In this document: one piece after another, positions 1 to 64,000 of the stretch
Numbering within the stretch: position 1 is the stretch's first letter
Layout: each line of letters starts with the position of its first letter
Assembly: GCA_030765065.1 (NCBI GenBank)
Contig: CM060987.1
Span: 70,690,557 to 70,754,556, forward strand
Origin: Deroplatys truncata
Lineage: Eukaryota; Arthropoda; Insecta; Mantodea; Mantidae
DNA length: 64,000 nt
Reading direction: 5' to 3'
Position numbers and translations under genes: made by a program
The notes under the pieces: generated by a model
Databases searched by the model: none
The model's input: only the letters and a program-made list of their open reading frames with translations
What the model was told of the DNA's origin: nothing

Positions 1-120
1 TGCCCTAAATCTACGACACGGGATCACCGGTTTTACTTCCCTTCCAAAGAAAGCCATGCTAAGGATTTGTACGCCCGAAATAATCCATCGCCCTCCCCAT
101 GTTTGAACCCGCGACCTCGA
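1..120 (-). mobile_element. SINE family S1, partial copy cut by the window edge
   Basis: This matches the copies at 9662-9942 and 17279-17566. It has the shared body (a purine-rich GGAAGGGAAGTAAA-like block and a CGGGCGTA-like block, both read on the minus strand) and the remains of a tRNA-like B box (GAGGTCGCGGGTTCAAAC, minus strand). The 3' tail lies off the left edge. The tRNA-like A-box end is missing, because repeat-A sequence starts directly at about 121. Confidence 0.75.
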
Positions 121-125
121 GAATC

Positions 126-269
126 GAAATAAACCTTTGCAGAAGTAGATTCATTACACATTTAGTTGTAGGTACAAGGGGCATACAGAAAGCAGAATCG
201 ATAGTCTTATGTATCTATATGCTGGCCTTGAAATTCCGTGATCGCGTTAACAACTGAACGACAGCACTT
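126..269 (+). mobile_element. Repeat A, partial copy A1
   Basis: This is an internal 5' part of repeat A, recognised by the AAACCTTTGCAGAA, TAGGTACAAGGGGCATAC and ATATGCTGGCCTTGAAATTC blocks shared with other copies. It is truncated on the left by the SINE and on the right by the 5' end of copy A2, in head-to-tail order. Confidence 0.7.
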
Positions 270-673
270 TAAAAATCATTAAGTTTATTTTCACATAGCT
301 TCAGCACACTATTCCTACGAAATCTTATTTTTCTATCTATTTCATGTTAATCGAGATAAACCTTTGCAGAAATAGATTCATTGCAGATTTCGTATGGTTT
401 TTCGTAATACGAATCCATAGTCGTAAGTTTAAAACCGAGTCTCTATATACTGACCTTGTAACTCTATACTCGTTCGATGAAGTGAAAAAAACGACAGTAG
501 CGTAACAAAAACCACAAAGTATTAAAAAATGCAGACCAATAACTACGAACATCTCGGAATGACCAATGCCACAAAAAATTTGATAGGCATAAATCGTGGG
601 TTTTTATGTAGAAAGATTTTGCCTGTCTTTACAGTTTACCAATTACACAAAAGCCATTCAGAAAGAAGATGTC

Positions 674-1597
674 GCAGTAATCTGTCGTGTTATCTTTTTT
701 ACTTGGCGCCTGTTATTGTTTTACTATTTTGAATTTTGGGTTCTTTGTCCTCCGGCTAGCTATTATTACTCAGTCGAGCAAATATCTCTAAGCAGGGCGT
801 GTAAACGGAAAGGTGTTGTTACTAAAAGATAACACTAATAAAAGAATTTGTTTTTACACTCTTATTGCCGTCACTCTTAATTAATAGTTCACATCTGTAA
901 TCTTTATACACGCATGACTGAAACTGTTATATTTCCGAATGTAATTACTGTCGTAATAGTTGTCGCGTACTTCACATTTTGTAACTAACTTTACGACGCG
1001 AGAGATTCATCGAAACTGTATTACATTCACCTCACGAGAGATTCTTCAAGACTGCGCGACGTGTATCTCGTGAATGATTCTGTGGAACTGCGTGATGTGT
1101 ACCTCGCGAGAGATTGCTGAGAACTGCGCGATGTGTACCTCGCGAATGATTCTGTAGAACTGCGTAATGTGTAACTCGTGAATGGTTCTGTAGAACTGCG
1201 CGATACTTGCTTTTGGCTCAAGAATTTATACTCCCTCACCCCGATATGCCTAAACATTATAATAGAGCTGCTATTGGTTACTAAATCGCGCCAACATTAG
1301 CGTCTATTTTGTCAGTCAATCATAATTACTAACACATATGCTCTAGGGAAGATATTCCCTCCATTTCTAAAGAAAGCACCGCTACCCTGACGTCATTTGT
1401 TTGTCTCTTCTAAGTGATGAACAACTCACCCCATCGCTTCATTGTTACCCACTCCTATTGTCAGTTTCAGTGAGGCCGTGTAAACTTATTTCCTAACAAT
1501 GATTATAGCTAACAAACATCTAAAATCATTGTCATACAGTAATGTTAATTTACACTAGTCACTCTGGCATTCACAGTGTTGTGATATAAAATACTGC
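674..1597. mobile_element. Dispersed repeat X, copy 1 (inside repeat A)
   Basis: About 0.9 kb that is closely repeated at 8172-9076. It begins near GCAGTA and ends at TACTGC, a short inverted match that may mark the termini. It holds no ORF of substance; the only open frame (minus strand) arises from its 36-bp tandem repeat. Its interior has a 36-bp minisatellite at about 993-1211 and a conserved 3' half of about 380 bp. No target duplication is evident and the superfamily is unknown. It is probably a non-autonomous DNA transposon. Confidence 0.7.
993..1211. repeat. 36-bp minisatellite, six units
   Basis: Six head-to-tail units of about 36 bp with the core CTCGCGAGAGATTCTGTAGA followed by ACTGCGCGATGTGTAC. 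Since 36 is divisible by three, one minus-strand frame stays open as a 12-residue serine/arginine-rich repeat; this is a by-product, not a gene. The sister repeat at 8172-9076 has four units at the same place. Confidence 0.85.
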
Positions 1598-1950
1598 CCT
1601 AAAGAGCACGGATAATTCAATACTATAAACATATATTATTTGTCGTGTAAATATTTTAAATACACGTATTTTAATAATGAGAAAATAAAAAATATCGGAA
1701 ATATTTTTACATAAAGGGCAGTATGAGTTGGGTGGATTTTCTTGAAAATCTTCGTGTCGCATCTTTGGAAGATATTGAACTTAAATACCAAGTTGAGATT
1801 TATCGCACTTCTCGCATTCCAATTATGCTTTCTCGCTCTCTCTCTCCCCCTCTCTCGCGTTTTTATGGATTTGTGGGGCCTCATAACGTACATTTACGGT
1901 GAGATCTCGACATCAGATTTTTGGGTAGAGTACAATACTTCTTCCAAGGT

Positions 1951-3239
1951 TCCGTTCAAAATTGGAGAGATTCTCTGTTGTAAATATATTACTCCAATAC
2001 TGTGTTACTATACACATTTTGATTTGCCGTGTACTAAAGTTATACGTATAGGTATAGTAAAATGTTTCCACAAGATCAATTTTTCAGTCTAAATCCTTGA
2101 TGTGCTCTAACGTGTCTGCTTCATCTCTGCAGATAACTACTCCAATTCAGGCATCGTTAACCGCACAGTATCTAAGCTTTATGGATACAATTGAACAACG
2201 ACAGCTGTCGCTGTTGTGCATAATATCGGGTTGATCGTAGTAGAGTCATTCCAGGTCAAGTCCCAGAAATTTTCATAAAATTAGACTATCATGTCTCCGA
2301 TTCACTTCAAATTTTGCTCATGGATTACAAAAAGAAAGTGATTTATGTTTTATATTCTTATTTTGCTAGATCACAATATCTTAAAAAGCATTGCGCAATC
2401 CAACCTGTGAAAAGCGACACACCTCTCTACCTTCAAATTTGAATGTCTCACAGGTGATAAGTGATAGAATTATTTTATAAAGTGCAATGCAAAGCTTAAT
2501 ATTCAGTTTTTACTTAATATTTATTATAATCGATATAATTAATTATTTATATTAATTTTTAAAATCCAAACATTTTAATCTATATATCCTTATTAACCCG
2601 CAACTTTAAATAAATTCCTTTTAGTTTTTTGTGTATATTTGCATGAAACAAAGATGGGATACTGTATAGTTAATTTTAAATAAAATAACTTAAAAAGGGG
2701 TGCGGCGCGGCTGGAGAGTAGCAGCAGCAGTAGTCTGTCATTGGATGCCTTGTCAACTGTTCACAACACTTTAGTTGCACTAGTTTGTTCACATGTAATT
2801 TAAATTTGGCATACAGTTGAGAAACATTCAAACTTTTAATCTTATGCTATGGGAGGCAACTTAACTACAATTTAAATGTGCACTTTTCCCCCTAAAGGCT
2901 CAAAAGAATACCATCTGATTATTATTGCATTCTTATTTGTTCGAATAAATGAATTTAGCTCAAAGGTATCAGGGATCCCTTTCGCATTGCTGCATCTTGC
3001 CTTAAAATGGGCAAGACCACTTCTGGATTATTCACGGCATTGGCACTTTGCAGCACACAATCACTGTTATCAGTGGTTGGTACTTTGGGAAATTTTTTCG
3101 ACACGCATTACATAGTTTTAGGACTGGTGAACAAGGTTAAATTTCTCCATTTTTAATTTTGTAAGCATATTGCGGGTAAGCTTAATAATTTCTCCTTGTG
3201 TTCTGCTTGGAAACATTAAATGAATTGAAGCAATAGTCA
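1951..3239. other. Unassigned AT-rich DNA
   Basis: No gene, transposon terminus or RNA gene recognised. A short GC-rich patch with a small CAG-like run lies near 2700-2735. Short open frames here (for example 2876-3115) have no recognisable domain. Confidence 0.6.
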
Positions 3240-3241
3240 TA

Positions 3242-4242
3242 CTCTATATTCACTCTTAGGTTGATCCGCGTCAAAACAAACCCCAGGTGACCAGTGCACC
3301 GTTATAATGTATCCTTCCGCCATTCGCACTAGAAATACTGTCACACTTTCAGACCATGTGGTCAGTACAAGCGGCGCGTAGTGCAAAAAAGAACAGAGTC
3401 CTTATTTCGACAACTGAAACGGTGACTAGCATATTCTGTTAAGGATTAAAGATGATAAGATTTATAGTTGCAACAAAATAAACCTTTGCACATATAATAG
3501 TTAATTCTAAAATAAATGAGCGAAAAATAAAGTAACAGGTATGCGATAACCTAATTTATTCGCTCTCTGGAAGCGGCACTTTATTAACTGTTGGCGGCTC
3601 ATTTTAAAAAAGAAATTGTGCACTGTTACGCGAATTGTATTCTTCTTAAAATCACTACATTCTTGCATCACGTATTTCATATGCTTTCCTTCTTTTTTTT
3701 TCGAGTGTAACCACTTTTCTCGTTTCAGATTTTTCTGCACATGCACTGCTTATACTTGTGCTCGAAACACCGGTGAACTCAGAAGTTAATTTCACCATTT
3801 TTTTCCCGGAAAGTGTTGGATATTTCTCACATAACTTATAATAAGGATTTAACACTATTGTTTTTTCACCACTTGTAAATGGTTTGCGCGGCTTATGCTT
3901 TACGTAATTCGACGAAAACACAAGAGCAAATTCGACGTCCGCCATGATACTGAACACAACTGCTGGTTTCTGGCTGTAAACAATATTCTGCGCCTACCCG
4001 GATGTCACGTGACTCATACGAATTGCATCATGGGACTTGTAGCTCGTTTTACAGTATAAATCAGCATTAAATAAAATCTTAGGTATTTGTATAGAATATT
4101 ATGTTATTTAAGAATAAATTCATTCTAAAATTCAGAGATTAGCATGGACTACTTTCCTGCGCGCATTGTTACCGTCTTGCACCACGGTGCACTGACCACG
4201 GGGTTTGTTTTGCTGCGGATCAACCTAAGAGTGAATACAGAG
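3242..4242 (-). mobile_element. IS630/Tc1-mariner-like element, internal deletion derivative
   Basis: The ends form terminal inverted repeats: CTCTATATTCACTCTTAGG on the left, and on the right its complement with one difference, continuing through GTTGATCCGC and CAAAACAAACCCC-like blocks. TA dinucleotides at 3240-3241 and 4243-4244 fit a Tc1/mariner TA duplication. At 1001 bp it is too short for a full transposase, but it keeps the minus-strand N-terminal coding part. This is a non-autonomous derivative made by internal deletion. Confidence 0.75.
3570..3945 (-). pseudogene. IS630-like transposase, N-terminal remnant
   Basis: The likely start is the methionine at 3945 (MADVEF...), not the upstream in-frame methionine at 3957. 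The first about 95 residues look like the lysine-rich helix-turn-helix DNA-binding region of arthropod IS630/Tc1-mariner transposases (KLCEKYPTLS, KMVKLTSEFTGVS). A frameshift near 3660 then leads to an NTIRVTVHNFFFK block. Homology ends shortly after and the whole DDE catalytic domain is absent, so it cannot be active. The NTIRVTVHNFFFK block is related to the VIRRTIHNFYVKEK block in the pseudogene at 42607-43490, so the two belong to one broad family. Confidence 0.7.
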
Positions 4243-4424
4243 TAGTTACGTTTCTTATGTTCACTCATGCACTTTCAGAAACCACAGAGGTAAGAATGAA
4301 CTTCTAAAGCTGAAGACAAAGTTCCATTTAAAATGAAACAGTGGAGACAGGCTTCATAGAATATCAGATTCCAATTGCTAAGTTACTCCCAACACCGGAA
4401 ATGATAGCCTATCACGTTCGTACT

Positions 4425-5504
4425 CAGTGTTGCCAACTTAGCCATTTTATGGCTAAATCTAGCATTTTCGCAGTAGCTTTTAGCCATATAAAATCGTAAA
4501 ATGCTTATAGCCTGAAATCTAGCCTATTTATCAAACCTCTTAGCCAAATCTAGCCTAAACAGCTAAATTTTATCTGCGCTTTAGCTATGCAAAGAAAAAA
4601 TGGTTAGGGTGAATCCCCTCTACCTTGTAGCTGTATTATATTCCTATCATGAGTCATGGCATGCCATCACAATATTTACTATTCATAAGGTAAATATGTA
4701 TTAGCATCTAGATAATACCCGTTGTAACATGAACTTGACTTGCGATTATTCACCGTGATTATTCCCCCAAGTAATTTAAAGCTGAACTGTGTTACCCTAA
4801 TTCGATGGTTCCAATGCATGTTTATATTTTCGTTTGCTCTGTGAGAAAAGGAGAGGGGAAAAGACGTAAACTTATAGATATGTATATCAGGCCGAACCAG
4901 TGTTGCCAACTTGCCACATAAAATCGTAAAATGCTTATAGCCTGAAGTGTAGCCTATTTAACAAACCCCTTAACCAAAATCTAGACTAAATAACATAATT
5001 TCATCTGCGCTTTAGCTATACAAAAGGAATAAATGGTTACGGTAAATCCCCACTACCGTGTAGTTGTATTATGTTCCTATCATGAGTCCATGACATGTCA
5101 TTAAAATGTGTACTAATCATAAGGGCGACTTTCTGGAATTTGCGCCCAAAATGTATGATTTTTGACACATAGAATTGGTCAGTTTTTACATATTTTACCT
5201 AAAGAACTTCAGTAAACTTAATATTTCAATATCAGATATATTTAACGTACAGTGTTGGTGCTTAGCAAAAATATACCTATTCCATTTCAATTTTATATTA
5301 AATAAATTATTCTTTTACAATATTTAAATATTATGGAATTATCTAATCAACTACAATAATTAGAATATCTTTATGGGGTTTAACTTCTGCAAACAAAATT
5401 TGGGTAGATTTAGACGCCAATTATATCTAGCCAGTTTTTGTTAAATAATACCTTTTTAAAGATACCATCTAGCCATTATTTCAGAGGAAGTGTTGGCAAC
5501 ACTG
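4425..5504. mobile_element. hAT-like non-autonomous DNA transposon
   Basis: Starts CAGTGTTGCCAAC and ends with the exact complement GTTGGCAACACTG. It is flanked by a perfect 8-bp target duplication TTCGTACT (4417-4424 and 5505-5512). An 8-bp duplication with a CAGTG start is typical of the hAT superfamily. There is no transposase; the interior is AT-rich. The first about 260 bp, including the CAGTGTTGCC terminus, are repeated directly at 4898-5125, so it is a composite with a duplicated left end. Confidence 0.85.
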
Positions 5505-5512
5505 TTCGTACT

Positions 5513-6224
5513 GCGTAATGCATTGCCGGCGTGCTACTGCGGTGTGAAGCTCTCAGTCAGCAAACACTATTTTCTAAAACCCTACGCGCTAACACAAATA
5601 AACTGTTTAACAGCGCACTTCTAAGGAAGATCCCATCCTAATATTAACAGATTTAAAACAAAATATATCACAGATTCCTTCTGAATTTTTTTACAGATTT
5701 TAATATTAGTTGGTTAAATATGATATTGCGGTTTAAAATATTCATACCTAAAAAAGTGATGTATTTTTATTCTGAATATATAGTATTTTGAATGAGGAAA
5801 ACCACAATGTTTTTATCTACAAAACGACCTATTGTTCTCATCCCTGACCATTCTGTGTTCCGAGAATAAATTACTTTTATGTAACGTTGTGCACGTAAAA
5901 GAAAAATGTTAATTTGATTTTCCACAGAATATAAAATACATGTCCATTTATTTTATGTGTGTAAAAAGGAAGTTTTTTATTTAAAAATTTAAGTGCGTAA
6001 TAAATAATTCTGTGGCATATAATTTAACAGTGAAATACTGATACAGAATTATTTTTGGGTGAAATCCATTTAATTCATCTTCTTACTATTGGCAAGTGGT
6101 AAAGAAAGTAAAAACCCATATATTTCAGGTGATTCACTAGTGCAATGTAATTCGTTTCATACAACCCCCACTACGCACATCGATCCACTTCCCGCTCAAT
6201 ATGTTAACAATGATATACCTAGCC
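5513..6224. other. Unassigned AT-rich DNA
   Basis: No coding, repeat or RNA feature that I can support. Confidence 0.6.
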
Positions 6225-6530
6225 CGCCTCTGTAGTGTGGGGGTAGCGTGTCTGCCTCACATTCAAGGGGTCCCAAGTTGGAATCTCGGTTAGGGTGAGT
6301 CACGCGGATAAGGTTTTTCCGGACTTTTCCCTTATTCTGAGAAGACTAATGTCGCTAACTTTAAGCTCTATGGATTCCAGGTTCACTTGAGCATCATTTC
6401 ATTCATCGTCCGAAATGACATACCAGGTTAAGGGACCTGAGCTGATTATCTATAGTTGCTAGGAGAGGGAAGGGGAGTGATCGCAATCGCGTGGCGGTTT
6501 GGCGGGAATCGAGTGACATATTTTGTTGTT
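6225..6530 (+). mobile_element. tRNA-derived SINE-like element S4
   Basis: The head has a degenerate A-box-like stretch (GTGGGGGTAGCGTGTC) and a B-box-like stretch (GGTCCCAAGTTGGAATC) about 30 bp apart, as in pol III promoters of tRNA-derived SINEs. A roughly 230-bp body follows. There is no tRNA acceptor pairing, so it is not a tRNA gene. It is the only copy of this family in the window, and its 3' boundary is approximate. Confidence 0.55.
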
Positions 6531-8171
6531 AAACGTTAATTCATTATGGACATTAATTTTCGTCGTTGGATTCACTTTCAGTCACAATACCAAAGATTTC
6601 CGAACAATGGAGTCGGAATTATAAAAGGTTGCTCTTTAAGGGAAGTTCATACAAGTACACTCTGAAACTAACGCCATCCAGACTCTAAGCTGGCTGCTGC
6701 TTTCGTGAAAAACAAAATGGTCGTTTCAGTAGGCTATGCATGCTAGACTATCGCAGCTTTTACTGAATTTGGTGAAAATGAAACATGTTTGGGCGATTGA
6801 TTTAAGAAGATTATTGCGTGGTTGGTGTTTATGATTGTTTTCAACAATGTCTTTTAAGTGCTGTGGTGAATTACAAAAATCTGATTGTTGCACTCATGAC
6901 TTTCTCTGCTCTTGTACAATCACAAAATAGTAAATTAAATTTTTAATGAGCTCGGTCACATTTCAAACTCTAACATATCAAGAAAGAAGCAGACTATTAT
7001 TTTAACATCTCTATTTGCTTAAAAGAAAGTATTTATAGGATGGTCTATTTAGTTGTTCATATTCCCGTTACATCCACTAACAAATAATACTTCCTGAAGC
7101 TCTTCTACATTTTATATGCAAGTAGTAATGTTGTTCCTTGCTGCATTTGGTTGAAATATTCCAAATTATCTTTGCCATCTCAATTGCTTTAGGATTCATA
7201 TATTTCTTTTGTGATCATATACTGGGATTATTTTAGTCCCATATTTTCAGGCGTATGGATTAATTTTTTGAGAGTGGGTTATTTGGGGCTGTCACCTTCT
7301 AATTCCGAAGTGAGACAATAATAGTACTTTCCATTTAAATATCCTTGACAACATGGCATGATTGAAAGAATTTAATAATACCAATTATTTAATAATAACA
7401 AGAATATCACCCCCACTGCCCTGAAATTAACTCGCTAAACTTCACTCTTCGGAAGTAAATCTAAATTTTTGTGCAGAGATAGAAAAAGTTTAGAGTATTT
7501 CCTTTTAGGTATCCCTGGAACTTTCACAAATGAATTTTCACGGAGCTATCCTAAAGAAATCTGTTTTCTTTGTATCAGCGAAGATCTTAAAGAACCAAAT
7601 GGGCTATTGGTATAAAATATCGAAAAAGTTTAATGTTCTGCTTTTCTATCCTAGCATTTCAAGTGCAATACTGTGAGCAGTAGCCGATTTTATTAACATA
7701 TATGCCCCAAGTAGAAACTTTAAAACGGAATGTTTATAATGCATTGTTTTTATAATCCAGCCCGTATTAATTGTTTATACCTATTTTCTGCGTTTACTTT
7801 GTGAATTAGATTTTCCTTCGCACAAGATAAGATACAATACATTTCAATAACGTTTAATGATTAAACTACCTCTACTGCTCGCTGTAACCGATGGCCTACA
7901 TGTGCGGTCATCTTGTATTAATGATCAGGCCTTCTCTCTAGAAGGTGTTGCTGAAACAGACGATTTAGCTGATTAGCTAGGAAGCTTGAGGATATGAAAT
8001 CAGTGTTTGTGCTGTTGCTCAACCTCCTTCGTTAATGACGGAGACACTATGAGCAGATATACGAAGGTCACTCATAGAAAATGGAAATTAATTAGTGTTA
8101 CATGCCAAGGGTTTCTTAACTATATTTAAGTTTAGACAATATCTGTAAACCTGAGCCCGCTCCAATAGTCT
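6531..8171. other. Unassigned AT-rich DNA
   Basis: No genes, terminal repeats or RNA genes recognised. No open frame of note. Confidence 0.6.
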
Positions 8172-9076
8172 GCAGTATCAGGACTTCTGTGTATCTATTC
8201 TATTGTCGTGGTATTCTCTTCGTGTTATTTTATTTGCTGGCGCCTGTTATTGTTTTACTATTTTGAATTTTGGGTTCTTTGTCCTCTGCTAGCTATTATT
8301 ACTCAGTCGAGCAAAATATCTCTTGAACAGGGTGTGTAAACGGAAAGGAGTTGTTACTAAAAGATAACACTGATAAAAGAATTTGTTTTTACACCTTTAT
8401 TGCCGTCACATTTAATTAATTTCACATATTTAATCTTGATACACGCCTGAATGAAACTGTTATATTTTCGAATGTAACTACAATCACTTATTTGCCGCGC
8501 ACTATTAATTCGCGTATTTCACATTTTGTAACTAACTTTTCGACGCGAGAGATTCTATAGAATTGCGTAATGTGTACTTCATGAATGCTTCCTTAGAACT
8601 GCCTGACGTGTAACTCACGAGAGAGATTTCTTAGAACTGCGCGAAGTTTACCTTGTGAATGATTCTGTAGAACTGCGCGATACTTGCCTTTGGCTCAAGA
8701 ATTTATACTCCCTCACCCCGATATGCCTAAACATTATAATAGAGCTGCTATTGGTTACTAAATCGCGCCAACATTAGCGTCTGTTTTATAAGCCAATCAT
8801 AATTACAAATACATATGCTCTAGGGAAGATATTCCCTCCATTTCTAAAGAAAGGCACGCTACCCTGACGTCATTTGTTTGTCTCTTCTAATTGATAAACA
8901 ACTCACCCCCTCGCTTCATTGTTACCCGCTCCTATTGTCAGTTTCAGTGAGGCCGTGTAAACTTAATTCCTAACAATGCTTATGGCTAACAAACTTACAA
9001 AATCATTGTCATACAATAATGTTAATTTACACTACAATCACTCTGGCATTCACAGTGTTGTGATATAAAATACTGC
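8172..9076. mobile_element. Dispersed repeat X, copy 2
   Basis: Second copy of the 674-1597 repeat. Close similarity is clear from about 8221 (CGTGTTATTTT, GGCGCCTGTTATTG) to TACTGC at 9076. The first about 50 bp differ in length from copy 1. The internal 36-bp minisatellite has four units instead of six. Close similarity elsewhere suggests fairly recent spread of the family. Confidence 0.7.
8541..8691. repeat. 36-bp minisatellite, four units
   Basis: The same unit as at 993-1211, here four copies, one of which has gained about 2 bp. It is a variable-number tandem repeat inside a transposable repeat. Confidence 0.75.
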
Positions 9077-9249
9077 CTCACTGTACGTGGATGTTGCTTG
9101 GCTAAACAATAGGGTGACTTCCCAAGCTATAACTTTCTAAGACTTTAAATCGGTTTAGGGATGAGAAAATCTCTTAAAGTCTGTAAGACTTCATCATGTA
9201 TTTAGGGATCTTTACTCTCCGCAGTCCACTATTTACCTGTGGTTTGTGG

Positions 9250-10300
9250 ATTTTAGAAGAGAAAAGAATTCACTGACAAAAGAAGACCGCTCACAATGGC
9301 CCGCCACGTCAACAACGGATGAAGCACATGGAAGATCCTCACTGTATACATTATCAGATTCAAGAAGCCCTGAATCTTGGATTGGCAGCAGTGAAAACAA
9401 CTCAAAATAAAAAGTTTTTCAGAGCGCTCTGTAGTCATTTGATTCCCCATTACCTCACATATGAAAAGAAAAAAAAACACTTGTGGATTGATGCCAAAAA
9501 ATGTTAGAAAAAATTGAATAGAGAAAGATCAAAAAACATTTGACGTTATAACCTACATAAAAGCTGAATGTACCAGTAGGATTCATAAACTAAACGGCAG
9601 TAATCGACTAAAGTGAGTCCGCGAGAAACTTGAGAGATGAAAGACCGTAATTGCCTTAAAAGTCGTCCTCCGTATCTAGAGGTAGCATGTTAACCTCTGG
9701 TTCCTGAAGTCGAGGATTCAAACCCGGCGGCAAGCGATTGATTTTTTCGGGTGTAAAAATGCTTAGTATAGCTTCTTTCGGAAGGGAAGTAAAGTCGGTA
9801 GTCCCGTGTAGTGGATTTAAGGCACGTAAAGCAACCTCGAGCCTGATAACTGAGCAAAATTTCCGGTCTTCCATGCTCAATATAAAATGGGACGCTAAGG
9901 GCCGTAGTAGATAAAGAACGTTCATAAATAAATAAAATTAAAAATTGCCTCAAAATAACTGCCCCAAATCTTCAACAAATTGAGAAGGAAGCGTCCTAAC
10001 ACTGACCTGTGTTGCCAACTGTTGCTCCACGACAACGCCTCTGGCTACTGCACGCTGGAAACAACTGTTTCGGCAGGATTCAAGAGTCAGATGTTTGTTC
10101 CATACTCCCTGAAGTTCAGGTATTTGTATCACTTTAAACCGCAGTGACTGCATAAGAAAATGCAACTTGCACTTTATGCAAAGACGCTTGGTGTTCAGCA
10201 TTAACAAAATGGTTTGAACAGATGAGACGTTTGTAGAAAGTAATGGAAAATACTTTGAAAGGATTCAACGATGAACTCATTTTTTTAAAATTGTATTGCG
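9250..10300 (+). pseudogene. Decayed mariner-like transposase, split by a SINE
   Basis: The left part (about 9315-9560) recalls the mariner linker region before the first catalytic Asp: LIPHYLTYEKKK and a KKMLEKIE-like stretch after a frameshift. The right part (about 9985-10290) holds LLLHDNASGYC, resembling the HHDNASAHT block with the second catalytic Asp. It is followed by a QMLP-like strand and, frameshifted, ALTKWFEQMRRL, typical of the mariner C-terminus. Stops and frame changes are numerous. SINE S1 at 9662-9942 sits in the middle. I could not place the terminal inverted repeats. The call rests on motif order; an alignment would be needed to be sure. Confidence 0.5.
9662..9942 (+). 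mobile_element. SINE family S1, full-length copy
   Basis: Starts GTCGTCCTCCG, has a tRNA-like head with a B box (GAGGATTCAAACC-like), a conserved body (GGAAGGGAAGTAAAG, GGGACGCTAAGG) and an A-rich tail. It is flanked by a 13-bp target duplication AATTGCCTYAAAA at 9649-9661 and 9943-9955 (one mismatch). The duplication sits inside a decayed mariner, so the SINE is younger. Confidence 0.9.
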
Positions 10301-11401
10301 TTCATCCACAAAGCTTTCAGAGTGAAGCTCCCATAACTAATCTACACTTCATGTCTGAAAGTGCACAGTAGTGGATGTGGGTAAAGCAAGCGTTATGGTG
10401 CTTCATAAGCCACAAGTTCTAAGCAATCCTACCGTTATTAAACAGGTTGTCACCGTATTCATTATCCTGCATAATTGGCTCATTTTGGCACCCGTGCTAA
10501 TAATAGTAATGGCGCATTTCCTAAAGCAATAACGTAATACTGGTATTCTAAGTTATCCTGACTTATAGAGAGAAAATGAATCCATTTTAAGATATTCTGA
10601 GCAACGAAGATGAAAATATCTCTGTACATTAAATATAGAATTCAAATCAGAATTTATAATTAATTACCATGCTGTGCTGATAATAGACTACAGTACAGTC
10701 CACAACACCTGATCACTTCTCTCCCAGGGACGGAATGCATGCAAGTGACTTATCGGTTCAACACGCCAGGTAATAGCAAATACCATGCAGGGAGAGAAGC
10801 TAGTGTCTCATAATATACGAACACTCTCACTTAATGTCAGCTATAGATGCCGAATTATTTCACGATTTATTACCTACTATTTATAATGCCAAGATTGCGT
10901 AAAACGTTGTATCCAACTCTTGGATAATCTTAATATGACATTCGTGAAAATTCTGGCAAGGATTATTCACTTGTTGCACAAATTATTTTACTTTGATCTT
11001 CTCTCTCTTCTTGCACGTTGTTTTACGTACCTTTTACCGCACTCGCTCAATTGATCATAGCAAAAACTAATATGAAATAAGTGTATACATTTCGACGTCA
11101 CGGAACATGTTACATTTGGTCAATTTAAAACTGACGGCGTCTGAGAAACGGAGATCTAATCGGTTACTTTCGTGAGCACTCTGTACAGCCAACCTTTGTT
11201 CACAATTCTTGCAGTAGTTATAATGGGGAACACAACTATAATTACAAAAGCCTTCCGAGAAAATAATTCATATATTGGATTTCAAACAGAAATGTTTAAG
11301 AGTGTTTCAACACTGAATATTTGTAACCAAAACACACTTTAACGATTGGTGGTTCTCAAGTGCAGTATGACTTAAGCTCGTTACGATGCCACGGTTACTG
11401 C
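10301..11401. other. Unassigned DNA with a spaced inverted repeat
   Basis: No gene recognised. A spaced inverted repeat CTTCTCTCCC (near 10716) and GGGAGAGAAG (near 10790) could pair across about 65 bp. Its role is unknown. Confidence 0.5.
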
Positions 11402-11480
11402 AGCACTCTTAGATCAGTGGTAGTGAGTTAGCTTACTGTTCCTGAGGTTGCAAGTTCAAATCTCCGTGGAGTTATTCGGC
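11402..11480 (+). mobile_element. tRNA-like SINE head fragment
   Basis: A-box-like TCAGTGGTAGTGAG and B-box-like GAGGTTGCAAGTTCAAATC separated by tRNA-like spacing. There is no clear body, so it is probably a fragment. Confidence 0.4.
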
Positions 11481-11755
11481 TTCCCCTACTTTCATTTTAA
11501 ATATATGAGTAGGAATATAACAGGTTTTCTTCGCTTTATATATATGTAGTATTTATTTAGTAGTCCGTCATACCGGTAGATGGCAACCAGGACAATTTAT
11601 CGGTCTGGAGCATTCTTATTCAATCAATTTAACTTTACAACCACAAATTTCGCCATTATTGAAATTATATTTGCAAGTAAAATGAAGTAACACAAGCAAT
11701 ATCATCCAAATCATCAGTAAAACGAGTTTAAAAAAATTAAATATAACAATCCGCT

Positions 11756-11825
11756 ACGGAGAATCGAACTCGAGCTGCTTACGTAGAAGTTATGTAGCCT
11801 AACCACAGCCACATTCCTAGTACAG
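11756..11825 (-). mobile_element. tRNA-like SINE head fragment
   Basis: On the minus strand: GGCTGTGGTTAGGC, then about 30 bp, then CTCGAGTTCGATTCTCCG, resembling pol III A and B boxes. No acceptor stem or body is evident, so it is probably a SINE fragment and not a tRNA gene. Confidence 0.4.
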
Positions 11826-11932
11826 CGTGGAAGTGGGCCAAACCAGTGCCTTATGCTTGTAGTACAGAGTTAGTCAAAGCGGTGCACAGAAGTTGACGGT
11901 TGTGAACCGCGCGCTCACTCGAAGGAATTTTG

Positions 11933-12802
11933 AAAAATCTGAAGAGTTGCACTCACATGATTTTCTCTATTCTTGTACAACTATTTTTACAAACGCTTAT
12001 TCTCCATCTATTTCATGTTAATCGAGATATGGAGATGTTAATCTTATTGATAATTTTGTTGTAGGTGCAAGGAGAATATTGTGGGATTTAAGGGATAGTC
12101 AAATATTTTAAGAGCTGGTTGCTATGTGGAGCATTCTATTCTCTTTACATGTCCAGGACATAAAAAACAAGAATAACGAGTTCCTATTTTAGAAAAAGTA
12201 TAAGTATTTGAAAATTCAAACAAATAACAGGGAATATCTCTGAAATGGTTCACTGGACGAAAAAAAAATGTATATGACATAACTTGTGTGTTTTAACGAG
12301 ATCTACATTTTTTGTGTAGTAAAATTCTGTCTCTTACGGTGTACCAGCTATGCGAAAGTCATTCAGAATGAAGAGGGCTTTTGGGGACATTCCCAGAAAA
12401 TTCAAGATATATATTTAATTTGCCATGAAATTATCTTAAACATATGGTATTTTAATCAAAATTGTTAGAGCCATTTTTGAGAAAACCGAAATTTGCAAAA
12501 AATGTTCCATATAAACGGTAGTCTGGGGTGGAGGGATTTTCTTTATAATCTTCGTATCGCATCCTTGGAAGATTAAATACCAAGTTTGGTATTTATCCGA
12601 CTTTTCGATTTTGAGTTGCTATTCACAGACTGAGATAGAAATACAGAGAGACAGACAGACAGACACACACACACATACACACGGACATGTTTCCTAAAAT
12701 GCTTTATTTGTATTCAGGTCACCTCAAAACATGTATTTCCGGTGAAATCTCGATATCGAATTACTTCCCCTACTTACTATAAGTAGCAGAGAAGGTAAAA
12801 AT
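11933..12802 (+). mobile_element. Repeat A, copy A3, near full length
   Basis: Begins AAAAATCTGAAGAGTTGCAC and carries the subterminal motif near 11960 (ATTTTCTCTAT). It runs through the AGATCTACATTTTTTGTGTAG, AATCAAAATTGTTAGAGCC and AAATACCAAGTTTGG blocks and an ACAGAC/CACA tract at about 12650-12690, ending with GCAGAGAAGGTAAAAAT. No coding capacity. Belongs to subfamily 1 (CTTGTACAA, GAGCTGGTTGCTATGTGG). Confidence 0.8.
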
Positions 12803-14340
12803 TAACTTGCTCATAAGAACCAGCACTTTTAGTTTGACCGAGTGTACATACTAGCCACAAAATTTCATGCTGCTATGTTAGTTACATGATAGAATATATA
12901 CAGGCATACACAGGCGGGTAACCATTCTAACTCCAATATAACACCAATTGTCATTATACAATAGGTAAAAGAGTGGAGCTGTAAGATTTGAATGGTAATT
13001 GAAGTAGTAAAACTAAACAGGAATATACACAAAAAGTTTACTATGTTTTTATTGTCATTAATACTATTACAATGGAAATTTAATATTGACAAATTATGTT
13101 TATGCCTTAATCATTGACAGTCGGTTGAAGCAGAATAAATATTTGAGTTTGTACTACGTAGCGCTTGTTATTTGTGATTTTCTATGTACTGCTTAAATAA
13201 TAAACAGTTTTATGTTTGGAAAATCAGTTATTTATTTTTACTTTGATTGGCTTTGCCCAAGAGCAATGAGACTCTCTTTCTTTATTTCTTTCGAAATAAG
13301 ATTCTTTTTTAACAATTTTAAATTTTACATAATTTTTTGTTATTACAATTTTGATTTCGTATTTCTCAAAATTGATTAATACCTAACAAAATTTCAAGAA
13401 CGACTTTATAATTATTACTACAATGCGAATTCTGTGATCTGATTTCTAATATTATGTTATATTCTTTGGTGTGGCGCAAACTTTATATATGTAATCATTA
13501 TATCTCAATTAGGTTCTTATATATTTGTGAGAAGCCAATTTACAATATATTCATCATGGAAAATCTAAGTTCACGTATGCGTGGTTAGTTTACTATTTCT
13601 TTTCCCACTTAACTATACACAGATACCATGATTAGTGCTCGACCTTCCACCAAATATCTTCCCACTATATATTTTTCTCCTCTTTATCTTAAGCAATAAT
13701 TTTGCTTCTGTACCGATCACGCGACCACATCACAAAAGACATAATTGCGTTCCTTTTTTATAGCTTGTTCATTTTTCTCCTTCTTTGACAACGGTGTCTA
13801 ATTGTTGACCACACTCGTTGCTAGCGTTCATTGTTTATTTCAACTGTTATTTCTCTACACATTGTATTTACATATTTAACCTTAGAAATCTTTCCTGTCG
13901 TTCTTTTATCATCTAATGAGATTTTCCTTGTGTTTTTCATAATTACATTCACTATATATTACAATTTCTAAATATTATTAATAATTTACGTTAATTTAAT
14001 TTCTATTACTTCCTCTTCTTCTCTTGATGTGAATTTATATAATCAATTAATTAATTTCCATCTCACGGATTTGCGCTTAAAGTGGGAGTGGAATTTTCAT
14101 CAATGAAATAAGGGAATGTCCGCTAAGGTCTGGAATACCACGGAGTGACTCTACAGCAGTAATGGCAAAGCTTTCATGACTAATGTGCAAATTATAGTCA
14201 GGTTTATTATTTTAAATTGTCTAGTGTGCCCTCGGATATCATCTTTTAAGGGGATACTAAAATATATGGCAAAAATTACCAAAGTGACATTTTTAGCTTT
14301 TTATGCAGTCTTATAAATTGGAATTTCCTCCTTCATTTTA
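12803..14340. other. Unassigned AT-rich DNA
   Basis: No coding region, terminus or RNA gene that I can support. Very AT-rich, with a TA/CA run at its right edge next to the transposon end. Confidence 0.6.
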
Positions 14341-14362
14341 TATATATATACACACATACATA

Positions 14363-16219
14363 CAGGATGAATCACCTAAAACTTGCACCGCAAATATTTC
14401 GGAAATGGAAAGTGCTATTGATGTGCAGTTTTCACAGCATTAATTGGTAGTTAGGGGATCGTACATTTAGCCTATAAACAGATTTTAATAATACTGAGAA
14501 GGTGTATTTTTTGAACAATCATACAGTTTTTTAAATGGAACAATACCTAGTTACATCACCAGAATAAAGGTGTGGTAAATTAGAATGTCAGTGGCGTTTT
14601 TTTCAGGATTCCAGTGCAGATTGGTTACGAGAAATCTTATTTTGAAACTTTTACGCACCGACACTTGTACAACCTGTGATAGCACAAACTAAAGAAAAAC
14701 AAAAGGGAATTACAATACTTCTGTGGATTCTTACAAGTAAAGAGAACATAGCCCTTCAGCTTCAATACACGCTTCCAGGCTGCTATGGAAAGACTACTGC
14801 ACACGTTCTAGCATTTCAGCGGAAATGTCAGAGCAGGCAGCAGTAATACGTCGTTTCATATCGTCTGGTCTAGTTGGTTCATTCTCGTAGACAGTGTCTT
14901 TCAGCATTCCCCACAGAAAAAAGTCGAAAGGGGTCAGATCCGGTGAACGGGCCGACCAAGGTACAGGTCCTCTTCGTCCAATCCAACGATTGAAAACAAT
15001 ACGTTAAGACAAGCTGTAGTACTTCGTGCACTAAGAGCTGGACAACCATAATATTGGTACCACAGGTTCCTCCAAGTCTGCAAAGAAACGTCTTCTAGCA
15101 TCTGTGGCAGATGGTCTGTCACGAGGATGCGATACTTGTGCGAGTTCATTGTTCCTTCTAAGAACAAAGGGCCTATGAGCTGATGGTTCAGTATCCCACA
15201 CCACACGTTTCAACTCCATGGACGCTGACGTTCCACCTGTCGAAGCCAACGCGGATTGGTAACAGACCAATAGTGCATGTTTCTGCGGTTTACCTGGCCA
15301 TTATTAGTAAATGTTGCCTCATCACTAAACAAGATGCATGATGAATCTGGAGTATCATGTCTTAATGCCCAAGTACAAAAGTTAACACAATTCTCAAAAT
15401 CGTTTCCATGCAACTCTTGATGGAGAGAGATATGATAGGGATGGAACCTATGTCGATGGAGAATGCGCAGTATACTTGCCTGACTTATGCCACTTCCACG
15501 TGCGATTGTGAGGAAACCAATATGCGGATTTACTGCAACGGCAGCCAAAACATTAATCTCTGCCTCTTCTCCAGTCTCTTCTTTGTTTTTGTTGCGTTTT
15601 CTACGTGTTACAGTACCACTTTCACGTAATTGGTTGAAGAGATTGATATATAATTGCCGAGATGGTTGATGTCTATTGGGATACGTTTCCGCATACACCG
15701 TACAGGAACGAACTGCATTGTTCCTATACTCTCCATACACCATGAGCATGTCGGCTTTTTCTGCATTAGTAAACCCCATCTTCCACTCACGACTTACTGC
15801 TTGAACTGTCACAATCTAACTGACCAGAAAGTCGCAATGCAATCAATGAACAGAAAACACAATGCAAACAAAATAACAATATCTTACCTAGCAAGTAAGC
15901 AGGTTGAATGGGACAAACAGTTGTCGGGGTGGAAACTTTTCAAAATATGATTTCTCGTAAACCACTCGCACTAGAATCCTGCAACAAAGACCATTGACAT
16001 TCTAATTTACTCTACCTTTAGTCTGTTGATGTAACTAGGCATTGTTCCATTTAAAAATTGCATGTTTATTCAAAAAATACACTTTATCAGTATTATTAAA
16101 ATCTGTTTATAGGCTAAATGTACGAGCCTCTGACTACCAATCAATGCTGTGAAAACTGCACATCAATAGCAGTTTCCATTTCCGAAATATTTGCGGTGCA
16201 AGATTTAGGTGATTCACCC

Positions 16220-16221
<2 letters not shown>
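14363..16221 (-). mobile_element. Tc1/mariner-superfamily element with about 280-bp terminal inverted repeats
   Basis: The left end CAGGATGAATCACC and the right end GGTGATTCACCCTG are inverted, and pairing continues with indels to about 14647 on the left and 15945 on the right. A TA precedes the left end; the right end runs into a (TG)n(TA)n tract, so the TA duplication is not clean. The left end is also preceded by a TA/CA tract, the mirror of the right one. The central minus-strand transposase is broken. Total 1859 bp. Confidence 0.85.
14731..15779 (-). pseudogene. Tc1/mariner transposase of the DUF4817/DDE type, inactivated
   Basis: Starts MGFTNAEKADMLMVYGEY at 15779 (an upstream in-frame ATG at 15812 is less family-like). 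The N-terminal helix-turn-helix part includes YPNRHQPSRQLYINLF. The catalytic part follows: FSDEATFTNNGQVNRRNMHYW holds the first Asp. At the second catalytic site the family has WYQHDGCPAH, while here the read is WYQYYGCPA, so the Asp is replaced by Tyr. The third site, SPDLTPFDFFLWGMLKD, is present in a shifted frame. Other lesions are an in-frame TGA near 15210, a frameshift near 14995 and a TAG near the C-terminus. The product would have cut and joined its own inverted repeats; this copy cannot. Confidence 0.85.
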
Positions 16222-16269
<48 letters not shown>

Positions 16270-16276
16270 CATACAT
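16222..16276. repeat. (TG)n(TA)n microsatellite
   Basis: A run of TG followed by TA and ACATA units directly abutting the transposon's right end. Confidence 0.9.
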
Positions 16277-16639
16277 ATATATGTCATTGTAGGCACAACA
16301 CTTATATTTTAAATATTTTTTTACAAAAAATAGTATTGCTTCTGTCATTTTCTAGTGTGAATTCTGCACCACTTCACAGAACACTCATACAGACTTTGGA
16401 GTAGAGAGGTAAACTTTAGCCCATATTTTAGGGGAAGTCTTGCTCTACAAATTGGTACTGGTGTTAAGTATGTCAGCTTGTTTGCTCAAGCCACGTGGTT
16501 TCCTAATTTGCAAATATATGCGAGTTCGTTTTCTCCATTTTTTGCTTTGAACAGCTTTTTGTGACATTTTGTAGGATAAATGATCCGTTTTCTCAGAAAC
16601 TATTGAATATAGGTATGATCTATGATCAGGTAACGTAGA
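16277..16639. other. Unassigned DNA
   Basis: Nothing recognised. Confidence 0.5.
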
Positions 16640-17130
16640 GCACACCTCACAGCTCGATCCATCCTGGATCTTTCGTGCTTATCACTCCAGGAGAAACGGA
16701 CGAGGAAAATAACAGCAGGGGGCTATAGGCCACAAGCAGGCCGGCCGAAAGAGACATGCAGAGGTCTCTAACGGTTCCAAGCTAGCGACTACTCACAGAA
16801 GCTTCCCTCTCGCGGAACCAGGGAGAATCACCCACCTGAGGCAGCTCAGAAGAAGATTGTCATTCTGACAGGGCCGAGAACAACTTCCTAACCAGTAAAC
16901 ATCTGCAACATCTGTCCGACTGACACGACACAGCCCTTAAGCCCTGAGAAAACATGAAAGGGAAGCGAAATTGTAAAAGACGGAAAGGAAATTCGTGGTA
17001 GAAGAGAAACACCCCGGCATTTGCCTTTCCAACCAAGGAAAACCACGATAAACCCACGGTGGCCGGCCCCAAGAATCTTGAACACAGGACCTCCCGAATG
17101 CGAGCCTAGTACGTTACCGTGGAGCTATTT
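16640..17130 (-). mobile_element. tRNA-derived SINE family S3, copy
   Basis: The minus-strand head matches 24702-25243: CTCGCATTCGGGAGGTCC, GGCCGGCCACC, GTGGGTTT, then TTCTCTTCTACCACGA. The B-box region is GAGGTCCTGTGTTCAAGATTC. The 3' part (16640 to about 16850) differs from the other copies, so the end is approximate and could be a second element. Confidence 0.65.
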
Positions 17131-17278
17131 GAAGAGAGCTAAATCAAATTTTAGGATATAAAAGCAACCTCTAAGTGATGTGCATGTATTTTGCTGTTAA
17201 TAAAATATTTGATTATTCCTGATAAATGTTAATAAAAGGAAGGTTTAATTGAGAAAACATCTTCTTTAATAACTACAA

Positions 17279-17566
17279 ATTGAGTTTTATTTATGGACGC
17301 TCTTAAATTGCTGTTGTCCTTAGCGTCCCATCCATACTGGGTGTGAAAGACAGGAAATTTTTCTCAGAGGCCTCTTTATCAGGCTTGGGGTTCCTTTCGT
17401 GCCGTAAATCTACGCTACGAGACCACTGACTTTACTTCCCTTCCGAAGGAAGCCTGCTAAGGATTTTTACGCCCGAAAAAAAATAATTGCCCTCCGGCGG
17501 AATTGAACCCGCGACCTCGGGAACTAGTGGCTAGCATGGTAATAATCTCTACACCACGGAGGACGA
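17279..17566 (-). mobile_element. SINE family S1, full-length copy
   Basis: Minus-strand start GTCGTCCTCCGTGGTGTAGA, then AGGTTAGCATG (A-box region), GAGGTCGCGGGTTCAATTCC (B box), and the shared body ending GGGACGCTAAGGAC and TAAATAAAACT. It is flanked by a 15-bp perfect target duplication CTTTAATAACTACAA at 17264-17278 and 17567-17581. This is the cleanest copy of the family and defines its ends. Confidence 0.92.
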
Positions 17567-17674
17567 CTTTAATAACTACAATGGTTAGTTTAATTACAAT
17601 GGTCTTTTGAAACATATTATTGTCTATATGCAATGACGTGAACACGTATTCGCTTATCTTTGGGTTTCTAGTAA

Positions 17675-17870
17675 ACTTTTGGCTTTAATCATTAAATCAC
17701 TCACACATACACACACACATTCACGCACTCATTCATACTTTCAGATTCTGCGAAGGATAGGGAACAATCTTGCCTAGAGAAGAATTCCCACACCCCCCCC
17801 CCCCAGGCGGGACTCGAAACGGGACACCTCCCCCAACACAGCAAGCAGGTGCTCTACCAGCCTAGCTTCG
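17675..17870 (-). mobile_element. SINE family S2, partial copy
   Basis: Minus-strand tRNA-like head (GGTAGAGCACCTGCTTGC, then TTTCGAGTCCCGCC), a long G-run, then AGAATCTGAAAGTATGAATG, a TG-rich tract and TTTAATGATTAAA. It matches the order seen at 57545-57825 and 60644-60930 but lacks their 3' third. Confidence 0.7.
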
Positions 17871-18403
17871 TTCTCCTCTTGCTTATGATTTAATCAGTAA
17901 AGACGATGAGCGCATCGCACTTCCCAGGCTTGCAATAATGTGTACAGTCCGTGATGATAAACAAAAACAGACCCTTGCAGTAGAGTGTACTGTCCGCGAT
18001 GATAGTTAAAAATATACCGAAAAGTACTACAACATTTTCCACTTCAGTTTCACGGGCTTTATTTTCGAAGGAATAAACTCAGTTTTTATACTGACAAATA
18101 ATTAAAATGTCTTTATTTGAACTATCGTATCAGCCCATAGCTATTTTAATTGCATTTACGCTGTTCTCTCTAACATTACCGACTATAAGCAACAAACATG
18201 GGAGCATGCAGTGTTTCACTGTCATTTTTTCGCTTGCTATTATAAATATTATTGTTACTATTATTATCATCATAATCATCGTCATCTAACGGTGCTGTTA
18301 TGCTGACTTCGCTCATTGAATAAGTGTTCGAAATTTTGCCCCTGTTGATTGATACGATATTCCAACGTCTCCGTATATCCATATGGACGTTTCCGAGAAA
18401 CGC
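17871..18403. other. Unassigned DNA
   Basis: No feature recognised apart from a short ATTATTATC-rich low-complexity run near 18240-18285. Confidence 0.5.
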
Positions 18404-18640
18404 TGTAGTGGTGGTGGTGGTGGTGGTGGTGGTAGGTTTTTAGGGCGCTAATGCGCAGTTCCCCACTGACCTGTGCTTACTTACTCTGCAACTCTTCTAA
18501 CAGACGAAAGGTTATTTGCAAACGTCAAACACGGCGCAGTTGGGCCACCTGGTATAGCTATAAGATAATGGGTTATGAATTTACCAAATTAAAAGAGGTG
18601 GGATAGGATTTTTAATCTCCCCTTAAACAATCTCTACAAA
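18404..18640 (-). mobile_element. Non-LTR retrotransposon 3' tail with (ACC)n end
   Basis: On the minus strand the sequence ends GCGCATTAGCGCCCTAAAAA then CCTACC(ACC)n, with the (GTG)n run at 18405-18432. The TTAGCGCCCT motif and the short-repeat 3' end match the tail type of the I-like LINE at 34 kb. There is no coding sequence, and the upstream boundary is approximate. Confidence 0.55.
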
Positions 18641-18764
18641 ACCATCCTTTGACTTGCACAGTAAACTTCTAGGAATATAAACTACTATATTTATAAGAGT
18701 TAATTTAACATTTTTCCCTCAAAATTTTTTTAGGATTAGCAGGAATAAATAAAATACATATACA

Positions 18765-18785
18765 AAGAGAGAGAGAGAGAGGGAG

Positions 18786-18826
<41 letters not shown>
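18765..18826. repeat. (GA)n and (CA)n microsatellites
   Basis: GA units to 18780, then about 20 CA units from 18787. Confidence 0.95.
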
Positions 18827-18827
<1 letters not shown>

Positions 18828-19584
18828 TGGACTTCTAGTTCCGTGATTTTATTTTGCAGATACTTAGAAATTACACGTAAAAGGAGTTAAGCTTTATAAA
18901 GATAGGTATAGCTTTACTCTAACGATAAGATGTAAAAATGTAATAATCTCAAGGTATTAAGATTGTTTGTTAAAAAACCAATAGCCGATATAGCTCAAAT
19001 TATTCCATAATTTCCAAAAGCTTCTTTTTTACCTCTTTCATGGGAAATGACATGAGAAATTATATACTTATGTTAAATGAAGTTAAAATAGTGAATTTAT
19101 TGTTTTTGTAAAATGTATTTGATTTAATAAAGTTTAATAAATGTTGCCACTTAATGAAAGCAAATACCATAGACATTCAAATAAAACGTGAAACATATTG
19201 TCATACTAGCAATGCCACTTTTGTATAACTTTCCTTTTTTGTTGTTCCAAATTTTATGAAATTAACTCTCTTCTTTTGGCAATACTCTTAACATTTAAAT
19301 GATTCATCTAGAAATGATGTTTTATATTATTTGTGTGTGATTGTAGCTCGACTACAGGCAAAACAAAAAGTGTTGTTTTAGTTTGTTTTAATTCCAAACC
19401 ACGCCTTCCACTTATGTTGAAAAGTTCCGCTTCTGTCAACTTAATTTACATTTCTCGGCATCGAAAACACATTTCCATTTATCCCTTTACCTTCTACGCT
19501 TCCATCAGAACACGAGACACAACATATCCAGCAAATACCAAGCACAGTAATAATGACGTAATGCAACTCAGGACATTGCAATGC
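18827..19584. other. Unassigned AT-rich DNA
   Basis: No supported feature. Confidence 0.5.
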
Positions 19585-19586
19585 TA

Positions 19587-20878
19587 TACGAGGGGCACTA
19601 TTTATATTTTGCACCTAATAATTAAAACAAAGTAATTTCTCATTGAAAACTGCTTTATTGTTTTTCAAGATATTCTCCTTTATGATCAATACACTTTTGC
19701 ATCCGTTTGAACCATTTGTCAAAGCATTTATTCCAGTCTTCTTGAGACACCTCCAAAACATGGTTTTTGAAGGCATCAACGGCTTCTTCTGCCAACGAAA
19801 ATCGTTGTCCACGCAATTTATTCTTATGTTCGGGAACAAAAAGAAGTCATTGGATGCCAAATCATGACTGTATGGCGGATGGCCCATCAATTCTATTTTT
19901 GAGCCTTCAAATACTCTGTTGTTAGACGAGATGTGTGTGCGCTCGCATTGTCTTGATGAAGAACGATCCAACGGTTCTTGTTGGTTTTTCCTTACATCAC
20001 CGAAGACTTCCGGCAAACAAATGGTTGTGTACCATTCGGCATTGACCATTTTACGTTGCTCTAAAGGCACTGTTGCCACATGGCCAGTTTTGCTGAAAAA
20101 GCAGGCGACCATTTGCTTCGAAGTGCTTCGAGTGCGAACAACTTTGTTGGACTTGCTTCACCTTGAAACACCCATACAGTCGACTGCTGTTTACGTTCCG
20201 GCTCATACGCATAGATCCATGATTCGTCACCTGTTACAATCTTATATACGTCTTTTGAGGCACCGCCATTATATTTCTTGAGCATTTTTGTACACCAATC
20301 GACACGAGGATCTTTTTGAGATTGCGTCAAAATATGTGGGATCCAACGAGAGCAAACCTTTTTCACGGCTAAATAATCATGCAATATTTTATATATGCTG
20401 GTGGAACTAGCGCCTAGGGTTGCCTCAATCTCACAATATGTCGCATTAGATCTTTCATTATTATTTTTTGCACAGCATCAATGTTTTCTGGCACAACAAC
20501 TGATTTTGGACGACCTTCGCGAACTTCATCATTGAGGGAACGGTGGCCACGATTAAATTCGTTTTACCAGCGTTTCACATTGGCAAAGGATGGAGCTTTG
20601 TCGCCAAATGTGGAAGTTAGTTGATCGATGCACTCTTGTCTTGATAATCCACGTCGAAAGTCGTAATAAATCATTGCACGAACATTTTCACGAGTTAATT
20701 CCATGTTTTTGTTGACACACAATTTTCAAGTGATTGTGAACAAAACAAATGACGCTCTATGACAAAATGTTTGAAGTAGATTATGGTAAAAAATGTCACA
20801 GTTTCCATTGGAAACGTCAGATGGCACCTACAACATTCAGGGTTGCCAAGGCTCAAAATATAAGTAGTGCCCCTCGTA
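19587..20878 (-). mobile_element. Mariner element, complete ends
   Basis: 1292 bp, the usual mariner size. Terminal repeats TACGAGGGGCACTATTTAT on the left and the complement of TACGAGGGGCACTACTTAT on the right, about 26 bp with one mismatch. TA target duplications lie at 19585-19586 and 20879-20880. A single minus-strand transposase fills the interior. Confidence 0.93.
19615..20704 (-). pseudogene. Mariner transposase, inactivated
   Basis: Starts MELTRENVRAMIYYDFRRG at 20704. The N-terminal helix-turn-helix is followed by RGHRSLNDEVREGRP, the linker, then VTGDESWIYAYEPERKQQST (first catalytic Asp), a frame-shifted LHQDNASAHTS block (second Asp) and HDLASNDFFLFPN (third Asp of DD34D). About 360 codons, close to the usual mariner transposase of 345. 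An in-frame TAA interrupts codon 47 (20564-20566), and the recognisable parts lie in three different frames, so at least two frameshifts exist. All three catalytic residues survive, so decay is by stops and indels and not by loss of the triad. The subfamily is not assigned. Confidence 0.9.
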
Positions 20879-21054
20879 TACCTAAAAAATTATAAGTGAC
20901 TGGTGGACCATGTGGTGTGCACACGCACACTTTTCTTCAGCTTGCTTAAGTTAGGGATAAACGCTTACACCGTTAGACCCAAATTAGTTTCGAAGACCCC
21001 ATTGGTTAGGCAACCCAACATAGTATATAATGTGTGCTACACGTATGCTACTAT

Positions 21055-22628
21055 AAAATATCTGGGTTTACATTCACGACTTTCTCTACTCATTCTCCTA
21101 CAAACTATTCTTACAAAAGCTTATTTTTCTATCTACTTCATGTTAATCGAGAGAATGTTTGCAGGAACGGTTTCATTACACATTTCGTTGTAGGTTCACG
21201 AGAGGGACACAGGAGGCTGAAGCTAATCTTTATAAAGCGGATCGTTACATGCCGGCTTTGAAATGCAATTCTCTTTGCACGACTGCGAGAAAGCACCATG
21301 GTGCTCTAGCACTTAAAAATAGAATGAAGCATGTGAAAATATGAATGAGCCAATTGCGGCTCTTCTTTCACCGAGTGGCTGTTTTCGTAGAGATGGCCGC
21401 AGTTCTTTCATGTACCTGGAATCAAGATCTACAATTCTCGGCCCCTGCTTGTCATTGCGCCGGCAGCTTGATTAACATCAGTAGTCGGCTACACCAGGTT
21501 TCTACAGCGCCTGCCAGGTTGCGTCCTTTCCGCCAGTATTGGTAGCGTTTATGCTTATAGGTAACGCATCACCTGACCTTCCCAGTACCCCCAGAGCGAT
21601 GCGTTCCGAGGAAGAAGAGTTGTGACAGTTCTCGACGACCAGCAAAGAAGGACTTTTCTTGAGCTTCGTGGGAACGGCCGTCTCCGCACTTTTCGGCCTT
21701 GTCTAAATTATAAATAACATATATTTTGGCATAAGTAAAATTCAAAATTGTTTTAGTGTGTGGAGCGGCATTTAAAATCTTATGGAAGCGAGTTTATATC
21801 TTGTCATCGCGAGTTAAATATCATTTCAAAATGGCAAATATTATGTGAGAAGGACAAATTCAAATGCAATGTGCTTCAATTGTAATACATTTCTGTTTCT
21901 ACATTTGAATGTTAATATATTCAGTACTTTTGGGGTTGTATGGATTGTTACTTTTATTTAGAGCGACCTTAAATCCTTGTTTCATTTCCTTTAACCTTTG
22001 GTAGTAGGTACAAACAATTATTACTCTGAGGAAATGCTTTTATTTCCAATGCATTCTATAATAGGCCCGCATTTTATTTTTCTAGTTTTTTTTTTTTTAG
22101 TAATTGTGACATTCTATGCATCGACTACTTTTTAAGTCGGCCTTGCATGAACGTTACAAAAACAATGACAACGATTATCTCGAAAATAATTAGTCATAAA
22201 ACTGATTTGACATAAATTGTGTATTTTAACTAGATCTACATCCCCCCCTTTGCGTAGTAGAAATTATACAAAATTAATTCAGAAGTTGAGGATTTCACAG
22301 GCTATACACAGCAAATTCAATATATACATTTTATTAGTCATACCAGTGACTTAAACGTAAGGTTATTTTAATCAAAATCGTTATACCTATTTTTGGGAAT
22401 ATAAAAGATAGCGAAACATTTTCCCTATAAACGGAATTTTCTTGAAGCTCTTCGCATCTTAGGACAACGCTCAACTTAAATATTCGCGCAGGTCTTTTTC
22501 TAAAATAATTTATTTTCATTCAGGAGTCGCAAAACATGCATTTACGGTGAAATTTCGATATTGAAGTTTTGGGTAGAATACGTTACTTCATCTATCTACT
22601 AAAGGTAGGCAGTGGAGAAACTAAAAAC
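21055..22628 (+). mobile_element. Repeat A, copy A4/A5, interrupted
   Basis: The 5' part (21055-21345) carries ACTTTCTCTACT at 21079 and AATCGAGAGAATGTTTGCAG. The 3' part (about 22155-22628) resumes at the ATTATCTCGAAAATAATTAG block and runs to GGCAGTGGAGAAACTAAAAA. About 800 bp of unrelated DNA separates them. The 3' part lacks most of the CA tract. Confidence 0.65.
21346..22154. other. Unassigned insert within repeat A
   Basis: The first about 370 bp are GC-rich and unlike the surroundings; the rest is AT-rich with a T-run at 22088-22101. No termini, target duplication or coding domain found. Confidence 0.45.
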
Positions 22629-23619
22629 CAATTATTTTATCAAATGCATTGTGATCTCCTATAAGAATTTTTGAGAGCATTTTTGTAGCTTGGCACGATT
22701 AGTAGAAGGAACCACTAAACAAAAAACGTCGCACGAGGCAATATATAATCTGAAATATGACTGGCGTGTAAAACCGAAGACCATTATCCTTGCATTTATT
22801 TGATTGCCTCGCCGTGACGTTGACTGGCAAGGTCGCACATCATGATGATGTCTTTTTAATGAGAAATTGCAAGGCTTTCCTTGTGATAACATTGCTTGCA
22901 ATTCCTTGTGATGTTCCCCAGGTCTAGGTTGCAATCTTCTTCCGAATACGCTAACTCATCAAAGCTACTCGGAAGATAAGGCCTTAAAACGTTTTCGTCA
23001 CTCTAGGAATATAAGAGTCCTCCACAGGGAAATTTATATATAAGCACAACGTAAGCATAGAAAAAATACCAACAGTTCAAAATTATGCATTTTTCTTTAA
23101 TTATAACACATTTAAAACAAATACGTTTATTATTCACCTACTTTGATATAGAACTTTTGCAGATAATGCTGCGTCCTCGATGGATAATGCTCTTCAGTGA
23201 AAATCATACGCATTTTCGCAAGAAGGGATGAGTAAAATATTCTTTAAAAAAACTAAAACAATGCACTAAAACGGACTAAGTCGAAATACATTCCCGAAAT
23301 TATTTATACCAGCCATTCCCCAGTGGTGCATTTACGTAAACCGTGACGGTCTGACTTTGCCTTAAAAAGGGAAATCCCCATAACAAATATACATCACGCC
23401 TAAGAATGCGTACTTATTTAAACGCATTGCCGACATCGAAACTACATCCTAATGATGATTAATTATTACCAATATTAATAGACTAGAATATTGTACAACT
23501 TAATTTCTGTAACATAGAACTGTTTTATAGTAATTAAATTATATTAACAAATATTGCAACAACTGTTGAAATTTTCGAACAAGTTTCAATATTCAGATAC
23601 TGTATTAGATGAAAAAAAT
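22629..23619. other. Unassigned DNA
   Basis: A 91-residue minus-strand open frame at 22659-22934 has no domain that I recognise. Otherwise nothing. Confidence 0.5.
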
Positions 23620-23620
23620 G

Positions 23621-24105
23621 TGAACAAATTCCACAAATAAACTCATGTGTGACAGAATTAGGAGAGTAGTAAGACAGACAAGGAAAGAGAGGCAGATGAA
23701 ATTTTACAAAACAATGGCAGTTCCTGTACTTCGATATTCAAGTGAAACGTGGATCTTAAATACGAGAAAGCAGAAAAGAAAAATTGAATCTACAGAATTG
23801 AAATTTTTAAGATCGTTGCTGGATACTCTTTGTTGGATCGCAAATACAACCAGAAATAGGGGATGAATTGAAAATTTTTAAACTCATAGAAAGAATTAAC
23901 CAAAAAAAAAAAGGAAAACTGGAGACACCACGTTCAAAGTTTGAGTGAGAGAAGATTACCAAAAATATTAACAGAATACAGACCATTAGAGAAGCGGAAC
24001 ATAGGAAGACCAAGGCTTAGATGGAGAGACGAGTTTGATTAATGGGGACGGAACGGATCTTGAACAAGGACCATACCTTGAAGATGATGACGATAAATAA
24101 CAAAT
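23621..24105 (+). pseudogene. RTE-like LINE, C-terminal remnant of the reverse transcriptase ORF
   Basis: The translation has KFYKTMAVPVLRYSSETWIL, then KQKRKIESTELKFLRS, then after a frameshift a LLDRKYNQKIGDELKIF-like stretch, and finally KRNIGRPRLRWRDEF. This order (MAVP.L.YGSETW, then E.KFLR, then GRPR.RW) is the familiar C-terminal tail of RTE-clade retrotransposon proteins. The reverse transcriptase core and endonuclease are missing, so it is 5' truncated, as is usual for LINEs. The end, GATGATGACGATAAATAAC, resembles an RTE-type short-repeat 3' tail. An A-run near 23900 probably caused a frame slip. Confidence 0.75.
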
Positions 24106-24701
24106 TTAAAGATATTGTATTTTTTTTCTTATATATCCTACCGGCGCTAAAATTATCGTATGTCCCTATTATAATTATTATTATTATCGTGCGGGTTGGC
24201 ATCCCTGCATAGAATCTTGTTTCATGCTTCGTTATACGTAAACGTAAAAGCTTGCAAGCACGCCCCAAGCTTTCATGTTTATCTCTACGTCAAAGTTACG
24301 AAACTAGCCAATCAGAAAGCGATTCTCCATATACCTCATCTCATGATCATTTGCTTTCTCACATCAGATTTTCGTCTCATGATCTCACAAGATCATGGGT
24401 CAGGTGTCACTGGAATATCTATAAAAATCGCTGCAAAACAAATTGTGACAGCAGGTAGTGCTTTTTTGTGTGTTGAACGTCCATTAATCAGGTAGTTTAG
24501 GTCTTGTTCATTATAGATTAAACTTCAAAATGCGCAGTTCGAACATTAGAAAAGTAAATTATTCATTTAAATATTTAATGCCATGCCAATTCACCAAGCG
24601 CTTTATGCTTTAACAATTTGAAACACTTGTAACGGAGTACACAGTAAGGGTTTTGAATAATTGTCGTTTTTTGGGGAAAGCTAAATTTCCTATTAGTAGC
24701 A
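24106..24701. other. Unassigned DNA
   Basis: Short open frames near 24196-24495 have no recognisable domain. Confidence 0.5.
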
Positions 24702-25243
24702 CCGAGCAAGATGGCCCCGCGGTAACCTGTGAGGCTCGCATTCGGGAGGTCCCAGGTTCGATTCCCGTTGGGCCGGCCACTCTAACCATGGGTTTTTTCG
24801 CGGTTTCTCCGGTTCGGTAGGCGAGCGGTGGTGTGGTTCCTCTTCTACCACGAGTTTCCTGCCCATCATTTACTTTCCCTATAAATTCCTTTCGTCTATT
24901 TCAGGGCTGCAGGACCATGCGACGGCGGTTGTTATGTTGCGACAGAATAGTGGAATTTGCGCTCTGGAAAAACTTCTCCCTAGCGCTAGACGGCGATCCC
25001 TGGGAGCTCCTTTGTGGGAGCTGGTTCCCAGGGCTAGCCAGCGTCAGGATTGGAATCGTTGGGGACCCCGTCCTTGGTAGCGCATATCGTCCGGATCTGG
25101 TTACCCTTGGATCTTGCCTTCCTCCCAGTGGTCACGAAGGAAGCATAAAGGACCCTTTGTGGCCTACGTGTGGTGCTGCGCTCCAGTCACTGCAGGCCCC
25201 TCCTTCAGACTTCCCCTAATAAATAACAATAATAATAAATTAC
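24702..25243 (+). mobile_element. tRNA-derived SINE family S3, long copy
   Basis: The head reads CCGAGCAAGATGGCCCCGCG, then CTCGCATTCGGGAGGTCCCA and GGTTCGATTCCCG (B box). It is followed by GGCCGGCCAC, a GGGTTTTTTCGCGG block, a GC-rich body of about 350 bp and an (AAT)n tail near 25220-25240. The open frame across the body is an artefact of GC richness. Related heads lie at 16640-17130 and 45880-46105. Confidence 0.75.
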
Positions 25244-26484
25244 AGAAGGACATTTTGAAGACATGTAGGTAGACAACAAATAATGGAGATTCAGCCACGG
25301 TTTCAAATTGAGTTAAAATATCATACAGTCCCTTCCAGCGTTTTAATAAAATATTTGCTTCAGATGCTTCAGTTGGGATTGGCTGCACTGAGAATTCAGC
25401 TTTTAGAAGTCATTGAAGTTGTGGTTGTAACATCCAAAATTGTTAGTTATTAGATTTAGAATTTTTGACAAGCAAATAAGAACTAAGATTCAGTGGCGGC
25501 CAGAGCATGAACTCACTAACACTGCCAACACTGATTTACCTACTGGAAATTAGACATGGTCATTATTAGAGTGGTCTGACTCGTTGTGTTTCCCTAAAAC
25601 AAGCTCCAAATTTCCAAATAAGTGGATACGATTTATTATTACATTTAGCACCTACTAGGTGCTCTTGTCCACTTCTTCGCTAAGCTTTAATGAAGCCTTG
25701 CAGAAATTGCGAAGCTTGGAATATTTAAGTCTTCTTGGTTTACCGTCCCACCTTTGGGAAGCTCTGCAGGCAGAAGCGACTTCGCTGTTTTCTTTTAAAT
25801 ATGAATAAAGAGACATGATCGCACTTGTCAAAATGTAAAATAAAATACGATTTTGCGCACAAATGTCACAATGCAAAATATCATTAATTCCTTAATTAGC
25901 ACTGCAGTGACTCTTTTTGTATAACATAATGTTGTCACCTCTACATACACGTGCTGCCACATGGAACCGTGTAAGGTACTAATTGGCTCGGATATGTGCT
26001 ATCCTCTTACCCCTCGACAACCGCAAAGTCCATAAAGGAAGCACGGAGTTCTACTGCGCATGTCTGAGACGTGCTATTGTACTGCCGCCCAGACACGAAT
26101 CCATACGATAGTAATGTTACTTTCCAACTTCATTAGTTCTGGTAGTTATCGACATGCGTGTCTCTGCATTCTTCATTGGGAAGAATTATAATTGTATTCC
26201 TGTTACACGTTTGTTTGTGTTCGTGTGTGTGTGTGTGTGTGTGCGTGTGTGTTAATAATAATGTTTATATGTAATAAATTTTGAATTTTAATTAATTATG
26301 ATTTTTATTTAATTTATTAACGCACGGCTGCATCAGTTATATCTGGTACAGCAAGTATCTTTAACAAGGGTGGTACGGCTGTAGATATGAAAAACCATTT
26401 ACTTAAGTATTTACGTTTGGAGCTGAAAGATATTACATCTATATATGTGATAACGAACTGCAGTGTACAGAGAATTTCGCGTTA
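25244..26484. other. Unassigned DNA with a (TG)n run
   Basis: No gene recognised. A minus-strand open frame at 25655-25876 (73 residues) has no known motif. A (TG)n tract lies at about 26222-26252. Confidence 0.5.
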
Positions 26485-27290
26485 AAAAATCTGATGTGTT
26501 ACACTCACATGACTTTCTCTACTCTTGTACAAACTATTTTTACAAACGCTTATTCTCCATATGCTTCATGTTAATCGAGATATCGAGATGTCGATCTTAT
26601 TGCTAATTTTCTTGTAGATGCAAGGGGAATATGGTAGGTTTTAAGCGCTGGTTGCTATGTGACGCATTCCATTCTCTTTGCATGTCCAGAACATAAAAAA
26701 ATGAATAACGAATTTGAAAAAAGTATAGGTATTGGAAAATTTAAGGGAATAACAAGCAATAACTCGAAAATGGTGCACTCAACAAAAAAAAGTATATGAC
26801 ATAAATTGTGTATTTTAACGCGATCTACATTTTTTGCGTAGTAAAATTTTGTCTATCTCATGGTTTACCAGTTATGCAAAAGTCGTTCACAATAAAGAAT
26901 ACTTTTGGAGACATTCCCCGAAAATTCAAGATATACATTTTATTTGTCATAAACATATCTTAAACATATGATATTTTAATCAAAATCGTTGGAGCCATTT
27001 TTGAGAAAATTAAAATTTTCGAAAAATCTTCCATGTAAAGGGTAATCTGGGGTGGGGGGATTTTCTTGAAAACCTTCGTGTCGCATCCTTGGAAGACACT
27101 GAACCTAAATACCAAGTTTGGTGTTTATCCAACTGTTCCTTTCTGAGTTATGCTGTTCACAGACACACACACACACACATACACACACGGACATGTTTCC
27201 AAAAATCCTTTTTTTGGATTCAGGGTGTCTCAAAACATGTATTTCCGATGAAATCTCGGTATCGAATAGAGTAGTAGAGAAAGTAAAAAT
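26485..27290 (+). mobile_element. Repeat A, copy A6, full length (reference copy)
   Basis: AAAAAATCTGATGTGTTACA at the 5' end, ACTTTCTCTAC at 26512-26522, then the core blocks, a CA tract at about 27161-27187, and GTAGAGAAAGTAAAAAT at 27274-27290. About 806 bp with no long open frame. Subfamily 1. Confidence 0.85.
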
Positions 27291-27914
27291 GTATGAATCA
27301 CACAAATATATATCGCTGCGAATATATAACGAAATGTATTTTATGGTTCTAATAATTATCTGTTCCTAACTACATTTTTAAATCTCAAAATGTATCTTGT
27401 CCGCACTGCACTAATATTTCACATCTGCATACTCTGAGCTTCATCTACTGAACTAACTTGGCTTGGGTACGCTACCTCTTAGCGTGCACAGCTTAAAATT
27501 TTAAATTTAATCTCTCTATTTCCTGTTTGACTAAGCCTACCTTAGCAGAACATTTTAGTTTGACTTTGATTGGCTTTTTGCACCCACGTGACTATTTACA
27601 AACTTTTTGGGCGTTACACCAGTATTTTTCCATCGCCTTCTTAGCCTTCTTAGCTTTCTCTTATTGTTCAGCCAAGGTTACAACTTATTGTTAGCTACCC
27701 TCTGCTTCCACTTACGACACTGCTTGCTACAAAAACCAGCTTGCTTCTACCCTCATAGCTCCTACGTTTCTAATCTAACAAATACATTCACATAATACTT
27801 TACACATATATACAATAAATAAACATAATATAATGACTGTTATTTTTTCTATAATTAGAGTGATATCAGTTAAGGGATATAAAAATACTACCTCAACGTG
27901 ACATACATGAAATT
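27291..27914. other. Unassigned DNA
   Basis: Nothing supported. Confidence 0.5.
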
Positions 27915-28600
27915 AAAAATAAAATGGTGTGTTACATTCACACTTATATAAATGTCTACAAATTATTCTCATGAACGCTTGTGTTTCCCTTCATGTTAAT
28001 CGAGATAATCGTTTTCGGAAAACGTTTCATTACACATTTCGTTATAGGTACAAGGGACATACGGAAAACCGAAGTGTAAGTCAAATGTTTAAAAGCAGGT
28101 CGCTATATGCTGATCCTGTTATTCTATAACACATTCTTTCTACAGCATCGAAACAATGAGTAGTGAAGCACTTAAGAAAACGACGAAGTATTGAAAATTT
28201 CAAACCAATAACGGATATTTCGGAAATGACTAATGCCACAACAAAAGTTATTTGAAATAATTCGGCGAAGGTTCTACATTTTTGTATAGTAATTTTTGTC
28301 TATTTCTTAGTGCTCTACAAAGCTATACGAAATTCCTTATGAATCAGAAGACTTCAAAGGCTATTCTTAAAAAATTCAAGATACGCATTTGATTTAATAT
28401 AAAAATAGCTTAAATATATGGCATGATAATCAAAATTGTTCTAGCCATTTTTCAGAAAATAAAAAGCAACTAAACAGTTTCCATATAATAGATAGTTAAG
28501 GCTGAGGGTTTTGTTAAAAATCTGTGTGTCGCATCTTTGGAAAATACTGAAGTTAAACACCAAGTTTCGTTTTTGAGTCATGCTTAAACACACACATACA

Positions 28601-28675
<75 letters not shown>

Positions 28676-28830
28676 TCACACTCACACAAACACACACATG
28701 TTTTTCTAAAAATGCTCCCTTTGATTCAGGGGGCCTCAAAATATGTATTCTATTGAAAACTCTTAATCGAATTTTTCATAAAATAAAATAATTTCCCTAT
28801 TATCTGCTAAGTATATGGTAGAGAAGATAA
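27915..28830 (+). mobile_element. Repeat A, copy A7, with expanded CA tract
   Basis: All core blocks are present in order, from GTGTTACATTCACAC to ATGGTAGAGAAGATAA. The internal microsatellite at 28585-28697 has grown to over 100 bp of CA with CT and CACATA interruptions, at the position where other copies have 15-35 bp. Confidence 0.75.
28585..28697. repeat. Long (CA)n/(CT)n microsatellite
   Basis: Compound CA/CT tract. Both strands stay open over it, giving spurious cysteine- or threonine-rich frames. Confidence 0.95.
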
Positions 28831-30905
28831 CAGTCGTGTATAGAACCATAATATGTTTACCCCTCCCTTAAATAAAATTTAGGCGAGGTAAAATTAGGAA
28901 AACCAGCTACAAATCTGACGGGTTTGGAAACTTAGTCAATGATATCCTATCTGAATTCAAAAAATGAACTTGGTTGCACTGTTGTAAACGGAAGCCAACT
29001 TTAAAGTTTTGCATTTGAATTATTGAATGTAAAAGGGACCATGAGTGAAATCACTGCCTACAAATTCTTTAGAAAACTCTTAACCGTTCCATTAGACCTC
29101 GTCGCTTTACAGGCTGTCATTAACTGCTTTCCGAGACACGCAAACCAACGAAACCAAACAAAGGAAGGTTTTGTTTCTCAGCCTCGCATTAGCGTCCTTG
29201 AAGCAGCAGTCAGTCACTCACGCTGGTAATTTCTGGGTATGACCGCGTGCATTACTTCTTTTGTTCGGCGCTAAAAGCAGAGAGAGTGGATATGCCATAT
29301 ACAACCGTGGTGATGGATGACTTCGAACAAATTCCGTTCCTTTCCGCGCGCCATTAATTACGTCACGTAGTAGTAAAAGGAAATGAAGCTTTCTGGACAG
29401 CAAAACGTGATGCGCGTGTGTTGCTGTAAGTGCTTATCTTAGGCGGTGTCAACGCATTCTTTTGGACTAGGAGGTCTGACACCTGGCAGCAGCACTGCAT
29501 AGACTCAGTTAACTCTGTTCTTAAAATCCCGTTCATTTCAGTACCACTTTTTCCACTGCTTTGCCTGGCTACGGTATCTAAAAAAAGTACAGTAAAACCT
29601 CACTTAACTGAATTGCGTTTAACTGAAACGGCGGAGGAGGGGGGGGATAAGAAAGAAAGAAATTCGCGCTGGCAAAGTTCCTACGACAACGGCAATCTCT
29701 TTCTTCCCAACCCTAAATCCCAATACATGTACTGTGTTCCTCTCACGAGAATGTGTCTAAGGAATGTGTTGACAACAACAATTCTAGCGCTTACTAATTT
29801 CAACGTATCAACAAGGCTTAAGGTCTCTTAGAACACATATGCCCTTGTGCTAGCAATGCCGAATAGCCAGTTGCTTTATTTGCCTTCGTCAAGGTTTTAA
29901 CAACATTAGCAACTATTTCTTGAGATTGACTTGTAGAGTTCTTCCTTACTTACTGGGCATTGTAAATGACTTTATAAATCACTGGATAAAACTTACGCAC
30001 TGCTCCAAGTGAAACCGCCGGAACACTAAGGTTACGCGATGTTTTTAATGTAGATAGTAGATCTATTCATGACATCGTGAGGTGCCACGTGGCACTGTCC
30101 CTCCCTTGCTCTTCCGAGAGTAGAACACTCCGCAAACGTTTTCTCGTCAGAGGCCTACAGTACATGGTATTGTATGCAGTTAATCCTCGCCCCCACATTC
30201 CAAGAAATATTGTAGCCTAAATATAAAATGTTAACTGCTTGCACACGCAGTCAATGCGGAGGCCCACTGTTATTTTACTGCTGGTGTTCGTCAGTGTGGT
30301 TTATTTGTGTTTCAAGAGAAAAGAAATCGTATTGTAATAAGCACTGAACAGAACTCTACGCCGTTGGAAAGCTGGAAAATGGAAAATTGTTATGAGCGAC
30401 AGAATGGCAGCGGACGAGGGATTCAAAGTGTTAGAGTAAGAAAGACCACAAATTCATATTGAAATCTTAACAGGAAATATTGAATTACGGCACTATTAAT
30501 AACACAAAACCTTTGTTTTTAGGATGCTTCGCGCTTTGTAATAAAGAAGTGAATCAACGCCAACAGATATAATGCTTATTAAACAGCGGCATCATTTGCA
30601 AGCATTGCGAGAAAAAAGTTTTAAAAAGTAATTTTTAAGTAGGTACTGAAATGGATATTTTATTGTTGTACACAGTAATCGTTATTAAACATTACATGAA
30701 TTTGGAATAGAAATAGTTACTTCCTTTCGAAGCTTACAATCGGTGCCGACCTCCCGAAAGCTTTGGTCCATAGTCGCTAAGTTGTAAAATTGTAGAATCG
30801 ATGTTAAAACTGGGGAGTGAATGCCGAGGTTTGTGGAATATTCCATATACAGCATCACAAGTGTCGTTGCCATGACACCTCACAAACACACCAGTTTATG
30901 AAATG
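28831..30905. other. Unassigned DNA with a pogo-like terminus
   Basis: At 29588 a TA is followed by CAGTAAAACCTCACTTAACT, which resembles the terminal repeat of pogo/Tigger-type elements. No matching right end was seen, so this would be a solo or broken end. An open frame of 133 codons at 29430-29831 has no domain that I recognise. The remainder shows nothing. Confidence 0.4.
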
Positions 30906-31865
30906 ACGGAGAAAGAATAGCTGAATATTCAGCAAAACCTGAAAGTTGTATTGCGGAAACAAAAGAGAGTGGTGGAGGGGCAGAGACGTTTTCGTAGTGG
31001 GCTTCTTCAAACACACAGTTTACCGACTTTTCCAAAAAGTTGAACCGGGTTCTTTGTTACAGAAAAACCACTATGCCCTGCTAGTGTCCACACTCCCCAG
31101 AAATCGACGCTCGAAGTCCCGGCAAATCAACAAGGAGGGCTTCTGCTGCGTTGGGAATCTCTCGCCGGTCAATTCAAGCAATTCTTCATTCAGATCTGCA
31201 CGTATTCCAATATAAAATGACCGTAATGCATACACTTACGGAGAGAGACAGTGCGCGAAAATTACAGTATGCATTGTGAGCAGTGGAGGAGGTTGTACTT
31301 CACAGACGTGGACAACTTTCATCTCAACAACAGCACGTTTAATTCTGGCCGAGAGAACACTCTCTCACATTTCACAAAATATACTTTTGCGGCAAAAGTT
31401 AATGTGTAGGCAGCATTTCGAGCCACGAAATCATCGGTGCATTCTTCTTCGATGAAACGGTGAACAAAGACCGATGTAACGCCATATTGAAAAACCGATT
31501 TATTCCTCAACTCTTGGCAAAAGGTTTCTCCAAGAAAACGCGATAATTCATACAAGATGGAGCCCGCACACACACTACAAACACTGTTCTCGATTTCATG
31601 CACGAGACGTTTGATCTTCGTGTCATCGCAACGTTTACCTGATGATGGACAGCCTCACAGCCCGGACATGGATCCGTGCGATTTCGTTTCTGTGGGTATT
31701 CTTGAAGCAGGAAGTGTTCCAGATGAAACCAGAAAACATAATGCAGTTCAAAGCCCACACTGCGGAGTTGTGCTGTACACTATCTGAAGATTTGGTTACA
31801 AACGTAAGGATTCGCTCGTAAGACATGGTGAGAGAAGATGCCGATCATATTGAGAATGTTAATCA
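30906..31865 (+). pseudogene. Second Tc1/mariner (DUF4817-type) transposase, heavily decayed
   Basis: The translation, read across shifting frames, gives MTEKE at about 30906, then AALVSTLPRNRRSKSRQ-like helix-turn-helix sequence. Later come AAKVNVWAAF, FFDETVNKDR, then FIQDGARTHTTNTVLDFMHE (second catalytic Asp) with TFDLRVI. A SPDMDPCDF block matches SPDLNPCDFFLWG (third Asp), followed by VFQMKPENIMQ-like and VRNIRVRLQDMV-like C-terminal sequence. At least five frame changes and stops separate these. It is a different subfamily from the element at 14363-16221. Terminal repeats were not identified. Confidence 0.7.
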
Positions 31866-33990
31866 CTAGCGACATTTTTCTAACCTACAGAGAGTAATTC
31901 TGTACCATTGATGTACTATTTTAATACAAATAAATGTGTGTAATGTGTAAGACAAATTGTATGACATTTCGTAACGCCACCCCGTGCGTACCTGGTTGCA
32001 CCGCTGTTGATGAAGTTTCAGGCAAGTAATGATAAAAGCGGCTTCTTCTTCTTCTTCTTAATATATAAAGCATAGTGTTATACTAGTTCTCCATGGTTCT
32101 TCAGCGCATAGTAACAGCGAAACATTTTCTTAGAACTACAACCTCTTACTCATCTGTACTTTAGATAACAATTACTTTAATCTTGTTACTTTTCCATCTT
32201 TATGAGAATGATCAATAGATCCAGATATTTTAGGTTCTAAAGATACCTTTTATTATTCAAAGGTTGGGGTTAATAATGAATGCTTTAAATAAACAGAACG
32301 GAGTCGAAAGTTCTACTGTCCGCATTAATGTCACCAGAATATGCTGTATTTAATTGTATTAATACACTACTTCAAAAGTCACAGATACACTAACGAACGT
32401 ACCACAGATACTAGCACCTCCGCAGAGAGATAGCATTATGTCAGTGGGCGATATACACGGATGTGGTCGACTGTGTAGACATGTCTACTCTGGCCATTCA
32501 AAGATCAGCCCTGAGTGGGGTGAAGAGATCATATGTACGTAGAAGTATTCTGAGCACTGCTGAAGGTATACATATAGCAAGGTGTCTTATCAAACAGTGC
32601 TAAAGGCCGTCTACGGAAGGGAATTGAAGATAGCAGCCAATCACATATGTCACTTTGCTTTAGCAGAAGCAGAGTAGCCACATAAGGAAATGTCTATTCG
32701 ACAGGGGCAACTTGGGCAAGATAGCGAAATCTCTCTTTCATTGTACGAGTTATTTATGTACAATAAGACAATAATTATATTTAAATGTGACGGAAGTCTA
32801 AAATAAGGCTTGTTTCAAAATATAGGATGCAGTATACACTGCCTGCTCTTCCACTGGTTGTGTATATGCCAAACATTTATCGTGAATAATGAAACGTGGG
32901 TAGAAATAAGTATGATATATGATTGTTGCGCCTTGTTTTCAGGAATAGTCCTTGAACTTGCAGCATTATAACTGTTAATGTCGTTGGGAGCGACAGCTCT
33001 TACCGTTAACTTCACAACACAGAATAACAAACTCCAGCAAGACCATCACAGAAAATTACCTCATAAGCATAATTTTTACTACTACCCCATGTTAGAATTT
33101 CTATTTAAATTTGTTATATTTTATTCCATTTTTGTTAGTGTAATTTAAATAACTTTCGTAGTCCTAATGCACGGTTAAAATTCTATTTGAAAACAATTTT
33201 ACTGTCAAAAACACTTTAAGGGCTACTCTCGCATTAAAGCTGTTACTTTATCTAACCATTCATGGATAATGTAAGTTTTCTGATGTAGATCTTAATATTA
33301 CCCTTACCTACAAAACTAACTTAAACTAATAAATTTTGGGCAAATTTTAAACCTTAATATACCGGTTTCTTTCAGTGTATCTTCAGAAAGCAATGTTCAA
33401 GTTTCCCTTAAACCACTTGAAATGTATGCTTCTGTACTATTAAAATATAAAAAGAAGTATGACAAATGTTATTGGAAGATATTTAGAAACCTAGCAACGT
33501 ATCTACCCGAATGAATCATTTCTTCAATGGTGGATAGCTTAAATCCTTGCGACTAATTTTAGGTCTTTGTTTTTTAAAATATTATTTAAAATGAAGCTGA
33601 AACATTAAATCTATGTTTACCCCCACGACCATCGGTTACAGCAATTCTGAGTTCTCATCTTCCTGATCCGCTTGAACTCGCCGAAAAGTTCAACCTTATT
33701 AAGTAAGCTCTTTTGTATGTTTGAAAGATAGACATAAGATGAAATCTTACTTTTAAAGAGTGTTCATTAATAAAATATTTTAAGGTCACGGATTTGTACA
33801 TATTTCTGAGCTGCCATATTTCAAAGTTGGTCATTTTGATCTTATGGAATTCTTTGGCATTGTAGAATGCATACGCGATACTTGAAGTGGAGTTATCCAC
33901 TTATTATAAAATACCTAAAAGAAAGGCAAAATCGCAACTAACCCCAAGCATTCTGGCGATAAGGCCAATTAAGCTATCGTCGAGTTGAAG
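31866..33990. other. Unassigned AT-rich DNA
   Basis: A small (TTC)n tract lies at 32043-32058. No gene, terminus or RNA recognised in about 2.1 kb. Confidence 0.55.
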
Positions 33991-33995
33991 AGTTT

Positions 33996-34030
33996 AAGGG
34001 CGCTAAACTGCTAAGGTCATCAGCGCCCTT
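33996..34030 (-). other. 3'-terminal hairpin of the LINE
   Basis: AAGGGCGCT at 33996-34004 pairs with AGCGCCCTT at 34022-34030 across a 17-nt loop. The same motif, degenerate, ends the tail at 45510-45872. A stem-loop at the RNA 3' end is a known type of recognition signal for reverse transcriptases of this class. Confidence 0.75.
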
Positions 34031-34301
34031 ACAATGTATAAAATTTAAAGTCCAAAATATAAAAGACGGGTAAAAAAACTGCATAATTAAAAAATGAGAC
34101 ACAAACCCGCGATGTCCAAAAAGCTAAAAAAACAACAATACACCAATCCCAAAAACACACTAAAAGCATAGGCAATAAAAGAGTAAAACGTGTCAAGATC
34201 TGTAGAATGCGAGGGACATGAGCGCCTTATGTTCACTGGGGAGTAGAGTCCCCATTAAAACAGACATAATAAAATTAGAAAGCTAAAGGTCGCTCAACGC
34301 A

Positions 34302-37300
34302 TCAAATGCGCAGATTAAAATCACTGTCACGAATAAAACGTAAAACACATTCTACAGCACGCGCGACGTCTGCCAAAACGTTGGCTGGGCCAACAGGCAG
34401 ACCAACACGAACGCGCAATGGAGCTAAAACTTGACACACTGTTAAGATGTGAGCACCGTTAAGGGCGCATCACACTGCTCGCATACTGGTGCGGGGTCAC
34501 CACTAAGCAGGTATCTATTACTAAAAAGGCAATTTCCGATTCGTAGGCGGGCTAAAAGTACCTCTTCCCGACGACACGAACGAGAAGAGGTACCCCAACT
34601 AACGGGAGAGGCTTAACCTCCTGCAACTTGTTCCCCCGGAGGGCCGTCCACTCATCCCTCTAAAGCGAGAGGATGCGGTTACGTAAAATAACAAACAAAT
34701 CTGTGGAGGGAACAACAGAGGTAAAATATCTGGGTAATAAAATCGCCGACCTGGCAGCGGCGTCGTCAGACACACTACCTGAGATGCTCACATGACCTGG
34801 ATTCCACATGAAGGAGACGCTGATGCCAGAAACACCAAGCGAGTGGAGCAGGTCATGGATGCGCTGTACGAGCAGGTGGTAACTGTACAGCGAGCTAATA
34901 CTTTGAAGAGCACTCAGGGAGTCTGAACTTATAAAATAGCGCCGTAAGACGTGCCGCTGAATGTATAAAAGAGACTGATAAATGCTAAAATGTTCGGCGA
35001 TAAAAATCCAACATTGCCCCGGTAAACGAAAGGTAAACCTATTTCCACACAAACAAAGGCACATCCTACTCCAGCATCGTCTTAGATCCATCAGTAAAGA
35101 TAAAATGAAAGTCCCCGAATTGTGACTGAAGTTCTAAAAACGCTGATCTAAAGACTGAAGAACAGGTCTCATTCTTCGGCATCGACGATAACCCAAGGAG
35201 ACAGTGGGCCTCAGCGCGAACCATGGAGGAAAACGCGTTTCCCCCCTTGGAAGGGCCGGCGCTGGCGTAACGTCCAAATGCCGAAGCAGTTGACGAAATC
35301 GAACCCCTGGAGGGAGCAATGCAGAGGAGCTAACTAAATATTGCCGATCAAGCGAATCCCCGTAAAATATTGCGAAGGACGGGTGGTCAGGCAAACTGGA
35401 GAGTCGACAGGCATAGCTGCACAAAAGTATCTCGCGCCTGGAAGACAGCGGAGGCTCTGCAGCTTCAGCGTAAAGACTGGGTACGGGGTTAGTTGGAAAG
35501 GCCCCTGTAGCGACTCTAATACCACGATGATGAATGGGATTCAAGTGACGTAACACAGATGGACGTGCCGATAAATAGACAATGCACCCGTAATCAAGTT
35601 TGGATCGGACCATAGAGCGATAAAGACGCAGAAGGACGGTCCGATCAGCTCCCCAGGATGTGCCACTTAAAACACGTAAAAGATTAAGAGAACGGTCACA
35701 CTTTGCCTTTAAAAAGGAAACTGAGATGTCCAGCTCAGCTTTCGATCAAAGATCAACCCCAAAAATTTCACCTCGTCTGCAAACGGAAGGATCTCCGGCC
35801 CAAGATGAAGAGAGGGCGGAAGGAAAGCCTTCCGGCGCCAGAAATTAATACAGACGGATTTCTCGGCGGAGAAATTAAAGCCGCCGGCGTTACTCCAGGC
35901 ATAGAGACGGTCAATACAGCTCTGGAGACGGCGTTCGAGTAGACAGGTCCGCCGTGAACTGCAATAAATGCCAAAATCGTCAACAAAAAGGGACGATGAA
36001 ATGCCAGGTGGAATACAAACAACAACGGGGTTAAAAGCAATTGCAAAAAGTGTGGCACTGAGTACAGAGCCCTGCGGTACTCCGTTCTCTTGAATAAAAC
36101 GACTAGATAAAACCGAGCTCACACGTACACGAAAGACGCGGTCCGTCATAAACTCCCGAAGAAATATGAGAAGACGACCGCGAATATTCCATGCGTGAAG
36201 TGTACGTAAAATACCGCCCCTCCAACAAGTGTCATAAGCTTTCTCCAAGTCAAAAACACAGCCACGGTTTGACTCTTTCTCAGAAATCCATTCATAACAT
36301 GCGTCGATAGGGACACGAGATGGTCGACGGTAGAGCGATAGCGACGAAATCCGCACTGAGCGTTCGCTAGAAGTTTCTGAAACTAAAGCCACCATGTCAA
36401 CCGCCCGTTGATCATGCGCTCCACCACCTTGCAAATGCAACTGGTGAGGGAGATAGGGCGGTAGCTGGAAGGTAGTTGGCGATCCTTCCCAGGCTTAAGT
36501 ATAGGGACAACGGTGGCTTCCTGCCAAACGGAAGGAAAAATACCGTCTTGCCAAATACGGTTATAGACCTGTAAGAGAAAGAGTTTACTGACGGCTGAAA
36601 GGTTCTGTAACATCAGGACATGAATGCCGTCCGGCCCAGGAGCGGAGTGCCGAGAGCAATGAAGAGCGTGCTCCAGCTCCCTCATTGTGAAAAGTTCGTT
36701 ATAGCATTCATTATTAGCAGTCCGAAAATTATATGTTGCGGAATCCAGCCGGTCTTTGATAGAGCGAAAGCCGGCGGAATAATGGTCTGAACTGGAAACC
36801 GCCTCAAAGTCAGTACCCTGAGCGTTAGCAATGGCAGCCGAATCCACTATGGTGGCATTGGAAACCTGAAGGCCAGACACAGTACATTGCAACACTTTAC
36901 CTGAAAAGCGACGAAGTTTATCCCAAACAACAGAGGAAGGTGTGAAGCAATTAAAACACTCGACAAAACGAGTCCAAGATGCCTTCTTACTATCCTGAAT
37001 AATGCGACGAGCCTGGCGCGCGATTGTTTAAACGTAACCAAATTATCAAGTGTATGTGTCGCCGAAACACCCTAAGTGCAGATCTACGGGCACGAACGGC
37101 AACCCAACACTCCTCGTTCCATCAAGGAACAGGAATCCGTCGAGGGTGAGAGGATGAACGGGGAATTGCGCGTTCGGCGGCAGATAGAATCGTAGACGCA
37201 AGGTGCTGCACCATTTGGTTAACGTCGGTAAAGGGCTGGTCCGCAAAAGACACGATGCTGGAATACAATATCCAGTCGGCTTTTGTGAATATCTAGGTAG

Positions 37301-37982
37301 GTATTCTGGAATGTTGGATGTGGTGAGATAGAAGAAAAACGATGCAGGGGTAATGGTCGCTGGAGTAGGTGTCAGCGACGACGTTCCACAGCAGACGACT
37401 AGCAAGCTGGATGGAGCAAACGGCAAGGTCCAAGTGGGAGAGTGTACCGGAAGAACCAGAAAGAAACGTAGGCTCACCTGTATTGAGAATAGAGAGGTTG
37501 AACAGATCAAAAATGTCAGAAAGTAGAGTTTCCCTCGCACAAGCCCTTGGCGAACCCCACAGGGGGCGATGGGCATTAAAATCTCCCAACAGAAGAAATG
37601 GTGTTGGGAGAGCAGACAGGAGAGTGCGAATGTCCGCGTTAGCGAGGGGAGACGATGGAGGTGAATATACAGAGCAAACAGAAAAGAAAAAGCCAGGTAA
37701 CTGTAGTTTAACGGCAACAGTTTGCAAGTCGGACGTAATAGTGAGAGTTTGAAAATGAACGTCGTTACACACTAATAACATGACACCTCCATGAGCAGGA
37801 ATACCCTCCTCCGGTTCAAGATCGTAGCGAACCGGAGTATGCCCTCGAAGATCAAAAGGGTCGTGAGGGCGAAGCTTGGTCTCCTGCAAACACACGACCA
37901 TAGGTGAATGGGAACACAATAAAAGTTGCAGTTCCGCCCTATGCGATCGTACACCACGCAAATTCCAGGTCAGGATAGTCAT
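34302..37982 (-). pseudogene. LINE ORF2: endonuclease, reverse transcriptase, RNase H
   Basis: The start is MTILTWNLRGVRSHRAEL at 37982, 44 bp after ORF1. APE endonuclease, about residues 1-225: CLQETK, LLGDFNAHRPLWG, LDLAV and SDHYP. The reverse transcriptase follows: APGPDGI, YRPISLTSCICKVVERMI, VFDLEKAYDT (motif A), NGVPQGSVLSATLFAI and SSLFVDDFG (FVDD catalytic box), then KFLGLIFDRKLSW and the SKLDYGCIVY thumb. RNase H: SSDSLSALQSI and FMWNPGHVSISGS with SDDAA. Near the C-terminus a zinc-finger-like C-x2-C-x8-H-x4-C is broken by a 1-bp deletion near 34460. Full length would be about 1226 codons; the readable parts use all three frames. It is the source of target-primed reverse transcription in intact relatives. 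Confidence 0.88.
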
Positions 37983-38026
37983 TAAGAAAAAGGAATAAAC
38001 TGTGAACCTACAAGGGCGGCTTAAAA

Positions 38027-39261
38027 TTATCTTTTGCTTAACCTATGGGCTCGGGCTTTTGGAATGGAGTTGGTCAGACTACATAGCCTCCTCAAAGGGA
38101 GGGCCCACGCGCTCAGAACCAGAAACCGACTCAAGCGCCGAGAATCGGTTGTGGGTGGCAATGGGTGAAGGGGGCCGCTGAGCGCGGCTTGTCCAGGGGA
38201 AGGTGAACTTGTCTTGCCGCGCGCACGCGGAGAGTCATTCAAAAAATCTTCCCTGCGAAATTTCTGCTTCGATTTCTTCTCAGTGCCTTGTGACTTCATA
38301 GACTTTGGACCAGGTTTAGAGAACTTGATAACAGTAGCTGAAATGGACGGCCGGATGGTAGTGGCGGTCAATGCAGTCATGGTCCAAGTTTGAGTCTCCG
38401 CATCCTTACGGGGTACTGACGAGGCAACAACAGAACTGAATGTTCCCGATCGCATGAGCGAAGGTTGTCGCGCATGGTAACGCTTCCGGGCTTCGGCGAA
38501 GGAGAGTTTCTCCTTTACTCGGATCTCCTGGATCGCTTCTCGTCCAAATACCGCGGACAGTCGGCAAAGGAAGAAGAATGAGACCCTTTGCAATTAACGC
38601 AGACGGGTCCTGATGAACCGGTACCTTCATGTGACGGCTGGCTACATGAGGCACAGATGGATACAGCACTCTTACAAGAGACTTGCGTATGCCCAAAACG
38701 CTGGCATTTGAAACAACGCAGAGATCTAGGAATATAGGGCCTCACAGCAATACGTTCGTACCCTGCTGAAATACTAGTGGGCAGAACGACGCCATCGAAC
38801 GTGAGAAATAGGGTACGAGTAGGTACCAACACACCGTCGCGTTTAGCCTGCACTCGATGAACCGCTGTAACCTTTTGGTCGCAAAGATAGTCGACCAGCT
38901 CATCGTCTGATATTCCGTCGAGGCTGTGAGTGGTGACGACGCCTCAACAGGAATTCAAGGTGCGGTACTTCTCAACACGGATATGATAACCGTGGAGAAG
39001 CGTGGCGCGCTGCAAGGTCTTACTTTGTTGATCGGACGTACTCTGAACCAACAATGAACCGTTTCGTAGGCGAGTGCAGGAATGAACAGGACCAGCAATT
39101 GAGTCAATGCCCTTCTGGATTATAAAAGGGTTCACCTTCTCGAATGATTGTCCTTCCTCTGTACGGGTAATCACTAAGTAACAACCAGCTGTTGGTGGTG
39201 CTACTTCTGTTGCAATAACTTTTCGGCGTTTGTTGTTAATAATGGAGAAAGGGTGCTCCAT
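38027..39261 (-). pseudogene. LINE ORF1, zinc-knuckle gag-like protein
   Basis: Starts MEHPFSIINNKRRKVIATE at 39261. About 410 codons. An RNA-binding gag-like protein with three C-terminal knuckles: CFKCQRFGHTQVSC (C-x2-C-x4-H-x4-C), CASCSQPSH...C and CVNCKGSHSSSFADC, at about residues 160-225. A basic, serine- and proline-rich tail follows. An in-frame TGA at 38944-38946 stands where CGA is expected, a CpG-type transition. A frameshift lies near 38540. The frame before and after the TGA is the same, so that lesion is a single substitution. It would bind the element's RNA with ORF2. Confidence 0.82.
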
Positions 39262-39836
39262 AGCGAAAAAAATCCTCCACCTTTGCAACCGTCTCCGACT
39301 TCGGGCTCTGACTTCCCGGACGTTACCCCAGCTTGGGTGAGTGGCCTATCTATACCAAACTCACCCCAGAGTCACACCTCCCAAAACATAGACAGAGGGA
39401 CCCAATCGCCGTCAGAAGTCAGAGTTCATGCAATGGCCCCCCGCGGGACTGCACTTGAACACAAACCCTACATGACGACCCCGGGTGGTGGGGATGACGC
39501 CTTTACCAACTCACCCAGCTGCGCACCCAGTGCGCGGGTATCCGTCAGGCTGTGTCCACGGAGGATTAAAATAAAAGGTTAAAAGAAACTAAAAGTATGT
39601 GGGCGTTTCGCAATCAAGGTAGACCGGCGAAGAAGAAAAGAGATGTGTAAATGAATGGACGTGGTGCGAAATGTGCATAAATAGAAGAGAATAAAGAAAC
39701 GCTGGCGAAGGCGTCATGGAATGAAATGCACAGAACGCACGAGAGCCTACCGTGAGTCTCCCGGTCACGAGAACGAACCCACCTCGACCGGACGGGGATG
39801 AAGCGATGAAGATGGCGATGAGTGCCTCGGGAACCC

Positions 39837-41010
39837 CCGGATACGCCAAAAAACGTACTCACATAAGGTGAGCCCCTGGGGGGAGCATCGATGACAGCTT
39901 TCACTTTCGCGGGCATAATTTCAATCAGGTACTGGAAGGCTTCTTGGGGAAAGGCAGCCCATTCTTCACGGAGTGCGGAACTGAAGAGAGATATCGATGT
40001 AGGTCGGTGAGGTCTGGCACGAAGTTGGCGTTCCAAAACATCCCAAAGGTGTTCTATAGGACTCAAGTCAGGACTCTGTGCAGGCCAGTCCATTACAGGG
40101 ACGTTATTGTCGTGTAACCACTCCGCCACAGCCCGTGCAGTATGAACAGTGCTGATCGTGTTGAAAGATGCAATCGCCATCCCCTAATTGCTCTTCAACG
40201 GTGGAAAGCAAGAAGGTGCTTAAAATATCAAAGTAGATCTGCGCTCTGATCGTGTCACGCAAAACAAGGAGTGCAAGCCCCCTCCAGGAAAAACACGACC
40301 ACACCATAACACCACCACCTCCGAATTTCACTGTTGGCACTACACACGCTGGCAGATGACGTTCACCGGGCATTCGCCATACCCACACCCTGCCATCGGA
40401 TCGCCACATTGTGTACCGTGATTCGTCACTCCACACAACGTTTTGCCACTGTTCAACGTGTAATGTTGACGCTCCTTACACCAAGCGAGGCGTCGTTTGG
40501 CATTTTCCTGCGTGATGTGTGGCTTATAGCCTCTCGACCATGGAATCCAAGGTTTCTCACCTCACACCTGTCATAGTACTTGGAGTGGATCCTGATGCAG
40601 TTTGGAATTCCTGTGTGATGGTCTGGATAGATGTCTGCCTATTACTCTTTACGACCCTCTTCAAATGTCGGCGGTCTCTGTCAGTCAACAGGCGAGGTCG
40701 GCCTGTACGCTTTTGTGCTGTACATGACCCTTCACGTTTCCACTCACTATCACATCAGAAACAGTGGACCTAGGGATGTTTAGGAGTGTGGAAATCTCGC
40801 GTACAGACTTCTGACACAAGTGACACCCAATCACCTGACCACGTTCGAAGTCCGTGAGTTCCACGGAGCGTCCCATACTGCAGTTTCACGATGTCAAATG
40901 ACTACTGAGGTCGCGGATGATGAGTACCAGGCAGTAGGTGGCAGCACAATGCACCTAAGATGAAAAATGCATGTTTATGGGGGTGTCCGGATAGTTTTGA
41001 TCATATAGTG
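39837..41010 (-). mobile_element. Tc1 element, left inverted repeat truncated
   Basis: The right end is intact: on the minus strand it starts CACTATATGATCAAAACTAT then CCGGACACCCCCATAAACAT, with a TA at 41011-41012. On the left only the inner part remains (CCGGATACGCCAAAAAACGT), and the outer about 20 bp are replaced by LINE sequence. The size of about 1.17 kb would be about 1.2-1.3 kb if complete, normal for Tc1. Confidence 0.8.
39860..40876 (-). pseudogene. Tc1 transposase, frameshifted
   Basis: Starts MGRSVELTDFERGQVIGCHL at 40876. The paired helix-turn-helix region has SVREISTLLNIPRSTVSDVI, then, after a +1 shift near 40755, KRTGRPRLLTDRDRR (GRPR hook). Catalytic domain: [20 protein letters not shown] (first Asp), [21 protein letters not shown] (second Asp), a 1-bp shift near 40150, [20 protein letters not shown], and DLSPIEHLWDVLERQL (Glu of the DD34E triad). 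The C-terminus IMPAKVKAVIDA leads into the inverted repeat with no usual stop. Stops also occur around 40440-40590. All three catalytic residues remain, in different frames. Confidence 0.87.
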
Positions 41011-41012
41011 TA

Positions 41013-42375
41013 CATGAAAATATTCATTTAAGTCATAAAAACAGTTTTCCATTAAAACTTTCATGAGATTATTTTTAAAATTAAAACTTATTTTCAGGCA
41101 AGTTGGCAATTTGTTGTAAACTTTCATACTAATACAGGTATAATTATTCAATGACTTACTCAGTCTACACGATGGTATTAGTAAGTTACTGCAACCGCTT
41201 GTATTATGACTATGTACGTCATTGTGTAAAACGTATTCATTAAAATGTTCATGAACATGCATAGTAAGACTAAAAATACAAGATTATTCAAAAAGTAGGA
41301 ACAGATTTGTTTCTAATGAACGACGATAGATGGCGACACATGCAATACATCACTGAATAGAGAAAAGTTCAAAGTTTTATTTTGTGTGTTCAAAATGAGC
41401 AGCATTTGTTATGCGAGGACGCCCAGTGCTTTTCCGTTTGCAAACGCAACCATCTTCTACGAATTTATTGTATCAATTGTAAATTTTTTGACGATGCGGT
41501 TCGTTGTTGAACTTAAAATGAAATGCACGATGCAATGAAACACTCTTTGCATAATGCAACACCCAAAACAACTTTTCCTGCGGCGTCGACTTTTCTCATA
41601 AGCAAACACAGCGCCGCTATAGGCACTGAATGGAACTAATATCTGAGGCTTAAAATTTTGAACTTTGCTCTAATCAAGGATGTGTCGTATGTGTCGCTAT
41701 CTATTGTCGTTCATTAGAAATAAATATGTAAACTCTGTACCTACTTTTTGAATAACCCTATATACATTATTGCAAGGGTCACAATAGAAAGCTCTATAAA
41801 ACAATTTCCGCGTGTATCTCTTGAGGATATATTAGCAATCGTAAGATCGAAAGCATCATAATGCTTTCTTTTGCAACAAAAACACATCCCTGGCTCCATT
41901 ACTGTTGTCCTATAAAACTATTCCATAATTAAATAAACTGTGAAAAAGTTCGTAATATGCTTTTAGCAAAATAGATTTAGAAGCATTCTGTTTTAATCTT
42001 CTATTACAAATATTATTCTAGAAAGTTTCCGACATAAAATAGTAGTGTGGCAATTCCAAGTTACGCTGCTACCAGTATGAATTCCTAAAAGTTTAACAGT
42101 ATTGTGGCCTTTCTTAGACCGAAATCAATGTGTTGTATCTTGTTCAAGTTAAGGCTTAAATCGTTAGCAATGAACCATTTCTTCAGATTATTAGTTATGT
42201 CTCCACTATCACCTATTTCAGAATAAAAAAAAGCAGTAGTATCATCTGCGCATAAATAGTTTTTTTTTCATTTAGCCAATAGGTTAAGTCATTTACCGCG
42301 ACAATAAATAAAAAAGGGTCCAGAACAGACCCTTGTTCTCCATATGTTAAAGTTTTGTGAAGAACGTCATGTGAT
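41013..42375 (-). pseudogene. Jockey/CR1-like LINE reverse transcriptase remnant, interrupted by a MITE
   Basis: On the minus strand from 42375: YGEQGSVLDPFLF (reads as YGVPQGSVLGPLLF with a lesion), VNDLTYWL, then LCADDTTAF in a shifted frame (the YADD-type catalytic box). KKWFIANDLSLNLNK, LGIHTGSSVTWNCHT, CRKLSRIIFVI and ELSIVTLAIMYI follow. After the 482-bp MITE it continues SHNTSGCSNLLIPSCRLSKS, ISMKVYNKLPTCLK and FYDLNEYF, the typical end of RNase H-lacking Jockey/CR1-type LINE proteins. The fingers domain and endonuclease are missing (5' truncation). The 3' end meets the Tc1 right end at 41010. Confidence 0.75.
41279..41760. mobile_element. 482-bp Tc1/mariner-type MITE
   Basis: The left end CAAGATTATTCAAAAAGTAG and the right complement TAGGGTTATTCAAAAAGTAG pair for about 110 bp with indels, including TTCTAATGAACGACRATAGA. 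A TA duplication lies at 41277-41278 and 41761-41762. No coding capacity. It sits inside the Jockey/CR1-like LINE. Confidence 0.85.
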
Positions 42376-42606
42376 GCTGATAACGCAGACGATTATAGCT
42401 GGCGCAAAACTTCTGGAATCGTAACCTTGATTGCCACCCCAGCTGCCGAACCTAGGAATGGTTTATGTTTAGCTTAATCAACGAAAGCGATATAATACCT
42501 TTGCTTAATCACAGTGCGTAACACATACAGTCTCATAGACTGGTTGTAATTTCAAACAGAACAGTACCTAAATAGTGCTTATATTATTTTTATTATACTT
42601 ATAACC

Positions 42607-43490
42607 ATGGTTCTTACGTTTTTAAAGTTAATTGGTAAGGTATTACATAGACAAAGCCGGGAAATAATTGCAAATCTCCTCGACTCATAAAGCAAGAAGG
42701 AAGAAAATATATGTTCATCCAAGTTCCATAAAAGCCTTAAGAGAGTGAAAGAAAGAGTAGCCAAAGCAACTGGTGTTTCACTGAGTTACGTTTCCAGAGT
42801 TCTCAAAGATAAGTAAACACACTTGGATGAAGAAGTACCATGTGGTTCACCTGGGAAGAGACATAAGGTTTCTAACGTGTTACGGAAGTAGACGATTTCG
42901 ACAAATGCGTCATTCGGCGCACGATTCACAATTTCTATGTGAAAGAAAAAACTGTGCCAACAATAAGGAGATGGCTCTTCAAGTTGAAATGCAGCATAAA
43001 TTTTCAAGGTGGTGCTAGAAGTCTCAGAAAAATTATAAAAGATTTAGGGTTCAAGTGGAAGAAAACGAAATCAAATGGGAAAATTCTAACAGAAAAGCAT
43101 GACATACGATCTCACCTGGAAGAGTACCTTACTCAGAGGTGCAAAGTAGAGGGTCAAACTATAGTGTATGAAGATGAGTCATACATACACAGCAGTCATG
43201 CAACATCTAGAAGTCGAGTGACGATAGCAAATTAGGTTTGCAGGCAGCTGTTGCCAAAGGGCAAAGACTTATCATCGTTCATGCTGGTGGAACGATCGGC
43301 TTCGTTCCAAATGCCCTTCTCATTACAAGTCGCAACAAAAAACAGGAGATTGTCATAAAGAAATGAATACAGAAAATTACATGAGTGGACCTATACCATA
43401 TTGATACCTAATATGCCTGCTGGGGCCGTTCTGTTAACGACAATGCTTCTTACCATAACACCCAAATTGTCAAACTACCTACCTACCAGA
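42607..43490 (+). pseudogene. IS630-like (Tc1/mariner superfamily) transposase, truncated
   Basis: From 42607: GKVLHRQSREIIANLLDS, stop, then KRVKERVAKATGVSLSYVSR (helix-turn-helix). A frame change leads to a long open stretch 42888-43235: VDDFDKCVIRRTIHNFYVKE, RSLRKIIKDLGFKWKKTKSN, LTEKHDIRSHLEEYL and IVYEDESYIHSSHA (first catalytic Asp in EDES). The frame then shifts to KGQRLIIVHAGGTIGFVPNA and a last IPNMPAGAVL-like stretch near 43410-43440. The second and third catalytic sites are barely recognisable. Stops at several points. It is related to the N-terminal remnant at 3570-3945. Ends were not found. Confidence 0.72.
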
Positions 43491-44347
43491 TGATTGACAG
43501 GTTTTTATATTAAGCGCTTTTTGCAACGGCGGATTTAAATACACTGTATATAACTATAAGTTTATCAGTGCAGTGCGAATATTTGACAATGACTGTCCCA
43601 CGCACTCCTGCAGCATGCAGACGACCGGTCACCTCCTGATCTGGTAAGTAACTCGCTTCATAGCTGTCATTAAGATTTTCACATGTCTAGAACTGTTGCA
43701 CCAATTATAACAACGCCGGTCGCGTTTCATTTTTACTTCCAGGATGAGTAGAACTTTTGGAAGGGGAGAAAGAAGCATTTAGAAATTCACTTCAATTCTC
43801 AGTATCCTGTTGTTTTTCCATACGCTTGTTCATTAGGAGGTAGCACTATTTGACAAAAGATGAAATAGCTTTACTTCGCCTTTTCGTTCCCTTTAATTGC
43901 TATAGAATTTCCATGAGGAAGAAAGTTTTTTTTTTTTTTCGATTCGTTTCGTTTATAATGATTCTGCAGTAAATTCAATTAACTTTTCCTTTCTCGCGGC
44001 GTTGCGATTTACACAAGTTGGCAACCTCTCTTGGACACACAATTAGGTTCCTCCCGGAGGAACGGTAACCTCCCTTCTCTTAAATATCAAATTATATATA
44101 AAACCCTCTCCAAACAGTTTGGAGGGGGAGCAAGGAACGGAAGGGAGGCCAAGCTGTTGCTCAGCTGTTGCAACAGGCTGTTACACATCGCTACCTCTGT
44201 GTTTACGTTTAGACTCACGACCAAGCACGAAAAACAATAATAAATCAGGATTTCCGGAAGGAATGAAGACGGAAATCCCGGGATAATTCGAAGACATCTC
44301 CCTCCATGTCACGTACGGGCTGTGGATCCTGAAAACCTTATGGTAAT
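43491..44347. other. Unassigned DNA with two perfect hairpins
   Basis: GTTCCTCC-C-GGAGGAAC near 44047-44063 and CCCTCTCCAAA-CAG-TTTGGAGGGGG near 44103-44127 are compact inverted repeats 40 bp apart. No gene is recognised around them. Confidence 0.55.
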
Positions 44348-45060
44348 CAGTGGCGTGCATGGTGTGTAGGGGTCACACGCAGACATAATACAAGGCACAA
44401 ACTTCTCCAGCTGCAGTTATTTTATTGGAACTCAAAAGTTTATATTCATGCAGTTATATCGATTTAAAGCATTGTATTCACAGTTCTTCTCCAAAGACCA
44501 GCAAGAATTTGGTGCATAGTATAATGGAAGAAAAACAATGCAGGAAAACAGTCCTTGAAGTGTTTTCTAGGGGGAGTTTATACATCTACCTCTCCTGACT
44601 AATGACTTTTTCATTTTACTCATCATCTGTTTGAAACTCTATAAACCCTCGAAGTGAATAATTTAAATTCCTCTCTTTATTATAATAAGTGTATCCAACT
44701 TGTTGAGCAACCCAAAACGAATATCAACTAGTTTGTATACCTCAAGTCTCTATCGCAATGAAGATTCAAATTATCAATGAGAAGGAAACTCTGGGTTCGA
44801 AATTTTTCTGATTGGATCAGCTCAGCTTCTGGTTTTAGGACATAGTCAAGAGTTACCTAACTCACAATTATTTTGTGCATGCGCTGTTTTTCATTCTCAT
44901 ACTCAGTGCAATCAGTTAACTCAGCAGCATTCACATTATTCTTCAAAGTTACCTCGTTTTTTCTCTCATGAAGCCTGTTAGCGATGCCAGTACTGATAGA
45001 CCACGAGAAGAAGGCAAGCGAGAGGAATGTGTAACATCAACACTTTCCTGCGTCCGTATC
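44348..45060 (-). pseudogene. hAT-like transposase C-terminal remnant
   Basis: On the minus strand near 45040-44700: RLHERKNEVTLKNNVNAAEL, CTEYENEKQRMHKIIVS, LDYVLKPEAELIQSEKFRTQ, SFLLIDNLNLHCDRDLR and a GCSTSWIHLL-like piece. This resembles the region before the dimerisation domain of hAT-derived, zinc-finger MYM-type-1-like proteins of arthropods. The plus strand at 44348 starts CAGTGGCGTGCATGG, a plausible hAT terminus, in the orientation expected for the 3' end of this minus-strand gene. The other end and the 8-bp duplication were not found. Confidence 0.45.
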
Positions 45061-45509
45061 ATATTTACGCTCGCCCTGTGGATACGATAAGCATGTTAAG
45101 GAGGTTATAAACTACTACACAGTGTTGTCAAGTATTCACCCATGGCAAGAGGCAATGGGTTAACATCCATTACGGCGGTTGCTGTTCTACTAGTATCAGA
45201 TCTGGCAGCATGGGTGGTTCATTTGCACACATAAACATATTTCTTTGTAAACGTAGTAAACAATCGACAGTACGTGAGCAGAGAAACAGTTACAGAATCC
45301 CGCTCGCCTTCTTTCGTTGTCCAACAGTACTGAGACGACTATGTTCATGTCCAATAAGATAGCGACTGATACATACTGACAGAACAACATATAGTTCTTC
45401 TATATTTAAACGACACTACTCATATCAGCTGTTCTTATGAGTGTTAAGAAGATTCCCCCTCAAACTAACCATTTTCATTACAATATTAACACGGCTGACT
45501 TATTGATAA
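45061..45509. other. Unassigned DNA
   Basis: No supported feature. Confidence 0.5.
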
Positions 45510-45872
45510 ATGGAATAGATTGGATTGGATTGTGAAGCGGAAGAGATTCGGCACCGGCTGTACCGATGCCCTATGAGGCCGCGCCCTCGGGATGGAGTAA
45601 GGGATGAGGTGAAAAGAGACACTGGGCGGCCGGAACCAGGAGTGACAAGCACAGCAATGACAGGTCCCTACAGATTCCAGACTCAGACGCCCCGGCAGTC
45701 GGACAGGCAGACCGGGTACCCCACCCCACACAGAGGGGCGGTCCCTATACCCCGGCAAAAGTTGAAGGCCTAGGAACGGAGAGAGTCCACAGAGAGCATC
45801 CTTTTTCCCTGCCACGCTGCACCGAAACACCAAAGCCCGCTAATGATCTAGCAGTTGAGCGCCCTTAAACAA
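45510..45872 (+). mobile_element. Non-LTR retrotransposon 3' tail
   Basis: GC-rich (unlike its neighbours), starting near TTGGATTGGATTG and ending CGCTAATGATCTAGCAGTTG then AGCGCCCTTAAAC. The end is recognisably the same as the 3' hairpin of the I-like LINE at 33996-34030. Only the 3' UTR is present. The following A-rich stretch leads straight into SINE S3. Confidence 0.65.
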
Positions 45873-45879
45873 AACCAAA

Positions 45880-46105
45880 GCCAACACTTCCGACTCTGGA
45901 CCAGACCAAATGGGCTGAAGGATGAATGAAATGATTAATGGAACAGGAAATTCGGGGATGAAAGAAACCACTCCAGTATTTGCCAAACGCGGAAAAACGC
46001 AGAAAAAACCCATGGGTAATATTAGGCTGTCGTCGGGAATCGAACCCGTGACCTCCCGAATGTGAGTCGCACGCTTTACCGCGGCGCCACCGCGCTCGGC
46101 CAAGG
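45880..46105 (-). mobile_element. tRNA-derived SINE family S3, 5' part
   Basis: Minus-strand head: CCGAGCGCGGTGGCGCCGCG, GTAAAGCGTGCGACTCAC (A-box side), ATTCGGGAGGTCACGG and GTTCGATTCCCG (perfect B box). A CCATGGGTTTTTTCTGCG block and a partial body follow. It has the best-preserved pol III B box in the window. Confidence 0.75.
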
Positions 46106-46353
46106 AATAGAATTGTAAGAAGATCCTGTAAGGTTCTCTTCGTTCGGAATGAATGTTGCAAGTTGAGGCAGCATTTTTAACACTTAAATGATTTCAGTCA
46201 AATTATATAATATAAAATATAATAACAGCCCGCCTTAAAGCAATATGTGTATAATATAATATATAAAATGCATGCAAAAGTCATAGTATTAATGTTTATA
46301 TTATTATGTACATGTTCAATAATGTTATGTGAATGTATTACGTAATTTAATAA

Positions 46354-47105
46354 TGTAGGAGCTGTGAGAATAATAGGTTAAAAGTTGCTAACAATGAGGT
46401 AACCTTGAGGCAATAATGAATTAGAAGGTTTAATAATGCTACTAGTCATTCTTGCAGCAGCAATAATGTAATTTTTGAGACAGTTTATAAATAGCCAATC
46501 AACATTCAGAAAAACGCTTACGTTAAATAAAAGTATTCTACTGGAGTAAGATTAGCCAATCAGAAACTGAAATAGGGCAAATTGTACAAATTCAGAATTC
46601 AGTTGCTAGCATGCAGCGCCACTAACCAGACGCGAAACGCATCCTCGAGAAGTTTAATACGTATTCAGTGTGAGACGAAAATAGCTTACGTGTTAAAAAA
46701 TGCAAGTAATTAATAAAAGAATCTCGCAGCTCTCTATATCAGTGAAGTGTTATTTTAATCGTTTAAAGAATTAATAAATGGAGTGAAGTACAAATTACAA
46801 TCTGTGTAAGCCTACATTCTTCAGCCGCGCCACGCCGTGTTAAGATATTCATGTTTCTACAAATTAATATTGACGCAGCCGAGGCAAACATAAATTTATA
46901 ATATTTAAAGAAACAGTAAAAATACAAAGTTAATATTTTTAAACTTGGGGCGAAGGCTACCGGGTGCCATACGTGCGGTTGCAACTACTTCAAGTTCGGC
47001 TCCCCAACAGTCGAAATATAATACAACTCCCAAAATTCTCCTTCTTCAAATTGGCTTCCATAGGTGGGGCAGAAATTCTCCTACATCAAATTGACGCACA
47101 AAGCG
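46354..47105 (+). mobile_element. Possible LTR with primer-binding-site-like remnant
   Basis: TTTATAAATAGCC near 46485 could be a TATA box, and AATAAA occurs downstream. At about 47030-47100 two related blocks (AATTCTCCTTCTTCAAATTG and AATTCTCCTACATCAAATTG) are followed by GGTGGGG and GCGTGGTG. This resembles an LTR end next to a TGGCGCCCAACGTGG-like primer-binding site. No gag or pol follows and the 5' boundary is a guess. Weak call. Confidence 0.3.
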
Positions 47106-47334
47106 TGGTGTAAATAACGTAATAATATTAAAAATCATCAAAGTTTTATGCTCTTGTAACTGCTAAGAGCGAGGCAAAAATACACCACAAGAAAAACATA
47201 GATCTCGTTTTTTATTTATAAAAAAAAAAGAAAACAAAAAAAATTGTGTGGCATTTGAGATTTTCGAGATACTCATTGCTATTGCTTTGACTTTTCTATA
47301 TATTTGTATTTCTTTCCATTTCAATTTAATTACT

Positions 47335-47612
47335 AAGGCACACGTCTTTTTCTTCTCCTTATGTTTTGCAAAGAGTATGGAATTTCAAAACCAGCATGTA
47401 GCGACTGCCTCTTTAAAGATTTGACTATGCATCCAGTCTCTTGTACACCGATTCTGTCTACAAAGAAATGTGTAATAAAAGCATTTCCGCAAATCTTTAT
47501 CTCGATCAACATGAAATAGATAAAAATAAGCTTTTGTATAAGCAATGAATTCAAGGCATAATTATAAAACTAAACGACAGTAGGTGAGAAAGTCATGCGT
47601 ATGAGCACATTA
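47335..47612 (-). mobile_element. Repeat A, 5' fragment M0
   Basis: Minus-strand 5' part with ACTTTCTCACC near 47585-47595, TTCATGTTGATCGAGATAA and CATGCTGGTTTTGAAATTCC. It is truncated after about 280 bp. Its 5' end abuts the 3' end of M1, giving a head-to-tail pair. Confidence 0.7.
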
Positions 47613-48522
47613 AATTTGTACTTTTTCTACTACGTAGAGTAAGTAGGGGAAGTATTGTATTATTATATTCCACCCAAAAATTCGATACCGAGATTTCACC
47701 GGAAATGCATGTTTTGAGATACCCTGAATCCAAAAAAAGCATTTTTGGAAACATGTCGGTGTATGTGTCTGTGAACAGCATAACTCAGAAACGAACAGTC
47801 GGATAAACACCAAACTTGGTATTTAGGTTCAGTATCTTCCAAGGATGCGACACGAAGGTTTACAAAAAATCCCCCCACCCCAGAGTACCCTTTACATGGA
47901 AGATTTTTCGAAAATTTTAATTTTCTCAAAAATGGCTCTAACGATTTTGATTAAAATATCATAGGTTTAAGATATTTTTATGACAAATAAAATGTATATC
48001 TTGAATTTTCTGGGAATGTCTCCAAACGTATTCTTCATTGTGAACGACTTTTGCATAACTGGTAAACCATAAGAGATAGACAAAATTATACTACACAAAT
48101 CGCGTGTAGATCGTGTTACAATACACAATTTATGTCATATACATTTTTTTTTGTTGAGTGAACCATTTTCGAGATATTACTTGTTATTCCCTTAAATTTT
48201 TCAATACTTATTTTCTCAAATGGGAATTCGTTATTCATTTTTTTGTCTTGGATATGCAAAGAGTATTAATCTGTGGGAAAGGGAATGGTGCTGCACCTAG
48301 CAACCAGCTATTAAGAGATATGCATGTTCTTAAAGGCTACTGTATTTCGATACTGCCCTTGTAAATATATATTCCCCTTACATCTACAAGAAAATTAGCA
48401 ATAAGATAGAGTCTGCAAATGTTTATCTCAATTAACATGAAGTAGATGGAGAATAAGCGTTTGTATAAATAGTTTATACAAGAGTAGAGAATGTCATGTG
48501 AGTGGAACACATCAGATTTTTA
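47613..48522 (-). mobile_element. Repeat A, copy M1, full length
   Basis: Minus strand. The 3' hairpin is visible at 47620-47644: ACTTTTTCTAC-TAC-GTAGAGTAAGT on the plus strand. The 5' subterminal motif is at 48484-48494 (GTAGAGAATGT) with the AT-rich end ATCAGATTTTTAA beyond. All core blocks are present. The CA tract is reduced. Subfamily 1. Confidence 0.85.
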
Positions 48523-49202
48523 AAGTTTTTGTTTATAGCATGTATGTTACCTATTCACTCAAGAATGGATCAATCGATTGATATGAAATGTGGTACATAT
48601 CATATTTCAGGTCCCACTTTAAGGTGCGATGGTAATTGTGAAGTTAACAAGAATTGGACGCCAAAATTGTGAAAATTCTGGGAACTACTGCCAAGATGAA
48701 GCACATTTTTAAACTAAAAAGAGTAAACAGAAAACTGCATTACAAATAGCACGATGGTTAAAAATGTTGGTAGTATTGCTTTAATTTTTGTTATTTATAA
48801 AACAGTTAATTATTTATTAACAGTGCAGTGTGAATTGCAGCGAGTCTGAAATTGCTTTATGTAAAAGCTCTAAACAGATAAAACGAAAAATTGCTTACCA
48901 ACAGCACTAAAAACAAAATGTGATTCTGCGTTGCTTACAAGCAGTTTGATTTGGATAAATTCGTGAACCGTAATTTAAAGGAGGGGGGGGGAAGGAACAA
49001 GGAAAAAAGAGGAATGCATTACTCGACGATTAGAATGGATTTACATACCTGCTGTAAACTACGCTAATAAACAGTTAATAACCTTGAAATATTAAGTATA
49101 TTCAATTGTTACCACACGCGTTTAAAGACAACACGTGAAAGTTTCTGCACGAGGAATAACATTTTCATCATGACCACCGACTGACATTTATCCCAAATAA
49201 AT
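48523..49202. other. Unassigned DNA
   Basis: Nothing supported apart from a G-run near 48983. Confidence 0.5.
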
Positions 49203-49862
49203 GTTTCAGTGGCACAAGCCATTTCTGAGATATCCTTTATTAATGGTTCGAATTGTTAAATAATTCTGAAATGGATAGTGGAATGCTTAAGAACTGGACG
49301 CTATATGCCGGCCTTAAAATTACATGCACTTTCTATGCAGTCGCGAAAAACATCTGAATGTCGACAGGACTTCTCAAGAATGACAAAGTACAAGTTCACA
49401 GGATAATGGAACCTTAAATATCGAATATCTCGGAAATATCTCATGCCACAAATAAAGTTACTTGAAATAAATTGCTTGTTTTAAAGAGATATACATTTTG
49501 TTTGTTTTTGTAGAACATTTTCGTCTATCGCTCAACGTTTGCCAGTTATACAGGATTATATAAAATTCCTTAAGAATGAACAAACTTCACGGGTATTCCC
49601 AAAAAATTAAAGATATGGGCTTTATTATTCTCGTAAATATCTTTAATATAATATGGTATTTTAATCAAAATCGTTACAGCCATTTTGCAGAAAATCAAAA
49701 GTTTTGAAAAATCCTCCATGTAAACGGTATTTTGGGGTTGGGGATTTGGTTGAAAACCTTCATGTGCATCTTTAGAAGATATTGAACTGAAATACCAAGT
49801 TTGGTGTTTATCCGACTCTTCATTTTTGAGTTATGCTGTTCACACAAACACACACATCTTTG
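49203..49862 (+). mobile_element. Repeat A, copy A8, with an inverted scrap at its left edge
   Basis: 49265-49862 is a plus-strand subfamily 2 copy lacking its 5' end, from TTAAGAACTGGACGCTATAT to the CA tract, where it stops abruptly. The preceding 49203-49250 is a minus-strand piece of the same family (block AACCATTAATAAAGGATATC on the minus strand). Copy A9 starts right after the CA tract. Confidence 0.65.
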
Positions 49863-49864
49863 TA

Positions 49865-50748
49865 AAAAAAATCTGACGCGTTACGTTAAAATGACTTTCT
49901 ATACCCCGCTGTCGTTTATTAGTGGCTATTCAAATCATTCTTGCGAAAGTTTACTTTTCTATACACTTCATTTTAAACAAGATATAGCTCCAGATAAAGC
50001 TACGTAATATATTTCGAATTAATTCTTTTTATTCAAACATGTTTATGTTTAATTAGAGGTTTCATATCGTTAAGATTTTGATTTTTCTGTGTATATTTAC
50101 TTCTCTAGAATAAAGTGTGCTTAGTACTGCAAAAACATATTATTGAATTATAGCAGCAGCTGATACAAGCAGAACAGCAATAGTAAAATGTTAAGAGCTG
50201 GACGTTATATGTTGGCCTTAAAATTGCATACTGCTTCCATGCAACCGCGAGAAACAACTGAAAATCGATATGACTTAAAAGATGAAATATTGATCAAATC
50301 GTACAATTAATAACGGGTATCTCGGAAACGGCTTATAGCACGAAAAGTTATTTGAAATAAATTGTGTGTTTTATAGATATGTACATTCTTTTGTAGCACG
50401 TTTTGTCTATAGCTTAGTGTTTATTAATACCTTCTGAATGAAGAGGACTTCTCAGGCTACTCCCAGAAAATTCAATATACGTTTATTTTACATGTAAATA
50501 GCTTTAATATATGGTATTTAAACACAAGCCGTTTCAAAACTTTTGAAAAATCTTTCATGTAAAGGGTAGTTGTGTTGCATCTTTGGAAGATACAGAACTT
50601 AAATACCAAGTTTTTCGTTCACACACGCACAGACTTTTTCTAGCCTCAAAACATGTATTTCCGGTGAAATCTCGATATCAAATGTTTAGTGGAATGCAAT
50701 ACCTTCTACATATACCTACTATATACGTGTTAGAGAAGGTGAAAATAT
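49865..50748 (+). mobile_element. Repeat A, copy A9/A10, with internal insert
   Basis: Starts AAAAAAATCTGACGCGTTAC with ACTTTCTATAC close by. The 5' part goes to about 50010, then comes about 160 bp of unrelated AT-rich sequence. The core resumes at 50180 (GTTAAGAGCTGGACGTTATA) and ends GTTAGAGAAGGTGAAAATAT. Subfamily 2. Confidence 0.65.
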
Positions 50749-51382
50749 CATCGGAAATGAATGTAGCTATGCATTTCTATAACATGTCATTACTTGTGCT
50801 TCGTTTACTTTAGTGCTCTTCTCTATACATGAATATATATGCAGCGGCTGTAGAAAGTGTAAGATATTCTTATTTGCAGACTCTGCTGCACGTCGCTGGT
50901 TCTCTGTAATGTAAAACAGTAGAGAAAATACTTTGAGCATATGGCGCACACTCTTGAGTCCTAAGCAAGTAAATTGTTTAAGGCCACTGAATCTTACCCT
51001 TGTATGCACAAGATGCAGATAGGGTGGGAAAGAGAGAAGTAAGGCGTCCTGCATACAAACAAAGAGTGTATACAATGCAGTACGTGAGAGGAAGCAGCGT
51101 TGGAAAATGAATCCCGTCCCTTGTTCTACCTTTACAAAGACATCTTCACAGAATTACCACGCCATATCTCACCAACATGTAGCGTTGTCAATTGCGTGGA
51201 AAAATAGCTGAACGAACAAAGACAAAGAAAATCTTAATCCCTCTGGAGTGCAATTATTTATGTAAAAACCTGGAATTGGCTAACATTACGCATCAAAATT
51301 GTCTAATTACATTGATTAGTAATTTTTAAAATCAAGCACACGACTTCTATAGGTGCAAATACTTAACAAAACACAAAAGTAT
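50749..51382. other. Unassigned DNA
   Basis: A 102-codon minus-strand frame (50767-51075) shows no domain. Confidence 0.5.
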
Positions 51383-51460
51383 TTTTGCATTCGCGTAACA
51401 TTCTCTGCACAGTCTTCTACAAAGTATTATTACAAAAGCTTCTTCTATTTACTTCTAGTT

Positions 51461-52042
51461 GGGTAAATTGTCATACTGTTTCCCTCGTTTGTGTCACTTT
51501 TGCCCGCATTAGGTCTTACGCTGCTCTAACGTAATGCTGCCAACATATGAATAATGCCACCGAAGCCGGTAAGATACTCAGCCTCAAAGCGTAGCCGAGA
51601 GATTGAGGGCCCTCAGCTTCAAAGCGTAGCCGAGGGATGTTTTTTAGAAGGAGAGGAGTGCAGCAACTGCGAAGCGACGACAGAGCGTAGCCCAGGGATC
51701 TGCGCGTCTAAAACTCCAATGATTCACGTTCACAAAACAACAGCACATCGCATATTCAGTGCATTTCACTGATTATTTAGGTTGGCAGTACCCACTTTCC
51801 ATGGAAAAATGGCTACGTTTGTTTTCTTCCTAACGCTATTTGCCTATATAAATAAAACACTTAAAACGGGTGGGTAGGTGGTACTAGATATTGGAGAGAC
51901 CACATCATGTTCTAAAATCACTCCTAAGGTAAGTAATTTCATTGCTTTTTCACTTCCTTATTCCTAATTTAGGTGGGCAAAAGAAAGACCTAATGCGGGC
52001 AAAAGTGACACAAACGAGGGCAACAGTATGACAATTTAGCCC
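51461..52042. mobile_element. 582-bp TIR transposon with 8-bp target duplication (hAT-like?)
   Basis: The left end GGGTAAATTGTCATACTGTT and the right complement GGGCTAAATTGTCATACTGT extend as a near-perfect inverted repeat of about 57 bp, to GCCCGCATTAGGTCTT. The target duplication TTCTAGTT lies at 51453-51460 and 52043-52050. The 8-bp size fits hAT, though the GGG start is atypical; Merlin or another family is possible. The interior has a short frame starting MPPKP followed by a GTAAGA donor-like site, and GC-rich subrepeats around CAAAGCGTAGCCGAGGGAT. Confidence 0.85.
51585..51705. repeat. Three imperfect subrepeats inside the TIR transposon
   Basis: CTCAGCYTCAAAGCGTAGCC then GAGRGAT occurs at about 51580 and 51615, and a diverged third copy (CAGAGCGTAGCCCAGGGAT) at about 51680. 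Subterminal or internal repeats of this kind often serve as transposase binding sites; that is inference here. Confidence 0.6.
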
Positions 52043-52289
52043 TTCTAGTTAATCGACATAAACGCTCACTAAACATTTAGATATTTTGTTGTAGATATAA
52101 GAAGAATGTAGAAAGTAAAGCGATATTCAGATTTATAAAAAACGCGTCGGTGTGATGATTATGAAATTTCATTCTATCTGCATAGCCAAGAGGAAAACGA
52201 ATAGCCACTTGCCACTAGCAAAAAGGTAAGTATTGGAAAATAATAACTAATAATAAAGAATGTCTCAGAAATTGTTACGCCACGACAAA

Positions 52290-54170
52290 GCTTGACATGA
52301 ATTATGCTCTCTACCCTCTATTTGTATTAGTGGGTATACAAACTATTCCAACTAAAGCTTATTTTTCTATCTACTACGTTTTAACCCATATAAGCCTTTG
52401 CAGAAATCGCTGCATTGCACATTTCATTATAGATACAAAGAGAAGACGATAGTCAAATGTTTAAGAACTGGACGCTATACGCTGGTCTTAAAATTCCATT
52501 CTGTTTCCATGCAATGGCGAGAAACAACTGAATGTTGGCAGGATTTTAAGAGAATTACCAAGTAATGAACAATTAAAACCATTAATAAAGGATACCTCGG
52601 AAATGACTTATGCCAGAAAAAAGCTCATTTGAAATAAATTGTGTGTTTTAAATAAATCTAAATTTGTGTGTTGTACTTTTCGTTTATCGCTTACCAGTTA
52701 TGCAAGATTACAAAAATTTACAAAATTCCTTCCGAAAGAAGAGTTCACAGGCTATTTCCAGAAAATTCGAGATATACATTTTGTCATGTAAATATATAAA
52801 ATGATATTTTGTTCAAATTTGTTAAAGCCATTTTTTAGAAAATAAAATTCGTCGAAAAAATTTTCATGTCAAGGGTAGTTTGCGGTTGGAGAATTTTTTG
52901 AAAATATTCGGGTCGCCCCGGAAAATACTGAACTTAAACACAGAAGCAGGTCCCGTCGTTATTAATTATTATTGTAATTATGCAGCTTTATTTATTATAA
53001 GGACCCGACGTAACGGTTGCTCGACTCTAATTAATATTTAATGAATCAATTATTGAGCCTGCAAAATACGAGCTCGTGCCTTCTATTTTGCAGATGCATC
53101 GATGTCCTCTTCTCTTCTGTTCTTCGGCTGCGTCGGTTCTTTTATTCTTAATTGAGCATGAGACTGGGTTGGAGATCTTAGGGTATGGAGCGTAAGAAAA
53201 TTAATGTTTGAAGACACTGATTAACATTAAATTGTTGAATTTAATTTTAATGATTTGCGAATACGAGTTAAATGATAAACACTTTACAAGATTCGGTGCT
53301 GCTTACGTCGGACTCATTTCCACTTTGTTGAATTTAGATTGTTGTACTTCACTGTTCTTTACGGCGCGGAATTCAATACTAACATCACACTGTTTAGTAA
53401 CATTTGTAAGTTCGCGACTAAGTGTACACGGAGACTTCACTTCAAAGTTATCTTCAACGCACACACAATGCTATATTTGGATTAATCCATTGTTAATTTT
53501 TGCCGCGGAGTTTTATAACATAGTGTCGGAGGTTTGTTCCACAAGTGAGTTCGCAAGGAGACTGAATTTTGTTGTCTGACACCAGCTTATATACACGGAG
53601 TGTCTGGGATGTGGAATTTTCTCTTGAATTTTCTGATTGATTATTAATAAACGCGATTTCGAAGTTTAAAGAAATCTGGAGGGCGTTTAGGCTTTTCCTA
53701 TTCATCCCTTAAAACTCACATGGTTTAAGACAATCCAGGAGTCCCCGGCTTCAAGATAAGTTTGAGATACCCTTAGCGTCAGTCACTTACGTCTTTCTAG
53801 TATGTATAGTCATAAAACACTTTTGAGAAAATATATATAACAAAGTATTAAAATAACACACATGTAGTTTAACACAAAGAACGCATTTAAACACACTGAT
53901 TACATGAATTACATATACTATATACATGATTACCAATATGACATTAATATAGCATAAAATACTGCTTCAATGCCAAGTTTGGTACATATCCGATTTTTCG
54001 TTTTTGAGTTATGCTGTTCACACACAGACACGACATGTTTCCAAAAATGCTTTCTTTACTGGGTTTCAGGGTGCCTCAAAAGGTGTAATTCCAATGAAAT
54101 CTCGTTATTGAATTTTTGGGTGGAATGCAATATCTTCTATACCTACCAGGTACGCGGAAGAGAAAGTAAT
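52290..54170 (+). mobile_element. Repeat A, copy A12, split by an X-related insert
   Basis: 52290-52945 runs from CTCTCTACCCTCTATTTGTA to GAAAATACTGAACTTAAACA, then stops within the block that elsewhere reads AAATACCAAGTTTGG. The copy resumes at about 53966 with ATGCCAAGTTTGG and ends GGAAGAGAAAGTAAT. Subfamily 2. The split point is inside one conserved block, which shows an insertion and not two copies. Confidence 0.72.
52946..53965. mobile_element. About 1-kb insert, possibly related to repeat X
   Basis: Begins GCAGGTCCCGTCGTTATT and ends GCATAAAATACTGC. Repeat X copies begin GCAGTA...GTCGTGTTAT and end GATATAAAATACTGC, so the termini look alike although the interiors do not. The 123-codon frame at 53208-53579 has no recognisable domain. 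No target duplication found. Confidence 0.45.
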
Positions 54171-54596
54171 AAGGTAAATAATACGTACAAAACGTTTATG
54201 AGAAGTAACTACTTATTACAGCTTGCAAAGTAACTAACCGCTGTTTTCTTTAAAGATATTCTTATGTAATTGTTGATAGCAGTGTTTTGTTGTTTTTTTA
54301 ACATCAAATAACTTTTTCAGGAGCAACTACCTTTCGTCAAACACAATTTCGAAATTTGAATAGTTTTTAAAAATCTCGATGCTTCAAATAAGGGACCATT
54401 TTCAACTCAATGATTTCTGTTAATAAGTAAATAAATTGTTTTATTTGTCAAAAAGTTACAAAATTATGCCTTTATGACTATAATTTGAGTTGAAGTCTTC
54501 TAATTGCATTCTAAGAGACTCCTAAATGCAAATGGGTTTAAAACCATTGTACATACATATATTTTTCACGTGAACACTTAGAATAACTGAAACTAT
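54171..54596. other. Unassigned AT-rich DNA
   Basis: Nothing supported. Confidence 0.5.
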
Positions 54597-55372
54597 ATAA
54601 AATATCTGAAAGCGTTACATTTACATGACCTTCACTACAGTCTATTGTATATTATTGGTATAAAACTATTCATATTAAAACATATTTTGGCTCTACTTCA
54701 TTTTAATGCAGATAAACCTTTGCAGAAATAGTTACCTACATTACACGTGGAATTTTAAGGCCAGCATAGATATAGCGTCCAGTTCTCAAACATTTGAATG
54801 TCGTTCCCCTTGTATCTGCATGCAATCGTGAGAAACAAGTGAAATTCGACAGGACTTTTAAAGAAGTATTGAACATATTGAGCCATTAATAAAGGATATC
54901 TCAGAAATAGTTGATGCCACAAAAATGTTATTTTAAATGTATTATATGTTTTAAAGAGAGCCACATTTTTTGTGTAGCACGTTTTCGTCTATCGCTTAAC
55001 GTTTACCAGTTATACAAGATTATACAAAACTCCTTCTGAATAAAGAGAACTTCACAGGCTCTTCAAAGAAAATTCAATATATAAATTTTATTTGTCATGT
55101 AAATATCTTTAATATATGATATTTTAATCAAAATCATTACATCCATTTTTAGAAAACCATAAATTTCGAAAAATGTTCCATGTAAAGGGAGTTTAGAGTG
55201 GGGGGATTTTCTTGGAAACCTTCGTGTGGCATCTTTGGAAGATCTGAACCTAAATACCATTCTTTTTACGTTCAGGGGATCTCAAAACATATCTCTGGTG
55301 AAATCCTGACATCGAATTTTTGGATGGAATGCAATACTTCCTATACGTACTATATGTAGCAGAGAAAGTAAT
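54597..55372 (+). mobile_element. Repeat A, copy A14, with internal micro-inversion
   Basis: Full-length subfamily 2 copy from AATATCTGAAAGCGTTACAT to GCAGAGAAAGTAAT. The block 54747-54818 lies in reverse orientation relative to other copies while its flanks are in order. The CA tract is deleted: the AAATACCA block is followed directly by the TTTTTACGTTCAGGGG block. Confidence 0.78.
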
Positions 55373-55555
55373 AGGTTGGAAACCAAATATTCATTTGTCG
55401 GTTAAAATGCACGCTTACAGAGACCACTCGTTAACTATAAATGAATAGCTGCCTCTTTCTCTGATTTTCAGTTCATAAAAACAGTTAAACAATTTTGGAG
55501 GAGACCAATGCAATACTAGCCCAACCTAATGTTGACTTTTTTCTACCGCTTATCT

Positions 55556-56085
55556 GAGATAGAGAAAGTATTGCATTCCACACAAAACGTCTATATTAAT
55601 ATTTCATTAATAACAAAGCTTCCTGAATCCAAAGAAAATTACGAAAATGTTCCGACAGCTTGTGCGCTTTCCTGCCTACCTGCCTGCAAGCATGCCTGCC
55701 CGCCAGCGTGTCTTGTCTGTTTCCTTTACTGTCTGTCTCTCAGCACTTACCAAGGCATTTATCAAGGACATAAAGTGTAGTCTTCAGGAAATTTCACCAC
55801 TCCAAACAACTTTTTACATGGACAAATCTTCGCTGTTTCTCAAAAATGGCTGTATCTTATATTAGAGTACTGACATTGCGTATAAAAATGGCTTATCTTG
55901 AAATTTCTCTGGACATACCGTGAAGGTCCCTTCATTTATATTGAATTTTATGCAACCGAGGAATCCAAGATATAGATAAAACTTACTACAGATGGAATGT
56001 AGATCTCGTTCAAATATACAATGAAATGGTGCTTTGTACTAACGGTTTCTCAAATATTGGTTCTTGCTCGTAAAAATATCCTATG
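55556..56085 (-). mobile_element. Repeat A, diverged copy M3
   Basis: On the plus strand: TAGAGAAAGTATTGCATTCC at its left edge, TTTACATGGACAAATCTTCG, TTTCTCAAAAATGGCTGTAT and AATGTAGATCTCGTT, in the order expected for a minus-strand copy. It is more diverged than the others and contains a CCTGCC-rich stretch near 55670-55700. Confidence 0.5.
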
Positions 56086-56397
56086 TCTTTAAATGCTGAG
56101 TGATCTTTCTTTTGCGTCTCAGGAACTCGTACACCTCATGTTTTAGCATGGTAACATCGATTTACATTTCAAACAGATTACTTTTCTCAGCTTCCCCTGT
56201 TCTGCGGCGGTACCCTGGGTGGTACTGTGCGCCGATTTGGCTGCACGGGATTTGCAAGAATGGTACCGGGTTCGACGCTAGCACAGGGACTTGCATGGAT
56301 CTTGGATCTAGGGTTGGCGGTTAATACGACTGCTTCATTTTCCTGCCCGTTTATTTCCAGTCACCTTTTTAAAATCTGACTCCTGATATTACCTCGC

Positions 56398-56465
<68 letters not shown>

Positions 56466-57544
56466 CGCGCGCATTTATTTACTGGTATGCCTCATACCAC
56501 AGCCCTTATCCACCGGCACTCACACCTGTTTTTAGAATAACCTCCAAGGAAATACCACCAAGAAGAAGTGTTTTCTAAACTCTCCTGTTTCCTTATTTCA
56601 AATTTCCTATCTCCCCATTTAACTATCACATGATCTCTACCTCATTTCTTATTGGATGCCTGGGGCCTTGAGAGCATTGACCCTTTTTCTACACATCTGC
56701 TTTTCAGGCGACCTAACGGTACACTAACAACAATTGAGGGAAAAACCAATCCCATTTCGTGCCTGCTGCTGGCACCGTCTTTTCAACCTATATTCACCTT
56801 TACCTGTAATGCTCACTTCCCAGTCTTATTTAATAATGCCATTCCCACTGTTACTAATATTTATTTTCCTTGCGGTTATCATTTTATATTTAGATACGCA
56901 GAATGTACTGTCTCAGTTCAATAAAATGAGTGTGTTGTCATCCTTGTATTGCCTAATTTTCACAATTTATGGCGTATATTTATCAATGAATGGAGTTTAT
57001 GTTGCACTTCGCAATTATAAGAAAATTTTATTGTAACTACAATAATTTTGTTATATAAACCACCCTCATCTTTATCTCACCACAAATTAAGATTTCTGCT
57101 TTTCCAGCCTTATGCTTCTTTCCATCTTACCGCCTGTCTTCATACACTTCTACTGCTAATCGAATGGTAAATGTATGCTCACTTCTGAAAGCGACATTTA
57201 TTCGTCCGTTGCATAAAATGTTTTCTCCATATACTTCAGTACTCAATTTTATTGGTAATATGAAAGAGGCCTAACATCCTTCTTTCGGTTTTTTAATTAA
57301 TCAGTTATCCTCATATTTTAATTGTCCTTCAATTCCTCATTTCGATGGTATTTGTTCTACTCCAAGTTTGCCACTTGTGATTCCTGCTTCACACCCGTAT
57401 AATAAGTAGGAACCTCCGGTGTCTTATAAATATTTAAATTAGTTTCTTTTATTTTTAATAATTTAACCATACAGAAAACGGAGGAACATGCGAAAGTGTG
57501 TCTTTCTAAGCGACAAAGTCTGTAGGCGTTATCTACCAGTGGAA
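56086..57544. other. Unassigned DNA with a (CA)n tract
   Basis: (CA)n at 56400-56462. Overlapping frames of 90 and 100 codons at 56652-57036 have hydrophobic stretches but no recognisable family. Confidence 0.5.
56400..56462. repeat. (CA)n microsatellite
   Basis: About 31 uninterrupted CA units. Confidence 0.98.
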
Positions 57545-57825
57545 TACTCTGTGGTCGAGTGGTAATGTTCTGGCTTCTCAACCCAGAGGTCCCGGTTTAA
57601 TTTACCGGTACGGGTGGGGGAAGTTTTCTTTAATCAGAATCTCTCCCTGCCCTCCGCAAGGTCTGGAAGTATGCTTACGTAAATGGATGTGTGTGTGTGT
57701 GTTTGTTTGTTTGTTACACGCCAAATATGGTTAAAAACCAATGTTAAAAGGACCTACATAGAACGAATTCAAAGCCGCCGATATGACCATAGAAGTTAAA
57801 GGGGGCTATACAAGCTGAAAGGTTA
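57545..57825 (+). mobile_element. SINE family S2, copy
   Basis: tRNA-like head (GGTCGAGTGGTAATGTTCTG, GAGGTCCCGGTTTAATTTA), the block GGTCTGGAAGTATGC, a TG/TTTG tract, GGTTAAAAACC, and the conserved tail CCGATATGACCATAGAAGTT then AAAGGGGGCTATA. The tail matches the copy at 60644-60930. Confidence 0.72.
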
Positions 57826-58334
57826 AACAAATATATTGTATATAAATGCTTACTCCCGAAATATGGCTGCCATTCTTGTTTTATATTTTCTAATACCGCT
57901 CATAAAGTTATACATCAATAAGTATCAGATCTTTCAGGGTTTCGTTTTCATTACTGGGGCAGGAGGAACTGAAACTCACTTTAAGTATTTCATTTTCCAA
58001 ATATGTTATTTATTATTTCAATAAATTCAATTGAATCAACTCTGAGGATTTGAATTAAATTTTCTTTCTCTAGATCACTGGATCTAGAAAACTTAGATAT
58101 TGCAGACATTTTCAATAACGATACCTTCCCTCGAACCCACTTAGAAATCACTAATTTATACACCCTTACTGCATACTTTAATAACCCGCTCTATTTATTG
58201 CAAGAAGCATACATTTTGTAATTCACCTCAAAAAAGAAACACGCACTTCTTTGCATAAAAACGACAAACAAAAATTAACAAAGAAAACTTAATGTATGTT
58301 GTATTCTTCCTTAAATGTGTTTGGGTTAACGTTT
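57826..58334. other. Unassigned AT-rich DNA
   Basis: Nothing supported. Confidence 0.5.
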
Positions 58335-59188
58335 TGATTTTACTTTCTCTACTACGTAGAGTAAGTAGGGGAAGTATTGCATTCCAACCAAAAATTCGAT
58401 ACCGATATTTCACCGTAAATACATGTTTTGAGGCCCCGAATCAAAAAAGAAGCATTTTTAGAAAAAGGTCCTTGTGTGTGACTGAACAGCATAACTCAAA
58501 AATGAAAAATCGGATAAATACCAAATTTGGTATTTAGGTCCAGCATCTCTCAAAGATGCGGCACAAAGATTTCCAAGGAAATCCCCTCACACCGGACTAT
58601 TACATGGAACATTTTTTCGAAAATTTTGATTTTCTCAAAAATGGCTCTAACGATTTTGATTAAAATGTCATTATTTGAGATATTTTTATGGCAAACGAAA
58701 TATATATCTCGAATTTTGTGGGAATGTCCCCAAAAGTACTCTTCATTGTGAATGGCTTTTGCACGACTGGTACACCATATGATATAGACAAACTTTTACT
58801 ACACAAAAAATGTATATCTCGTTAAAACACACAATTTATTTCAAATTTTTTCGTCGAGTGACCCATTTCAGAGATATTCCTTGTTATGTGTATGAATTTT
58901 CTGATACTTATACTTTTTCTCAAATCGGAATTCGTTATTATTTTTTTTATGTCCTGGACATGCAAAGAGAATGGAATGGTACACATAGCAACCAGCTCTT
59001 AAAAGATTTGTCTATTGCATAAAGCCTACCATAAAGCCCCTTGCACCTATAAGAAAATTAGCAATAAGTTAGTTTCTGCAAATGTTTTTCTGGATTAATA
59101 GGAAGTAGATGGAAAATAGATGTTTATAACAATAGCTTGTACAAGAGTAGAGAGAGTCATACGAGTGCAACACCTCAGATTTTTAAAA
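58335..59188 (-). mobile_element. Repeat A, copy M2, full length
   Basis: The 3' hairpin at 58342-58366 (ACTTTCTCTAC-TAC-GTAGAGTAAGT on the plus strand) is the cleanest in the window. The 5' subterminal motif is GTAGAGAGAGT at 59147-59157, followed by the AT-rich 5' end CTCAGATTTTTAAAA. Core blocks are all present; the CA tract is nearly lost (GTGTGTGA). Subfamily 1. Confidence 0.85.
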
Positions 59189-59670
59189 TTATCTTCTGCA
59201 ATCGCTTCTTATAAAATTGAGGGAACCACAGGCCAGCGTAACCTTATGTAGGAAGTATAGCAGAGTCTCATAACTATCGCAGCTTTCTCAGAACTTTCAG
59301 CAATATTCTCAACATTAATAGTTACTACTCTTATCAAATAACTCTGTTAAATTAGTTTGAAATGTATGTCAAACTATGACCGGCAGAAGAAAATTATTAC
59401 GATTACGGATTATAAGATATGCTTAATTTCACACCCCAAAGTTTCAATACAAGAGTTAAAGTAACAGTTCAACAAAATATGTGCTTAAAATAAAATCGTA
59501 ATAAAACAATTGCGTGATTGAAAATCTGATCTGCTATATCCATATGTCTTTCTTTACGCTCTATCGCTTATTAGTGGGTATACAAGTTATTCTAACAAAA
59601 GCTTATTTTTCTGTCTACTTCATTTCAATACAAATAAACCTTTGTATAAATAGCTGCATTATACATTTAC

Positions 59671-60493
59671 AGATATTTGTCCAGCCCAGCACGACCAGAA
59701 TCATCAAAATTCGTGGAAAATTCTCAAGGTGTCCTAAATCTATTCAATTATAACTAGGGTCGGAACAACTGACCAATTAAACGAGTTGTCTTTCAACGAT
59801 ATATTCAATAAGAATAATGTATAACATGCACCAAAGGCGTTAACGAAACTCCAAGTTATATAGCAACTTAATTGATACATAAAAGCACAATCACGATGTA
59901 AAGCATGCCAAGAAATTACAATTGAGAATAAAAAACACCAAAGCTTACTTAAGATTCAAAATAGTTTCGCGAATTCCTAATCTAAAGTATTTCTCAGAAA
60001 TAACATAGCTGAAATTCAGCTAAAGCCACGCTTCACGTCAACAGCAGCAGGAATAAACAGCCTGAGTCTTGGCCTTCTCCCAATATAACAAATTGCAACA
60101 AAAAGCTGCCCACATTATCACCGTTTCGAGCGAATTCTAAACTAGACTTGCAGGTTATAAAAGGACCAATAAATAATTTCTGACTCTCGAAGCTAAAAGA
60201 GAGCACTCAGCATTGAAAAATTGTGGAAAGGATTAAAGGAATTTCCAACAAGAACCAAATAAAACCCTTATAGTTTTAACCTCCACAACCGAACACGTAC
60301 CTGTACATGTGATACCACAATTACAAACATTAAAAAGTAAAACACCTTCGCTGCCCCGTCGCACGAATAGAACTAGACGTCCGAGGCTACCAAAACTTAA
60401 GAGGCATGACAGAAAATGGGAATCATAATTGCCGAAAATTTTCTTTTAACTTTCGATAAGTCGAACGTCCAGAAGGGAAAAAATAACCGGCAC
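59671..60493. other. Unassigned insert within repeat A
   Basis: No terminal repeats, coding domain or match elsewhere in the window found. Confidence 0.4.
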
Positions 60494-60643
60494 AATACAA
60501 AGGGAACAGCGATAGTCAGATGTTTAACAACTGAACGCTATACGCTGCCTTAAAATTCCTACTGTTTCCATGCAATCACGAGAAACAACTGAAGGTTGAA
60601 ATGACTTTAAAGAATGACCAAGTAATGAACAATTCGAACCTAG

Positions 60644-60930
60644 CTGGCCCCGTGGCTCAGTCGGTAGAGCACCTACCTGTTGTGCTAGTGGTCCCGGGTT
60701 CGGGTGGGAATTATTCTATAGCCAAGATCATTCTCTAACCTCCCCTCCCCAGAGTCTGGAAGTATGAATGTGTGTATGATCTAATGATTAAAAACCTAAG
60801 TGCAAGATACCCAACGACAAGGGTTACACGAGTTAACACCATTGCCAATAGGCAATAAGTTACAAAGGAAGGGCCACCGATAAGACCAATGCAGTTATAG
60901 GCGGGGTATAACTTGAACTAATAAAAAAAC
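60644..60930 (+). mobile_element. SINE family S2, best copy
   Basis: GCTGGCCCCGTGGCTCAGTC then GGTAGAGCACC (A box), GGTCCCGGGTTCGGG (B box), AGTCTGGAAGTATGAATGTG, ATGATTAAAAACC, a CACCGATAAGACCAATGCAG then TTATAGGCGGGGTATA tail, and an A-rich end. The head resembles a tRNA but has no acceptor pairing. Flanking GAACC/GAACT repeats at the insertion point in copy A15 suggest a short, degenerate target duplication. Confidence 0.82.
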
Positions 60931-61788
60931 TAGAACTACTGATAATGGAAATGGCCAATGCCGCAAAAAATGTATTTGACGAAAATTGTGTGTTTTAAAG
61001 AGATCTAAATTTCTTTTCTAGTACGTTTCATCTATCGCTTAACTTTTACTAGTTATACAAGATTATACAAAATTCCTTTCGAATGAGGAGGACTTCAAAG
61101 ACTATTCCCAGAAAATTCAAGATATATATTTTATTTATCATGTAAATATCATTAATATATGGTATTTTAGGCAAAACCGTTATAGCCATTTTTTATAGAA
61201 TAAAACATTTGGAATAACACATACCTATGCAAAGGTTATTTGGGGTGAGGGAATTTTCTTTAAAATCTTCGTGTCGCATCTTTAGAAGGTACTGAATCTA
61301 AATACTGAGTTTGGTGTTTATCCAACTTTTCGTTTTTGAGTTGTGCTGTTCACAGACAGACACTGACCTTTTTCTAAAAAGGCTTTTATTCAGGGGCTTA
61401 AAAACATATAGCATTATACCCAAAAAAGTCCCTATAATGTACCTGGTAGAGAAAGTAAAAATATTTAAAAATTAAAACATTAAAAACAGAGAAATTCCGA
61501 TTCAAATATGAAGTATCAGCTTTGATAGTAGTCATGTATTATCGTGTTCAACTTAAAAAACCTGTAATCCAAGGAGACAATAATTGTCACCACGGAAAAA
61601 AAATAAATAAATAAAAAAAAAAAAAACTTACGGACTAGGCTTTCCCATTTAGTACGAACAGGAAGAAAAGCTGTCGACGCGTAAGCTGCCAATAATTAGC
61701 CTTTAACATTTCAGGAATAGTAATAAGTAGTTTAATAGAGTTATACAAAACCCTATGAAGGATAAAACAATAGTTGCAATTGAACCCT

Positions 61789-62596
61789 GAAAATCTTAGT
61801 GATACATTCACATGACTTTCTCTACCCTCTATCGTTTATTAGTGCTTACTAAAGCTTACTTTTCTGTCTATTGCATTTTAAATCTTTGCAGAAATAGCTA
61901 CATTACACATACAAAGGGAACAGCGATAGTCAAATGTTTAAGAACTGGACGCTATATGTTGCATTAAAATTCCATACTGCTTCCATGGCAATCACGAGAA
62001 AACTGAAAATCGATGGGACTTGAAAACAACGACAAAGTAATGAACAAATCGAACCATTAATAACGAATATCTTGGAAATGGCTAATGCTACAAAAAACGT
62101 TATTTGAATAAATTGTGACTTTAAATAGACTATATTTTTTGTATTGTACGTTTTTGTCTATTGCTTAATGTTTAGCAATTATACAAGATTCACAAAATTC
62201 CTTTCAAATGAAGATGACCTCCCAGAAAATTAAACATTTTATTTATGATGTAAATATCTTAATTATATAGTGTTTTATTCAAAATTGTTAGAGCCTTTTT
62301 TATAAAATCAAAAATTTGGAAAAATGTTCCGTGTAAAGGGTAGTTTGGGATGGGGGATTTTATTGAGTATCTTCGTATCACATCTTCGTATTTATCGACT
62401 TTTCGTTTCTAAGTTTACAGACGCTCGCGGGCGTTTGCACACACGCACACACACACGCGGAGCTTTTTCTAAAGATTACTTTATTTAAATGCAGTGGCCT
62501 CAAAATATGTATTTAAGGTGAAATCTCGGTATCGAATTTTTGGGTGGAACGTAATACCTTCTTTGCTACTACGTACGTAGTAGAGGAAGTAAAAAT
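61789..62596 (+). mobile_element. Repeat A, copy A16, full length with perfect 3' palindrome
   Basis: ACTTTCTCTAC at 61815-61825. The end shows CTACTACGTACGTAGTAG, a perfect 18-bp palindrome at 62566-62583, then GAGGAAGTAAAAAT. CA tract at about 62435-62460. Subfamily 2. Confidence 0.83.
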
Positions 62597-63151
62597 CAGG
62601 GGAAAAACAATGTTAAAAAATTAAACAAAATAAACATAAACAATAGGAGTCGCCTAAAATAACATATGCTTAACTTTAAGAGGAAATTGAACATGACACG
62701 ACAATAGATGCTGTCAAAATTCCTTAGGCAACACAAAGACTACAGAGCTCCCCGAGAGAATCCAAAGCACCAAATGAACCATTAATAGTGACTCCACGCC
62801 GAACCAGTCAAATAAACTTGTGTTAGCACCAGCATTGAGAAAGTTCTTAAAAAAAGCATGAATATGAAACATATAATTCCCCAACATAATACAAACAAAG
62901 GCCTCTGAAAATGATATAAAGACGTGGAAACCAATAGTTTCTATGTAGGTAGTACTGAAGAAGAATATGATTTGTTTATTTTGTAAGCTGGCCAAGAGGA
63001 CTTACACATACTTTCACAGAAAATACATTATTGATCACGTAAATACTAATTACCCGTGTGAATAATTCGCACTATCTTGTCCAATATCTACAATGTCATT
63101 CACCCTTCCTTATCGCTGGACTCGCCTTGTTGGCAGTAGTGACAAGAGCAG
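62597..63151. other. Unassigned DNA
   Basis: A 93-codon minus-strand frame (62714-62995) is rich in hydrophobic residues but matches nothing that I recognise. Confidence 0.5.
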
Positions 63152-63952
63152 AAAAAAGCTGACCATGACTTTCTCTACTCTTGTAAAAACTATTTTTACA
63201 AACGCTTATTCTCCATCTACTTCATGTTAATCTATATAAAATTTGCAGAAACTATCTTATTGCTGATTTTCTTATAGGTACAAGGGGAATATGGTAGGCT
63301 TTAACCGATAGTAAAATCTTTTAAGAGCTGGTTGCTATGTGGAGCATGTCCAGGACATAAAAAAAAAGAATAACGAATTCCCATTGGAGAAACAGTATAA
63401 ATATCAGAAAATTCATACACATAACAAGGAATATCTCGTAAGTGGTTCATTAATAAAAAGAAGTATATGACATAAATTGTATGTTTTAACGATATCTGTA
63501 TTTTTTGTGTAGAAAACTTCTGTCTATCTCTTACGGTTTATCAGTTATGCAAAATTCATTAAGAATGATGAGGACTTTTGGGGACATTCCCATAAAATTC
63601 AAGAAACACATTTTATTTGTCCCGAAAATAACTTAAATATATTTTTTTAAAAAATCGTTAGAGTCCTTTTCGAGGAAATCAACATTTTCGAAAAATGTTT
63701 CATGTAGGGGTAGTCTGGGGTAGTGTTGCATCTTTGAAAGAAACTGAACCTAAATATCAAGTTTGGTTTTGATCTGACTTTTCGTTTTTAAGTTATGCTG
63801 TTCACAGACACCACACGGACCTTTTTCTGAAAATCCTTTTTTTTAATTCAGGCGGCCTTAAAACATGTATTTCCGGTAAAATCTCGACTCCGAATTTTTG
63901 GGTGGAATGCAATACTTCCCCTTCTTGCTATACGTAGTAGAGATGTTAAAAA
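63152..63952 (+). mobile_element. Repeat A, copy A17, full length
   Basis: ACTTTCTCTAC at 63168-63178 and a TACGTAGTAGAGATGTTAAAAA end. The core is intact. Subfamily 1 (CTTGTAAAAACTATTTTTAC, GAGCTGGTTGCTATGTGG). The CA tract is contracted. Confidence 0.83.
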
Positions 63953-64000
63953 GAAGCTAAGTGGCATTCACTGTATCACATTCGATACCAGCTTTTCTTT

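Follow-up and report, generated by a model that had tools for sequence, protein, structure and literature searches.

We assign repeat A, a repeat of about 0.8 kb, to the non-autonomous Helentrons (HINE, DINE-1-like) with a probability of roughly 95%, and propose that it is copied by the Helentron protein of ~10 kb elements situated elsewhere in the genome. Judging from sequence, these intact-looking, enzyme-coding elements, which have the same two ends, very probably move repeat A. The features of the class found here are subterminal inverted repeats (subTIRs), a partial inverted repeat, a 3' palindrome, insertion into T-runs and the ends of an autonomous Helentron. The original prediction had read repeat A as a Helentron-associated, HINE/DINE-1-like element; the ends and the Rep partner agree with that reading, but the element had been read backwards.

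In the window, the whole 64,000-bp stretch of DNA analysed from a 4.29-Gb genome, a profile built from 8 copies of repeat A matched 28 stretches at E≤1e-3, and repeat A accounted for 13,038 of the 64,000 bp (20.4%) in the profile search. Pairwise identity among the 8 aligned copies is 62–90%, meaning that the window copies are mostly old and belong to several subfamilies. Conservation drops to the left of AAAAATCTG and to the right of GTAGAGAAAGTAAAAA. Within the repeat, the least conserved 20-nt blocks (0.59–0.67) lie between model positions 121 and 280, and this variable middle is flanked by 5' and 3' blocks that are better conserved. In the copy on which the original prediction was based, the A-runs on both sides may be element or target sequence. 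The main copies and their features are listed in Table 1.

Table 1. Copies of repeat A and their sequence features, with positions in the window.
Feature	Position	Strand	Remark
Repeat A, copy of the original prediction (26k)	26484..27289	-	5' end at 27289 in Rep-sense
5' subterminal inverted repeat ACTTTCTCTAC	27274..27284	-	5 nt from 5' end
CA/TG microsatellite in 5' block	27161..27188	-	
3' subterminal inverted repeat, GTAGAGAAAGT in Rep-sense	26512..26522	-	22–28 nt from 3' end across copies
3' palindrome, 5-bp stem ATGTG/CACAT, 7-nt loop	26494..26510	-	between 3' subTIR and 3' end
5' partial inverted repeat nested in 5' subTIR	47620..47644	+	9/11 pairs plus a wobble
5' partial inverted repeat, second copy	58342..58366	+	10/11 pairs
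Repeat A copy (12k)	11932..12803	-	profile match
Repeat A copy, split by other DNA at 21343–22162	21055..22622	-	
Repeat A copy, diverged	27917..28834	-	profile match
Repeat A copy (48k)	47615..48521	+	end-to-end with an older, different copy (47157–47615); one A-run common to both
Repeat A copy	49865..50746	-	3' flank is another copy's interior (49270–49856), at a T-run
Repeat A copy, split by ~1 kb	52335..54171	-	
Repeat A copy	54598..55373	-	profile match
Repeat A copy (59k)	58337..59184	+	profile match
Repeat A copy, split twice	59518..61461	-	
Repeat A copy	61791..62595	-	profile match
Repeat A copy	63146..63948	-	profile match

Other repeats share the window with repeat A and some of them interrupt it. 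At 60641–60941 a repeat A copy is split by an insert that resembles a SINE and has a tRNA-like head (GGCCCCGTGGCTCAGTCGGTAGAGCA), with kin stretches at 17603–17791 and 57607–57831; ARAGORN called no tRNA in the search on this insert. A repeat of ~0.9 kb with 36-bp tandem units is present at 671–1599 and 8204–9077 (82% identical), and the first of these copies splits an old repeat A (299–673 and 1611–1942). An ORF at 15210–15815 encodes a DUF4817 helix-turn-helix domain between inverted repeats of ~330 bp (14339–14668 and 15917–16245); the named relatives of this transposase-like ORF belong to bees, ants, a cockroach and a stick insect, which makes an insect the likely source of the window. On the minus strand, positions 34660–39345 hold an apparently broken non-LTR retrotransposon, among whose several ORFs one encodes a reverse transcriptase and another an endonuclease domain. 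A regular-expression scan of the window for the Rep motif gave a single loose match, within a transposase-like ORF. Pattern scans gave no match in genome contigs and three single matches in viral contigs (L001–L003), none of which contained repeat A by profile at E≤10, and the five end sequences of repeat A, sought as text in papers, had no match.

Looking at the ends in the orientation of the original prediction, the left one reads A-run, TCTGATGTGTTACACTCACATG and ACTTTCTCTAC, and the right one GTAGAGAAAGT followed by an A-run. The 11-bp inverted repeat ACTTTCTCTAC is placed asymmetrically, 22–28 nt from the left end and ~5 nt from the right. Allowing at most one mismatch, the window contains 20 occurrences of it where 1.29 would be expected, and none of 100 shuffles reaches this number. 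With up to 2 mismatches, 13 of the 14 left ends and 10 of the 14 right ends carry the subTIR; among the four right ends without a match, the 12k copy had been read at a wrong coordinate. Exact copies are present at the Helentron loci. The ~0.8 kb repeat and the motif near its left end are real, as is the complement of ACTTTCTCTAC that had been predicted near the other end; what does not stand is the labelling of the left end as 5'.

In published HINE and DINE-1 the subTIR lies 0–4 nt from the 5' end and is internal at the 3' end, where a stem-loop comes after it (PMC4067079, PMC2374699, as far as their descriptions of the layout go); DINE-1 has, in addition, a partial inverted repeat by the 5' subTIR, a microsatellite in the 5' block and a variable middle (PMC2374699). 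By its sequence layout, repeat A fits this anatomy only when it is read from the minus strand. Since the near-terminal subTIR marks the 5' end in the published elements, the hairpin ACTTNCTCTAC-GTA-GTAGAGAAAGT, which is present in imperfect form at both sites cited for it and had been labelled 3', belongs to the 5' end. The Rep of the partner also reads along the minus strand of repeat A, and this confirms the reversal without recourse to the anatomy. Thus, the hairpin end at 27274–27289 is the 5' end, and 26484–26522, with the ATGTG/CACAT palindrome, is the true 3' end.

Both the 48k and the 59k copy have the 5' partial inverted repeat, which young copies carry in a shortened form; the 26k copy has lost the inner hairpin arm. 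The ATGTG/CACAT stem is retained in the Helentron 3' ends, where it belongs to the exact 33-nt terminus of 14 of 15 loci, and similar short stems also occur in 7–8% of control stretches, making it a weak sign alone. Covariation supported neither hairpin, as 260 of 500 and 162 of 500 shuffles paired equally well. The CA tract was found ~100–130 bp from the right end, and in the 12k copy the matching place also carries CAGA units.

The autonomous Rep/helicase partner with the same terminal sequence, anticipated by the original prediction, was found in the same genome with both ends in common. A Helitron_like_N search of this genome gave at least 152 Rep matches (291 candidates, 150 scored), and among the matches listed many had no internal stop, with frames of up to 2,543 aa. 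Helentron loci were selected for open Rep frames (1,218–2,543 aa), so that they do not sample the matches at random; 17 were taken and the 15 with both sides complete were tabulated, leaving out C1 at 33.2 Mb and C10 at 14.4 Mb, each with one side incomplete. At 14 of the 15 loci the Helentron ends with the exact 33-nt 3' terminus GTAGAGAAAGTTATGTGAATGTAACACATCAGA, followed by a T-run and varied flanks; at the fifteenth (H_C7_306) the corresponding position matches it imperfectly. The 26k copy of repeat A is identical to this terminus at 31 of 33 positions and the 48k copy at 29 of 33. Eight of 13 window ends score at least 18 against the Helentron 3' end and five score lower; this threshold is the 99.9% point of a control made of 20,000 pieces picked at random from the window, which can include pieces of repeat A.

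The Helentron 5' block begins with a T-run and ACTTTCTCTACTACGTATAGTAAGTAGGGGAAG. Its identity to the 26k copy is 86.6% (643 nt compared) and to the 48k copy 84.9% (812 nt), as against 78% for the 12k copy and 76% for the 59k copy. An inverted second piece of the 5' block (model 154–441) follows in 13 of 15 Helentrons, the other two showing a related arrangement. At the 3' end, four young repeat A copies from elsewhere are 92–97.5% identical to the Helentrons over 38–40 nt, and an ungapped comparison of the last 60 nt (two young copies and the 26k copy) gave 41–45 identical positions. According to the published classification, a family shares subTIRs identical over at least 11 bp and a subfamily 80% identity over the last 60 bp. 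As the latter value is not reached, the Helentrons belong to the same family and to another subfamily, and the closest partner of repeat A may be a relative outside the Helentrons fetched. One Helentron copy is 98.7–99.5% identical to six others over ~6.3 kb, meaning that copying is recent.

What defines a Helentron is the fusion of an AP endonuclease to a Rep/helicase protein. The ORF at L018:1078–8301 (2,408 aa) comprises Herpes_teg_N (67–212), DUF6570 (800–927), Helitron_like_N (1043–1234, E=1.4e-27) and PIF1 (1698–1920, E=3.4e-27). No endonuclease family was listed in the whole-protein family scan at E≤0.01; the C-terminal 258 aa alone matched Exo_endo_phos_2 (5.1e-6, 26.8 bits, below the Pfam cut-off of 27.4) and, weakly, Exo_endo_phos. 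The GDFN and SDH motifs were present in 4 of the 5 ORFs read, the frame of the C5 copy breaking upstream of them. In the solved-structure search the whole protein matched PIF1 helicases and the Helraiser Helitron protein, and the C-terminal piece gave one match at E 0.47. Six of the 7 loci read have EFQMRGSPHEH as Rep motif 2 (the remaining one, C1, was read in the wrong orientation), and the S of this motif (RGSPHxH) is a Helentron mark (Thomas et al. 2014, PMC4067079, in its account of the Rep motifs). On these predicted domains and motifs, the partner protein is a Rep-PIF1 helicase-AP endonuclease, hence a Helentron.

Two further traits of this ORF were observed. Its N-terminus (L018:1078–3477) matches Herpes_teg_N, a herpesvirus tegument peptidase family, at 1.2e-9, and may correspond to the OTU-type proteases described in other Helentrons (PMC4067079). 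A 63-bp tandem repeat (21 codons, ~18 units) occupies L018:1990–3117; its register shifts from copy to copy, and some of the variation in ORF length may stem from it.

Directly in front of 14 of the 15 Helentrons lie between one and three 5' halves of repeat A (model ~888 to 253), the junction being at the central T-run, and zero to two 3' remainders (model ~255 to 12) come after the Helentron. By manual reading, the numbers of 5' halves and 3' remainders are 0/0 at C10_96; 1/0 at C4_69, C13_170, C13_75, C1_248, C4_193 and C9_66; 1/1 at C3_172 and C5_31; 2/1 at C5_94, C13_112, C7_306 and C8_76, the last of which additionally carries an inserted full repeat A; 2/2 at C9_126; and 3/2 at C13_23. 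Simple nesting would predict equal numbers of the two; the 5' halves are in excess in 11 loci, equal in 4 and fewer in none. The innermost junction CGTTATTCATTTT is common to 11 of the 15 loci, which are thus largely copies of one composite, so that these events are not independent. Several composites (C1_248, C13_170 and C4_69) end exactly at the Helentron 3' terminus in differing flanks: those of C1_248 are not repeat A, and those of C13_170 and C4_69 are two different T-runs of other repeat A copies. The unit of a 5' half plus Helentron has therefore moved as one piece.

From this arrangement we infer that the composites arose by rolling-circle copying that began at the outer 5' end and finished at the first 3' end reached; Thomas et al. 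(PMC4067079) raise both end bypass and composite transposition as possibilities in their Discussion. On balance, we lean towards a history in which the Helentron landed in the central T-run of its derivative and now spreads mainly as a stacked composite, outer-5'-to-inner-3' copying having locked on one to three 5' halves. The alternative, that the 3' remainders were lost by deletion or ectopic recombination and not through rolling-circle start and stop, is unlikely: the copies do sit in repeat-rich DNA and the shared junction reduces the number of independent events, but deletion accounts poorly for composites that stop exactly at the Helentron terminus in differing flanks, or for an excess that is never on the side of the 3' remainders. 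Among keyword-searchable open-access titles and abstract openings, none concerned repeat A or stacked Helentron 5' halves.

A second Helitron_like_N group (e.g. L004–L011) has far higher scores, up to 196 bits, and internal stops in most of its best-scoring matches. The existence of this group, together with the mere 38–40 nt that the fetched Helentrons share with repeat A at the 3' end, could suggest that repeat A, though a rolling-circle element, depends for its movement on a different Helitron lineage of this genome. We hold this to be very improbable, since it is the intact-frame group that carries the repeat A ends at the 15 tabulated loci, with 85–87% identity in the 5' block over 640–812 nt to the 26k and 48k copies. 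A canonical Helitron (Helitron1) has 5' TC and 3' CTRR and inserts between A and T. This class was rejected, as the ends observed here are a T-run with ACTTTC and CAGATTTT, inserted inside T-runs.

The original prediction of no clean target duplication held. For 11 window copies the best non-A match between a copy's own flanks averaged 1.09 nt, compared with 0.97 nt in 110 mismatched pairings, which is near chance level; three of the 11 had matches of 3–5 nt and none exceeded 5 nt. No empty site was found within the window, where one joined flank matched solely via its end-to-end neighbour copy. Filled and empty sites could be compared at the Helentron loci. At C8, a full repeat A lies within the Helentron as AAAGGCTACTGTA-T6-(repeat A)-T7-CTATATTGCG, and all 14 other tabulated Helentrons have the same site unbroken, as AAAGGCT(A/T)CTGTA followed by T8 (12 loci) or T7 (2 loci) and CTA(T/A)ATTG. 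At three loci (C8, C9_126 and C4_69) one repeat A is nested in the central T-run of another, with T5 before and T7–T8 after, and in 13 unbroken copies this run is T7–T8 (9 copies) or T4–T6 (4 copies). Taken together, these comparisons point to insertion into a T-run with no non-T base duplicated, and show no fixed-length duplication outside a T-run. About 5 extra Ts, element-borne or duplicated, accompany each insertion, and a target duplication made of Ts only may occur. The T-run measures 2–6 at 54 exact 5' ends and 4–9 at 41 of 43 exact 3' ends, being 0 at the other two.

These data bear on two other origins. Repeat A would be a MITE, a cut-and-paste remnant with ACTTTCTCTAC terminal inverted repeats, if its 11-bp inverted repeats at both ends were taken at face value, and some papers filed DINE-1-like elements under that name (PMC4067079 and PMC2374699, in passages on classification). 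This is hardly credible: the repeats are asymmetric (22–28 nt against ~5 nt inside the ends), target duplication is not above chance, the element in which these ends were found encodes a Rep/helicase, and stacked 5' halves without 3' remainders are not expected from cut-and-paste. Neither the symmetrical terminal inverted repeats nor the fixed-length duplication of the cut-and-paste class was found, and this class was rejected. A SINE or LINE-derived retroposon, whose poly(A) tail would be the terminal A-run, has practically no chance, as the short A-runs and the CA tract that recall one are countered by A/T-runs at both ends, own-flank duplications never above 5 nt, and two ends and a 5' block common to a Rep/helicase element.

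As a non-autonomous Helentron, repeat A can be set beside known systems. Like HINE-Mo, HINE-Cq and the Helentrons described by Thomas, Vadnagara and Pritham (2014, PMC4067079), it has one subTIR close to the 5' end and the other further in at the 3' end, a 3' palindrome and T-rich targets with a variable number of Ts, no duplication being reported in that description either; the partners, too, share Rep, PIF1 and endonuclease with the RGSPHxH motif. In contrast, the 3' subTIR of repeat A is 22–28 nt from the end (38–60 in that account), and the subTIR sequence is not itself fully palindromic and matches none of those named there. The partner differs from those of HINE-Mo and HINE-Cq in having only the last 38–40 nt in common at the 3' end, and its ORF differs from those described there in its Herpes_teg_N-like N-terminus and 63-bp tandem repeats. 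With Drosophila DINE-1 (Yang and Barbash 2008, PMC2374699), compared by its published description, repeat A shares a partial inverted repeat by the 5' subTIR, a microsatellite in the 5' block, a variable middle, a stem-loop just past the 3' subTIR and insertion at TT; the subTIR is 11 bp here against 13 bp, and the microsatellite CA/TG against mainly GTCY. Helitron2/FoHeli of Fusarium (PMC5148889) resembles repeat A in its asymmetric terminal inverted repeats, a 3' end in ATTTT and hairpins; FoHeli1/2 insert between TNAT and A, whereas repeat A enters a T-run, and the account of FoHeli given there mentions no endonuclease, unlike the partner here.

The shared ends suggest how repeat A may be copied. 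The Helentron protein would recognise the 5' end, made of the T-run, ACTTTCTCTAC and the partial inverted repeat, then nick it and peel off one strand by rolling circle. Copying would end at the 3' subTIR with the ATGTG/CACAT palindrome and CAGATTTT, and the strand, presumably single, would enter a same-strand T-run, at sites where the non-T flank is not duplicated. In nested elements, copying from the 5' end of the outer element through to the 3' end of the inner one could yield the composites observed.

In the Discussion of Thomas et al. (2014, PMC4067079), Helentron end bypass and T-run nicking are hypotheses needing biochemical studies. One genome here offers recently copied, intact-looking Helentrons, a non-autonomous partner with both ends in common, near-identical filled and empty T-run sites and graded composites, and this set makes start/stop polarity and the T-run target directly testable. 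If the spread as stacked composites is true, the number of 5' halves would be a count of nesting cycles, and the polarity of Helentron transposition would be readable from sequence alone. For annotation, repeat A should be filed as a HINE and read in the opposite direction, its diverged copies making up a fifth of the window.
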